Origin: Mesostigma viride
Lineage: Eukaryota; Streptophyta; Mesostigmatophyceae; Mesostigmatales; Mesostigmataceae
Assembly (NCBI GenBank): GCA_009746045.1
Contig: RPFO01000080.1
Location: forward strand, 4,813,556 to 4,877,555
Length of the DNA: 64,000 nucleotides
Reading direction: 5' to 3'
In this document: positions 1-64,000 of the stretch, piece after piece
How positions within the stretch are numbered: position 1 is the stretch's first letter
Layout of the letters: every line of letters starts with the position of its first letter
Notes under the pieces: generated by a model
What the model saw: the letters and a program-made list of their open reading frames with translations, nothing else
The model's database searches: none
What the model was told of the DNA's origin: nothing
Position numbers and translations under genes: made by a program

Positions 1-573
1 ACCACCCCCCTCCTCACATGTGGGGCAAAAGTAGTCCCCCTCAGGCACCTCAGTGAGGGGGGGGTCCATGCACGACAAATGGAGACCCTGGGGGCAGCCC
101 TCACACATCATGATGGGGTTCTCATCCGGATATGCCGTGTCATCACACACCATGCATGGGGCGTCAACCCAATCCCCCTCCTCCCCCCCCTCCTCCCCCT
201 CACTGTCACTGCTGCACTCTGGGGACAACCCCCCGTAGTCTAGCCTGCTCTTGTACGTGCTCTTGTCGTGCTTGGCATCATCCCACTCCTGGTTCTTGGC
301 CAGGGTGTCATTCTTCGCCGCTCCTTCCATGTCAGCGTCTGCTGGCTCTCCTGCTGAAGCGTGCGGTCCCGGGCCAGCGCCTCTAGCTGCTGCAGCACAG
401 AGGGATGGAGGGTGATGGCAAGGGAGGCACACACGCGGACCCACCATTCATCTCCAAACTGTTTCCGCATGATCCCGATCGCCATGGCGGCGGGGTGCAG
501 CAGCCCTGGCCATCCGCCCTTCCCGTGGGGAGTGGAGCTAACCTGGACTGAGTGCAGTGCCTCATTGTTGTTG
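1..573 (-). pseudogene. PHD finger and preceding acidic segment, C-terminal part of a Mutator-like transposase gene
   Basis: Reading the minus strand in the frame whose codons start at multiples of 3, positions 360 to 1 stay open. They encode a charged linker, an acidic Ser/Glu-rich stretch (240-181), then a PHD finger at 157-10. The zinc ligands are C-x2-C (CMVC), C-x2-C (CEGC), H-x2-C (HLSC) and C-x2-C (CPTC). PHD fingers usually bind histone H3 tails, so the domain could guide the transposase to chromatin; that is inference. The frame is the same as that of the 574-1464 segment but is separated from it by a stop at 574-576. A second open frame over 695-240 carries a helical Gln/Arg-rich segment, so one or two frameshifts or introns lie between 330 and 715. 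A run of C at about 707-716 is a likely frameshift point. The left end is cut by the window. Confidence 0.6.
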
Positions 574-2019
574 CTACTTGAGTTGTGCAGGCAGCCCTCC
601 GCAAGCTCCCGCCCAGTCTTCTTGGCCCACGCCGCCCTCACGACCCCGTACACGTCCATCTTGACCCCCTTCTTCTCCACCACCCGCGGTAGCACATGCG
701 CCGCCTCCCCCCCCCTTCACCACCGTGAACCAGACGTTCCTCTCCACCACATCCCCCTTCTCATTCCTCACCGTGCACATTCGCCCACTTCTTGCGTGCA
801 CACGGTGATCCCCAAAGTAGTGCTCTAGAGCGTTGCCTAGCGCACTAACCACGTGGTCCACACCCTCCGCCTTGTTGGCATGGATGCACGCGTTGTACCC
901 GTAGACGATGATGGCACGGACCTGCGGTGGGGTCAGCACACCCCTCACACCCTTGAGGTGCTCTTTCTTGGCAGCAAGTAGGGCACCATACAGCATGTTA
1001 CCCAGGCGGTTCATGTCGTGCAGCTTCTCAGGGATGTTCTTCATCTTCTGAAGCGGCTTGCTCTGCTTCACCTGGGCATACCACGGGGTGTCCCCATCGC
1101 TAGTGACCGTGACAGCATACAGCCGCTGCTCCATGGGCTTGTCAGTGGCTGGCTTGGCTGCGGGCTCTGCCTCACCATGCGTGACTTGCCCCGTGCGCAC
1201 CCCTGCCTGCAAGCTAGCCACGTCCTCCAAAATGAACACCGCCCCATCCCCCTCCATAGACTTGGCACTGCCCACGGTGTTCATCCAACCAACAGTTGGG
1301 GTGGGGGGGGGGGGACACCCTTCGTGCAGCTTGGCACACAGGGCAGAACTTTGAGCTGATGTGGTGCGCGATGACCTTCCCCGTGCCTGCGTGTATAAGG
1401 TCCTCCTGGCCCATCTTAGAACTGTGTCCCCGTGTTGGCCACGAACCATCCAGCGTGGCATCACAACCCTGCCTCCCTTGCTTATCCACAGGGTGGGGCT
1501 CGGGCCGAGCCTGCTCCCGCTCCCTTACCTTCTTCCTATTCTCCATGATCACATCATGCAGCATCAAGATGCACTCAGACGCCACCGCTTCCACATCCCG
1601 CGCCCACTTGCCCTTTCCCACGTTTGGGAATTCTAGCCCCAAGAACGTGGCCACACGCACGAGGGTGGGCGTGGCATAGCAAAGAAAACAGCTGCAGCTG
1701 CCCACAGCGTTGCAATAGGGTTGCGAGCTGCCTGCCTGAGTTGAGGGATGGGCTTGTTGATCGCGTGCACCTGACGGTATGGCTCACCATCATTGCCCTT
1801 GCAGAAACGGTTCTGGCATGCCACCAAGATGGAATCTGGCGCGCCTACCTGCTGCCCAGGCTGCTTGAACATGCACAAGGTCGAAAGAGAGCAATGTGGG
1901 CGCGCAGCTGTAGCCACGATACCTTGAAGACAGGTGATTTCGATTAGCATTCGTTGGGCCATAAAGGTGGCGCCTATTGTCGGATCATGCCCGATGCCCG
2001 CCTCGCTGAGCCGGCTCAT
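574..2019 (-). pseudogene. Mutator-like transposase domain, frameshifted
   Basis: Three overlapping minus-strand frames (2019-1633, 1705-1214 and 1464-574) read as consecutive parts of one protein. The middle part has a 'DGSWPTRGHSS' block, then 'TGKV' and a 'SKFCPVC' cysteine pair. This is the arrangement of the Mutator-like transposase domain in which D-G-T/S-W-x2-R-G-H-S-S is followed by a T-G-K-V strand and S-K-x-C-x2-C. The last part has 'TSDGDTPWY', matching the conserved 'DGDS' site of that family. After it comes 'GVLTPPQVRAIIVYGYNACI' where the family has its LT...YYG.AIR segment. Frame changes near 1690 and 1300 (a G/C-run rich stretch) suggest a decayed copy, although introns or assembly errors in homopolymers cannot be excluded. 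I am fairly sure of the family and unsure whether the gene is active. Confidence 0.62.
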
Positions 2020-2196
2020 GTTGCCCTTCTTATCACGCTTCTTAGGAGATGGGGTGTAAATGGTCGGCGAAGGTCGCTTCCGCTACGAGCTGCCTTTTAA
2101 AGGGCTTTCGGCATCACATCGGCTGGCAGGTTCGCGGCTTGCAGGTGGAGCTGGCGGCGGCGTTGAAAAAATACTGCTTTCTTGAAATTTCCAACC

Positions 2197-2869
2197 CTAG
2201 CTGCCCCGCCGGGTTGGCACACAGACGATTGGCCTGCCTTGCTTTATTTTTTTCGTGGAGCCCAGCGGCCTACCCCTGCGCCTCGCCGGCGGCTGGGCTG
2301 ATGCCGGTTGCGGTGCAAAAACACTGGGCTCAGAAATCTCCTGAATTCTCCTGGTACGATGGGCAATTGTTCTTGTACCTATCCGTCCCATTTGTGAACA
2401 AAGCTGCGATTCTATGACGGGCTATGGTCGACCCAAGGAAACTACTGTCTGCGGTCGGAAGGAACCCATCGTAGGGTTGTCGCTCGTTAGGAAACCTGTA
2501 ACGAATAACCTTCATAAACCCATCGGGCAGCGGACGGGCTGATCCGTCTGCCTCGATCCACTGTTTTCGGGCTGCAAACCACATGTATGCCGCGTTTCTA
2601 AAAGAATTATTAGCTGCATTTCTGTCGGCGGGGGGGTCATGATTCCTACCCTCGCTGCCTAACTCCACTAACGCCTTCCGGTTCAGCAAATCATCTAGGG
2701 CTATGCCATAATACTTGCTTTCACTTATCCATGCATGCAGCCGCCTGATTCCCTCTGCCTCGCGAGCTTCGTCACCCCGCGAGACCGCCATGGCTACCTC
2801 GTCGGACGTGCTCGCACCCTCGCACCCAATTTTTACCTTCGGTACTGGCGGGAATTTTTTCAGCGCCAA
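2197..2869 (-). CDS. N-terminal part of the Mutator-like gene with AT-hook-like segment (two frames)
   Basis: Two minus-strand frames overlap here. The first (2869-2330, 179 residues) is of no family I recognise and has a helical, charged composition. The second (2391-2197, 64 residues) contains 'RRRGRPLGSTKK', a core G-R-P flanked by basic residues that fits an AT-hook minor-groove binding motif. Lying just upstream of the transposase on the same strand, they are probably its N-terminal exons. The frame change in the 2330-2391 overlap would be made by an intron or a frameshift. AT-hooks are common DNA-binding add-ons in transposases. The start at 2869 is simply the first ATG of the frame and is not otherwise supported. 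Confidence 0.4.
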
Positions 2870-2900
2870 AAAATTTGCGCCGGGACCGTCACCTTAAGTG
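2840..2900. other. Palindromic A/T-G/C motif next to the transposase 5' end
   Basis: A near-palindrome (AATTTTTT, then CAGCGCC, then AAAAAATT) is followed by a G/C-rich segment ending in GACCGTC. A similar arrangement occurs at 9920-9965 (AATTTTTT, GGCGCC, GAAAAATT, then a segment with CCCCGTC). It could be part of a terminal sequence of the Mutator-like element. No paired end or target duplication was found in the window. Confidence 0.25.
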
Positions 2901-3461
2901 AGACAACCACAGTCAAGGATGTATAATGTATGCTATTGTTTTATGTAGCATTTTCAGTCAAGCAAGCTTTTAAACCTCCGTAGCCGTTCGACCATGCCCC
3001 ATGGCCCAAGTGGCCAAGTCACAACTCAAACGTGTAATCATTGATGTGTATTGAGTATTATGAATGCGCCATCAGGGTCAGCAAGTTTGTGTTTACGCCC
3101 AAAGCTTAAGGCCCAAGGGTGAAGGGTAATCTTTTTTGATTGATGCAAGAATTCCACATAAGAACAAACCACTAAGTTCTCGGTAAGTAGACTAAGGCCA
3201 AAGTGCCTCTAGCCCCCCCCACAAGCCTAGGCTCAGGCATTCAAGTGTGTAACACATCACACACAGTGCTTGCAACAAAGCTATGTAAGGTCATGCGCGA
3301 CCACGGGATTTTGGTGGCCGAGGTCACCGCGACCGCAGGGCTTCGGGGGCCAAGGTCACACGCGACCGCAACCCAAGAACCCTTAGCAAAAACACTGACG
3401 ACAAGATTTTCGTTGCACCGTTTGTTGACAAGACGTCGAGTCCGGCCCATGCCCGCCCGAG

Positions 3462-4170
3462 GTGGACGTACCTGGCATCAAGCAGGCGCATTGGTGGCGA
3501 CTGGACAAGTCCGACCCGGGCCTCTTGAGGATGAGGCGCTATTCCTGCTACTGTCCGCCCTGTTTGGTTGGGCGGTTTGAGGGATGTCGAAGCGAGTGGT
3601 CGTTCATCATCCATTACAATCATGCGGGAAGCTCGATGAGACCTGTCCGCTTACTGCCACTGAGCAAGCCCACCCCTCCGGGTGGCATGGTGACGTGGGG
3701 GGAGGTGCTGAAGGACACGCGGGAGGCGATGGGCAGGCAGATGCGATTCCCCGACTATCTTGTAATCCCATCTGACAAGGACGTGGATCACAATCTCATC
3801 CACCCGTTCTGGTTGGCTGAGATGGTAAGTGAATCCGGGCCGACTGTGTTACACAAGAACTTCGAGAGGTGGGTGGAGGGCCGGAACGGACGGGAGAAGG
3901 AGATCTTGCCGGGCACGCCAATCTTCCCGTTCGGATTTGGAAGCGGGATAAGAATAACCCCCTGCATTTCACGCTCGATCTTGCTTATTGGCCACCGTCA
4001 CGCCAGGCCGAGCTGGTGAATTGTTATCGCTGCGTTGCTCCGGCTCTCCCACCGCATGCACGCGTGCGCCCGACGGAAGGCAAGCCGACATCAGCATGAG
4101 CAAGGAGCTCAACCAGTGGCTGATTGCGCTGGTGATTGACGAGGAAGCCCCGGAGGGGGCCGGAACCGGT
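3462..4170 (+). pseudogene. Unknown, probably transposon-derived protein with a cysteine cluster
   Basis: An open frame of 185 residues (3462-4019) carries a cysteine cluster C-x-C-x2-C-x7-C at about residues 29-42, then an uncharged region and 'GPTVLHKNFERWVEG'. The sense appears to switch frame near 3930-3960 and continues through 'LHFTLDLAYWPPSRQAELVN' to about 4170. I do not recognise the family. The part from 3819 onward is repeated in inverted orientation at 7540-7767 plus 9203-9342, so a fragment was copied when the palindrome formed. The upstream part (3462-3818) has no partner, which marks this arm as the more complete copy. Zinc binding by the cysteines is inference. Confidence 0.35.
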
Positions 4171-4588
4171 TTAAAATAAGTTGAGGGGACTCTCTACGGA
4201 TAGACGACGCCCTACTCTTTTTGCGTATTTTCTAGTAAGTGGGGCTCCAATATTTTGTACTAAGGTGCCAGTATATATTGTGTATTTTATCGGAGATCTT
4301 TCTGTAGTGAACTTTGTGGATAGTTGACAAATGTTTGTGGCCTTCAGTTGACAGTTCTTTCGATCTGCAACATAATTTTATTCTGACTGTCCGAATTATC
4401 ATCATAATAAGGATTTCGAATATTTTTCGCACTCCTGTGATTTTGTCGATTCCTGTTGGCTGAAATCGGTAGTTCACAATATTCCCAATGGTTATGTGCC
4501 GTAAAGCAAGCTGCTGAGGTGATTGGTGATCGTGCCCCTCCATCACTCCTTATCGACAAATTTTGGGTACTACCTGCAGAGATAACCC

Positions 4589-5041
4589 TTGCGCGCATGG
4601 CTGTCAGGGTCCCTAATTTCCTCTCGATTGCAAGCAGCCAAGCTTGCCGTAAATCAAACACTGTCACAAATGGAGCTGAGCGATATTTTCGGTCCTCAAC
4701 ATAACTATCAGAAGGTCGACAAAAATGAGCACGCTGCAAACATCAGAATTGATGTCGACTTGCTCGGACCTTCTGCACAGTGGGTTGCAGGTGTCATTGC
4801 GTTCGGCAATGGCGTGATCGATCTGGTGCCACCCGATTCAAATTTGAACCCTGCTTACCAACGCGTGCCTGACAATCAGGCGAGAGTGCTGGTGGAGAGC
4901 ACGGAAATTCCGGGCTCTCCCAATGTATCAATGATGCGCCTGAGGGCCGAGGCCCAGCAGGAGTTCCTGGCTGCTGCGGAGAACGGCGGGGCCAAGTGGA
5001 ACACCAAAATGTATACAGGCGAGCCTCCCATCTACAGGTGA
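4589..5041 (+). CDS. Unknown 150-residue open frame in the left palindrome arm
   Basis: A 150-residue frame with 'LLGPSAQWVAGVIAFGNGVI' near its middle. A nearly identical minus-strand copy lies in the right arm (7125-6757), so the frame has survived in both copies with few changes: a premature stop shortens the right copy by about 28 residues, and single residues differ around 'NLNPAY/DLNPAH'. I see no known domain, signal peptide or membrane segment. Preservation in both arms could mean recent duplication rather than selection. It may belong to the same lost transposon as 3462-4170. Confidence 0.3.
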   Translation: MRAWLSGSLISSRLQAAKLAVNQTLSQMELSDIFGPQHNYQKVDKNEHAANIRIDVDLLGPSAQWVAGVIAFGNGVIDLVPPDSNLNPAYQRVPDNQARVLVESTEIPGSPNVSMMRLRAEAQQEFLAAAENGGAKWNTKMYTGEPPIYR

Positions 5042-5153
5042 GACGTGTACCAGGGAGTGTACTCGTTTGTCGATTTCGAGATCGACGGATGGGGCACCTT
5101 TTTTTAGGCGCAATGCCTTGTCAAAAACTTGACCATGTTGAGTTCATGCAGAT

Positions 5154-5200
5154 TAATTAACTAATTGATTTAACTCGTGCTCCCGTTGGGGAGTCACGGG
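5154..5200 (-). mobile_element. 47 bp 3'-end fragment of the (TTAA)-tailed retroposon, with 10 bp target duplication
   Basis: TCATGCAGAT occurs at 5144-5153 and again at 5201-5210. Between them lie a TTAATTAA-type tail and the inverted hairpin CTCCCGTTGGGGAG, the same 3' end as the longer copies at 30,450, 52,400, 54,143 and 60,290. The other arm of the palindrome lacks it, so the insertion came after the inverted duplication. Confidence 0.85.
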
Positions 5201-5562
5201 TCATGCAGATATGTATTGATTCCATAAAATATCTCGGAGAGCTTGTTCCCAGCATTGATGATCAAAAGTTGCTAGCAGGCCAAGGACTTCAAACACTGCA
5301 AAAGATCATGTAGGTTGTCGAAAAACTTGTGTAGTCGAAATGTTCCGGTCGCAAAATTCGTGCAGGCATCGGACAAAGTGCACGCAATAGAAGGCATAGG
5401 TTAAGTTCGAAAAACTGCTTAAAAAATTCGGCGGAAACTTCGGCCGGCGGAAAATGCACTAGGCTGGAAGATTTTCGGCGAAAATTTCGACCAGATGTCC
5501 GGTTTTCGGACGATTGAAATAAGCGTTTTTTCTAGAAAAAATCTACCCCATTCTCAGTGGTC

Positions 5563-6150
<588 letters not shown>

Positions 6151-6756
6151 CATGGTGGTCCGACGGAGAATGGGGTAGATTTTCGCTAGAAAAACGGTCA
6201 TTTCAATAGTCCGCACACGGACATTGCGTGGAAAGTTTTTGCCAAAAATTTTGCAGCCTAGAGAATTTTCCGCCGGTCGGACTATCCGCCGATTTTTTTG
6301 AAAGCAGTTTTTCGAACTTAACCTATTCCTGATATTGCGTGCACTTTGTCCGATGCCTGCACGAATTTTGGCGAACCGGGATATTTCGACTACACAAGTT
6401 TTTCGACAACCTACATGATTTATTGCAGTGTTTGAAGTCCTTGGCTTGCTAGCAGCTTTTGATTATCAATGCCGGGAACAAACTCTCTGAAATATTTTAT
6501 GGAATCAATATATATATTATATAACCCCTACATGTTAATATATAATATACAGATATATATATCTGTGTGAACTCAACATGGTCAAGTTTTTGACAAGGCA
6601 TTGCGCCTAGAAAAAGGTGCCCCATCCGTCGATCTCGAAATCGACAAACGAGTACACTCCCTGGTACACGTCTCACCTGTAGTTGGGAGGCTCGCCTGTA
6701 TACATTTTGGTGTTCCACTTGGCCCCGCCGTTATCCGCAGCAGCCAGGAACTCCTG

Positions 6757-7125
6757 CTAGGCCTCGGCCCTCAGGCGCATCATTGATACATTGGGAGAGC
6801 CCGGAATTTCCGTGCTCTCCACCAGCACTCTCTCTTGATTGTTAGGCACGCGTACGTGGGCAGGGTTCAAATCTGAGTCGGGAGGCACCAGATCGATGAT
6901 GCCATTGCCGAACGCAATGACACCTGCAACCCACTGTGCAGAAGGTCCGAGCAAGTCGACATCAATTCTGATGTTTGCAGCGTGCTCATTTTTGTCGACC
7001 TTCTGATAGTTATGCTGAGGACCGAAAATATCGCTCAGCTCCATTTGTGACAGTGTTTGATTTACGGCAAGCTTGGCTGCTTGCAATCGAGAGGAAATTA
7101 GGGACCCTGACAGCCATGCGCGCAA
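6757..7125 (-). CDS. Right-arm copy of the unknown 150-residue frame, shortened
   Basis: This is the inverted partner of 4589-5041. It reads 122 residues and stops early where the left copy continues for about 28 residues. Most substitutions are single-base. Function is unknown. It is listed to document the divergence between the arms. Confidence 0.3.
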   Translation of the reverse strand: MRAWLSGSLISSRLQAAKLAVNQTLSQMELSDIFGPQHNYQKVDKNEHAANIRIDVDLLGPSAQWVAGVIAFGNGIIDLVPPDSDLNPAHVRVPNNQERVLVESTEIPGSPNVSMMRLRAEA

Positions 7126-7767
7126 GGGTTATCTCTGCAGGTAGTACCCAAAATTTGTCGATAAGGAGTGATGGAGGGGCACGATCACCAATCACCTCAG
7201 CAGCTTGCTTTACGGCACATAACCATTGGGAATATTGTGAACTACCGATTTCAGCCAACAGGAATTGACAAAATCACAGGAGTGCGAAAAATATTCGAAA
7301 TCCTTATTATGATGATAATTCGGACAGTCAGAATAAAATTATGTTGCAGATCGAAAGAACTGTCAACTGAAGGCCACAAACATTTGTCAACTATCCACAA
7401 AGTTCACTACAGAAAGATCTCCGATAAAATACACAATATATACTGGCACCTTAGTACAAAATATTGGAGCCCCACTTACTAGAAAATACGCAAAAAGAGT
7501 AGGGCGTCGTCTATCCGTAGAGAGTCCCCTCAACTTATTTTAAACCGGTTCCGGCCCCTCCGGGGCTTCCTCGTTAATCACCATCGCAATCAGCCATTGG
7601 TCAACCTCCTTGCTCATGTCGACGTCGGCTTGCCTTCCGTCGCGGCGCACGCGTGCATGTACTGGGAGGGCCGGAGCGACGCAGAGATAGCAATTCACCA
7701 GCTCGGCCTGGCGTGACGGTGGCCAATCCGCCACATCGAGCGTGAAATACAGGGGGTCATTCTTATC

Positions 7768-9202
7768 CAGTGATAGGAAATACGTTTTGCAATACGAGAA
7801 ATACGCTAAACACGGAATACGGACTTTGAGATTTTGCCGTATCGCGAAAATACGCAAATAAACGAAAATACGGTGCACGCGCGCTTTTGCACGCAAAAGG
7901 CGCGTTTCGACCAAGGTTTCGACGTTTCGATGGTCCCGCGCGCGCCAGACCACTTGCGGTCAACTTGTCATAGGCGAAAACTTAGTAATTCTACCATGTC
8001 TTATCGAATGCACTGCCGTAGTGCAGGCCCAATAACCAAGGTACAAGGCCACCTTTTTGGCAAAGGTGCCATGCATGGCGGCTCCATCAATACAGATTAC
8101 GCTTCTGGAGAGGGTTATGCCGGGCAAGCTTAAGAAATATAACCTGATTGCCCGAAAATAGGCCGTATCACGATTGGTAGCTTCCTCAAGGATTGGACAT
8201 GCATTTTTCTGACCGATTTTAATGTGCTACCTAATGGCAATGGAAAGCACTGCGATTTTTCTTGCCACAAGTTCGGATTGCAAGGCACAACTTTCGGTGC
8301 AACTTAATTAATTGCTGCTATATCAGTTAGTTTCATTATCATTAATTCCCGACGCTTCCATGCAAAGGCGGTCCTTATTTGCAGCAATTGCCGATTCTTT
8401 CACAGATGTTTGAGATGCCGCATTAAGTGCAAACTTTACGGGCATCGACTGGAAAGAGTTGAAGTCGGGTATGGGGCATTGCGGAGGTATTATTGGTTGC
8501 TTTTAAGCTGCTATTGATTGGATCACCGTACGAGTCGGTGTCGCATGTCTTATATGCGGACTTTTAGGCGGTCGGCCAATTTAGGTGTTGCAACTTCCTT
8601 GTGTTGACAGCTCGACCTTTGATATGGCTTGTTACAGCTAGTCGAACAATGGATGTACGTTATTGCCAGTTGATGTCTAAGTAAACGTGTCAATGGCTCA
8701 GTATGGAAACAATTATCGGAAAGCATTAGAGTCGGGAGTTCAACGATCTTTCAAAATGCAGAACAGGGTTTCTTCTTCTACCGGGTTAGTTAGTCTAGGA
8801 CAGGTCAGATCCTGGGGTCGAGGTGGAGGAGGACCAGGTCGTAACACCTGTATAGCCTAAGGTGTTGTACATAGCCTATTTCAACTAGTTACCACCTACC
8901 TCGAGTGGTTGATAGAGAGGTGTAGTGGACCAGCATGGCCGATGTGCCTACACATGGTGCGGTCAAGCTTGGAATCACGCTTTCTAACTGCTATAAGTGT
9001 TAGTTTGGCAAAAGGTTTTTTGCAAAAAGTGATGCTGAAAGGTTGAATTCCCATGTTGCATCCTTGAAATGCTCAAAAAGCGCTTAAAAAGTTAGTTACC
9101 GTATTTTTACCGTATTTGCCGTATTTGGCGTATTTCGTATTTACCGTATTGGTATTTTGGGTTCCGTATCCGTATTTCCCGTATTCGTATTTCCTATCAC
9201 TG
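7768..9202. mobile_element. Non-autonomous hAT-like DNA transposon
   Basis: The element begins CAGTGATAGGAAATACG and ends with its exact inverse, a 17 bp terminal inverted repeat. TTCTTATC flanks it at 7760-7767 and 9203-9210, an 8 bp target duplication. The left palindrome arm shows the uninterrupted site near 3945-3960. An 8 bp duplication with ends starting CAGTG is typical of the hAT superfamily. Both ends hold many AATACG / CGTATT hexamers (about 100 bp on the left, about 115 bp on the right), like the subterminal binding sites of hAT transposases. The inside has no transposase-length frame, so movement would depend on an enzyme supplied elsewhere. Confidence 0.9.
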
Positions 9203-9344
9203 TTCTTATCCCGCTTCAAAACCCGAACGGGAAGAATGGCGTGCCCGACAAGGAAGATCTCCTTCTCCCGTCCGTTCCGGCCCTCCACCCACCTCTCGAA
9301 GTTCTTGTGTAACACAGTCGGCCCGGATTCGCTTACCACCTCTT

Positions 9345-12120
9345 GTAAATAAATACATATCTATAATACCACCTGTGGGTCTTGCTGATGCCGGACCCCC
9401 CATCTGCAAACACCAAATGCGACTGCTCAGAAGAACTCAAAATCAGTCGACATGACTATATTTCGTTCACTCAAACCCCAACGTGAAAACCCTTTATTAC
9501 CAAAAAAAAGGGATCACTTCGGCATCATTTATTCTGGCCCTTCTGCAAGAATTTCCTCAAACTACCAAACATACCTCTCCAACCGTTCCAAGTCCATCCA
9601 GATGTTCTCCACGCTCGACATGCGAATGCCACCCCTGTAAGAAAATCAAAGGGCGAAACATTCAAAAACAAAGATAAAACTTCAAGCGCAATACGGAAAC
9701 CCAGGTATCATTCCATGCAAAACCCGTCCCACAGACAAGAGATCCTTATTCCTTGACCTTGAAAGAAAGTAAAGCGAACCTGCCACCTCTATTTCGAGTG
9801 CAGACCAAATGCCAGCACCGTCATCAGGGATCGTCGCAGCTGCCCCTTGCAAGAAGACAACAAATTGGGGGGGGCACCGCTGAAATAAGCAAAAGATCTA
9901 AAGGGGGCAGGACATGCCCAAATTTTTTGGCGCCGAAAAATTCGTGGCCCCGTCCGAGGTACTGTCCGTACCGTGAAAAGTGGGTGCACGGTGCGCGCAC
10001 CCCTTGCGGAAGTGGCCGTGGCGACTGCGTTCAGGCGAAATTCCCGCGATAGGGCAAGCGAAACGTAAAATATTTATTCGAATGTTTAACCCTTAAATGG
10101 GCCGAGATCCTGCCGATAAATCGGCTGTAACTTCACAATTTTGCAAACTAGATGCCATCCAACCTACCCATATCCAATGGCTATCCTTGAGGGGCAAGCA
10201 TGTCCTTTCGCGTGACATATAATGACAACCTCACGTATCTGCAGGGTAGGCCATACAAAACTACCGTCAAAGTCAGGGGGGTCAAGACACGCGTTTTCAT
10301 TCTTGGTAGATTGTGCATTTTGAACTATGTTATAAGACCTAGACACCTACCACTTCAGGGATGATAAACCATTAGTTGCTGAACAGTTTGAGCCATTGGG
10401 GTCATCATTTGGTTGGGTATACCAGCAGTTACACCCAGTACAGCCTATAGGGGTACCATTGGTAAAAAGCAACCAAGGGGGTAGGGCTGGGCATACTACT
10501 TACGGCCACCAACCATGCCATACAACAGTAACAACACATTTCCCTTCCACAATGATGGGAAAACATAACTACATCATCACACTGCCCTTACATGGCACCT
10601 ATGTGCAGGTGCCACCTTGTCCATGCACGTAGGTAACGCGGTACGGATACCCTACGCAAGGCACACACTCTAGGAGGCAGGCACCAACAAACTAGTGATG
10701 TTAAGCCTATTTCAGCTTGCCCAAGCAAGGATTAACTAGGCCTAAGCTGCTATAGCTTGCCAGGTGATGGCCAGCACACCTGGTGGCACATGCTGACAAT
10801 GGGAAGTTTTTACCCACCATGACATGCTTGATGATGCCACAGAGACCAGCCAACTGCCTCACACTCATGCAATATGTGTGTGGGAAATGTATAACAAACA
10901 TATATGGGGGTATTCAAACCCACACAACCTCTAAAAATCAGCACCATCACACTATGGCAGGTCAACTGACTGAGGGAAGCATCTAAGAAGGGGCCAGACC
11001 ATGGTCAAGAAAGAGCATGAATAATGAAAATGAATGTGCTGCACGGGCTAGAACGTATATATAAACGTCAAACATCGATAAGAAAACGATAACTCAGCTT
11101 TACCAGGCATGTCTGGCGTTACCTTGGCCCAGGCGGTGGCCGCAAAATGGCGCACCAAAGTTGTGCAGCATGGTCGCTATATTCGGTGATTTCCGGTCAC
11201 CTTTACACGTTTACGACTAATATTCATCATAAAAAGTACGAAGAAACCGAGATATCACTTAAAATACGCCGGGAAGGTAGTGCTGTCAACGTTTCTATCG
11301 TCCGGCCTGATTGCAGTTTTTCCCAGCAAGAACGCCGCCAACACCTACCAAATGGCATTCCCGCGAACAAAAAATTGGCCTGTGTCATCTTTAGGACGCA
11401 TAAAATCTAATTCCTAAGTTTGGCCTGAAAATTCTAACGCAAAGGTGAATGCCATGCGTGGGCGCAAGCCGCCGTGGCCACATCGTCGTTTTCCGGAATC
11501 GGATTTCTCTGAAAACAGTTTTTAAACAGAATGCGGGAAAGAAAGAGCCGCCACAACCTTGTTGCTGTACATGCAGAAAGGCTTGTGAGACGAATGGGGA
11601 CGGCTTGTTGTTTACAGGGGAATCCTAATGGCAACAAGCTTTGCCTTTTGTAAGTCAGGCTCCCTTTGTTTGAACGGCCGGCCAAGTGTGGAATGCTGAC
11701 GGAAACTTGTATGCTGCATAAAAAAGCTGTAATAAAATCTGATGTAACCAGCACTCACCAATTGATTGGTGTGCTGCTTGGTTGGGTAGTGTGTTCAGTG
11801 GGTTTTGGCGGCGGCGAGCGGGACCCCTCCCTCCCCATGGGCTTGGAGGAGCCCCCTCCAACCGCCCTCTCCTTTGGAGAGCCGGCCCTTGCAGGAGACC
11901 TAGGCGGCGACACTGTGGAAGTGGCCGGACGAGCGGGCAAGGGCGGAAAGTCCTCACAACCTTCTCCGTAGAACCTGAGGGGGTCACCGTCTTGGGTGAA
12001 ACGGGGGTGGCCTTTACAGTCTCAGAATAGGAAGCGCCGTTCGACGACATCTGCAGAAAATGATGAAACGAAACGGAGCAATTTCAAAATCGTCCTTCAG
12101 AATCTAAAAGACCGGCAGAA
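9345..12120. other. Non-coding stretch, no supported gene
   Basis: I find no convincing coding region. Open frames are short and lack recognisable domains. A palindromic GGCGCC motif lies at 9920-9945. A minus-strand frame at 12050-11655, together with 11940-11755, is rich in Ser/Pro/Thr and begins 'MSSNGASYSETVK', which could be the start of a retroelement ORF1 or a disordered protein. Evidence is too thin for a call. Confidence 0.4.
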
Positions 12121-12132
12121 AAACACTTTTTG

Positions 12133-12430
12133 CAAACTCGAAGTGGGGTCTGTCGAGGGGTCTCGCTGCAGCTAGACCCTTACGTGAATGCAAAAAATTA
12201 CCAACAAATCATTGGGAGGGTGCTACTGACGCAAGACCCCTCCCATCATGCAAAACATCAATATTCGACATTCGTAGGGGTCGCGCTGCAGCTAGACCCT
12301 TATGTGAATGCAAAAAATAACCAACGAATAATTGGGAGGGTGTTATTTAAGCAAGACCCCTCCCATCGCCCAAAACATAAAAACTTCACATTCGTAGGGG
12401 TCTCGCTGCAGCTAGACCATTATGAGAATG
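12133..12430 (+). repeat. Three tandem copies of a ~120 bp unit containing a hairpin
   Basis: The unit contains GGGGTCTCGCTGCAGCTAGA, an A-rich stretch, then TGGGAGGGT and, about 14 bases later, ACCCCTCCCA. The last two can pair as a stem of about 9 bp with a loop. The third copy is truncated near 12,430. No open frame spans the copies in a way that suggests coding. Confidence 0.8.
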
Positions 12431-12519
12431 CGCGAATTCTACAGTATCACAATGATTAACAGCATCTCTCTGCAGAAAGACCCATTCCAATCATACGATG
12501 ACTGGCGTGGGTGTGCTGT

Positions 12520-12911
12520 GTGGGACGCGTGGGTGTGCTGCGTGGAATGTGCGGGTGTGCTGGGTGGGGGGCTGGCATGCGTGGATGGGTGTGGGGGGGG
12601 GCTGGCATGCGTGGATGGGTGTGGTGGATGCGTGGCATGCGTGGATGGGTGTGGTGGGTGGCTGGCATGCGTGGATGGGTGTGGTGGGTGGCTGGCATGC
12701 GTGGATGGGTGGGGTGGGGGGCTGGCATGTGCGGATGGGTGTGGTGGGGGGCTGGCATGCGTGGATTGGTGTGGTGGGGGGCTGGCATGTGTGGATGGGT
12801 GTGGTGGGGGGCTGGCATGCGTGGATGGGTGTGGTGGGGGGCTGGCATGCGTGGATTGGTGTGGTGGGGGGCTGGCATGCGTGGATTGGTGTGGTGGGGG
12901 GCTGGCATGCA
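12520..12911 (+). repeat. 30 bp minisatellite (GGCTGGCATGCGTGGATGGG core)
   Basis: About twelve copies of a 30 bp G-rich unit with small substitutions. Because 30 is a multiple of 3, all six frames stay open and give repetitive Gly/Trp/His peptides. These are not evidence of genes. Confidence 0.92.
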
Positions 12912-13607
12912 GATCACTACGCCAAAAGGAACGAAAGAACAATCCCGGCTGACCAACTAAACAGCGCATCCGCGACACGGTTAGCCAGCTGGGTGAAGAC
13001 ATGTCTGTGCTGGTATCGCAAGAAACGACTCTTTACGTGGCAGAAAAAGCGATAAAAATCTCTGGGTCCCCACGTTTTGGTAGCCAGCTGAACAGCCAAC
13101 TTCCTCGAAACAACCCCACAGACATCTCGCTGGCCAGCTTGGTCAATCCCAATCCACATCTCGCACATCCCATCAGCCTACCATCTACCATGCGGCAAAA
13201 GCACACCTTTTTGCGTTATGCGGCAAAAGCGTACCGATTTCCTTGTAAACGTCCGGCACCAGGCAGGGAGCAACGTCCGATTTTATCATCCGGCAGGTCA
13301 AAAAAGATATGGCAGCTCGTATCAGCTGTGGGGTCGCTCTGCGGCTGCGCTTCGTTTTCGACATGCACCTGCTCGCCGATGGGCGATGGGACGGTCGCAA
13401 TTCGCAAAGCGGACGCGGCGTCACAGGGCTGAACGGTCAGAATATGGTAACGTGGCATCCTCATTCCTCGCCACTCGACGGAAAACTGGAAGCGCGGCGC
13501 TGAAGCGAAAGCTCGATCCCATTTTTGGTAACCGAGAAAGCGGATTGGACGACATCCAATAAGACGCAATTAGTAACAATTTTTAATGGCCGCAGGTATA
13601 AAAAGAT

Positions 13608-13732
13608 ACGACCTGCAGCCCATTTACCCCTCGCTATGTTGGTATCTTTGCTTGAGATCGTTACCATGCAGAAATGTGCAATGAGGTCCTGGGTTCGATT
13701 CCTGGTCTGGTCATGGTAATATACTTTTTTTT
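13608..13732 (+). ncRNA. tRNA-like Pol III unit (tRNA relic or SINE head)
   Basis: GGGTTCGATTCC at about 13,691 is a good B box, and it sits in a T-arm-like hairpin with wobble pairs. Upstream, ATCT-TTGCTTG-AGAT can form a D-arm. A run of eight T at 13,725-13,732 would end Pol III transcription. I could not build a full acceptor stem (GACC at 13,608 matches GGTC at the 3' end over only four pairs) or a normal anticodon arm. A degenerate or SINE-type tRNA is therefore more likely than a working tRNA gene. Confidence 0.35.
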
Positions 13733-14174
13733 GCACATCTACTGAAATCAGTCATGGCGCTAAACGGTCACGCTGCTGTGAGAGGTCGTAGCCCTGGAGG
13801 CCGCTGATAAACCTGCCATCTGGTATGTCTAACTCTTATAGATTGCCGCAATTTTAAAATATAAGAGTATACATTATAAATACTTAACTAAATATCATTC
13901 TATATACTATAACATACTATCCTATTACAGTAAATAGTATATTAATCCATGCTATAATATATATAATATTAAAACGTTTGCCAAATATATTCCAAATAAC
14001 AACAAAAAATTATTTATTTTATATATTATAAAATATATATTAAGTGAGACAACTATGCCTGGACGCATGGCGATCCAACGCCGTGGAAGGACTAGGGTAG
14101 TTGTCTGAGAGGGAAGATGCGAAGGCCGCGGGAGCCGCGTGGCTATCTCTAGGAAGACCTGCATGGAGGGAGAC

Positions 14175-14887
14175 TGTAACAATAAAAAATGACTTTGTTG
14201 TTACATCCTTTGTTTTGTGAATGTTTGACTTTTATTCGAGGACTTTTGGATCAGTATTGGGAAAGTTATGAGGTTTCCAAGAAGGCGGTACTTGAAACTT
14301 GTACTTTGTCAACCGACTGTTAGAAGCCCTTATTGGTCGTGGCCTGATCCACGTGGGGTTATAGTTTGTTGGTCGGTACTACCAAGTCTTAAATGTTCCT
14401 TTGGGACTTTAGTGCTTACTACAGATTCAGGATCTCATGTACAGATTCTGCCAGGCTGTTGGTGTTGTTGTTCTGTTTTGTGTGACTAGGATGGATACGA
14501 AGATCTTGTTTAGAATTCCATGATTTTGATTGGTTCTCTTCAGGCTAAGGTTGAGGCATGCTCGACAAGCACGTCGATATCAAGGACGTGGGGTCGCCAT
14601 TGTTGCTACGTTGGTTTTGATTCACCATGGTATAATAAAGCTTGTCTTTGTTGTCCATTCATAAGAGCCCCTTGGCTATAGACGTCCTTCAGTTCCACAG
14701 AGGTCGTCTATACACGAGCTTGTCTTTGTGTCTACAAGGGGTTGTGATTCCCTAAATCACGTGCTGTGGAATTTCCATCTCAACGTTGCTCGGATACTTG
14801 AAGTTCTGCAACTCAGGAAAGCAACCCAGGTAAAAGATCTTTCATATTGGACTGTGGATGATGTGATGATCATTTTTAGTCGTTACA
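14175..14887 (+). repeat. 5' long terminal repeat
   Basis: 713 bp, beginning TGTAAC and ending GTTACA, preceded by the 5 bp target duplication GAGAC (14,170-14,174). It differs from the 3' LTR (21,423-22,135) by about four substitutions and two single-base indels, so the two are about 99% identical. A 73-residue frame is open in both LTRs but has no recognisable domain. Confidence 0.97.
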
Positions 14888-14888
14888 T

Positions 14889-14899
14889 TGGTATCGGAG
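14889..14899 (+). other. Primer-binding site, initiator-Met tRNA type
   Basis: TGGTATCGGAG lies one base after the 5' LTR. The usual plant-type site complementary to initiator tRNA-Met is TGGTATCAGAG, so this differs at one position. Confidence 0.85.
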
Positions 14900-17454
14900 G
14901 TCTCTACTTTGGTGTTTCTCTTGAAGTCGTAACCTTCCGGGTAGTACAACGTTGATCAGATGTCTGTCATCCGAGAAGATTCATAGAGTTGCGGAAAACT
15001 TACGGTGTTACAGACTGAGACACATCCTGATGTGACTGTCTTGCTCTGTAACACTAGAAGTCAGCCGTAACCGTTGTCTCTACTAGGCAGACGATCGCGA
15101 CTCCATGTGGAAGTATGAGTAGTTCGAAGACACAATCACCTTTACCCCCTACTAATCAAGGTTTGGCGACCGTCATCATCTCTGGAACCCATTGCTAGGG
15201 AAGGTGCTGAGACAACTACTCATACTCCACGGCGTCAACTTAATTTCAATCGTACTTCTATGACTGAAGTGAGGCGGGTTACACAATCACCTTCATCCCT
15301 ACGGAACCAGGTGTGGGCGACCTTCTTCTCCTTCACCTCTCCCTAGAAAAGGGTGTTGCATAAGCCATTATTAACGCACCACTAAGTCACCGTCCCTTTC
15401 TTTAAATTCGTGCAATATTTCATTGACAAGCGTCCTTACTTACGGGCTTTCGGCTGGCTGGCCGCATCGTGCTGAAGTCCGACCACCGCCCTGTCTGTCG
15501 TGGCTGCTGACGCCGCAGTCTCTGCCTAGCTCCAAACATCTTTATATATCGGCATTACGCAAGTGTTGCTACGTTTCGAGCAGGGCATGCGGAGTGTTGG
15601 GCCAGTAGCTCAGCAGGTCCGGCTCCAGAATCCTGCTAGGAGCTGTCTTTTTTCCCTGCAGGCTCTGTTTTCGGCCAGGCTGACATGGCGCTACGGGTTA
15701 TGGCTGAGCCGACGCACTGTTGCTGCCGACGGCACCTATCACCCGGTTTCCGGGTTGCGGCTGCACGCACGACCACCACCGCGACCGCCTGACGACGTCG
15801 CCGTCTAAGGTTGTTTTTTTTTCCCGGTGCTGCTTTTCTTTGACGACATTTTTACGGTGTGGCTCAGGTTACACCTCGTGTCTTTTGAGGGTGGCTCCGG
15901 ATGAGCGGACAGTAGGGATTCATGGCTGCCCTTTTTACGCAAGGTTCCTTTTGCACTCACTTGACAATCTTTCAGGATCCTTTTCTTCGGTGCATGGGCA
16001 GCCTACCCTTGCTGTTTAAGGACTGTGGCACGTCCTTAATTCACGCGTCGCCAAACATTTGTTTCAGTTGTGGGGGAAACTCTTCCTTTTCTTGTTGAGC
16101 ATCATGACAGTGGAGGCGTTCTAGGTTGAGCTTTGGTTCCTCCCACGTGTATGGTGGTTTGGTTTTGGTGGGGAGGAGAACAACGGCATTTGTGTTGTTC
16201 CCACTATCATCATGGTACTATGGGTAGGGCGAGCTCCCTAGGAGTTGTCCAGATTGGTGGCAGCTACGTCTGGTTACCCTGAGCAATTTTTTGCGGGGGA
16301 GTGGACATCCTGGATGTCTGCAATGTAATTTCCAGACGGCATCACACATGCCAGGGCAGAACAACAGCATTTACGGGGTTTCCACTATCATACTTGGACA
16401 GCTGTGTCTAGTTACCCTGAGAAAATTTCTGCGGGGGAGTGGATATCCCAGGTCTGCCAAAGGGTGCCAGATGCTATCATGGAGGCATATGGCATGGTAG
16501 ATGCCACCACATCAGGGGACATCGGGATACCTGCAGTGGGTTGTCCCCTAGAGGGTATCACACGTGCACCCATGAGTTGCCAGGTGTCTCTTGCATGGGT
16601 TGCCCACTTGCTAGACGGTGTCCTTTGACACATGTTCCCAGAGGGGGTGGACCACTTGCTTGACAACGTCCCTTTACAAGTGGGGTGTGGGTCACTTGCC
16701 AGTTGGGGCCCTTACCTGCGCCAGACCATTGTGACCACGCATTTACTTCTCCCAGGACATGATGGTTACCACTGCTTGTTGGCAGATGGTCCCTGTTGGG
16801 CCTAGGAGGTGCACTAGGACAGCAAGTATGGACACCAGGGCTGCTGTCATAGTTCTTATCTGTGAATATATCTGATATAGTTCTCAGATCAGAATTTTTG
16901 ACACTGGTCAAGGCGTTTTTAGGCCCATTTTTTCGACTTTTGGGCAATTCTGCTGGCTGTTGGACCACCTCAGGCCCTTGTGCTCCTCCGGCTTAGGAGT
17001 TCTGGCTACCTGGCACTTGGTAGTAGCCCTGTTCGAGTCTGCTATCTTAATAGGTTGGCAGTCTGTGGCTTGCCTACTAGGCAGTTTTTCTGAGTGCCAT
17101 AGTGAAGAGTGCTGGCTCCTTCCTGCAGCCTGATTGACGTTTAGTCCGGGCAGTTGACAGCATGTGGTCCTTCTTCCAAGCAGCTTCTGGAGCCAGGCTC
17201 ATTGGTGTCCGTCCCAGGCCTCCATAAAGCAGCTTAGTCACTTCCCCATAGCGTGATCGGCGCAAGCAGCTAGTCTTGGTTGTCCAGTCAGGCAACAGCT
17301 GTGTTGGATACCCACATGTGGGGGTGGTCCAACGCTGATTGGGCGTGGTGGCAGTAGCCTCTTGGGGGCTTGAGGCCAGTGGGGGATTGGAACATGTCTA
17401 TGGCGGGCATGGTGCATGGAGGCTACGTTGGAGAGTACCCTGGTAGTGGACTAG

Positions 17455-17590
17455 TGCTGTTGGTGGCAACTGCAAGCACTCATGGTGACGAGTGCCAGCA
17501 CTCCTGGTGGCGACTACCAGCACTCATGGTGGGGCCTGAGAGCACTCGTGGTGGCGACTGCAAGCACTGCATGGTGGCCGCTGGCGACTC
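17455..17590 (+). repeat. Short minisatellite inside the LTR element
   Basis: About five diverged copies of a unit of roughly 20-25 bp related to GCAAGCACTCATGGTGGCGA. It is non-coding and probably arose after the internal region decayed. Confidence 0.6.
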
Positions 17591-20360
17591 TGGTGACTTG
17601 GGGACGCCCAAGTGACGAGTATCTGTAATGCTGGTGCCTGCTCCTGACGCAGTGCTGGGTCCTGCCTGCTGGTGGACATCAAGCCAGCCTTGTGCAGATG
17701 AGTAACCTCCTACCCTTGCTTTGCCCTGCTATGGACTTATTCTTGCTTGCATGGTGCCAGGATGGCTTGTTGTCTTGATAGTACACCATCCGCCCTTGAG
17801 CTGATTGCTTGCACAGCATGATGGTTGTATGAATGGGACTGCTTGCACGGGGGGTCTGGCATCATGTTTGCGTGGGTAGGATGTCCTTGTGGTTGGATGA
17901 TGGGCGGGATCAACGGAGCTACAACTGTGGGGCAGGCTGGAATCTTTGGCATGACAGTGATGACAATGATGCCCACTCCGTTGACTCTTAATTGAGGAGT
18001 TGGACTACTTGGTGCTGGGCGGGGGCTCACATGAGCTTAGAGGTGTGGGTTAGTTGGGGGACCCATTCAGCCCTCTACCACCCTTACAACCTGCCTCATG
18101 TGCATCAGTATCCGTGGTACACTGACATTAATACCATTTGGCAGTCTACGTGGTCCACGGACATGGATACTACTTTCCATGCTTTGACTAGGGGGACATG
18201 GTTCAGTCTACTTGCTAGGGCCCTGCCAAGCTCTGTTTGATGACTGATGGCCTCATCCAGCATACCCTTACGCTGCCCTACTTGTGCAACCTTGTCTTGG
18301 GCTCCTTCGATCCTAATGCCCACATTACCTTGCATGGTAGTGCCACCTGGATGGATGCGGGGAGTGATTTGTTGCTGGGGCCCTGCCAAGCTTGGGCACA
18401 TCAGTTGGCTGATTGGTGATTGCTTTCAGTCTGCTCTCAAGCTGCCTTGTATGCAACTCTGTCTTGGATGCTGTAGTTCCCACCCCATCTTTAGTCATGA
18501 GGTGCATAGGACGTCTTAATAGAGCGACCCTGCAGGCCACCAGTGGTTTAGTGGGCTGAGAGACTTGCCTCCCCCACCCTTCTCTGGTTGGCTGGGCCTC
18601 TGTCTTCATGCGTATCCCATGGCGTTTGTTCCTGCTAGGTCATGCTGTCAATCTTGGGAAGCTGATACCAGGATTATTACAGCTTATTCTACGCAGAGGG
18701 GTGGAATTATTAGGCATGCTGGTAGTCTCCAGTTTACCAGTTATGCTGAGGGGGATTTGTGTGGGGAGCAGGGCGTGCAGGGGATTGGGCTGCACCTAGC
18801 CCTTGCATGGGGGTAGCGTGTGCTACGATTTACAAGTTGGGGCATACCGTTCATAATGCTGGTGAGGCATTACTGATCTTCTGCTATCCCTCTCAAGGCT
18901 GTGGATGGTTTTCCCAGGCATCTTATGGAGAAATAGTGTGCCTTGTGATTATCATAGGCCACTGGCTATGGGTTTGAGTGTACTAGCTACTAAGGAGATG
19001 TGGCTTTACCTCACTCTCACTCCTTTGGTGCGACTGGAGGGGGGGAATTTTGTTCTGGTGGGGAGGAGATCTGTGAGGATCATAGCGTGGATTCACCCTG
19101 GGATTTCAGTTCATCCTGTCGGGCTCACCTCATAGATCCCTGACTATGTGGTATCCTGGTTTCGCTGGCCATCGGTGGGCTATTTTGGCTGTGCTTTGTG
19201 GCACCTCCCCAACCTGCTGACGGGTACCCACTGGTGACAACCCTGTCCACGGCCTCTCTTCATCATGGGTGTACTTCTGAGATACCCTTGATCTTCCTGA
19301 GGCGACCCTGTTGGCGACGTCTTCCTGCTGGATTGCTCCTGCCTCTTGGTGACTGCACTTCCACCTGGGGCGCTGTTGACGTTTCCTCGTTCCAGTTTGC
19401 GTGGACTGACGGGTGTCAGCAGGCCTTGGACTTGCTGCAGCAGAAGCTCACGCCAGCCCCTGTGTTAGGATTGAGCATTCTTGGAATCCACCCAGCCTGC
19501 TATGACCTGTTGGTGATCTGAGGGAGGTCCCCAGTTGGGATGGATTGGGGATTTATTATGGCTCGGTTACCTGCCACTCTGTTGTGGTGATACAGCATCT
19601 GTCCCTGACTACCTCTTCCCTTGAGAAGGGCTGGAATCTTTGGGTGTGCTGTGGTGACTAGCTTTGATGAGCCTTGGACCCTGGCAGCCCAGTTAGTTAT
19701 GGGGGTTGGCTGTATAGAGGGTTAGCCTTGCTACATGACACTCTGCTTCCTGCCCTGATCAAGCAGTGAGAGTTGTCAGTATTTCGTGGCATGGATCCCT
19801 GTGGATGACCCGTTATCCCTGGGAATGTCAGGCTTGTCTTTCACCCGTGGACTCTAGCTGAGGGAGGGTGGTGTCCCAGAACATGGAGTGGCCTCGCCTT
19901 GTTTGGCTTAGGTGCCTTGATCCTGTTTACTCCTTCTTGGATTCATGTGGACTCATTGAATCCGACGGGGATCTGAGTTGAGTGGGATGGACTCTGGTGG
20001 GAGTTTGGTTGGACTAAGCTGAGATGACATCCAGATTTTGGTGACCAGTTTCTGAGGATGGTTGAGGGGATCTGAGCTTGGATGGCACATGGAGAGTGAC
20101 TTCTGTGTTGTACCCTCGACATATGGAGTGGTTCACCTAGGGCTTGATTCCTGGTATGATTAAGACACGTGGGTCATGTTCTGCATGCACGTCTTCGTGT
20201 ACCAGACCAATAGTATATACCTGGAGGTTTCTACCTTGGTGCTGCTGAGTGGCCTATGTGGATCATAGGAACTGCACGGGCCCCTGTGACCACTATGAGA
20301 CTTTGGCCAAGGCGTTGGCTGCACTCAACAGAGAGGAGGGGGAGGTGAGCTCTGAAGGCT

Positions 20361-21062
20361 ATGTGGAGGAGGTCCTATCTCAGCTGCACACAAGCCTGTA
20401 TGAGAGTGGCTCCCCTTTTTGTGGCTCATCTGCTGCATAGGATGTATGCATTGTCACCAGGACCTGAGATTGACATGAGGCCTGCTGAGGGGCCGGTCAT
20501 GCTGGCAGCCTTACCTGAGGCCTTGAAGGAGGCATTTACTCAGTTGCAGCCAGTGAGTATGGGAGAGGCTTCCTACATGGAGCTGTTGGAGTTTTCAGTT
20601 CAGAAGGGTGACTTTGATTTGGTTCCTTCTTCCTCCAGCTCTGCCAGAAGGTGTTTTCCTTTGGAGACTTCTAACCTCTTTTGCAATCCAGGGTTGCCCA
20701 AGTACACTGTGGAACTTAAGGTCCGTCAGACGCCACTAAGGGTGCTGGTGCCTCTGATAGGTGCTAAGTGGTCGGTGGTCAAGACCTTTCTGCAGTTCTG
20801 GTGGGCGTACAGATCATGGGTGAGCAGGCACAAGACGTCCTCTACTTGGGTGATGGACCCTGAGAGTCAGTCTGTGGTGCTCCTCTCCTATCCAGGGGCA
20901 TGCCTTCGCTATGCTGCCCAGATGGTGGCAGGAGCTGCTGAGACTTGCGTGGTGTTGCAGGTCAGCAGGAACTGGCCAGAGTTGGCCCACATGGTGGAGC
21001 AGTTTCCCATGTGTGGACTCAAGGGCAAGGATGGCCTGAATGGGGATTGGTATAGCCTGTGA
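20361..21062 (+). CDS. 233-residue open frame near the 3' end of the LTR element, unknown
   Basis: This is the longest open frame inside the element. It has no chromodomain, integrase or envelope-like feature that I can see, and no transmembrane segment. Its position between the pol remnant and the polypurine tract is where extra ORFs sit in some plant elements. It could equally be a chance frame in decayed sequence. Confidence 0.25.
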   Translation: MWRRSYLSCTQACMRVAPLFVAHLLHRMYALSPGPEIDMRPAEGPVMLAALPEALKEAFTQLQPVSMGEASYMELLEFSVQKGDFDLVPSSSSSARRCFPLETSNLFCNPGLPKYTVELKVRQTPLRVLVPLIGAKWSVVKTFLQFWWAYRSWVSRHKTSSTWVMDPESQSVVLLSYPGACLRYAAQMVAGAAETCVVLQVSRNWPELAHMVEQFPMCGLKGKDGLNGDWYSL

Positions 21063-21410
21063 GGAACAGGGCTGAGAAGGAAAGGGGGCTTTGGATTGTG
21101 GTGTGAGGGGGGGTTCCAGGATGGATGATGGGGGGGCTCCATTCCAGTTCTGATGTTCCAGTCCAGAGTTCCAGAATTCCAGAATGATGACGGGATGACT
21201 TCCAGTATTGCTGTGTTTATCTGGGCTTGTAGTGGATAAGGATGTGACTTGTCTTCTTTAAGCACCTGTGACTAGATGTTTATGAGATAGGAGGCCCTGG
21301 CTTCAGGGATGTAAAAACCCATCTGCTTTTCCCAAGAGATGGTGGATTTCTGTTCAGTGTCACTCCTCCTTAAAGAGTAGTTGATTTGGGGAACTGGTGG
21401 TTCCAGTCTT

Positions 21411-21422
21411 GAGGGGGAGATA
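21411..21422 (+). other. Polypurine tract
   Basis: A purine-rich run (GAGGGGGAGATA) ends directly at the 3' LTR, where plus-strand DNA synthesis of an LTR retrotransposon is primed. Confidence 0.8.
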
Positions 21423-22135
21423 TGTAACAAAAAAAATGACTTTGTTGTTACATCCTTTGTTTTGTGAATGTTTGACTTTTATTTGAGGACTTTTGGATCA
21501 GTATTGGGAAAGTTATGAGGTTTCCAAGAAGGCGGTACTTGAAACTTGTACTTTGTCAACCGACTGTTAGAAGCCCTTATTGGTCGTGGCCTGATCCACG
21601 TGGGGTTATAGTTTGTTGGTCGGTACTACCAAGTCTTAAATGTTCCTTTGGGACTTTAGTGCTTACCACAGATTCAGGATCTCATGTACAGATTCTGCCA
21701 GGCTGTTGGTGTTGTTGTTCTGTTTTGTGTGACTAGGATGGATACGAAGATCTTGTTTAGAATTCCATGATTTTGATTGGTTCTCTTCAGGCTAAGGTTG
21801 AGGCATGCTCGACAAGCACGTCGATATCAAGGACGTGGGGTCGCCATTGTTGCTACGTTGGTTTTGATTCATCATGGTATAATAAAGCTTGTCTTTGTTG
21901 TCCATTCATAAGAGCCCCTTGGCTATAGACGTCCTTCAGTTCCACAGAGGTCGTCTATACACGAGCTTGTCTTTGTGTCTACAAGGGGTTGTGATTCCCT
22001 AAATCACGTGCTGTGGAATTTCCATCTCAACGTTGCTCGGATACTTGAAGTTCTGCAACTCAAGAAAGCAACCCAGGTAAAAGATCTTTCATATTGGACT
22101 GTGGATGATGCTGATGATCATTTTTAGTCGTTACA
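21423..22135 (+). repeat. 3' long terminal repeat
   Basis: 713 bp, TGTAAC...GTTACA, followed by the target duplication GAGAC at 22,136-22,140. See the 5' LTR for the comparison. Confidence 0.97.
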
Positions 22136-22140
22136 GAGAC

Positions 22141-23228
22141 AGACGGTAACAAGAAAGGTTTATATAAAGGGAAAACACACACATACGTACACACACACAC
22201 ACAACAAAAACAACAAAAACAAAAACAAAAACAAAAACAAAACAACCACAACTAAGAAGGAAAAGAGGGAACGTATACACACATACACGAAGGGGCTCAA
22301 AGAAAAAATAAGAAGTATACATTACAAAAGGAAAAGAAAAAAGGAAAAATAAAGAAAGAAAAAAGAAAAGAAAATGTAAACAATAATAATACGAACAATA
22401 ATAAATAAAGACAAAGCAAAGAGTAATAATAATAACAAAAACAAAAATGGAATAAAGAAAGAGGTCATTGCTGGGATATGGTGAGGCACAGGCGATGTTG
22501 TAGTATGGGTCAGGAGTTCGATGTTTCAGCGCCCATGGTGCCCGGCCGGGGGTCTTCTATCCAACAGGGTCTAAAGCCTCGTGCCCAGCTCACTCCAATG
22601 AAAAAGTGTAAGGTGAAAAGGGGGTAGGCAGTGAAAAAATAGACAGGATGAACAAACATAACAGTGAGAGTAATAAAGAGGAGTAACTTAGGCACCAAGA
22701 GAAGTGGTAGAGAGAAAAAAGAAAAGCGAGAAAGAAGTAAAAAATTAAAACTAAATAATAAAGCAATGAAATATTGATAACAATGAAATGAGAAGAAGAA
22801 CAAGAAATATAATGATGATATGTGAGACAACTAATAATGTTTAAAATTTATATGACAAAACCAATCATGTATATGAGAATAAAAAATGGTTGAATGCATA
22901 TATAAGAATGACAAGAAGAAAAAGTAAAGTAAAAAAATAAAAAGAAAATGAGGCGGGGATGAAAACCCCTAAAGGCAACAAACTTACAAACAGAAAAAAA
23001 CTGGTGTGAGAGGTGCGAGAACTTACTTGTAGAAGTGTCAGACGAAGATAGAGCAGCTCAAAGGTGCATGTTAACAAGGGTTGCCGAAGATGTGTGGAGG
23101 CGCCCGACCGGTAGAGCTGGGAAGCGACGTTGAGAGTACGTAGTAGCCTGGAAAATGCAAAGGAAACATGACTAGACAGAAAACAAAGTAGAATTAGTAG
23201 AAAAGGTACGCTCCTAGCATATGAGCGG
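22141..23228. other. A-rich, purine-biased non-coding stretch with (CA)n and (CAAAAA)n runs
   Basis: The plus strand is strongly A/G-rich, with a (CA)n run near 22,190-22,202 and repeated CAAAAA units to about 22,240. Open frames on the minus strand are just Phe/Leu/Val-rich readings of this bias. No gene is supported. Confidence 0.6.
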
Positions 23229-24080
23229 TTAAGTATGGAGTAGCTGTGTGTATCCTAGAACCGAGACAATCTGCCTGTGCAGCGTGCTGCGACTAAAGGT
23301 GGCGTATACATGGGGACGTTGCTTGAGAAAATTCTTGACCTGCTTTAGCATAATGCACTGGTTGTATCCTTTCAAAATCAGACCGTGCAACAGGCGTACA
23401 ATTACCTCCTTGATGAAGTCCTGCTTGTATGCACAAAGCCTAGAAAAACGATGTAACTGGCTGAGGACCACACCGTATAACTTGGCTGTATCTGAGAGAG
23501 CGTCGATGGCAGGAAAAAGAATCTGGATCATGCTAAACTTCGGCTCTACTAGACGCTTGTCATAGATCCTGGTACGCCACCCACGTCGATTGTGGGTAAT
23601 GTTGAGATCAAGGTAATTGCATGAATCGCCAAAAGAAGTAAGCTTGAGCGTGAGCGAGGCTTGCGGATAAATACCTGGTCTCCCGGGAGCTTGATACAGA
23701 TGAGCATGGAAGCTAGGGTTGTCCATGGAAATAACATCATCAATATATCTACAGGTGTGCAAATTGCACAAAACGTGTATGTGTCTGTTTGTCCCTTCAG
23801 AAATAAGTTGTTCCATTAAGTCGAGCTCAAATGTATACAGATACAAGTTGGCTAACAGCCCGGCGCAATTTGTCCCCATAGGAATGCCAATCGTTCGCTT
23901 GTAAACCTGACCTGCAAAGGAGATAAACGTATTGTCGACTAGCAATTTGATCCACTGCTTGAGACGACTAGCGGTGACGAGCTTGGCGCTAGCTCTTGGT
24001 GTAACCTTGCGCACTTCCTCAGCGGTAAGCCATGTCGCTACACCACCTGAAGTAGATGATGCCGGCGCGAGCAGTTCCAT
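23229..24080 (-). CDS. Reverse transcriptase of an unusual retroelement, partial
   Basis: A 283-residue open frame. At about residues 67-95 it has 'TIGIPMGTNCAGLLANLYLY' (RT motif with the GIPMG core). The catalytic box 'YIDD' follows at about residue 112, then 'YLDLNIT' and 'YDKR' further on. The combination GIPMGTNCA...YIDD...YLDL...YDKR belongs to a distinct group of RT-like proteins found in scattered eukaryote genomes, different from the YADD LINEs elsewhere in this window. N-terminal RT motifs are not seen in frame upstream, so the copy is probably truncated. I see no LTRs, endonuclease or integrase next to it. The aspartates of the active site are present, so the fragment itself is not obviously dead. 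Confidence 0.75.
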   Translation of the reverse strand: MELLAPASSTSGGVATWLTAEEVRKVTPRASAKLVTASRLKQWIKLLVDNTFISFAGQVYKRTIGIPMGTNCAGLLANLYLYTFELDLMEQLISEGTNRHIHVLCNLHTCRYIDDVISMDNPSFHAHLYQAPGRPGIYPQASLTLKLTSFGDSCNYLDLNITHNRRGWRTRIYDKRLVEPKFSMIQILFPAIDALSDTAKLYGVVLSQLHRFSRLCAYKQDFIKEVIVRLLHGLILKGYNQCIMLKQVKNFLKQRPHVYATFSRSTLHRQIVSVLGYTQLLHT

Positions 24081-26880
24081 AGATTATGCGTAGGTCTTCC
24101 GTTGGCCAGGACTCAGGAGCTCTTGTTGAACGGAAGCTATACATACGGTACTCGCTGATTCGGGCAAACCTGCGCGTGCGTCACGTGACCCCCGGCCACA
24201 ACTCGCGACGGACCCTGGACTGACGCGTGTACAAAACGGAAGCCCACTGTGGGCTGCGTGCTTCTGCGTATGCTCGCTTCATCATGCATATTTATCAGCT
24301 CACAAGGTTTTGACTGCCGCGGCCTCAGGATGTGGGTTTTCAAACCAACTTGGATAAAATGTTGGCAGGAGCTTCGATTACAGTTTTCTTGGGAATGGGC
24401 GGGGAAGCCGGACGCTCGAGCGGCACGGCGAAATGCTGAATGTAACTAAGTTTTGCAAGCTATGCGTGAGTGCTTACTCCGCAAGAATGGAGCGTACAGC
24501 ACCTGGCTCTCGGAGTGTTAACTAAGGAGGTGAAATCCGTACTTGGCGCACCGGGCGCGGCAGAGGGTAACAGTGGCGATTACCGCAGCATTCACGGAAG
24601 GTACGAACCTGGACGGAATGGAACCGTATGAGACATCATATGGGTTTTACGCCGGGCTTGCTTTGCAATCGAGCCAACCGTTAATATTTGAGTGATTCTC
24701 GCCATAGTCCTTTGCTCGGTAGTAGTACAACATATGGTTTAATACTTCGTCCACCGCCCACGCCCCCGAAGCACGTTGGTGGATTTGCCGCGTTGGGTAG
24801 CCGTTGATGCGCTTAGGTAGCGATTTGGATCATAGTGCGGAAGGCGTGGGCACATGCGCGTTGGTCGAGAGGTATACCAGAGCGAGAGGTATACCAGTGT
24901 TACCTCAGCAACTGGGATGGTAGCGCTCTTCCTCAACAGCCCTGATAGCCAGCTGTAATCCTGATAATTGGGCGAGGCACACCCCATTGCCAGGGCTACA
25001 GGCGCACTCCGCTGTATATATACTGTACTTGCTTGTAGCCAAGTATAACCGGCATTGCTAGTACAATAAGTACTACAACTCTATATGGCAGGATCTCAGG
25101 TTGCCGCAAGTATATATAATATGGGCAGTTTGGGGTACCACTTTTTGCTTCTTATGCTGTGTACTAGGTGTAGTATGGTACACCATCATAGTATGGTGAT
25201 ATCACAATAGTATAACCATGCTGCACTACGGCACCGTGTACTAGGGTATACTATGGCGGTATTACTACAATAGGATACCCGTGCTGCGCCGTGCCATTAT
25301 CAATGTCAAAGGCAAGCACTTGATCCATTCGTGCTAAGAAACTGCCGCGATATTTTTCCTGCTGCTATAACCGGAAAGGCAGCAAGACGTGCATGCCTGG
25401 CTAAGCCTGGGTGCCGCCGCCTAGCTGGCCGCCTCCATGGGCCTATGTGGTCAGGATTATGGCATGTGATGGCACATGATGGCATATGGTGAGTCGTGCG
25501 GTCATTGGCTGAGAATCTATCGTAGGCTTCATTTATGCTTGCATTCTCCTAGGCTTTGTTTATGCTTGCACTCTCCTAGGCGTTGCTTATGCTTGGCTCC
25601 TGGGCTGCGTTTATTATTGTCATTGCGCTCTCATAGGCTCAGCCCTCGAGGGCTAGCTCGTGAGGGGAGATCATTTGGGCTGTTTGAGGGTGAGCTCCTC
25701 CCCACCCCAACAAACTGCACTCTCCTACAGCACCCCAACAAACTGCACTCTCCTACAGCACCCCAACAAACTGCACTCTCCTACAGCACCCCAACAACCT
25801 GCACTCTCCTTGTAGGCACGTTTAGACAGGCACTCACCGATCCTTGGTGTTGCCTTGCGGAGTGGTAGACCGCCCGACAGCGACCGCACTTGTCATCCCT
25901 AAGTTTGCCTTGTGACGCGGTAGACTCCAAATTCCCGATATTTAGGATATTCGTGTAACTTATGAGTGTACAATTTTAACTGTACACTTATGGTACACTT
26001 GCACCTCTGCCTCGCGAGGCAGTAGAGGGGCAGCCACTGGGCGAGGTGTCCCAGTAGGTGTCCCAAACATCTTCTGCAGGAGGTTGTCACAGGAGATGCC
26101 ACTCGGGTCGTCGGCGTTTGGAGGCAAATGCACAAGGCCACGGTCATCGGCTGAAGTTTGTGGACATGCTTCGCTTACAGTAATTCACGCCCTCAGTTGG
26201 GTTTTCTTAAGTTGGGCTCACGCCTTGAGTTGGGTTTTCTTAAGTTGGGTCGCCAAGGGTTTGACAACATCCTAGTAAAACTTTGTTTGTTCAAACTAGT
26301 TCAGATGAGCAGTAGTATGTGTTTAGTATCAAGGAGACAACCAGCAGTATCTTTAGTTCTCGCCTCAAGTTGGGTTCCCACAGGGTCGGGCTTCCTAAAA
26401 CTAGCAAAACTTTGTTCAAACTAGTTCAGATTAGCATGTGGACAGGCTTCACTTAGCAAAGTTTAGTACTGTTCCACCAAGGGTGCTTGTTACTTAAACA
26501 ATTGGGGCTTAAACAATTTTTTCCCTTGATGTTGGGTTGACGTTTTTATGTATGGGATGGTGATGTCCGTGGCACGCACCACATTGAATCGTCAGCCATT
26601 CAAGCGATTAAGCCATCATTGTGCGCATGAGTGGGCCGCGCTAATACTTGTGCGCGTGGGTGGCCGAGCTGATGCTGGCGCGCATGGGTGGCCGCGCTCG
26701 TGTTCATGGGTGGCCACGCTAATGCTCGCGCAGATGGGTACAGCGGTGTGCCCCCGCGTTTTTGCATCTGTGCATGTCACCAGCGCTGGTGGCGACAGGC
26801 TTTCTTGTCACCTTCCGGCAAATGTTGAAGAGGCTTAGATCTCGATGCATACTATTTATCGAAGAAAGAGTTGGGCACGC
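24081..26880. other. Non-coding stretch with several short tandem repeats
   Basis: No gene is supported. Repeats seen: a GTACTAGG/ACTATGG-type segment at 25,165-25,290; four copies of a 27 bp unit (ACTCTCCTACAGCACCCCAA) at about 25,700-25,810; two copies of an AGTTGGGTTTTCTTAAGTTG unit at 26,190-26,250; and about four copies of a ~30 bp unit (GGGTGGCCGCGCTAATGCT-like) at 26,615-26,740. Confidence 0.5.
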
Positions 26881-26907
26881 GCTGATGTGCTTCCATTGGT
26901 GCCTCTT

Positions 26908-27199
26908 TCTCTGCCCCTGCCCCTGCCCCTGCCCCTGCCCCTGCACCTGCCCCTGCCCCTGCCCCTGCCCCTGCCCCTGCCCCTGCCCCTGCCCCTGCCC
27001 CTGCCCCTGCCCCTGCCCCTGCCCCTGCCCCTGCCCCTGCCCCTGCCCCTGCCCCTGCCCCTGCCCCTGCCCCTGCCCCTGCCCCTGCCCCTGCCCCTGC
27101 CCCTGCCCCTGCCCCTGCCCCTGCCCCTGCCCCTGCCCCTGCCCCTGCCCCTGCCCCTGCCCCTGCCCCTGCCCCTGCCCCTGCCCCTGCCCCTGCCCC
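26908..27199 (+). repeat. (CCCTGC)n hexanucleotide array
   Basis: Nearly pure CTGCCC repeats over about 290 bp with one CTGCAC unit near 26,941. All frames stay open and give Pro/Leu, Cys/Pro or, on the other strand, Gly/Gln and Gly/Arg dipeptides. It lies about 630 bp upstream of the F-box/LRR gene. Confidence 0.95.
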
Positions 27200-27833
27200 A
27201 GCCGTATGTACCTATGGACAGGGGGCACGTCGCCAACGAAGCACACCATGCACTAATCAGACATCGCAGTCTGGGTTGCGCATAGGGGTGGCGTGGAGGA
27301 CGTCCGCCAACCTTACTTTATATAGGTGGGCAGCGATCCCGGCGCCTGCGTGCTCGTGGCTATCCGCTTGGCAAGGCCGGCAACCTTGTAAGAAAGGGCA
27401 AAGATTCCGGCGCCCGGCTGCACGTGAAAGCCGTGTAAGTGAGCGCTCCTCAAGCGAGATAGGTCGCTTGGAGACTTTGTACTTGCTGTGGGAGACTGCG
27501 GCACGAGGACTGTGTCCCACTCCTAGGAGCACGATTGACCTTGAGTTTTCGCACGCAGGAAGCCACTAACGCCGGTGCAGCAAGGTGCTGGATTCGTCCA
27601 TTCTCAACGCCCTTGTGGGGCAGTTCTACGCTTGCACGGTTCGGCTCAGCAAGAACACTCATCCCCTGTGGTCTGTTCTAGTCTAGCTTGCTGGATCACG
27701 GAGCAGCTCTACCACGCTTGCATAAGAGGTCACCCTCGCACAACCTGCCGCTGAAAAGACCAGTTCCCCTTTTCTCGGCCAGGCCGGATTGATTCCCCTT
27801 TTCTCGGCCTGGCTCCCAGGTGTGCCACCCACC

Positions 27834-30038
27834 ATGAAGCGGGCCAGGCGAGCGCGTGTGGCATATGACAGCATGAAAGATGATGGTGGCAGCACAAAGA
27901 CAACCGCACCGTTCTGTGCAGCCACCACGACTTCACCCGCCGAGATGACCGGCGGCAGCTCAAGACCGCCTCCACTCGTAGCCAGCACGGCTGACAAGGC
28001 GGCAACCACCCCCGGCACCCTTGAGGACTTGGTGTCCTCGTCGGTTGCCTTGCGGGAAGGTACTGCCACGGCTGAGCAGGTGGCAACAACCCCCACCCTG
28101 GGAGAGTTGGTGTCCACCCCTGGCCTGGGTGAGCTGATCGTGGCGTACGTGCCGTTGGCCGACCGCGTGCGGCTGCGAGCATTATCGCACGGCTTTAAGG
28201 CTGCCGTGGATGCCTCCCTGCAGGCGGTGCAGAAGATTGATGGGGTTGACCTGGCGGGTTTGGATGGATGGGGACACTCGCATGGGGACGTGCTCTGTTG
28301 GCTTGCGCGCAAGTGCCCGAACGTGCAGGAGCTGGATGCTAGAACCTCGGAAAGCTCTGTCTGGCTTCTTCGGCACTGGTGGAAACTCCCTGCCGCGGAC
28401 CTGGCGGTGACTCGCCTGGCCTCCCTATGCCGGCAGCTCCATAGACTTGAACTGCATGAGTGCAAGGGGGTACGGGACTCAGGGTTGCTCGCGGTGGCAG
28501 CTAACTGCGGCAACCTGCGATACTTGGACATCGGTGGCTGCAAGCACGTGACGGATGCGGGTGTGTCGGCAATCGCCGCCAACTGCCGGCATCTGGAGCA
28601 CCTGGATCTCTGGCGCATTCCCAGCGTGACAGATGGCAGCATCGTGGCGGTCGGCGCTCATTGCCCGGCCTTGCGGCACCTGGACGTGGGACGCACGAGC
28701 GTGGGGGACGCTGGAATCATCGGGATCGCTCGGGGGTGCCCTGAACTGCGTGCGTTGGATGTCACGGATTGCGCTGATGTCAGCGATGACGGTCTTGTGG
28801 CCATCGCTGAGAACTGCCGTCTGCTGGAGTGGGTGAAGTATATGAACTCTAGGGTGGGAGACCGGGGCATTGCGGCCATCGTGTCCCATTGTGTGCAGCT
28901 TTGTAGCCTGTTATTGGAATATGATGACAGCATGGGTGCGGTACTCCGCCTGCAGGGACCGGACAGCTGCCGCAATCTCCGCAGCATCGGCATCTACAAC
29001 TGCTTCATCGGCGCGTCGCCCGATTTATTCATGTCGCTGACCGCCCGTTGCAGCACGCTGACGATGGCGTCTCTGCTTGGCTTCTCGGCCACGGATGCCA
29101 ATTTGGAGGCGCTTGCTACAAACTGCCCTCACCTCGAAGTGCTCAGCATCCATGATGCCATCATGGTCTCAGATGCTGGCGTGCTGGCGGTGGCGGCCCA
29201 CTGCCGGCAACTGCGCGTCGCCCGCATGGAGAAATGCGAGCGGGTGACAGACGTCAGCATGGCAGAGATCGCGCGGTGCTGCCCGGGCCTCACTGAGCTA
29301 CAATTACAGGGATCTTATACCGGCAACACCACCATGCTGGCGATAGCACGTCACTGCCCCGGCCTGCGCAAACTGGACATCTCGGGCTGCCCTCCCTCGC
29401 TCAAAGCACTTAGGCGGGACAGGCATGCGAGGGACCAGCATCGGGCGTGGAGGGAGGTGCGTGTCAAGGACGATGGCCTGGCCGCCGTGCTGCAGCACTG
29501 TCTGCAGCTCGAGAGTTTGAACTTGGAATACTGCCAAGGTCTGTCCGATAGGGGCGTCCGAGTGGCCGGTGACAGTTGCAAGAAGTTGGAGGAGTTGAAC
29601 CTGTGTGGGACCCGCGGATGTCAGTTCACCGCCCGGGGGCTCATGGCAATGACTCCCCAGTTGGTGGCGTTGGAGACTTTTGATGCGTATGATTGCGCCG
29701 GAATGACGGATGCCGTGTTGGTCGCGATGGCGAGCCACTGCCCGCGGTTGAAGAACGTTGACGTGTCGGGATGCCCTGTGGGGGATGAGGGAGTGACTGC
29801 CTTGGCGCAGCACTGTGGGCTGCTCTCGCAGCTAACTGTGGCGTTCTGCCGGCGTGTGACGTTTGTGGGTATTGCGGCGGTCACGTCAAAGTGCAAGGCG
29901 CTGAGGTGGCTATGTGCTGTGGGCTGCACGGTGACGACGAGTGATGTCCAGAGAGTGAGGGATGCGTGTCCCCACTTGGAGCGCGTTGCAGGTCCCGATT
30001 ACAGTGATGATTACTGCGACAGTGACTTGGACTTGTGA
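27834..30038 (+). CDS. F-box/leucine-rich-repeat protein (FBXL/AMN1 type)
   Basis: A long intronless frame of 734 residues from the ATG at 27,834, which sits in a good context (CCACCATGA). An in-frame ATG 45 bases upstream would add 15 residues. After a disordered Ser/Thr/Ala-rich start of about 90 residues comes a short F-box-like segment ('LGELIVAYVPLADRVRLRALS'-type pattern). From about residue 180 to the end there are many leucine-rich repeats of the cysteine-containing kind (L-x2-L-D-I-x-G-C...V-T-D-A-G-V-x-A-I-A-x-N-C). In this family the F-box docks to SKP1 in an SCF ubiquitin ligase and the repeats hold the substrate. The F-box here is degenerate, so an adaptor-free LRR protein is possible. 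It ends in an acidic tail (DYSDDYCDSDLDL). No break is seen. Confidence 0.85.
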   Translation: MKRARRARVAYDSMKDDGGSTKTTAPFCAATTTSPAEMTGGSSRPPPLVASTADKAATTPGTLEDLVSSSVALREGTATAEQVATTPTLGELVSTPGLGELIVAYVPLADRVRLRALSHGFKAAVDASLQAVQKIDGVDLAGLDGWGHSHGDVLCWLARKCPNVQELDARTSESSVWLLRHWWKLPAADLAVTRLASLCRQLHRLELHECKGVRDSGLLAVAANCGNLRYLDIGGCKHVTDAGVSAIAANCRHLEHLDLWRIPSVTDGSIVAVGAHCPALRHLDVGRTSVGDAGIIGIARGCPELRALDVTDCADVSDDGLVAIAENCRLLEWVKYMNSRVGDRGIAAIVSHCVQLCSLLLEYDDSMGAVLRLQGPDSCRNLRSIGIYNCFIGASPDLFMSLTARCSTLTMASLLGFSATDANLEALATNCPHLEVLSIHDAIMVSDAGVLAVAAHCRQLRVARMEKCERVTDVSMAEIARCCPGLTELQLQGSYTGNTTMLAIARHCPGLRKLDISGCPPSLKALRRDRHARDQHRAWREVRVKDDGLAAVLQHCLQLESLNLEYCQGLSDRGVRVAGDSCKKLEELNLCGTRGCQFTARGLMAMTPQLVALETFDAYDCAGMTDAVLVAMASHCPRLKNVDVSGCPVGDEGVTALAQHCGLLSQLTVAFCRRVTFVGIAAVTSKCKALRWLCAVGCTVTTSDVQRVRDACPHLERVAGPDYSDDYCDSDLDL

Positions 30039-30447
30039 AGGATCTATACATGTCGCGGTCTATACATGTTGCATGTGACATTGGCGTGTATGAGAGATCA
30101 CCAACGGTGCGGTAACCAAAGTCCGAAGTTTGATTTCCATGGATTTGAAAGCCACACTCAGTGACCAGTGTGTACAACCACTAGGTACCAAGGTGATTTG
30201 GGCGATCTTGCTTCACATGCAAGGTCTCCCGACCAGCGACAATAATGAGGGTTTCATAATTAATGCCAATGGCATGCGGATATGCATTTACGGAAGCTCC
30301 AACCTTTCGTGGGACAATAATCAATCAATCAATTAATCAATAAATTCATAGACTGCATCACGCGAGCAGAAGTCCTCAGTGGGATGGATGCTATATAGTA
30401 TCAAGGAGACGACCAGCTCAGGCCAGAAATCGGGAGATGGATGCCTA

Positions 30448-30740
30448 TAGTAATTAATTAATTAAACTCGTTCTCCCGTTGGGGAGTCACGGAGCATCGA
30501 AGTGCTTAATTTTAATCCCTGTGTGTGCACAACAGGAGCAAGGGCAGAGACCCCCTTAATCTCCTACATGCCAAAGGCATGCCACAGCTGCAATCGGACA
30601 CGCTATACGATCCGGCAGGATCTGTGGGTGCCCATGTACGTGAGCATGTCATAACAAGGAGCGCGGGCAAGTAATCTGGGCATAGCCAGGACGTAGCATG
30701 GCTGTACAAGGACTAGGCTAAGGCTATGGCTGGTGGTGTA
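30448..30740 (-). mobile_element. (TTAA)-tailed retroposon, copy A
   Basis: The minus strand carries the same ~290 bp sequence as the copies at 52,121, 54,143 and 59,750. The 3' end has a CTCCC/GGGAG hairpin and a TTAATTAATTAA tail at 30,450-30,465. The copy extends rightward to about 30,740, and a related segment (TATCAAGGAGACGACCAGC) is found just before it at about 30,400. No coding sequence is present. Confidence 0.75.
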
Positions 30741-30819
30741 CTGTGCGTTATAGCGGTGCACGTGACTAGGTATATGTTGGCACAGCTAGGCAAACAATCT
30801 AAGCATGGCTGCCATAGCG

Positions 30820-33062
30820 GCACTGACTACCAATGCATACAAGCAAGGGCTATTATGTAAGCTATATTCTTGCCCGATGCCAAGGCCTGCCAGGCTCGCA
30901 ACCAGGGCAAGGGCATGTGGTACCACCTCGACCGGCTCGGCGGCCGGCGGCAGCGCACCCCGGTGGAGCACACGGGGGATGGCACGGCGCCGGTCAGCCT
31001 TGACCGCTGGTTGGCCCACAATGTTTCCTTGACCGGTGGGGCTCGCGCCCCCCCCCCGCTGCTTCACCCCGAGACGGCCGCCCGCCTCAGGGTTGCCGGA
31101 CCCCCGCCGCCGCCAGCGCCCCCCTCCTCGGCCGCGGACTACCTTTTTGGAAGTCCCGGCCTTGCAGGAGGGCTGCCTTGCCACTGACGACGTCGTCCCC
31201 CCCTTCACTTTGAAGGAACTGGACGGCGCCCTTGCTCGCCTGCGGTATGATGCGGCGGTCGGTGCCGACCACCTTTCTGCCGAGCTGCTGAAGACCCCTG
31301 ATCCGGCAGTTAGGGATCTTCTGCTGGCGTTCTGCAACCGTGTCCTGCTTTCTGACGAGCCTCCGCCCGCTGAGTGGCAGACGGCCATCCGCGTCATGCT
31401 GTACAAGAAGGGCTCTGCTGCTGACCGTGGTAACTACCGGGGTGTCTGCCTCCAGAGCGCCGCGCTGAAGGTCTTCATGCGCATGATGCTGCACAGGCTC
31501 CGCGCCGCGCTGGACCCACACCTGGGTGAGTCTCTGCAGTCAGATGGGTTTCCGTCGTGGTCGTAACACTGTCATGGCTGTGTTTGTCGCGCGCCGGTTG
31601 ATGGAGGAGGTGCGTCGCCTTCCCCCTGACAGTTTGCCGCTGGTCTTCATTTTTGTTGACCCTATCAAGGCCTTTGACACGGTCCTCTGAGGTTTTTGGG
31701 GCCATCCTAGCTCTGGATCCAGTGCCACCTGCGTTTATTGCTGCCATTCGCCGACTGTATGAGGGCTCACAGGCAGTAGTGCGGACTGCGGAAGGCACCA
31801 TGCACCCCCCCATTCACCCCTTCACCACGGGGTGTGGCAAGGTTGTGTCCTGTCGGACCTGTCCCCATACCTGTTCATTATTGTCGTGGATCACGTCATG
31901 CGCCGGCCGAGCACGTGCGCGCTTTACTGCTCTTAAGGGGTTCGAGCCAGGCTTGGACATCCTTAACGAGAAAGAGCATGGCGGGGTTAGACCGGGTTAC
32001 CGCCTGGCCGACCTGATTTATGCGGATGACACCACCCTCATTGCGCGCCCCGAGCACATTCAGACCTGGCTGGACTGTCTGGGCCTGGAGGCGAGGGCGG
32101 TACGTGGGGTTGGAGATTAGTGTCAAAACTGAGGCGATGGTGATTGGGGCCTCCAGTACACCGCCGCTGCCGCGCCTGCTCGATGGGACGACGGTCCCGT
32201 TCCGCGACGCGCTTCAAGCTGTTAGGGAGCTGGCTCCCTGACACCTCCGACGATGTGGACACCCGCATCGGCCTGGCCTGGGCTAGGCTTCGTTCGCTCA
32301 ACACCTACTGGCGCTCCAAGGGCCTGGGCGACCACCGCAAGCGCATGCTCTTCAAGGTCCTGGTCCTCACGGTGCTCACGTATGGCGCCGAGGCGTGGAC
32401 ACTCACACCCATGCACACTGGCAGCTAGGCTAGACGGCACAGTTTACAGGATGCTCCGACAGGTCCTGAACGTAGGGTTTTCCAAGCGCCCGTCATCAGA
32501 GTCTTTGTATCAGGGCATGCCTTGTATTTCGGACGAGATTAGACAGCGTAGGATAGTAGCATTTGTAGGACACCTTGCTCGCACTAGCCAGGTCGACACC
32601 GCGCCCTTGGTCTGGCAGGCCCCCAGCGGCTTGGCCAGCCAGGGCGGCACATTCTGACCTGGCCTGGCCCCATTGAAGGACATTCCCAAAAAGGTAGGGA
32701 AACATATGTCACGAACTACGTACAGATGTTGCTGGATGACCTACTGGTCCCAGCCCAGTTTGAATACCGCATCCACTCTCTCTCCCTTCTTTGGACTGCC
32801 ATGCAGAACAAGACGCGGTGGAAGAGGATTGTCAAGGCTAACACGCCCGACCCTGTGGGCAAACCACCTCCCCCCAAGCGGAGGAGGCGTTTTGATGAGT
32901 AGGGTAGTTATGATTTTTCTAGACTAGCTAGATTAGAGTTAGGTTAGTTCGACTACGCGGCTCCTCCCACGTACCCACCCATCCATCAAGGAATATTTGC
33001 TACATGATCTCCCAACGGAGGCATGTTATAATTTACTTTACTTTACTTTACTTTACTTTAAT
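30820..33062 (+). pseudogene. Non-LTR (LINE) reverse transcriptase, frameshifted, with (CTTTA)n tail
   Basis: Several plus-strand frames in succession encode a LINE reverse transcriptase. Recognisable parts are the N-terminal RT segment with 'GADHLSAELLK' and 'NYRGVCLQS' (31,036-31,566), 'LIYADDTTLI' with the YADD active site (32,019-32,030), and 'LTYGAEAWTLT' (about 32,370-32,410), then a C-terminal 'FVGHLARTSQVDT' segment. At least five frame changes and several stops make it non-functional. The 3' end has the hairpin CTCC-CAAC-GGAG (about 33,009) and a (CTTTA)n tail to 33,062. No endonuclease domain is visible upstream. Confidence 0.85.
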
Positions 33063-33349
33063 TTAATTCTTGCCCGCAGGGGGCGTCCACATCTTGTGGT
33101 TGATCATCAGGTCCCCGCCCCTCCAGTACACCTTGGGCTTCTGGGGATCCTGCTTGTTGTATGGTGTATGCCTGTAGTAAATCGAGCTTCACTAGAGTTG
33201 CAGGGTTGCGGGCACCACCACAGCCCGAATCACTATGTTTTGCACATGTTACCCCCAATTAACGGCGTGGGGTTGGTATCATGCATGATCATAAGCAGCA
33301 ACTCGAATGCGCGGTCACCAAGATGCTACGTAGTGTGCTTACTATAATT

Positions 33350-34320
33350 AGTTCCATCCATCCCATCCCCCTTTACCCCACCATGCCCACTGCAGACCGG
33401 CGTCTGGCAGGGTTGCGTCCTGTCGCCGTACCTGTTTATTATTGTAGTGGATTATGTTATGCGCCAGGCACGTGGTAGCTTTGCTAGCATTGCAGGCCCG
33501 CGTGCCCCTGGCCTAGCGATCACGGACGAGCTTGGAGAAGGGGGGCCGACTAACAAGCAGAATTTACTAGCTGACCTCATTTATGCCGACGACATCACGC
33601 TCATCGAGAAGCCGGAGTCTGCCCAACTTTGGCTGGACTGCCTGGCGCTCGAGGCTCGGGCGGTTGGTCTAGAAATCAGCCCCAAAACGGAGGCCCTGGC
33701 CCTCGGCATGGCAGGGCCCCCACCCGCCTCTTAGACGACATCGAGGTCAACTACCCTACTTCAGGCCGCTTCAAGCTGCTCGGCAGTTGGCTTCCCGACT
33801 GCGAGGACGACCTGACGACACGGATCGGCATGGCGTGGGCGCACCTCCATGACCACCGCCGCTGGTGGAGCAACCCCACCCTACCCCTGATCGTCAAGCG
33901 TGACCTCTTCAAGGTCGTCATTCTGACGATCCTGACCTACGGCGCCGAGACCTGGACACTGACGCAGGAGCTCGAGCAACGACTCGACGGCAGCGTCACC
34001 AAGATGCTGCGCAAGGCCCTTATATAACATCCCCTTTGGTTTGCACATATTAGTAATGAGGATCTGTACGCTGATTTGCCCTATGTTTCCCACATTATAA
34101 GGCACAGGCGCCTGGGCCTAGCCGGGCACCTGGCCCGCACAGATCAGGTAGACACATCAGATAGACTAGCTGGCACCAAGCACGCCCAGCCTGGGCGATA
34201 TGTCCTCACCTGGCGTGCCCCAGGCCGCGCGCGGCAGGGCCGCCACCCGTGGACTTTTCGTGATAGACTCGGCATGGACATGTGCTACACTAGACTACAT
34301 GTGCTACACTAGGCTACCAT
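33350..34320 (+). pseudogene. Second LINE reverse transcriptase fragment
   Basis: A second, related copy begins mid-RT with 'GVWQGCVLS' and 'PYLFIIVVD' type sequence near 33,395, has YADD at 33,582-33,593, 'LLGSWLPDCEDDLTTRIG' and 'LTYGAETWTLT' (to about 33,965), and a C-terminal 'GHLARTDQVDT' part to about 34,310. There are frame changes near 33,730 and 34,020. It is closer in sequence to the minus-strand copy at 52,420-54,065 than to its neighbour at 30,820-33,062. A patch at 33,297-33,330 resembling the later 'SVTKMLR' region suggests rearrangement at its left edge. Confidence 0.82.
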
Positions 34321-36223
34321 GGTCCGAATTCTCCCGATTTCTGGCCTGCGCTGGTTGTCTCCTTCGTATGTCACACTGTCACTGATTGCCTCAATGGGAT
34401 TGCCATCTGCGACGATTACTTCAGTTTGGATTGTGGAACGGGCGCGGCGGGGAGTAGGTTGTGCGAAGAGGGAGGGAAGCCCTACATTGGCTATTCTGCT
34501 GGCTGCTTCTACGATCATCACGGCAGATGGCACGAATTCGACGACATGCTCGGCTAGGGTACCTACAGAGACATCGCTAGCTATTAATTGGAGCATGGCA
34601 ATAAGTTTGTTCGGCAGGCTATCACTGCGAGGACGTCGTGCAAAGATGGCTCCTTGGGCATGGTTGGGAGCACAAAGGCGAGCAGGCATAAAAACTCCTA
34701 GTGCGCATGTCTAATCCATACACTCGCAACGTGAAGGAGAAACTATGCGCGAGGCTTAACGTGTGCAGGCACTGTGGCCGGCGAGCAAAGTCACATGTGC
34801 GCCCTGACAAGCCTTCTAGGTTCCCTGCAGTGTCTGAGCAGTGGAGGTCACTGGCGATGCAGCTACTCCCACTGCGTAACAGGGTTGGTACGCGCCATGA
34901 CCGAGACATGTTTTATACGTATTTAAGTTGGAAAGCCATGAGTGCATGCAAAGTGGAGGAGGGTAGACATCAAGACGATATTACCTGATAGGTTTCGAAA
35001 ACCTTCAAACAGAACTAAACCCCATAAAGGTGCGTCAAGCAACGATTCCAAAGCAATACACAATATACTATACTATTGTTTATTACAATAAAATCAATCA
35101 AGAAGGACTGGGAGTGCGACAGACCTGCTACAAAGTCTCAAACATTCCAAAAACGCAGGCCATGTCGTTCACATGTCGCGAACATGCGGCACGCCTGCAG
35201 TCGAACAGCCCGGCACACAAGGGCTTTGCTACAAGCCCGGTATTGAATGCTACCGTACTTCCATTCTCACGGGCAGAAGTTGCCGACCCGGCAGATACCA
35301 CAAAATCGGGATCATCCTAGCAGGGATTGCATATTTACAAGGAGCACCAGGAAAGGAAAGCGCGAGCTGGCAAAACTTCCTTAACCGGAGCAAGAAAAGT
35401 TTAGCGACCTATACAACCCATTTCGTTGGCCTGCGCATTGAATTTTGTACGCACAACGTGGCAGAAGCCGCCCATGCTAGCCCCAGAATGCGTAACATCG
35501 ACCGAAAAATTAGAGCCATGTCAGGATGGTATGACCATCACGCTAACCAGAATTACCACCTCACTATGCTCCCAGTTCGCGGCAAAGCAATCACGTTCGC
35601 CTTGGTTTTCCTAGTCGAGCGCAAATCTGGCCATTATTAGCTGGGCAGCTGCTTCGGCGGCTTTATTATTGAGGTGTTTGCTGGTTGCGTCACGGGAGCC
35701 AATATTTCACCCTTCAGTGCCACGCGGCGCGATATCGACGTTTTTCGTAAGTGCAAATGATACGGGCTGAGACGGACGAGAATGTTACACTTTGCTACTT
35801 AGTTACATTGTCCAGTTTCCTCTGTGAATTGGTCCGTAGTGCGCCTCAACTGCGCCACGTGACGGATTGGGGCCTTTCCGGGAAATCTGTTAGGTAGTAC
35901 GGTACCTTGACAAAAAGTTGCGCTGGTTGGTAATATACTTGGTTTCAGCTATTTATGCAGTTGTTCATTGGTATTTAGAGCGAATATGCTGCTAGTTGGA
36001 AAATCTCCGATCGAAGAGAGGTTTCCAGGCCGTGATATTTGCTTGCAAGACAGCAAAGCCATGCCCACCAGCACCCAGTCTTTTCACTCTTCTGTGACGT
36101 GCAGTTTGTGTTGACAGCACTATCTTCGCTATCGGGAGTTCTTTCTGGATACCTTGCGCTTAATTCCAGTCTCGACAATTTTCTTACCCCATGTGATTTT
36201 AGGAACAAGGAAGCCAGACCAGG
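34320..36223. other. Intergenic stretch upstream of the HECT gene, no supported gene
   Basis: The first 45 bp (34,320-34,365) match the 5' part of the (TTAA)-tailed retroposon (GGCCTGCGCTGGTTGTCTCC). Open frames at 34,701-34,988 (95 residues, with 'CRHCGRRAKSH') and 35,173-35,640 have no domain that I recognise. Promoter elements for the gene at 36,224 cannot be identified with confidence. Confidence 0.4.
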
Positions 36224-39200
36224 ATGTTTTTCACCGGGGAGGTGAAAACGCAGAGGAAGGTTGATTTGCGTGGGGCCAGTGCAGCGAAGGATAGAAACCG
36301 CGAGCTGCTGTTACGCGAGGCCAGAGAAACACGTGAGAAGCGTCATCGGTTGAAGCAAGAGACCCGAAGCAGTGTGATCATCCAGGTACGCCGCTTTTAG
36401 TGGCACGTTGGATAACCTGTTTCCCCCTGTGGATGCACCATTGCAAGGAAACGGTGCACTGGGGACATGATTCCGGCGATTCCTCTAATTGCCCACCATG
36501 ACGGCTTTGCAGCGCCTCGTTTGCCCCCGGAATTCACCGCCGTTCTGCTCGTTAAGTCTTGTGTCTGTTTGGAACTCTGTTTGGAACGATCTCTTGTCGA
36601 CCCTGAGAAATTGAAAGACTATTCTAGTTTCGCCCCAGTAACCAAGACACGCATGAAATAACGCTGCTATACCAGTACCACTTGCCTGACGATTGATTGG
36701 TCCTTCGAACAATTATGTGCTGGCTAAGTTTCACATTCATGGGATCTGCGTTTGAAAGAGTCGGCAGCTACGAATTACCCATGATGGGCAAGGTGCGGCT
36801 ATTAGTTGGCACAATAAAGCTCATATCCCCCTACTTTGAATAATCGCAGATCATTTCCCGTGACTTGGAAGATTCACGGCATTGACGGGCCTTTGCTAGG
36901 CGGGCCACGCAGCTGCCGATTATAAGCATTTTGATCAGGCCCTGTGCCCGTTTTGGATAATCCATGATGGATGACATCTTTTATGCATTCTCGTTGGTCA
37001 TCACCTAAGCATGTCGATAAAATCTTCTGCAAGGTTAGCTCGCCCCATGGTAAAGGAGATTCTTCATCTGTGCTTTTTTTGGTCGTGCTAGTTTGGAATG
37101 CGTCCGCTGACAGCACAATCACCATGTGACTGATTACCTTGGCTTGTGTTCTTGGCAGCGTGTCGGAGGCTCTGGATGCTTATTAGATTCTTGCGTGCTT
37201 TCTGATGAATTGAAATTAATCAAAACCACGTTACTGGTACCAATAAATGGACCTTCAACCTCTATACACAACAAGGAGGGAGAGTGTCCTAGCTTTTCTC
37301 GCAGCCTCAAGTGAGCAGGCCACAGAGGACTCCCTCTGCATAATGGTGCAGGCCCAACTGTGGGTGCAATAACGCAAGAAGTAGCAAAGGCATACCGGAT
37401 GCAGCAAGGCTGCTGCGTCATCCATGGAGGCCACAGATATAGGCTTGGAACTCATTAAGAGGCACCGGTTTGGGAGAATATGAAGGTCTCTTCCAGAGCC
37501 TGAGCGGTTTTAGGGGCACACCCAGGGTTTACCCACAACCCCCATGCATGGGTATATTTTGGTGACCAACCGTTCTGCTGGTCTGTTTTTGGTGACCAAC
37601 CGTTCTGTTGGTCTACGTACCAGGCGTTCTTTCGGGGGCGGAGGTCCAAAGGTCGCTTCCGTGACGTGGTCAGACAGTCATGGAAGTCCAAGTACGGGGA
37701 GCAGGCGGACAAGTTGGTCAGGTATGCATGCGTGAACGGGAGATGCGAGAGTCCAGAAAGAGAGGTCATGCACTGCACTGGGCTACCCTAGCTTGGGCCT
37801 CGGAGAGCTCATCCATGTTTATGAGTGCGGTTGCAGGCAAGGTGTTTGCTTTTTAATGTATGGGGAAGCTTTGTCAAGCTTTTTGTTTATTTCCGGCGGC
37901 CTTTGCAAACAAGCCGGTATCACAGGGGTACCACATGAGCACTGTCAGCTTTTCCATACATGAAAAATAGCTGCGCCATCGATGGGCAATCCATGTGGGC
38001 TGGCTTACGAGTTTTAAAATTAGTGGCGTCATCAAAGGGTTCAATGATATCTAGCAAAAAAAAAAAGAAAAGGAAGAAAGGAACCAGTCCTGGGTTGCAA
38101 TGCAATGCAGGGAATGCTGCCTAGTGCCACTGCTTTTGCAGGCTTTCATGTTTGACACGTCTTCCCCTTTTTCCCCTCCCTCCCCTTTTCCTCCCCCCCT
38201 CCCCCATTCCCAGCAGGTCCTCCCCGTGAGTGTCCCTGTGCCTGTTTTATTTTTGCTCCTTGGAAAATCCTGTGATCGTGGCTTTCTAGGCAGGGCACCC
38301 AGCCATTTGCTACCATTCATTGCTACCACGGGCAGCTTATGCGTGGGACGGCTATGCGCTGATAAGCTCCGCGCATGCAAGTGGGACACGATGTCGTGCG
38401 TGTGGCATCATTAATTAATTAGTTAATTCATTAATTAATAAGCACGTGACTGCTTATTGAGTGTGGCATCATGCGGGGCACTATCTCTTATGTGACATCA
38501 TGCACTCTTTTGATTCATATTGCTGGGACAGTTCGACATCATGGACCCATTATGTAGGCTATGCATTTCTTAGGCGATGGAAACCCCCGCCCGCAGGCAT
38601 GTCTGAGTTGAGCTGGCATGCCATCGATGGTGTGCTTGGCTGCAGGAGGGATGCATTACTCGACGGCCAGGTGGCGTCAGCCCAGGTGCCAGCACATTTC
38701 CTGCCGGATCTGCTCTTCTTCTGCGACGCCCGTCGGGACGATGACGTTGTGTGCCTGACGTCAGCGTGCGCCACGCTGATGTCATGGTTGTCAGACGCCT
38801 CGCCATCAGGTAAGGATTGATACTAGTATAGCTTGTATTGTATCTACAGTCAAGTCAATGCTTTTGTGCCGCTCAGCCCAGCCTTCGCTCTGGCTATGCC
38901 CTTATTTTCAATACAATTGTGCCCCCCCCCCCCCCCCCCCCCCACCCCACCCCAACCAACCAACCAACCAACCAACCAACCAACCAACCAACCAACCAAC
39001 CAACCAACCAACCAACCAACCAACCAACCAACCAACCAACCAACCAACCAACCAACCAACCAACCAACCAACCAACCAACCAACCAACCAACCAACCAAC
39101 CAACCAACCAACCAACCAACCAACCAACCAACCAACCAACCAACCAACCAACCAACCAACCAACCAACCACGCCCCATTCCATTTTTTCTTTCTTTCCGG

Positions 39201-42200
39201 TCGATGGGCGATGGGCGATGGGCGATGGGCGATGGGCGATGGGCGATGGGCGATGGGGGATGGGCGATGGGCGATGGGCGATGGGCGATGGGCGATGGGC
39301 GATGGGCGATGGGCGATGGGCGATGGGCGATGGGCGATGGGCGATGGGCGATGGGCGATGGGCGATGGGCGATGGGCGATGGTCCCCATTCTGTCACCTT
39401 TTCGCCTTATCGCATTCGTCCTCATGCAAGCCCTTTCTGTTGCCTGTGATGATGACTTCTTTTTCTTTTCCTTTTTCTTTTTGTTCGTTGAGACCAGGTT
39501 TTTGCTTCTGTCTAGGGTGACATGTCGACTGTCCCGTATCTAGCAATGCGTTTGAAGGGCATCTTATATGTAGGGTGTGTGATTAAATATGTCTACGTGA
39601 TATTAATCAGTTCAATCCTATATGCAACTTAGCTAAGTGGCATGTAGCTACTGTTAGGTGATGTTCAAAGCTAATTGGTAGTTTCAGCACAATGTCTTTT
39701 GAAGGTCTAGGAGTTGCTGGTTTATGTATGTCGTCACGTGTACCAGCCGCGTAGCTTTGGTAGATTACAACCCCAGTTTTCCGCATCAGGTGTCGCATGC
39801 TCATGGACATGTAGACTTTGTTAGCAGACCGGGCTGGGTATTCCCTCATCTCCGCTGCCACCTTGCTAGGGGTTGAAGGTTCCTTTATTGGTATTCACGT
39901 GACGCGGTCGTGTGTTTTTAATGTAATTTTTAAATTTTATCTGCTTACCTCCGCTGTCCATCCCCCTCTTGTACCTGGGGACACCCGCCCTGTTGTGTCC
40001 GCTTGTACAGCCTCTCTAGACAGCCTCTTTATTCTTTTGTCACCCCTAATGGCATGTTTTATTTATTTGGATGGCCCTTTTGGGGGGCATGCCCTCTCTA
40101 GACAACCTTTCTTTCTTTTCACCAGTGATGACACATTGCTTTTGCGTACCCACGTTGGGACACCTCCCCTGCCAGGGACGCGGGACCCAGCGGATCTCCT
40201 GGCTCTGGCCGAAGATGCGCAGGAATGGCGGGTTCCAGCAGGCACCGCTCATGAGGGGACGGATGGGGTGGCGGGTGCGCATGGGACAGCCAATGTGCAG
40301 GACCCACACGTGCCAGCTGGCGGGGAGCCACAAGGGGAGCCCATGGAGGGGGCGATGACTCGAGGATATGCCAGGGTGTCCCTGGACGCGCTGTCGTCGC
40401 TGCGCGCGCGCCGTCTCGCGCTGCTGTGCCTGCGGGTACTGGTGGACCACCGGTGAGGAAGGGGGCATTTGTTCGTGGGTCACCGGTAGGGAAACATTTG
40501 TTAGTGTTTCTGGACCGGTGAGGAGCATTTTCGTCGAGGGGATGCATGCTCGTGTCCGTGGGCCACAAGTGAGGGGATGTGTGGGCAGACAAAGGGCTGA
40601 TGGGGTGTTGCGGGCGGGCCAGTTGGTGTTGTCGGTGGACCACCGGGGGGCATGCGGGTGTGTTGTTGCAGGAGGGTGAGAGGGGAGCTGATGGGTTGTT
40701 GCAGGAGGAGCAGAGGGGAGCAAATGAGGGGTTGGAGTCTTGCAAGTAAACCAAAGCAGATTATAAGTTAAGAGTTGCTGCAAAATAGGTTGTTTTGGGA
40801 GGCTTGTATATCCCTACTTTATCTATATTTTCCCCACTTGGCTGCATGGTATGGCCTTGTTCTTATCGCACACTGTCACACCTGTGTCATGCTCGTTACC
40901 CGCCCCACTGCCACCACCACCACCCACGGCCGGTTGGCAGGGAGAAGTACCGGGACGCCTTCCTGCCCCCGCTCCCTGAGGCACCAGGTGTCGGCCTCCG
41001 GAGTGCCGGCGACGCGGGCCGCGTCTTTCTAGAGACGCTGGTGGCGCTGGCGCTGTCACCGCGGGTGGGGCGAGGGGTGTTGCGAGCGCTGGTGGCGGCG
41101 CGGCTGTTCCCTTCGTTGCGGCGCCTGCTGCATGAGACGGTGAGGAGTAGAGACGATGTAGATGGAAAGTTTAGAGTCAATACATGTAGAGTAAGTTGAC
41201 ATTGTACGCGAAGAAATGTTGACTGTGGTTGAGATAGCTGCGTCTTGCCTGTCCCCACTGCCCTCCTGCCTGTCCCCACTGCCCTCTCGCCTGTCCCCAT
41301 GGCCCAATTGCCTGTCCTCAATGCCTTCTTGGCTGTCTCTGCTTTTGTCTATGCCCCCCGCCCCCCGCCCCATGCCCTGCAGTTCTGGAGGCCAGCAGGC
41401 GCAGCCATGCCGCCTCCTGCCTCGTGGGAACCGATCCCGTCCACCGCCACGGCGGCAAGGGCCTTCTCGATAACAGGGACGCCATCGACGGGCAGCCAGC
41501 AGCGCTCGCCCGCGCTTGAAGTCACCTCCCTGCTGCTCACGCTGGGGTGGATCCGCGCGGTCGCGTATGACGGCAGTAATGTCGGCGTGGACGTGGCTGC
41601 GTGCGCTAGCAGCGGTGCTGGCGTGGGCGCAGCGGCAGAGGCGGGTTTGTCGCTGTGTCCATCGGCCAATCTGCTCTCGCTCCCTCTGGTGTGGACCGTA
41701 CTGCCGTCGTTCAAGGTGCGTTGCCTTCCTTGGGTTGAAAAACGAAGAATGTCAAATCGTACATCGATGTAATATTTCATTCATTTTTATTGAATGTACA
41801 TTTTTATCGCTGCTCGTTTTTACAACATTTTCAACAATCCAACCCACACTACCTGTTGATTGTCCTCAAACCTGTGGGTGTTTTTTTATGCTTTGAAGCT
41901 TGTAGGTGTTCCTCACAGGTGCGCGTCATCTACCGCATTGTTGATCGACCTCTTGCAAGGCGGCCCGCGGACCCACCCACCTCCTTAATCTCCCCATTGA
42001 CTCCCACTATTCTCTCCTTTTCTTCTGCTCGCCACCTGCCTCTGCCCCCCCCCAAGGTCGCCGGCGTCACCCTGTGGACCTACGCGGTGCATCGGCTAGC
42101 ACAAGAGATCGCGTCGCCATGGCCACCATCATCTTCCTCTTCCTCTTCAAGCACGACCCTGCCCACGACCACGACTGGTGCCTTGCCCGCCTCAACGACG

Positions 42201-45200
42201 TCTAGTTTTAGCACCACCAGCAGCAGCATTGGCGGCTCCACGGGGCCGGGGGCCGCCACCTCCCACCACCCCTTGCTGCCGCATTTACCTGGAGAGACAA
42301 TCTGCCCGGCGGCCGCGTGTCTGTTGGGAAACCTCGCAGAGATGGCTGTCCCTGCCCTGTCATCCGTCACCTCCACGGCCGCGAAGCATGCGGCCCACCA
42401 TGCTTTCCCTTCCACCAGGGCCTCCCTGCACGGCGAGCTGGCGTTCCTGCAGGTGGCCAACGCACTCCTGCCACACGTCCCCATGCTCGCGCCCGTGCGC
42501 GTAGATGGTGCCAGTGTGGAGGGTGCGGCGAACGAGGACGGGGATGATGGTGGCGCTGGTGGGAGGGGGAGGGTGGATGGCCACGACAACGATGATGTCA
42601 TGTCGATGGGGGATGCGGACGGTGACGTGCATATGGCGGATTCCAGCGTTGCGGTGGATAGTTCTAGTGCTAGTCTGCTGGGTCGGGCGGGGAGAGTGTC
42701 CTCGGCCTCGGCACGTAGTGGCCAAGCAGGTATGGGGACGGCAGGGAGCAGTAAGGCGGTGGTGGGGCCACCTCCGGGTGCGGTACGGAGCCAGCTGGAA
42801 AGTCTCGGGGAGCCGCGGAGACTGCTGTCCTTGCTGGTGCGGCGGGTGCTGCCGTTGCCGGGTGAGCATGCGGATGCCAGTGTTATCATGGCGGGGCAGG
42901 CGGAGTCTCCGGCAGTTGCGGGGAACGAGGGCGCGCCGGCTCTTCCTGGGTGGCTGGGGGACCTCGTTGCCACGCCTGGGAAGGCATTGGTTGAAGGAGG
43001 GACAGGAGTAGGAGGAGCAGGAGGAAAAGGGCTGGGAGTTTCCATGCCACTGGTGACTTCAAACGGTGGCATCCGTCACGGTCTACATTATGATCATGAT
43101 AATCTTGCTGGTGCGGCCACGAGGTCACCGTGGGCAGCGTCCCCTGCCCTGACTTCAACACTACCATGGGTGGCATTTCCTGTCCCAACTTTTGTCCCGC
43201 CCCCGCCCCCGCCCCCCTTCCTGGTCGCCCACCACCTGAGCTCCTTCCTCTCCCACCTCATCTCCACGCGCCCCCTCATGCACACGGTGGCACTAGCACT
43301 CGCGTTGTCCGTCAACCTCGTGCCCCGCATGTGGCCGCTGCTGCAGGTGTGGCACAAGGAAGGGCGCTTTGGGGGGGCCGGGGCGACGAGTGCGGCCCAT
43401 CAGGGGCAACCCGGTGGGGGCTCGGCCCCTCAGGGGCCGTTCGTCTCGAGCGCCAATCATGCTGTGGCACCAGCTGCTAGTGCAGGTTATACAGTGGCGG
43501 TCATGGGTATGACGACGGCGACGTATACGGTGACGGCCGCGGGTGTGAGCGCTGCCGCCGCAGGCAATATGGCCAGACCTTTGGCTCCTGCGGCTGCCAG
43601 GAGTAGTGGCGGGTATCTGGCGGGGTCAGGGAGCGATGGACTCGTGAGGCAGGATGCGTCGCAGGCGGCGGTTCGGGCGGGGGATGGGGGGGCGGATGCG
43701 GGTGGCGGGGGTGTGGCCAGGGGCATCGGGAGGGCCGACGAGTCGTCGTTGTCGATGATGATGTCGTTGGACCCGATGCAACCGCTGGTCCTATTCTGCT
43801 CCGTGTATAGGTACGATGAGGGTAGGCGTCTATGTGACACGGTAAGTGGGTAGGTTAGTGGCATGTGAGGGGTCGAGAAATGTGCTGCAGGCTCGTTTTC
43901 AGTGTTCTGTGCTCGTCTGCTCGTTTTACTGGTGGCTGTGTTGTGGGTGCCGTTGGTGGGTATCGGATCAGTAGGCTTGTTCCTGGATGCTTCTACGGCT
44001 TCATTCTGCGGCTTCGCGAGGCAGCCCCTTTATATATGTTATCTTGTTCTCCCGCTTGTTATGGACAAGGATCCAGGTCATGGTTGCACCTGACCCTTGC
44101 TATTCGCTTTTCCTCGCGCTGGCGACGGTGGACCACGAACCGTTCCCTCACTGGCGGTCACTGGCTCGCCTCGCGGTCACTGGTCTTCTCAAATGTACTC
44201 TTTAACTGTGGCATGCAGCCACCTGCTGGTCACCGTGGGCAATGGGGAGTGCCAGAACCCATAAATGACCAACATTTTCCTAATCCACCCCCCTACAGGG
44301 GTTGCCTTGCGAAGCCGTCGACCTCGCTGGGTATCGTGGTTTTAAAATGCAGAATCTCGTTTCAATCACCATGTATCTCTTTTATTTGGTGTTGGGCGAC
44401 AACGAATGGTCGTAGCGCATGAACCTCCTCTCTCGCTAACTTCACTGTGAACGTTTGGCATGGCATGCAGCCACCTGCTGGTCACTGGGGACAATGATGA
44501 GTTAACGAGTGCCTGGCTGTTATCTTTAATGCTGTTGCGTGCAGCCACCTGCTGGTTACCGTGGATGACGACGAGTTCTCGGGTCGCGGCCACTGCCTCT
44601 CCATGGCGGACGTCACGCAGCTCGTGGGCATCCTCAAGGACGTGTTGTGGAACCTGGTGTGGGTGCAGGAGGCGAGGCCAGGTGAGGCGCTTGTGGGTTG
44701 ATGGATGTGCGCGAGGGGTTGGCGTGATGAGGTGCGTGTGGGCGTGCAGGAGGCGAGGCCAGGTGAGGTGGGGGGGGCAGGCAGCGATGAACAGTCGCAG
44801 GATATTAAAGTCTGAGATAGATGTCTAGATAGTTAATTATGGAGTTGTCATTAGCAGCATTGGTGAGACAAGATGTGGGTGGGGCGACCCAGTGGGACAA
44901 ACGTACGATAATGGGGGGCGCTGACAAAAAGGCGCAGAGCGAATCTGATGTATGAGGTTGAGGCTTACAGGTGGGTAGCGGTAATGGGTTGGGGAGGGAA
45001 GGAAGGCGGGTGTGGAAGATTAAGGTATGGAATGGATGACGTGTCAACATGGTGTTGCTACTGGCATCATTGCCACTCTCCTTGGGGAGGCGCATGAGCC
45101 ATCCTGAGTAGTTTGTCATAATTCCGTTATTTGTCACCATTCTATATTTGTTGCGATGCCATTCAAATCTTCGTTCCCTGGTCTTGAACCGTGTATACTT

Positions 45201-48200
45201 CTGGTAAATGATATAATTCGGCGCTCTGCTTGAGAGCGTTGGGAGAGCCTTTGCAGCGGATGCCATGTCATGTTTTCCCATTGTGCCATGAAGTATCAGT
45301 GTAATAATCTAAGCATAGTGCCATTAAGTATCATAGTAATGATCTAAGCATAGTAATAATCTAAGTATCATAGTAATAATCTAAGCATGGTGCCATGGTA
45401 TCATAGTAATGATCTAAGCATAGTAATAATCTAAGTATCATAGTAATAATCTAAGCATGGTGCCATGGTATCATAGTAATGATCTAAGCATGGTGCCATT
45501 AAGTATCATAGTAATAATCTAAGCATGGTGCCATGGTATCATAGTAATAATCTAAGCATGGTGCCATTAAGTACCATAGTAATAATCTAAGCATGGTGCC
45601 ATGGTATCATAGTAATGATCTAAGCATGGTGCCATCAAGTATCATAGTAATAATCTAAGCATGGTGCCATTAAGTATCATAGTAATGATCTAAGCATGGT
45701 GCCATTAAGTATCATAGTAATGATCTAAGCATGGTGCCATGGTATCATAGTAATGATCTAAGCATGGTGCCATTAAGTATCATAGTAATGATCTAAGCAT
45801 GGTGCCATGGTATCATAGTAATAATCTAAGCATGGTGCCATTAAGTATCACAGTAACAATCTAAGCATGGTGCCATTAAGTATCATAGTAATGATCTAAG
45901 CATGGTGCCATGGTATCATAGTAATAATCTAAGCATGGTGCCATTAAGTATCATAGCAATAATCTAAGCATGGTGCCATGGTATCATAGTAATAATCTAA
46001 GCATGGTGCCATTAAGTATCATAGTAATGATCTAAGCATGGTGCCATGGTATCATAGTGATAATCTAAGCATGGTGCCATGGTATCATAGTAATGATCTA
46101 AGCCATAGTTGAGAACATCACGAAGTTTCATAAATACAGTTGGCGATGCTTTGGTTTTAGTTTCATAAATACAGGTGGCAATGCTTTGTTTCTAGTTTCA
46201 TACATGCAACGTGCGATGCTTTGCGTGGGTACCCGCATGCGCGCAGGCGAGAAGACGAGCGTGGGCGCGTCCTCCCCCCCCCCCTCGGCCAACATCCACA
46301 AGATCTCTCGCCTGCTCTCCGAGCTGCACTCGCGCAACTCCCACCACCCGTTCACCTCTGCGGCCTCCTTCCACGCGACCGGCGTGAACTACGACCGCTT
46401 CCGAATTGAGGTCGAGGACGGCCGCGCCCGCGCGACGCTGGTCCTAAAAGAGGCCCCGTTCATGATCCCGTTCCACGAGCGGGTCGCGGTGTACCAGGCG
46501 CTCGTGCGGGCCGATAGAATCAAGCATCAGGGGGAGATGGCGAGGTTCAACATATACTCGGGGCATGGCCAGACGGTGCTCTCGATACGGAGGAACTATG
46601 TCGTGGAGGATGGGTTTGCAGGTATCGAGGGCCTCGGGGACGCGCTGAAGGGACTGGTGAGTGGCCGCGTTTTGAAGGGACTGGTGAATGGCCACGTTAA
46701 AGGGGCCACGTTTTGAAGGGAGGAAGTTGGTTGGGAACAGTGCTTGCGCGAAGGGTTTAATGAAACGTCGAAATGTTGACGTTTTGCCCTGACACTTGGG
46801 TCAAAATGTTGACGTCTTGCCCCGGCGTAGCGGCGAACAAAATTATTGCTTTTTGGATGGGGGGCTGGCCACAGCCTGCCAATTTGGGGAATAGCAGGGG
46901 TGCAAACATAACCGTTGTCATATCGGTAAAGGAAGGGCAGGGGGGGGGGGGGGGGGGGGACGGCCACAATAGCTTTGTTTCCATTAAGACATCTGAGCCG
47001 GCCGACCCTCGTCCCGCAGTTTCCCTTCTGTATCCGCTGGTGCAGGGCACATAAGACACCTTCTCAGTGCTCCTCTCTTCTCAGTGCCCCTTCTGTTCTC
47101 CTCCGCAAAAGCAGCCTCGTTATTCAGTACCCTTGCCCACTTGGCGAACAATGCCCACTTGGCACGATGGTGCCTACCCTGCCATTGGTCAGCCAAAAAC
47201 TCTACCAACATCCACCGCATTTTTTTCTACAGCACTGTTCTGGCATCCGAAGCCGGTTCTCCCACTTTTCTTTCCTGAGCAAGCTCGCAATGGAGCAGAC
47301 TTGGAAAACACGCCACGTAGATTATCGCTGTTGCTGTATGTATTATCGCTGTTGCAAGTGCGTCCTTTTCCCCAAGCTGCCTTTTGTGCAACATAGTGAC
47401 AGGCTGCCTATAAGACGCAATGCTCCATGATGAGTCTCAGCACTTGATAAGATGTAAAGTGGTGCTGGTACTCGAACACACTACAAAGTGGCTTGAAGCC
47501 TGCGTCCGTCTATCCAGTTTTACCTCCCCAGGTGCGCATCTGCTACATACACAAAATTTTGCCCTAGCACCTCGACAGGGTTTGTTGGGGTTTTGCTAAT
47601 GCTATTTATACCCACCAGGTGCGCATCCGCTACGTGAACACGCTCTCATGCCATGTTCTGAGCCCTTTGGTACAGGTTCTCAATATACTGTAAAAATGAG
47701 AAATAAAAATGCATTCAGGCCTTAAGGTTTCTCAATCCGCACGCGGAAGCAAGAAGCCTCCAGGGTGGGAGGGAGGGGAAAGAAACAATTGCGGATCATT
47801 GCCTGCCTAGCTTGCTTAAGGCATGGCCCGCCGACACACAAGCTGACATCATCCTAAATTAATTAACACCAGCATGCGTCACACGCCGGCCTGAACAGTG
47901 CTGATAACGCCACCACAAACAACGTGGCCACGCACCCCCAGGCTAGTGCGTTAACCGTACAGGTAGTTGTACAAGGTTCCCAAGTCTGACAAACAATAAA
48001 CTCGCCCATCGACCCCCTTGGGCCGGTCCGAATGCACTATACAATAATTAATCACGACTCACTAAAGAAAACAAATCAGCCAAAGATTCGTTAAGCAGCC
48101 AGCCGACCCTACAGGTCCCCACCTAACCTCAGCTGGTGCAACCAAACACGAATCTTTGCAAGCAAGACGTATAACACCTACAATTAATTTTCTCGGACCA

Positions 48201-50534
48201 CTAATTAATAGCCACCGACCCTTATAAACAACCGGGTCATCCAAGGAAAATTCGGGCGAACAGGAAACCCTTTGTACAGATCGAATCAGTCAGCCCATGT
48301 CGCAGACAGCCTTCCACATCCAGGCCAAGGCATAGCGGCCCTATCTTTCCCGCATGCGTTAATTAAACTATATTCAGAGAAAACCGATTCCTCATTACCG
48401 TTCAGGTGGGCGTCAGGTTTGCTCCGTGAAGGCGCTGTCTTGCCACAATGCCAGCCCTATGGTCAATTAAACACAAGGTCTCGTTTTTATTGCACATGGT
48501 TCACGATGCCCTTGCCCCCAGGTGCGCGTCCGCTACGTGAACGAGGCGGAATGTGTGGTGGCAATATTAGTATACATATATATAGTATACGCTAGGGCCT
48601 TGGTCTACTATACAAACGAAGAGGCTGAAAGCTTACGTTCGCTACTCCTGCCCTACCTTACTGTGCCCGGCCTTGAACCCCCCCAGGTCCGCATCCGCTA
48701 CGTGAACGAGCTGGGCGCGGAGGAGGCCGGCGTGGATGGCGGCGGCCTGTTCAAGGAGTTCCTCGAGCTGCTCTGCAAGGCCGCGTTCGACCCGCAGCAT
48801 GGGCTGTTCCGCGTCACGTCCGACAACATGCTGTACCCGAACCCGGCATCCCATCTGGTGTATCCCGACCATGCAAAGTACTTCACGTTTCTCGGGCGCA
48901 TCCTCGGCAAGGTGAGCAGTCGCGTTGTTTGATTAGTAAGCTTTATATAATCTTAGGTTGTGTCCTAGTCCCGCCTGGTGTACGCGGACAATGCAGATTA
49001 CCGTTCACCTTCCTTGGGCGCATCCTGGGCAAGGTGAGGAGCAGCGCTGCTTGATTAGTAAGCTCTTTTTCATCTTAGTTAGGATCTTGCTCCCACAAGG
49101 TGTATGCGGACTACGCAAGGTACCTGTCACCCTCCCTGGGTGCATCCTGGGCAAGGTGAGGGCTGGCTTGGTTAATGTATTCGGCGCAGTTTTAGCTTGG
49201 TGGCTGACTATGACTAGCGAGGCGCAGGTTCGGCAAGCTGGAGTTCCCCTTTTGTGAAATGCATCCTCATCATTTTCATACCTCATCAGCCCTTCCCTAA
49301 TAACAGTCCCACCCTGTGCAGTCCCCCTTAATTCCCTAAACACGTACATCCGTTGCCCTGGATTCTTTCCCAACAGGCCATGTACGAGGGCATACTGGTG
49401 GAGCTCCCCTTTGCCAAGTTCTTCCTGAGCAAGCTGCTCGGCAAGCTCAACTCGCTGTCCGACCTCGCGTCGCTCGACCCCGAGCTCTACCGCAACCTGC
49501 TCTTTGTCAAGAGCTATTCGGGCGACGTCTCCGACCTGGGGCTTTTCTTCGTGGACGACCGCGATGAGTTTGGGTCCCACCAGGAGGTGGAGCTGGTCCG
49601 GGGGGGAGCCAACATCGCAGTCAACAACGACAACCGGTGAGTTTAAAGGAGACCATTATGAGTGGTGGCTATCTCCTTTGATATCCTTTTTTAAAAATAT
49701 CCTTTGTGTTGTTTGGAGGACCATCTGCCTTGACTAGGTTGTTGGCGGCATGCGGGTTTGTAGGTGGACCATGACAACTGGTGTGTCTATGAAGGGGAAC
49801 GTATCCCTCCCAGGGTCCCTCCCCCCCCGCCCCCCCACACATTCTCTCTTTTCTGCGGCATATCCCGCCACCCCTCAGTTGAAATGAAGGGTCTCATATA
49901 TCAATATAACTAAATGAGAGGGCTCCTGTCTGATGCCCCCGTCACCCTCTCACCCTGTCTTCCCTGCAGCTTTGAGTACATCGTGCGCAAGGCTGACTAC
50001 AAGCTCAACCAGCAGATCAAGCTCCAGTCGGCCGCCTTCCTCCACGGTCTAACGAGCATGATCGAGCCGTCGTGGCTGCGCATGTTCGACGAGGAGGAGC
50101 TCCACGCGATGATCTCCGGGACGGACGAGGCGCTGGATGTCGAGGACATGCGGGCCCATGCGGTATACGCAGGGGGCTACAGCGCAGGCCACCCCGTGAT
50201 GCGGTCCTTCTGGGACGTCGTGCAGGAGATGTCGCCGCAGCAGCAGCGGGCGCTGCTCAAGTTCTCGACCGCGTGTTCACGGCCGCCGCTGCTCGGATTC
50301 CGGTACTTGGAGCCCAAGTTTTGTATACAGAGGGTTGGGGGCGAGGGCGGCGGGGGCAGCGGGGACATGATGGATGACGACGAGAGCCAGGCGGCCGCGC
50401 AGGGCACGGACCGGCTCCCGACGGCGTCGACGTGCATGAACTTGTTGAAACTGCCGCCGTATCGGAGCAAGAGGACGATCCGGGAGAAGCTGTTGTATGC
50501 CATCAGCGCGGGGGCAGGGTTTGACCTCAGCTAG
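36224..50534 (+). CDS. UPL6: HECT-type E3 ubiquitin ligase of the UPL6 / UBE3C family, 12 exons
   Basis: Exons: 36224-36385, 37624-37721, 38574-38809, 40176-40452, 40941-41139, 41383-41715, 42057-43810, 44545-44681, 46247-46656, 48687-48911, 49377-49636, 49970-50534. Every intron is GT-AG and all phases agree, giving 4,656 coding bases (1,551 residues). Exon 1 starts '[19 protein letters not shown]', the signature start of UPL6/UBE3C. Exons 1-2 join at an IQ motif ([10 protein letters not shown]). Exons 9-12 encode the HECT domain, with '[19 protein letters not shown]', '[14 protein letters not shown]' at the end, and the catalytic cysteine in '[12 protein letters not shown]' (codon 50,433-50,435). 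The enzyme takes ubiquitin from an E2 onto this cysteine; UBE3C/Hul5 act at the proteasome. Plant UPL6 has about 1,030 residues; the excess lies mostly in the low-complexity exon 7. The gene symbol is by family resemblance. Confidence 0.92.
37558..37623 (+). repeat. 29 bp direct duplication ending at the exon 2 acceptor
   Basis: GGTGACCAACCGTTCTGYTG followed by GTCT occurs twice in tandem directly before the acceptor of exon 2 (AG at 37,622-37,623). Confidence 0.8.
38412..38460 (-). mobile_element. 49 bp retroposon tail inserted in intron 2, with 12 bp target duplication
   Basis: GTGTGGCATCAT flanks the insertion at 38,400-38,411 and 38,461-38,472. The insert is a TTAATTAA-type tail followed by AAGCACGTGACTGCTTATTGA, i.e. 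little more than the tail and terminal hairpin of the CACGTGAC retroposon family seen at 51,817 and 52,672. Confidence 0.85.
38922..39382 (+). repeat. Compound array in intron 3: poly-C, (CCAA)n and (GATGGGC)n
   Basis: A C run at about 38,922-38,943, then (CCAA)n at 38,953-39,169, a 34 bp spacer, then a 7 bp unit (GATGGGC)n at 39,204-39,382 with one GATGGGG variant. All lie within intron 3 (38,810-40,175) of the HECT gene. The translated frames are artefacts. Confidence 0.95.
40430..40665 (+). repeat. Repeated decayed copies of the exon 4 end and donor
   Basis: Exon 4 ends GTGGACCACCG and is followed by the donor GTGAGG. In the next 200 bases are GTGGGTCACCG-GTAGGG, TTCTGGACCG-GTGAGG, GTGGGCCACAAG-TGAGG and GTGGACCACCG-GGGGGC, each with traces of the GCATTTGTTCG that follows the true donor. 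Confidence 0.7.
42057..43810 (+). other. Exon 7: expanded low-complexity region of the HECT ligase
   Basis: The exon encodes about 585 residues. The edges match the family: the '[17 protein letters not shown]'-like part near 42,310-42,350 and '[11 protein letters not shown]' at the end. Between them are long Ser/Thr, Gly/Ala and Asp/Gly stretches with no counterpart that I recall in UPL6. The reading frame is open throughout despite the repeats, which supports its being translated. Further small introns inside it cannot be excluded. Confidence 0.65.
44215..44770 (+). repeat. Duplicated edges of exon 8
   Basis: The exon 8 start with its acceptor, TGCAG-CCACCTGCTGGT, occurs at 44,214-44,231 and 44,466-44,483 before the true one at 44,540-44,557. 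The two upstream copies continue with similarity for about 25 more bases (GGGCAATGGGGAGT / GGGACAATGATGAGTT against GTGGATGACGACGAGTT). The exon end with donor, GCAGGAGGCGAGGCCAG-GTGAGG, is repeated at about 44,745-44,767. Confidence 0.88.
45295..46105 (+). repeat. 33-35 bp minisatellite in intron 8
   Basis: About 25 copies of a unit containing AGCATGGTGCCAT, then either TAAGTATCATAGTAATGATCT or the shorter GGTATCATAGTAATAATCT form. The two forms alternate irregularly, giving a higher-order pattern of about 68 bp. There are no unique spacers, so it is not a CRISPR array. Confidence 0.95.
46118..46235 (+). repeat. Three tandem ~36 bp copies before the exon 9 acceptor
   Basis: AGTTTCATAAATACAG followed by TGGCGATGCTTTG occurs three times with changes, the last ending about 10 bases before the acceptor region of exon 9. 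Confidence 0.8.
46640..46712 (+). repeat. Duplicated exon 9 end and donor
   Basis: GAAGGGACTG-GTGAGTGGCC at the true junction (donor 46,657) is followed by TTTTGAAGGGACTG-GTGAATGGCC at about 46,671-46,695 and a third partial TTTTGAAGGG at 46,709. Confidence 0.85.
46939..46960 (+). repeat. Poly-G run in intron 9
   Basis: About twenty consecutive G residues. Length is unreliable in any assembly. Confidence 0.9.
47525..48710 (+). repeat. Ladder of partial copies of the exon 10 start with acceptors
   Basis: The true exon 10 begins CAG-GTCCGCATCCGCTACGTG at 48,687. Copies of the acceptor and following bases occur at 47,532 (GTGCGCATCTGCTACAT), 47,619 (GTGCGCATCCGCTACGTGAA) and 48,522 (GTGCGCGTCCGCTACGTGAA). 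Each is preceded by a pyrimidine tract and AG. A weaker one is at 41,919 in intron 6 (GTGCGCGTCATCTACCGC). The copy at 48,522 is in frame with the true exon with no stop between. Confidence 0.88.
48855..49156 (+). repeat. ~121 bp tandem triplication of the exon 10 end plus donor and intron start
   Basis: The last 57 coding bases of exon 10 (from CTGGTGTATCCCGACCATGC to GGCAAG-GTGAGC) and the first 65 intron bases (with TTGATTAGTAAGCT and ATCTTAG) recur at about 48,975-49,095 and again at 49,097-49,156. The copies have drifted by substitutions and lost the frame. Confidence 0.9.
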
Positions 50535-51780
50535 CCGAGCTAGATGTAAGTCTGGAGAAACCACACCGTCACCCATTGTGCTTCGTCACAGATGTCACGT
50601 CGGTCAATGCTTTAGGGAGCTATTAATTAATTAATTCACTAATTAATTAGTTAATTAAGAACACATCTCTGTGGGGAGTGCTGGATATGCAACACATATC
50701 CTTGAGAGGGGGCATATGGTTTTTAATGCATTCCGGGAGCCCTACAACCGGCTGCGTCACTGTCTATTAATTAATTACAAACTGCAGGTGAGGGATTAAA
50801 TAATTAACTAATTATTAATTAATTTTTACTGACTAGGTTGTCCCCAGTTTACAAATTAACAAAATTAACAAATTAACGCCGGCGGACTACCTGCGGACTG
50901 CTCGACGCGGAGTCGCCGGGCTACAAGTTCCGTACTTTACCAAACTCAGCCTTAGAGGCCGCCGCACCAATTTTTACTTCTTTCCGTCACATGGCTTGCG
51001 TTGGGTTCATCGACGAGCATCGACGCTCATCGACGGTGCAATCTGACGGCGGAGAATAAGTTCGCCACAGCATAGCGCGACGCAAGGGCTAAGATCCGAC
51101 AAGGTGACATGCAAAGCTTTATACCGCATCGCTAACCGGAAATTCCGTCCAACACCGTCGTACAGTACTGCCAGTCGACCGCACCTCTGCCTCTTAACCG
51201 TCGAATGCGCAATCGATCTAGAAAGTAGAAACGTCCCCGCGACACTTCCGCGATTTCAGTACTTTCCGTCACCCTTGACAGTTTTCGTACAATACTACAA
51301 ATTTACGCCAATAGAAACTCGCCTCCATACATATATCTCGATAGAGGCGTGCGTCTTATTTAATTTCAAGGTAACTTACCTCTTAATTAATCTCGCCCCC
51401 CCGTTGTAACACCGTCCCCCCGTTGTAACACCGTCCCCCCGTTGTAACACCGTCCCCCCCCCCCATAAATGCGTCCCCCCCCCGTTGTAACACCGTCCCC
51501 CCCCACGTACAGTACTTTCAACCGCAGCTATGCCTTTTAACCGTCGAATGCGCAATCGATCTAGAAAGTATCCGCGATTTCAGTACATGCCGTCACCCTT
51601 GACAGTTGTCGCACAATAGTACAAATTAACGCCAATAGAAACTTGCCTCCAAACATATATCTCGATAGAGGTATGCGTCTTATTTAATTTCAAGGTACCT
51701 CTTAATTAATCTCGGCCCCCGCCTTCCACTAATTTGCTAATTTGCTAAATTTGCTAAAAAAGAGCCAATTTTACCCCGAC
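50535..51780. other. Intergenic stretch after the HECT gene, AT-rich with a 220 bp direct duplication
   Basis: TTAATTAA-rich patches lie at 50,622-50,660 and 50,790-50,825. A segment at about 51,160-51,400 is repeated at about 51,505-51,718 (shared blocks TCGAATGCGCAATCGATCTA and CATATATCTCGATAGAGG). Between them are about four copies of CGTCCCCCCGTTGTAACAC at 51,404-51,500. No gene is supported. Confidence 0.7.
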
Positions 51781-51905
51781 TAATTAATTAATTAATTAAT
51801 TAATTAATTAATTAATAGACACGTGACTGCGTCACGCGAGCATAAGTCCTCCTGAAGTGCAGGAGGGCAACATGGGATGGAATGGATTATGCGAGAGCTA
51901 TATAG
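51780..51905 (-). mobile_element. Retroposon 3' end of the CACGTGAC-hairpin family
   Basis: A (TTAA)n tail at 51,780-51,816 is followed on the plus strand by TAGACACGTGACTGCGTCACGC, the inverse of a 3' hairpin. It then continues as GAGCATAAGTCCTC to about 51,905. The same sequence is at 52,672 and, with an ATCA-type tail, at 30,352. Confidence 0.65.
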
Positions 51906-52120
51906 TTTCTAGTTACAGGGTTGTGGGCACCACCGCCCGAATCGCTAAATGAATGCCGAACTGGGTCACGCGTGGAGCCCCCAAAGACTTGGGGGTGGTC
52001 TCCTTCATCACTGCTTGCCATCTATCCTTGCGAGCCATCTGCCTCCATATTACAGACAACCAGGAGGCTGCGCGGGTGTGAGCCCATCGCGTCTAGGGTA
52101 GCACATGTCCATGCCTAGCC

Positions 52121-52402
52121 TAGTTCTAGTACAGCCATGCTACGCCCTGGCTATGTTCAGATTACTTGCCCACGCTCCTTGCTATGACATGCTCACATGG
52201 GTCTTATTGCACCCACAGTTTGCCGGATCGTTAGCCTGTCCTTTTAGCTAGCCGCGCCCGATCGCAGCTGTGGCATGCCTTTGGCATGAAGGAGACTGGG
52301 GGTCTCTGCCCTTTCTCCTGTAGTGCACACACAGGGATTAAAAGCACTTCGGTGCTCCGTGACTCCCCAACGGGAGCACGAGTTTAATTAATTAATTAAT
52401 TA
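52121..52402 (+). mobile_element. (TTAA)-tailed retroposon, copy B, inserted in a LINE
   Basis: ATGCCTAGCC is duplicated at 52,111-52,120 and 52,403-52,412. The 282 bp insert ends with hairpin CTCCCCAACGGGAG, GCACGAGTTTAATTAA and a TTAA tail. On both sides the sequence is a minus-strand LINE C-terminal region (compare 34,255-34,300 inverted), so the retroposon entered an older LINE copy. It has no reading frame and is mobilised in trans if at all. Confidence 0.9.
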
Positions 52403-52419
52403 ATGCCTAGCCTATCACG

Positions 52420-54065
52420 AAAAGTCCACGGGTGGCGGCCCTGCCGCGCGCGGCCTGGGGCACGCCAGGTGAGGACAGAGCATCCAGGCTGGGCGGGCTT
52501 GGTGCCAGCTAGTCTATCTGATGCGTCTACCTGATCTGTGCGGGCCAGGTGCCCGGCTAGGCCCAGGCGCCTGTGCCTAAGAACGTGGGAAACATTAATT
52601 AATTAATTAATTAATTAATTAATTAATTAATTAATTAATTAATTAATTAATTAATTAATTAATTAATTAATAGACACGTGACTGCGTCACGTGAGCATAA
52701 GTCCTCAGTGGGAGTGGGAAACATAGGGCGAATCAGCGTACAAATCCTCACGACTAATGTGCAAACCAAAGGGAATACTAAGGGCCTTGCGCAGCACTGA
52801 TCTCGGTGACGTTGCCGTCGAGTTGTTTCTCCAGCTCCTGCATCAGTGTCCAGGTCTCGGCGCTGTACATAGGTCAGGATCGTCAGAATGACGACGTACC
52901 TTGAAGACTGTCACGCTTGATGATCCGGGGTAGGGCGGGTTGCTCCACCAGCGGCGGTGGTCATGGCCGGAGTTGCATGCGCCCACGCGCCATGTGGGCC
53001 TATTATCGATCCGTGTCGTCAGGTCGTCCTCGCAGTCGGGAAGCCAACTTCCGAGCAACTAGCTTGAAGCGCGCCTGAAGTAGCCAGCCCGGGTAACTAT
53101 TGACCTTGGTGTCGTCTAAGAGGCCCGGAGTGGGGGGGCTGGGGGCGGGGGCCCGGCTAGGCCGAGAGTGCCCGGCAGGGCCTCGATCCGTTTTGGGGCT
53201 GATTTCTAGAGCAACAGCCCGAGCCTGGAGCGCCAAACAGTCCAGCCAAAGTTCCGGACAGACTCCGGCTTCTCAATGAGCGTGATGTCGTCAGCATAAA
53301 TGAGGTCTGACACTTAGTAAATTCTGCCTGTTGGTCGGCCCCCCTTCCCCAAGCTCGTTCGTGATCACTAGGCCAGGGGCACGGCCAGCAATGCTAGCAA
53401 AGCGCGGCGGCACGTCAGTGCCTGACGCATAACATAATCCACTACAATAATAATTACAGGTACGGCAACAGCTAGGACGCAACCGGCTGCCAGACGCCGG
53501 TCTGCAGTGGACATGGCGGGGTAAAGCCATGTTGAGAGCGCACCGAAGTGGTCGACCCCTCATACAGCATGCGGATGACAGTCATCAGGGGAGTGGGGAC
53601 GCGAGCGCGAGCATGAACGACAGCCCATGCATAGAGCGGCCCAGAGGACAGAATCAAAAGCCTTGATGAAGTCGATGATCGAAGCTATCAGGATCAATGG
53701 CGGGAAACTCACCAGGATGCAGGAAAGCGATTTCCTCGATCGGAGAGGCGCCGCCCGCGCGACGAAGATGGGCCACATGACGGTGCTGCGCCCGGCCCAG
53801 GACAAAAGCCCATTTGACTCAGTCCCCGATTAAGGTGACGGTCGCGATCTCGAGCAGAAAGAAGGCGGTTGAGGATATCATGCGCATGAACAACTTGAGT
53901 GCGGTGCTCTGGATGCGCAGACTCCTCGGTAGTTGGCGGGGTCGTCAGGGGAACCTTTGTCTTTGTACAGCATCATACGGTAGCTGTGCTGCCACTCAGG
54001 AATCCGGGCGGCACGTCGGCAAGCAGGATGCGGTTGCAGACGTCAAACAGGTGCGCTTAACAACT
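52420..54065 (-). pseudogene. LINE reverse transcriptase fragment, minus strand, broken by insertions
   Basis: Read on the minus strand it gives RT pieces in order. First is an 'FDVCNRILLADVPP'-like and 'ANYRGVC'-like segment at about 54,045-53,885, then 'DFIKAFDSVLWAALC' near 53,660. These are followed by a 'GVWQ/CVLS' region at 53,500-53,440, 'EISPKT' near 53,200 and a 'DDTDR'/'AETWT' part at 53,000-52,840. The C-terminal 'GHLARTDQVD' part lies at 52,590-52,440. Stops and shifts are frequent. It is the same family as 33,350-34,320. Two retroposons have inserted into it (52,121-52,402 in its downstream continuation and 52,596-52,713). Confidence 0.8.
52596..52713 (-). mobile_element. Short retroposon (tail plus hairpin) inserted in the LINE, 11 bp target duplication
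   Basis: GTGGGAAACAT occurs at 52,585-52,595 and 52,714-52,724. The insert is a (TTAA)n tail of about 75 bp and only about 43 bp of body, including the near-perfect hairpin CACGTGAC-GCA-GTCACGTG. The empty site is preserved in the related LINE at 34,085-34,100. Confidence 0.92.
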
Positions 54066-54077
54066 GCATCAATGCTC

Positions 54078-54530
54078 AAGTATTAAATTAAATTAAATTA
54101 AATTATAACATGACTCCGTGGGGAGATCATCTAGCACATATTAATTAATTAAACTCGTGCTCGATCCCGTTGGGGAGTCACGGAGCACCGAAGTGCTTTT
54201 AATCCCTGCATGTGCACAACAGGAAGAAAGGCCCGGCAGAGACCCCCTTAATTTCTCCTTCATGCCAGAGGCATGCCACAGCAGCAATCAGACACGCCAT
54301 AGACGATCCGGCAAGTGCTGTGGATGCAATAAGACCCATGTGAGCATATCATCAGTAACAAGTAGCGTGGGCAAGTAAACTGATCGCCAGGATGTAGCAT
54401 GGCTGTACAAGGGCTAAGCTGAGGCTAGGGCTGGTAGCACATATTCCTTGCTGGATGGATGGAGGTGGGCGAAGCCGTGAAACCTAACTAAGCTAACTCT
54501 AAGCTAATCCATATCCATCCATCCATCCAA
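54078..54530 (-). mobile_element. LINE 3'-end fragment with (TTTAA)n tail, split by a retroposon
   Basis: On the minus strand this is a LINE 3' untranslated region like 32,930-33,062: a GATTAG...GGTTAG segment, CATCCATCCA, GCAAGGAATATGTGCTA, the hairpin CTCCCCACGGAG and ATGTTATAATTTAA with repeats at 54,078-54,106. The retroposon at 54,143-54,434 interrupts it. Confidence 0.75.
54143..54434 (-). mobile_element. (TTAA)-tailed retroposon, copy C, with 11 bp target duplication
   Basis: TAGCACATATT is duplicated at 54,132-54,142 and 54,435-54,445. The insert, read on the minus strand, starts ACCAGCCCTAGCCTCAGC, continues TTGTACAGCCATGCTACATC, and ends with the CTCCCC...GGG hairpin and a TTAATTAA tail. 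At about 290 bp it may be the full-length unit. I do not see a clear tRNA-type promoter in it. Confidence 0.9.
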
Positions 54531-56160
54531 TGTCCATCTATCCATCCATAAATGACAAAAAATGGCTGACGGCGATACAGTGCTGACGGCGGATCGAGTT
54601 CAGATCGATCTTTTGCGTCGATGAGCCCCACCAAATTGAATCCGCCATGCAGCTCACTTGCATTCGATGCGCCTTCGAAGACGCACTCGCCAGTATACTG
54701 ATCGGTTACGGCTGAAACGCAGTATTGGAAAAGTTACGCACGTGACAAGCAGCTATGACGACTCCGACAGCCAAACGAGCTAGGGCTGGAAAAGGGTCTG
54801 GAAAAGCTTCCCAGCGCATTGCATTACCGAAAGCCAGGCCTTGACCCCCAAGACGTCCGGCTTTCAAGTTGGAGTGTACCCCCGCGGCATCTAGCAATGC
54901 CGACTAGTTTCAAGTGCGCACCAGTCAAAGTAGTTACCCTTCGCACAAACTCCAGCCACACATTTTCGTAACCGCCCTTTTGGCACCGCAGGAACTATTC
55001 TGTCTGATTCGGCCAGATTTCATCCAAGGAATCGGAAAGGAAAAACGGTGGAATCAGAAAAGGAAAACGGTGGAATCATTTTCAGCCTGAACTAGTACAA
55101 CACTATCGTCCGTTCAAGTCCGGCCTCACGGCCCATGCGACGCCATGTCGACCCGCCCATGCTTAGCCCTTTTTGCGCTAGACTAAAGAAAAATGGTCCC
55201 GTTGCCTAAGCAAAAAAATGCACCGCAGCACCTGCTAGCCATGGTAAATTTGCTAGCGATGGCAGTCTGGGAAACTTACTAACCAAACGGCGAATCAATC
55301 CAATCTCACGTTCAAAATGCCGCTTCCGTAGACATGTGTCGACTACTTTGTTTATGCGTGTGATTCAAACAAGCCAATTGTGAATTCCAGATTAGGAGTT
55401 AAGGTTTATGGCTGGCAGGACTGATATATTGCATGACGACACACCCTTTTTTGGCTTGAGACAGAAAGCTGTATATAAATTTCTTACATGAGATGTTTGT
55501 CATGTTCATTTTGATTTTAACGCACAGCCCCCCATTCAGCATGTCGAATGGCATGCGCATGTGCTGGCCGGCAGCCACTGCCATGTCGCCGGATCAGACT
55601 GGCGTACAAACCACACAATCTTCTTGTTCACGCATGCTAACCACAACCATCGGTAAGCCGACGTTGTGCAGGAATTTTTTTTCATATGCCTTGGTTTAAT
55701 AGTGGACGCTGCATCCCTGATTCGGCCGTGAAGCTTGTTGTCAGCTAGACGTTAGCAGCTGAGTGCCGGGCCGCCCTATGTGGAATAACTTTCACATTGT
55801 CCATCGGCATTAAAAGTTGAAAATTCCCTCCGATCGACCATGCCATAACAGGAAAATGCCATCATCTGTTGCAGTCCAGGCTTATATTTGCCACGATGTG
55901 GTGTGTGCCAGTTGTGCCACCTGTAATTTACATTACTAGGCTTGGTGTTCCTAGGGATTCCATTCATGGTGTTCCACTTAGTAGCCATACCAGCATGCCT
56001 TGCAGTTTTCACAATAGATAGCCTGCAGGCCATATCAAACCCAACTCCAAAGTTGTCCAGTAATGCATGTGGTACCAATGAACATTACCTTGTACAGTAA
56101 AATAAGTTATGATATTGGTTGATGTTGTGCGCCCGTGCTTTCAATTTGTTTCATAATCCA
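54531..56160. other. Non-coding stretch, no supported gene
   Basis: Short frames only. A CATC/ATCC-rich patch lies at 54,510-54,550. I see no domain, RNA gene or long repeat. Confidence 0.4.
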
Positions 56161-56162
56161 TG

Positions 56163-56748
56163 TGCCGTTCAGGCATGCACGTGTGAAACATCCAGGTATG
56201 CCTGTCATCTTCCCCCCCCGTATGATTCAATATCTCAGAGCCCAGATTGTTGTGGCACTGCGATGATGCATTATATAGCGTTGAAGAAAATGTGGGGCAG
56301 GTATTTGTGCAATTAACGTGCCATACGAACATTCCGGACGGTACATTCCGGTGATGTCGGGCAGTTGGGGGGTTCGCTTGGTCCCTTGGTTGCTTCCTCG
56401 CTTGGCTGCCACTGCGGGGGTGTAAGGACAGGTGCTCAAATGGAGAGACACTAGACGTGCATGCATGTTTGATGGATGGGTGGGTGGGTGGGTGGGTGGG
56501 CGGGTGGGTGGGTGGGTGGGTGGGTGGGTGGGCGGGCGGCGGGCGGGCGGGCGGGCGGGCGGGCGGGCGGGCGGGCGGCGGGCGGGCGGGCGGGCGGGCG
56601 GGCGGGCGGGTGGGTGGGTGGATGGGTGGGTGGGTGGGTGGGTGGGTGGGTGGGTGGGTGGGTGGGTGGGGGGGTGGGTGGGTGGGTGGGTGGGTGGGTG
56701 GGTGGGTGGGTGGGTGGGTGGGTGGGTGGGTGGGTGGGTGGGTGGGTG

Positions 56749-56843
<95 letters not shown>

Positions 56844-57103
56844 CATGTGTGTGTGTCTGGCTGTCTGGGTGGGTGGGTGTGCGTGCTTGGGTGTGTGGGA
56901 CAGTGTGGATGTGGGTGTGCTTGCTTGCGTGGGTGCGTGAGGGAGGGAGTGGCTGGGTGAGCGAGTCAAGCATGCACGTGTCAAACAGCCAGGTAGAAAT
57001 GTCATCCTTTCCCCCCATCATGACAAATCATTGGCATGGATTGTTGTGGCACTGCCATCATGCACTACAGCGCTGAAGAAAATGACGATGGGCAAATATA
57101 TGT
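56163..57103 (+). repeat. ~140 bp direct repeats flanking a simple-repeat tract
   Basis: 56,163-56,305 and 56,962-57,103 share the order GCATGCACGTGTGAAACA / GCATGCACGTGTCAAACA, a CATC-TTCCCCCC block, GATTGTTGTGGCACTGC, ATGCA and GAAGAAAATG. Between them are unique sequence and the arrays at 56,470-56,834. Confidence 0.8.
56470..56834 (+). repeat. Compound array (GGGT)n / (GGGC)n / (GGGT)n / (GA)n
   Basis: The (GGGT)n and (GGGC)n blocks run from 56,470 to 56,750, with single-base slips (GGC, GGGG, GGAT). They are followed by (GA)n at 56,753-56,834. Open frames in all phases are artefacts. Confidence 0.95.
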
Positions 57104-57396
57104 GAAAGCGACACAACATAGCCCATGGCGGTGGCTGCTATCAACAAGCAGCTCTTGCCTCCATGCACAGTCAAACACCTGCATCTTCTTCAATGCAGAT
57201 TATTGACATCTCTTTTGTATATTATGTACAGATTATTTGCATTTGTAATATTATCTGTATACCAATGCAGTTTGCAACATGTAACCAGTGTTGCTAGTAA
57301 TCTGGTAATGTGAGCCGTGTTGATATCAAAGTGCTGCGATGCAAGTCATACATCAGAACTAAAGCGGCAACACTGGCTACGGACACAAAGAGTCAT

Positions 57397-57430
<34 letters not shown>

Positions 57431-58590
57431 CGTGCTTCGTGCATCGCGACTCAGGGCCTGACAAGCTGCGGCCGAGACCAATGCCGAACACACCCATGCT
57501 CAGAGCACATTGCGGATGCCAGGCACACCGCGTTTGCCATGGAACACATGGGTAGACGCTTCGTAAACGTGACAACGAATGACCCGCTGAGATCCCCACA
57601 CTTGCAAGCGCACGGGAAAGGCGGCACACTTACGTTTCATAGATTAGCCGGGGCGAGATAGTAGCTCGTTTGCCTAGCCGTCATTAAGCCTATAGGCGTT
57701 CCAAGAAACGCATGAAATTTCTCTACCAGTACCGGTGGCGCACTATCGGTCTATGATCGCAGAAACTTCTCTTGAAGGGGCCTTACACTGTCGTGCATGT
57801 AACCACGGAGCTTGAATGGTGGCATGACAACGAAAGAAAGTTTTCCTTAAGCCCGACCTCCCCTCCCGCATTCCACTGGTGATATTACAGCTGTTATAAT
57901 TCCTGGAGCTAAAAACATGCGGAAAACATGCTGGGCGAGTCCTGTCAAAATTAAAAACCAACAGACTTAATTGACAGCGCCGTTTAAACGACAGCAAGAG
58001 CTTCCATGCCATCGAACACTGCCCGAGGTTGGTCTAATTTAAAGACTAAGCCTGCCGTCTCAGAAAAAAATGTTCTATGCTCGGAGTCCACGGAATCAGG
58101 AAGTCGGCCCGCAGGTGCCGTACAGATCCGGTAGTGACTCGTGAAGTGAAAGATTTGGGCAGATTTGGGCAGATCGGGTTTGGTCGATCCGGTCCTGGAT
58201 CAGTCCGTACGCTGAAATTTGCGCGCCGTCCGTTGTACTTGAATTTTCAAGGGAAACGAATGTTGCCTCTTTCGGTAATGCAATGCCCAGCTAGCCCAAC
58301 CCTCTCGCCCTTGCCCTTGCCAAGCCGCCTGGCTTACCCGCCAAACCATCGCCAAGGCGCCGGCCGGCCTCGCCTGTCAGAGCTCAAGAACGGCCCTGCC
58401 ACGATCGCAAATGGAGCCAATTCTTGCCCGGCTCCACATCCTTCTCATTCCTCGAGTGGCCGCAAGGCCGGTTGTCGCCGCAGGAATGCGTACGTCGAGG
58501 CCCTCCAGTTCCTCGAACAGGAACGGAAGCTCTTTGTGCCCCAGAAGGGGGGGCGGCTACCGCGACATGTCCTGGATCTACGCTTAAATT
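57104..58590. other. Mostly non-coding stretch
   Basis: A (CA)n run lies at 57,410-57,430. An open frame at 58,077-58,592 (171 residues) has no recognisable domain. A tandem AGATTTGGGC pair lies at 58,150-58,170. Confidence 0.35.
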
Positions 58591-58599
58591 GACGAACCA

Positions 58600-59640
58600 T
58601 GCCAACACCTGTTTATCTTGACCAGCCAATATACCAGCGAGGCCTAGGCGACATCGCCAGGGCGCTCAGCACCCCCGTGAGCCCTCGCGCAGGGCTCCGG
58701 CAGCCACATCGGCTCCCTCCCTCTGCAAGGATGACATCCGAGCAGTGCTCAGAGGAGCCCGTGACCTGGCCGCTGCAAAGATGACATCGCTGAACACCAC
58801 GCTCAACACGGTGGAGGCCCGGGTCTCCAATGTGGAAACCAGGGTCTGGTGATCGTCCACAAGCTCCAACCCGATCAGTTCACGGCGCTACACACCGCGG
58901 CGCAGGCATCTGAAACGCACACTGCACTTGTCTCTCGCCTTAATTACCAGGAGGAGGGCAAGTGCGGCGTGCTCATGAAGAAGCTTGAAGCCATCACCGC
59001 CTACACCGAGGCCCTGGCCTCACAGGTCCCAAAGATAGCGGAGCAGACGGCCACCATCGCATCGATCCCAGCCACCCCGGCAGGATGCTGGCGACCTCCC
59101 GCCGCTCTCCTACTACGCGGACCTGCTGCGGTCAGCGGCCGCCTCAACCACTGACGCCATCGCCACGAAACTGCAGGAGCAAGAGGACCACCGCCAGGCC
59201 AAACAATGGGAGGCCACCAACCGCGCTCGCCGCGAGTGCCGAGTGGTGCATGCTGCGTCGTTTCCCATGGGTGAGACGTTAACCACCCTTTCCGACGAGC
59301 TCAAGAACCAGCTCGATCCTTACCCTCATGGGCCTGGTAGGTGAGGTAGAACTGCGCGGGTGCCCGACCGCCTTAATTCCCCACTCACGGGACAAGGCGG
59401 CTCCCCCACCAGTCTTCGGCTCACCTTCCCCTCCCCTGAGGACAAGAAGCAAGGTTCCTCTCTCGTCGCAAGAGGTTGCACGACCTCACCTGGACGCTAG
59501 CTGGACGCCGGACGACCTGACCCCCCGGCCGCTCAGCAGCAGCAGCGACGCGACCCGTGGCCTGAATACCTCCGCCACAAGCAGGACCCCCAGAAGCCCA
59601 AGGTGTACTGGAAGGGCGGGGACCTGATGATTAACCACAA
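58600..59640 (+). pseudogene. Coiled-coil protein remnant, possibly retroelement ORF1
   Basis: Frames in succession encode helical, heptad-like segments: 'NTTLNTVEARVSNVETRV' near 58,800-58,850, 'KKLEAITAYTEALASQVPKI' at about 58,980-59,040, and an Arg-rich part near 59,170-59,260. They are followed by a Pro/Ser-rich end and 'KVYWKGGDL' near 59,600. Frame changes separate them. Coiled coil plus basic region is the layout of LINE ORF1 or Gag-like proteins, and retroposon sequence follows within about 100 bases, so an ORF1 remnant is plausible but not proven. Confidence 0.35.
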
Positions 59641-59734
59641 TATGTGGTCGCCGGCCCCCTGCAGGCTAGAATAGCCCTAGCTTGAATCATTGGTAGTCAC
59701 TGCCGCCATGTCAGCCATGTCTAGAATGTTTGCC

Positions 59735-60298
59735 TAGCCGAGCCATCATACCTGCGCTGGTTGTCTCCTTGATACCTAGTCACGTGCCCCGCTAACGCAC
59801 GGTACACAACCAGCCATAGCCTTAGCTTAGCCTTTGTACAGGGCTCCATGCATGCTACGTCCTGGCTATGACCAGATTCCTTGCCCACGCTCCTTGTTAT
59901 GATATTCTGATCAGGCACGCCGCAAAGGTGAAAACCATTTGAGTTCAGTGCCGGTCCGCGGAAAACGCGGAAAAACGCGATCTGCAAATGAATCCGACTG
60001 GAATCGAACTGGGGACCTCTCGCACCAACTTTCGCTGACTATAGGACGGACGTCTCCGGATCCTAGGGCATCGCCAACTATGATATGCTCACATGGGTCT
60101 TATCGCACCCACAGAACTTGCCGGATCGTCTATATCGTGTCCGATTGCTGCTGTGGCATGCCTCTGGCTTTAAGGAGAAAGGGGGTCTCTGCCCTTTCTC
60201 AGTTCCTGTTGTGCACACACAGGGGATAAATGCACTACGGTGCTCCGTGACTCCCCAACGGGAGCACGAGTTTAATTAATTAATTGATTAATTAATTA
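59735..60298 (+). mobile_element. (TTAA)-tailed retroposon, copy D, longest copy
   Basis: From about 59,750 (CTGCGCTGGTTGTCTCCTTG) through ACCAGCCATAGCCTTAGC to the hairpin CTCCCCAACGGGAG at 60,249 and a TTAATTAA tail at 60,270-60,298. It contains extra 5' sequence not present in copies B and C but shared in part with 30,400, 30,745 and 34,340, and carries a 173 bp insertion at 59,906-60,078. Confidence 0.8.
59906..60078 (-). mobile_element. tRNA-derived SINE-like insertion with 8 bp target duplication
   Basis: TATGATAT is duplicated at 59,898-59,905 and 60,079-60,086, interrupting retroposon copy D. The minus strand reads AGGTCCCCAGTTCGATTCCAG, a tRNA T-arm with Pol III B box, preceded by a D-arm-like stretch. 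The rest is unrelated sequence with CGCGTTTTTCCGCG / CGCGGACC short repeats. Ends show no terminal inverted repeat, which favours a SINE over a DNA transposon, although 8 bp is also the hAT duplication length. Confidence 0.65.
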
Positions 60299-60548
60299 CT
60301 TAAGTATGGAAGGCATTCTCAAACACAAGCAGTATATACAAATGTCACTGATTTCTAAATCCGAACCCCAACCCAAAGCAAGAGATCCGCTTGATCAAAT
60401 TGGATATCATGGGATCATTGCATGGATCTGCTGGATCATTGTCCAATCCTAAACTCCTGAACGTGTTGCCAGGCGAGTTACCAAGCCATCAAAGCATGCG
60501 CCTGTGTGGGGAGATAATATGGAATGTAGATACTACACCGTCGGCTAT

Positions 60549-61928
60549 CTAGTCCCATGACTCCAAGCCATCCTCTCCTGGCCTTCCTGGGGAAGGGGGC
60601 GCCACATACTGCCTGTCGGGAGGGATGCGGACGCAGGGCTGGCCTAGATCCTGACATTTGCCGCAACCGGCCTGGTCATGCGGGTTCCTGCCATCAACCT
60701 CGGGGGTCATATCACTGCGCAGTATCTGTGTCTGCCGGCACGGGTATACCCTCGTCCTGCAAAGCTTGCACTCCTGCCATGTGTCACAGTACGTGAACGC
60801 GCTCCGCCACATCCTCCATCTAGGCCGGCCTCTTTGTTTGGTGCACCCGAAGGAACAATCAGGGCACCTGAACAACCCAAACACGCGGAGGATCCCCCGG
60901 TACGGCGTGAGCGTGACCACGCGAGCGTGCAATTGCGCAGAAGATGATGACGATGATGATGGGCGCTGCTCCAGCCGAAACATCTCAGGGTGAGTCAGCA
61001 TGAACCCCGCCAGGCTCCACTTGTTTTTCTTGAGCGTCCGCGGCGGTGCACATCTCTTGTGGATCTCCGACAGTGGACACCAGTAGGCTCTTGGGTCTGC
61101 CCCCGAGAACTCTTTCCTGTTACGGATGAACCCATCCAACCTCTCGGCAAACGCTATTTCCGCGGTGGCAGGGTCTTCCTCACGGTGTTGCTGCAACAGC
61201 TGTTGCTTCTCCTCAAGCTCCTTGCGCCGCTTGAGTATCCGTTCTCTCTTCTCCTCCTTTTGCTTCTGCTGCAGAGGCGGCGGCTGCTGCGAAACTCGTT
61301 GCTGTTGTTGTTGTTGCTCCTGCTTCTGCTTCTGCTTCTGCTGCTGCTGCTGCTGCAATAGCCGTTGTTGAGCCTGCTGCGCCTGCATTTGTTGTTGTTG
61401 TTGTTGTTGTTGTTGTTGCTGCTGCTGCTGATGGCGCCATAAACGAGCCTGCTCCTCCTCCCTTTGCTTCTGCTGCAACAAGTACAACTGCTGTTGCTCC
61501 TGCCGCAGCTGCGATCGCTGCTGCTGCAAGTGGTGCCGCTCCTCCTGGACCCGTGTGAGCTCGCCCCGTCGGTTTCCAGCACTAGTGGAGCTCTGGGAGG
61601 ACGAAAAACCGCCCGCATCCCCTGGGTCACAGCAGAGCTCCCGGGACCATACACGGTAGAGGCAGTAGGTGATGACCGCCCCCCCTAAGGAGGCTAGGAC
61701 CGCCGCTAACATGTCCTCTGCTGGGACAAGGGGAACGATTCCAATTAACCCCTGTTTGCCTTGCGAAGGGGTAGTATCGTAGGCTGCAGTGCTACCAGGG
61801 TGCGCGCCCCTGCCGGGGGAGACATTGAAAATGGACGGTCGTGTGTGTGTGTGTGTGTGAAGTGCAATCAATACATACGGATAAAAGTCAGTAAAGAACC
61901 CACACTTAAAAAAATTGAGGAGATGCAT
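60549..61928 (-). CDS. Membrane-anchored, glutamine-rich protein with C-terminal 3CxxC-type zinc finger
   Basis: A 459-residue open frame. The likelier start is the ATG at 61,712 (387 residues), because the first 72 residues include a (CA)n-encoded His-Thr run. The short form opens with a hydrophobic segment 'LAAVLASLGGAVITYCLYRVW', fitting a signal anchor. A Gln/Glu/Arg-rich coiled region follows, encoded by CAG/CAA repeats (about 61,300-61,540 on the plus strand). The last 110 residues have 'GLFRCPDCSFGC', 'WRSAFTYCDTWQECKLC', 'VYP' and 'AGCGKCQDLGQPC', the cysteine order of the 3CxxC zinc finger known from ZAR1 and RTP proteins. In those proteins it binds RNA or assists membrane protein folding. 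The fusion with a membrane anchor and polyQ is unusual. Function here is unknown. Confidence 0.75.
   Translation of the reverse strand: MHLLNFFKCGFFTDFYPYVLIALHTHTHTRPSIFNVSPGRGAHPGSTAAYDTTPSQGKQGLIGIVPLVPAEDMLAAVLASLGGAVITYCLYRVWSRELCCDPGDAGGFSSSQSSTSAGNRRGELTRVQEERHHLQQQRSQLRQEQQQLYLLQQKQREEEQARLWRHQQQQQQQQQQQQQQMQAQQAQQRLLQQQQQQKQKQKQEQQQQQQRVSQQPPPLQQKQKEEKRERILKRRKELEEKQQLLQQHREEDPATAEIAFAERLDGFIRNRKEFSGADPRAYWCPLSEIHKRCAPPRTLKKNKWSLAGFMLTHPEMFRLEQRPSSSSSSSAQLHARVVTLTPYRGILRVFGLFRCPDCSFGCTKQRGRPRWRMWRSAFTYCDTWQECKLCRTRVYPCRQTQILRSDMTPEVDGRNPHDQAGCGKCQDLGQPCVRIPPDRQYVAPPSPGRPGEDGLESWD
61300..61540 (-). repeat. CAG/CAA triplet tract within the 3CxxC gene
   Basis: Mixed CAG and CAA glutamine codons, including about nine consecutive CAA at 61,390-61,416. 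Interruption by Lys, Arg and Glu codons keeps the coiled-coil character. It is likely variable in length between individuals. Confidence 0.85.
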
Positions 61929-63620
61929 ACTGCAAGGTCGGTGCAGCGGTGCGTGGGCAGGCGCTGCAGGCGTGAACGCAGCGTAGCGGTTGTGGTTTTG
62001 GTCCCACCGACTCAGACATTATAATTCATTCTTGATTTGTGTTGGAAAGCTTGGTAGATTGCCAGGGACACTGGATGTGAGAGAAGGTAGACAGTGTTGA
62101 GTCCATGGGGCATGGACCACAATTAGACTGTACCTTGCGCAGCCGCAGGAAATGCGGCTGTATACATCAAAGGGTGCACTGGGTTACACGGTCGATTGCA
62201 AGTGGGCATAAGGTTTGCACCAGTGGCGTGTTCCAGCCAGGGAGTCAGCTGGGTTACCTCAGCTGCCCGGTTGCATATGCCACGGACAGGGAGGGATATG
62301 CAGGCACTTATACAGGGATAGTCATCATAGGGAAGAGCATGATCTGTCCATCCACCAGACCCATCCCCATGCCAGTTGCACATACGTAGTAGCGGGCAGC
62401 GGTGCTCATTGAAAACAGGGCACGTAAATCAGCTGGGCATATGAAACACGGCATACGAAAGAGGCACGCTTCCATATTCACACAGAAGATACACGGACAC
62501 GGACAGTCGGACAGTGTGGTGATTTCAGTCTGCAGCGCTGACGACGCTGAAGAACCAACAGGATCATTTGTGATTTGGTACTAAGAAAGAAAAGGAAGGA
62601 GTCCGGATGCATGAAGGGCGTCAACGTAGCTCCGGAGTTAGGATCGCCAACCATGAGGATGCACCGTTGCGCTAGTGAAGTAGGCATCTGGGGTCAGCTT
62701 GTTCGGGCGTAGTACTGCAGGATCTCACGGAGTTCCTGACGAGACGAGGCTTATTACAGTCAAAGTTGCCTAATCCTGCGGTCCCTCGGGTCAAGCAAAG
62801 TGAGCACTGGATCTGCAACGACGGGATCATGGCGGGGTGATATGGCTAAGAATCTGTCTGGAAAGGGGCCAATTATTGCCCTCATCCGGCCAGACGAAAA
62901 TTGCTTGACCAGTAAATCATTGGGAGCAAGGACGGTACTTAGATAAGCATGGCAACGCTCGTATCATGGGCAAAGCTTACGTAGTGTGAGGAAGGCCAGC
63001 CAACTGCCAAGCTGTTCTTGGAATTTGCCCCGCGCTTTTACGTGGTGCGTTGTTCGGGTGCTCCAGCAGGTAACAGAGGTAAAAGTGTGTAAATATGATT
63101 ATCAACGGGAGGGATCTTTATAATTAAGCCGAGCTGTAGATTACCGTTAGGTATCTGCTGACATTTCAACGTTTTCACTGCCAAGATAATTTTTTTTCGT
63201 GCCTGGCATGGGGGATGGTGGCATGGCAGCAGGAAGGCCTGCCACTTGCCAGTGACCACTGACCCCAGTCCATGGCGACTTGGCGTGGTCCGAATTCCTA
63301 TCATTATGGCCCTTGGGCCTTGCTTAGGCATTAACATTGCTGAGCATGCTGTACAGTACAGTACAGTACTCAGGCTGTACTCACTGTAATACATACATAA
63401 TGCACGTAAGATCTCGGTTGTTCCCGCCCCTACACCCCCCCCCACGTTTAAGATTCTCAGGTTTAAGATCATGAGCCCCTGGATTTGACCTCTACTAGTA
63501 TTTTCGGGGAAATGGGTATATTTTATTAGCCAATTATGGACCAAAGAGGTGAGAGGGGAAATGAGTATCAGCGAATCCTAATGAAGGTGGGCACACACAC
63601 GTGTGGCGGTGACAGGTGAA
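61929..63620. other. Non-coding stretch, no supported gene
   Basis: A (GT)n run lies at 61,843-61,858 just before it. Frames are short. GTACAGTACAGTACAGTACT repeats occur at 63,351-63,369. I see no further structure. Confidence 0.4.
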
Positions 63621-63623
63621 AGG

Positions 63624-64000
63624 CTAATAGGGCGCGTTATTAGACCAGGGAAGCCATTGGACCTGAGTGATGTCGCCATGAGGCATACTGGTGAATACCT
63701 GATTACGGCCCAGTAGATCATGAAAAAGCTGGAGCGGGCTGGGCTTGTCGTTATTGGGCCCTGGGTCCCACACCCTGTGTTGTTCCTGAGCTAACAGCCA
63801 GTAGCGGCGCATAGCCGCATTCCATAGGTATATAAAGCGCCGGACTACGCCGCCGCGGGTATACTCCTCGCGGACCTTAAAGACTGTCTCGTTGCGTATG
63901 GTCCAGATCGCGTATAGCATAGTAGTGCGTAGCCATATCCATTCTGCTTGGGAAACTGAAAGCTCGGACCCTGGTGTGCCAGCAATACCGAAAATGATGG
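63624..64000 (-). CDS. C-terminal part of a non-LTR retrotransposon polyprotein, runs off the window
   Basis: On the minus strand the frame is open from the right edge of the window to a stop at 63,624. It contains 'EWIWLRTTMLYAIWTIRNET', the W-x-I-W-x2-R-N type sequence found after the reverse transcriptase and zinc-binding region of many plant-type LINEs. The segment before it, outside the window, should hold the RT. No stop or shift is seen in these 125 residues, so this copy may be younger than the YADD LINEs at 31-34 kb. It belongs to a different LINE group from those. Confidence 0.6.
   Translation of the reverse strand, partial: IIFGIAGTPGSELSVSQAEWIWLRTTMLYAIWTIRNETVFKVREEYTRGGVVRRFIYLWNAAMRRYWLLAQEQHRVWDPGPNNDKPSPLQLFHDLLGRNQVFTSMPHGDITQVQWLPWSNNAPY

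What the first reader, a model, noticed from the sequence alone, without database searches (positions are those of the whole stretch)
40430..49160. Most intron borders of the HECT gene carry repeated partial copies of the adjacent exon edge, splice site included
At exon 4 (end), exon 8 (start and end), exon 9 (end) and exon 10 (start and end), the intron contains one to four decayed tandem copies made of 10-60 coding bases plus the splice site. Ordinary microsatellite growth would not keep choosing exon boundaries. Possible explanations are repair of breaks at splice junctions, copying through spliced or partly spliced RNA, or a process of boundary duplication that feeds alternative splicing or intron growth. 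I know of no named system that does this.
Basis: partly seen in the sequence, partly recalled or inferred. Interest (0 to 1): 0.88.

Follow-up and report, generated by a model that had tools for sequence, protein, structure and literature searches.

The report
Exon-edge duplications inside neighbouring introns
In this large eukaryotic genome many introns carry decaying copies of the neighbouring exon's edge together with its splice site, fossils of short local DNA duplications that turn up at exon borders more often than a simple chance model predicts.

Summary
The copies are real. In the UBE3C-type HECT gene (36224-50531), 5 of 22 junctions have strong intronic copies of exon edge plus splice site and 3 have weak ones, so "most borders" is too strong. 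The pattern is not special to this gene: in 20 gene regions of the same 440-Mb genome, 30 of 105 donors and 16 of 107 acceptors have a copy in the adjacent intron, same strand. Controls: exon interior 1 of 182, antisense 2 of 212, other-side intron 0 of 209, other genes' introns 0 of 920. With exon-only probes, 51 of 52 copies run to within 2 nt of the junction. Mismatches fit neutral decay. Best explanation: short direct DNA duplications spanning a junction, tolerated because splicing keeps the outermost site, then decaying. A uniform neutral model is not enough: two-copy duplicates are 9.1-fold (donors) and 4.9-fold (acceptors) denser at junctions than inside introns, against 1.5-1.9 simulated, and exonic reach never exceeds 63 nt (0 of 43). 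Why borders are favoured is open. No RNA data, relatives or organism name were available.

The parts
36224..50531 (+). UBE3C-type HECT E3 ligase gene, 12 exons as modelled: 36224-36385, 37624-37721, 38532-38809 (start uncertain), 40176-40452 (start uncertain), 40941-41139, 41383-41715, 42057-43810, 44545-44681, 46247-46656, 48687-48911, 49377-49636, 49970-50531
   Evidence: HECT domain; best solved-structure match Ubiquitin-protein ligase E3C; exons 4-12 translate without a stop across GT-AG junctions
40481..40667 (+). Degraded partial copies of the exon 4 end and donor (40481-40506, 40514-40534, 40543-40574, 40634-40667); weak
   Evidence: scores 12-17 with a 60-nt probe; junction probe 15 against shuffle maximum 15
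44206..44238 (+). Copy of the exon 8 start with acceptor (source 44532-44564)
44463..44502 (+). Second copy of the exon 8 start with acceptor (source 44537-44576)
44736..44768 (+). Copy of the exon 8 end with donor (source 44657-44687); use of it would add 81 nt with a stop codon
46673..46698 (+). Copy of the exon 9 end with donor (source 46646-46671), 27-bp tandem repeat; use of it would add 9 residues in frame
47522..47546 (+). Copy of the exon 10 start with acceptor, farthest of three
   Evidence: score 19
47611..47644 (+). Copy of the exon 10 start with acceptor
   Evidence: score 26
48515..48545 (+). Copy of the exon 10 start with acceptor, nearest (source 48680-48710)
   Evidence: score 27
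49004..49049 (+). Copy of the exon 10 end with donor (source 48882-48927), second unit of a 122-bp tandem repeat
49127..49160 (+). Third unit of the exon 10 end repeat, with donor
49768..49798 (+). Possible degraded copy of the exon 11 end with donor; marginal
   Evidence: score 14 against shuffle maximum 10; alignment

Best explanation
The copies are fossils of short direct duplications of DNA, spaced mostly 74-142 nt, that span an exon-intron border. Shown: copies lie beside their source, same strand, on the intron side, and nearly all run through the junction; mismatches fit a copy that decays freely while the exon changes mainly at third codon positions. Inferred: the duplication is tolerated because splicing keeps using the outermost site (first donor, last acceptor), so the extra edge simply becomes intron. 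Inferred: it is made by repair of staggered breaks or by slippage, as short tandem duplications are elsewhere; some copies are plain tandem, others have unrelated filler between them. Shown, cause unknown: simple duplications are several times denser at borders than inside introns. A higher rate of breakage or duplication at exon borders seems to me the likeliest reason, but that last step is not shown.
For: 46 of 212 junctions with a copy, controls near zero. 51 of 52 copies found with exon-only probes run to within 2 nt of the junction. Codon-position mismatches 23/263, 24/266, 51/259 against 0.08, 0.08, 0.16 in simulated neutral decay (T=0.4). An exact 40-nt tandem duplication from -31 to +9 of a CCT exon end, with one later base change on one of two near-identical contigs, and a border copy whose donor is lost on one contig. 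A 43-bp intronic tandem duplication present on one contig only. In 22 of 43 copies the intron part of the unit is still alike beyond the null's 95th percentile. Border enrichment: against simulations.
Against: In 21 of 43 copies the intron part shows no likeness although the exon part can be 100% identical, which plain tandem duplication explains poorly; simulation gives such cases in about a third of young pairs where 13 of 20 were seen. Origin of the filler is unknown. Exonic reach stops at 63 nt where simulations expect 21-45% beyond it. No RNA evidence that the outermost sites are used. Hold-out 1 of 11 junctions. Five of 20 regions have no two-copy junction hit.
Confidence: 0.62

Rival explanations
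1. Uniform neutral duplication only: short tandem duplications hit the genome evenly; borders look special because the exon half of the pair does not decay and duplications inside exons are purged.
For: Reproduces the codon-position pattern and much of the loss of intron likeness. All-class rates are similar at acceptors and intron interior (15.0% and 15.1%). Tandem duplication is active inside introns.
Against: Two-copy ratios 9.1 and 4.9 against 1.5-1.9, or 0.8-1.1 with exonic reach capped at 60 nt. Observed profile is higher and sharper than simulated. 0 of 43 copies reach beyond 63 exonic nt against 21-45% simulated.
Confidence: 0.2
2. Selection keeps the copies, for example as decoy or back-up splice sites or as U1-binding sites inside introns.
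For: Excess at both donors and acceptors; most copies keep GT or AG (27 of 33, 14 of 18).
Against: Retention is about what neutral decay predicts from copy identity; mismatches show no constraint on the copy; a border copy has lost its donor on one of two contigs.
Confidence: 0.08
3. Copying through RNA: pre-mRNA or spliced RNA is reverse-transcribed and pasted back near its source.
For: Exonic sequence ends at or just past the splice site in many copies.
Against: Copies include intron bases; hits are adjacent and same strand, none in other introns tested; exon interior is almost never copied (1 of 182).
Confidence: 0.04
4. The copies are parts of new introns or mini-exons (intron gain by boundary-crossing duplication).
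For: A tandem duplication crossing an intron-exon boundary made a new intron in potato (PMC4974935, abstract); one acceptor copy here is followed at once by GTAAGG (hectA 1499).
Against: AG or GT at the outer edge of copies is not enriched (20 of 30 against 57% by chance; 10 of 16 against 61%). Using the copied donor would add stops in two of the three UBE3C cases checked.
Confidence: 0.04
5. Assembly artefact: reads collapsed or expanded at these places.
For: Reads were not available to exclude it directly.
Against: Most copies differ from their source at scattered bases; one 40-nt example is on two contigs.
Confidence: 0.02

Closest known systems
Short tandem duplications from repair of nearby nicks or staggered breaks (rice: PMC7971508, abstract and passages; mammalian cells: PMC8355091, abstract and introduction)
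   Same: Direct, adjacent, similar size; the rice paper gives tandem duplications as about 70% of events, declining beyond 125 bp; the duplications there are not confined to genes
   Different: Here simple duplications are concentrated at splice junctions and some have unrelated filler between the copies; breakpoints and enzymes were not examined
[quoted passage not shown]
   Same: A tandem duplication crossing an intron-exon boundary
   Different: There the duplication made a new spliced intron; here the copies appear to be ignored inside the old intron (not tested by RNA)
Intron sliding and tandem duplication in Drosophila (PMC2891723, abstract and passages)
   Same: Duplicated sequence near introns affecting intron position
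   Different: There duplicated exonic proto-splice sites or shifts of at most a few tens of nt in single genes; here whole edges are copied at about a fifth of the junctions sampled
Minisatellite arrays
   Same: 15 of 46 junction hits have more than one copy; one CCT exon end carries about ten 48-bp units
   Different: 31 of 46 are single copies, often with unlike sequence between source and copy
Introners (PMC9860276 and PMC7789003, search listing only)
   Same: Genome-wide change of intron content
   Different: Introners are copies of one element; here each copy comes from its own neighbouring exon and the 31 fillers match no other region of the set

Membership tests
Short tandem duplication by break repair | Direct repeat adjacent to its source | tested here: met
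   46 of 212 same strand in adjacent intron; antisense 2 of 212; other places tested 0
Short tandem duplication by break repair | Unit size mostly below about 125-200 bp | tested here: met
   29 of 43 spaced 74-142 nt, 2 smaller, 12 larger (list)
Short tandem duplication by break repair | Whole unit duplicated, intron part included | tested here: inconclusive
   intron part alike in 22 of 43, not alike in 21 of 43
Short tandem duplication by break repair | Segregating as an insertion | tested here: inconclusive
   one 43-bp intronic case between two near-identical contigs, not at a junction; the contigs are probably haplotypes but a recent paralogue is not excluded
Short tandem duplication by break repair | Made by fill-in at staggered breaks and end joining | not testable with these tools
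   needs experiments
Intron gain by tandem duplication | Duplication crosses an intron-exon boundary | tested here: met
   51 of 52 exon-probe copies run to within 2 nt of the junction
Intron gain by tandem duplication | A new intron is spliced | not testable with these tools
   no RNA data
Introners | Inserted sequence belongs to a repeat family | tested here: not met
   31 fillers gave no match in other regions of the set or the rest of the window; the whole genome was not searched with them because the search machine did not answer
Minisatellite | Array of three or more like units | tested here: not met
   met at 15 of 46 junction hits, not at 31 of 46
RNA-mediated copying | Exonic sequence only, or copies away from the source | tested here: not met
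   intron bases are included; none in the other introns tested

The most novel reading that the evidence does not exclude
Exon-intron borders are true hot spots of short DNA duplication in this lineage: something at splice junctions (breaks at the edge of exon nucleosomes, R-loops or splicing-coupled damage) copies roughly 20-60 bp of exon edge plus the splice site into the neighbouring intron, so that introns grow outward from their borders and fill with decoy splice sites that the spliceosome ignores.
Probability: 0.4. Interest if true: 0.82.

Novelty: new variant of a known kind. Interest (0 to 1): 0.58.

Why it matters
About one junction in five in the genes sampled carries a recognisable natural duplicate of itself (46 of 212). 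That gives many natural tests of how the spliceosome chooses between near-identical sites about 100 nt apart: by the gene models the first donor is the one used even where the copy scores higher (11 of 33), while acceptor copies seldom score higher (2 of 18). It also makes the question of where intron sequence comes from countable: duplication at borders can be scored in any annotated genome, with strains to show gain and loss. If the border bias is mutational, exon edges would be a new class of duplication-prone site.

Tried and rejected
Rejected readings. Mini-exons (AG before or GT after the copy): not enriched. A shared mobile insert as filler: no cross-matches for 31 fillers. Filler copied from nearby: 17 of 22 fillers did not exceed the best of 20 shuffles on either strand, 5 did, one clearly (cctB 4954, 22 against 16). 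GC-rich DNA as duplication-prone: no rise with GC inside introns. Frequent gene conversion from exon to copy: the three exon 10 start copies share a G where the exon has C, so they were not recently overwritten; one locus only. Large indels as the cause of the border excess: ratio stays 1.7-1.8 in simulation.

Superseded or failed analyses. The tandem/dispersed split was wrong (the extension windows shared the intervening sequence); one search replaces it. One search had a coordinate bug; one search replaces it. The simulation did not run. I first read the match profile as sharply bounded on the intron side; one search shows intron-side reach from 3 to over 300 nt, so I claim no fixed intron-side end. 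In one search the three hits (of 46) without an intron-part value fell into class II by default. Some intron-interior hits are unannotated exon edges, which makes the stated enrichments conservative. My expectation that neutral tandem duplication could not give near-identical exon parts with unlike intron parts was too strict: simulation gives it in about a third of young pairs (13 of 20 observed).

Led nowhere. Relatives of the last HECT exon: none in viral contigs or genome contigs. Plasmid collection: no match. Rfam: no family reached threshold in the window. 18S search to place the organism: not completed. A second copy of window 44300-44800: none beyond a 62-nt repeat. Search for reports of this pattern: directly, nearby; none of the titles and abstracts listed describes it; subscription papers and preprints are not held.

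Full report
What is there. The window is part of contig C1106 of an unnamed 440-Mb genome in 2243 contigs. The gene at 36224-50531 encodes a HECT ubiquitin ligase whose last exon is closest, among solved structures, to Ubiquitin-protein ligase E3C. I placed 12 exons; exons 4 to 12 translate without a stop across GT-AG junctions; the starts of exons 3 and 4 are uncertain. Aligning each junction (32 exon + 16 intron nt) to its adjacent intron gives five strong hits in 22 (exon 8 start and end, exon 9 end, exon 10 start and end; 22-30 against at most 15 in 60 shuffles) and three weak ones (exon 4 end, exon 9 start, exon 11 end).

Is it only this gene? No. With Pfam matches to HECT and Cpn60_TCP1 as anchors I took 19 further gene regions and built gene models with a small coding and splice-site model written for the purpose. 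In all 20 regions (154 kb), after dropping low-complexity probes (1 of 106 donors, 1 of 108 acceptors, 467 of 6158 interior probes), 30 of 105 donors and 16 of 107 acceptors have a copy scoring 18 or more within 800 nt of intron. For exons anchored by domain matches the counts are 21 of 70 and 9 of 70. Controls: exon-interior probes 1 of 182; junction probes against introns of other genes 0 of 920, in the first nine regions; antisense 2 of 212, other-side intron 0 of 209, next intron 0 of 155. Without the window gene the two-copy rates hardly change (0.191, 0.102, interior 0.021). Five of 20 regions have no two-copy junction hit. Two later loci used as a hold-out gave 1 of 6 donors and 0 of 5 acceptors, exon interior 0 of 10: too small to confirm or contradict the rate.

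Anatomy. Exon-only probes (34 nt, no intron bases) found 34 donor-side copies at 22 of 105 junctions and 18 acceptor-side copies at 14 of 107. Of these 52, 51 run to within 2 nt of the junction; among those, GT is present in 27 of 33 and AG in 14 of 18. The copies therefore come from contiguous stretches that cross the border. Exonic reach is 7-63 nt, and spacing between source and copy is 74-142 nt in 29 of 43, smaller in 2, larger in 12. A sliding 30-nt probe has a sharp maximum of non-tandem hits over the junction (13-15%), values mostly of 1-5% in the intron (up to 8% at one acceptor-side stretch), and none beyond 80 nt into the exon. In 22 of 43 copies the intron part of the presumed unit is still alike beyond the null's 95th percentile, in 21 it is not, although the exon part can be 100% identical. 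The former are plain tandem duplications; the latter look like duplications with unrelated filler between the copies, though simulated plain duplications also lose intron likeness in about a third of young pairs.

Age and decay. In anchored copies mismatches between exon and copy fall at codon positions 1, 2, 3 in 23/263, 24/266 and 51/259 cases. A neutral simulation in which the copy mutates freely and the exon only at third positions gives 0.08, 0.08, 0.16 (T=0.4). Splice dinucleotides are lost at about the rate this implies. The copied donor scores higher than the used one in 11 of 33 cases, the copied acceptor in 2 of 18. There is no sign that copies are maintained, and donor copies do not seem to be purged.

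Fresh events. Contigs C1641 and C887 carry near-identical versions of one CCT gene, probably haplotypes: introns differ at 42 of 2447 sites with 10 indels, exons at 3 of 552. They share a 40-nt tandem duplication from -31 to +9 of an exon end, exact on one contig and with one base changed on the other; another border copy has lost its donor on one contig. One intron has an extra 43-bp tandem duplication on one contig only, and a 3.1-kb stretch is present on one only. Short tandem duplication is therefore active here.

Is the border favoured? Counting all hits: donors 28.6%, acceptors 15.0%, intron interior 15.1%; interior hits are mostly multi-copy (741 of 860). Counting two-copy duplicates only: donors 20/105, acceptors 11/107, interior 119/5691. 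The ratios are 9.1 (bootstrap over genes 6.6-12.6) and 4.9 (1.6-10.5), run from about 4 to 11 and 3 to 8 over four probe shapes and four cut-offs, and are not explained by GC. Simulated uniform duplication with neutral decay gives 1.5-1.9, with large indels 1.7-1.8, and 0.8-1.1 if exonic reach is capped at 60 nt. The simulated sliding profile is low and broad where the observed one is high and sharp. Simulations expect 21-45% of copies to reach more than 63 nt into the exon; 0 of 43 does. A cap could come from selection against copies long enough to be recognised as exons (inference), but that makes the border excess larger, not smaller.

Mechanism. Direct orientation, adjacency, size and one length polymorphism fit short tandem duplications. 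In rice these are the commonest insertions and decline beyond 125 bp (PMC7971508, abstract and passages); in mammalian cells they arise from fill-in at staggered breaks (PMC8355091, abstract and introduction). A boundary-crossing tandem duplication that made a new intron is described in potato (PMC4974935, abstract). What is added here is how many junctions carry such a copy, and the concentration at borders. I infer that splicing ignores the copies because the outermost site is used; RNA data are needed. RNA-templated copying and selection for decoys are not supported.

Limits. None of the listed results of the literature searches describes this pattern, in an open-licence library only.

Noticed in passing
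window 3946-7768: Large inverted repeat: arms 4149-5153 and 6561-7565 (1005 nt, 98% complementary) with further arms outside and inside, around arrays of 4-bp units. Encoded frames had no Pfam match.
   Followed up: partly
window 23229-24083 (-) and 33348-33734 (+): Reverse transcriptase fragments (PF00078; the first below the curated cut-off, the second above it).
   Followed up: no
G000 C1107:653012-1311265: A tandem cluster of HECT-domain matches, 22 of the 66 listed, most in open frames of about 1150-1270 codons, so apparently intronless.
   Followed up: no
window 44332-44393 (intron 7): A 62-nt stretch has 11 further matches (84-89% identity) on several other contigs: a dispersed repeat inside the intron that also holds the exon 8 start copies.
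   Followed up: no
L063 1446-4569 (C1641) against L064 (C887): About 3.1 kb present in one of two near-identical contigs and absent from the other, within an intron of a CCT gene.
   Followed up: no
L055 4983-5469: 48-bp array of about ten nearly identical units that starts inside a CCT exon end and repeats exon edge and donor in each unit.
   Followed up: partly
window 38922-39382 (intron 3) and 45279-46103 (intron 8): Long simple and minisatellite arrays (CCAA, CGATGGG; 68-bp units), showing that repeat growth is also strong away from exon borders.
   Followed up: no
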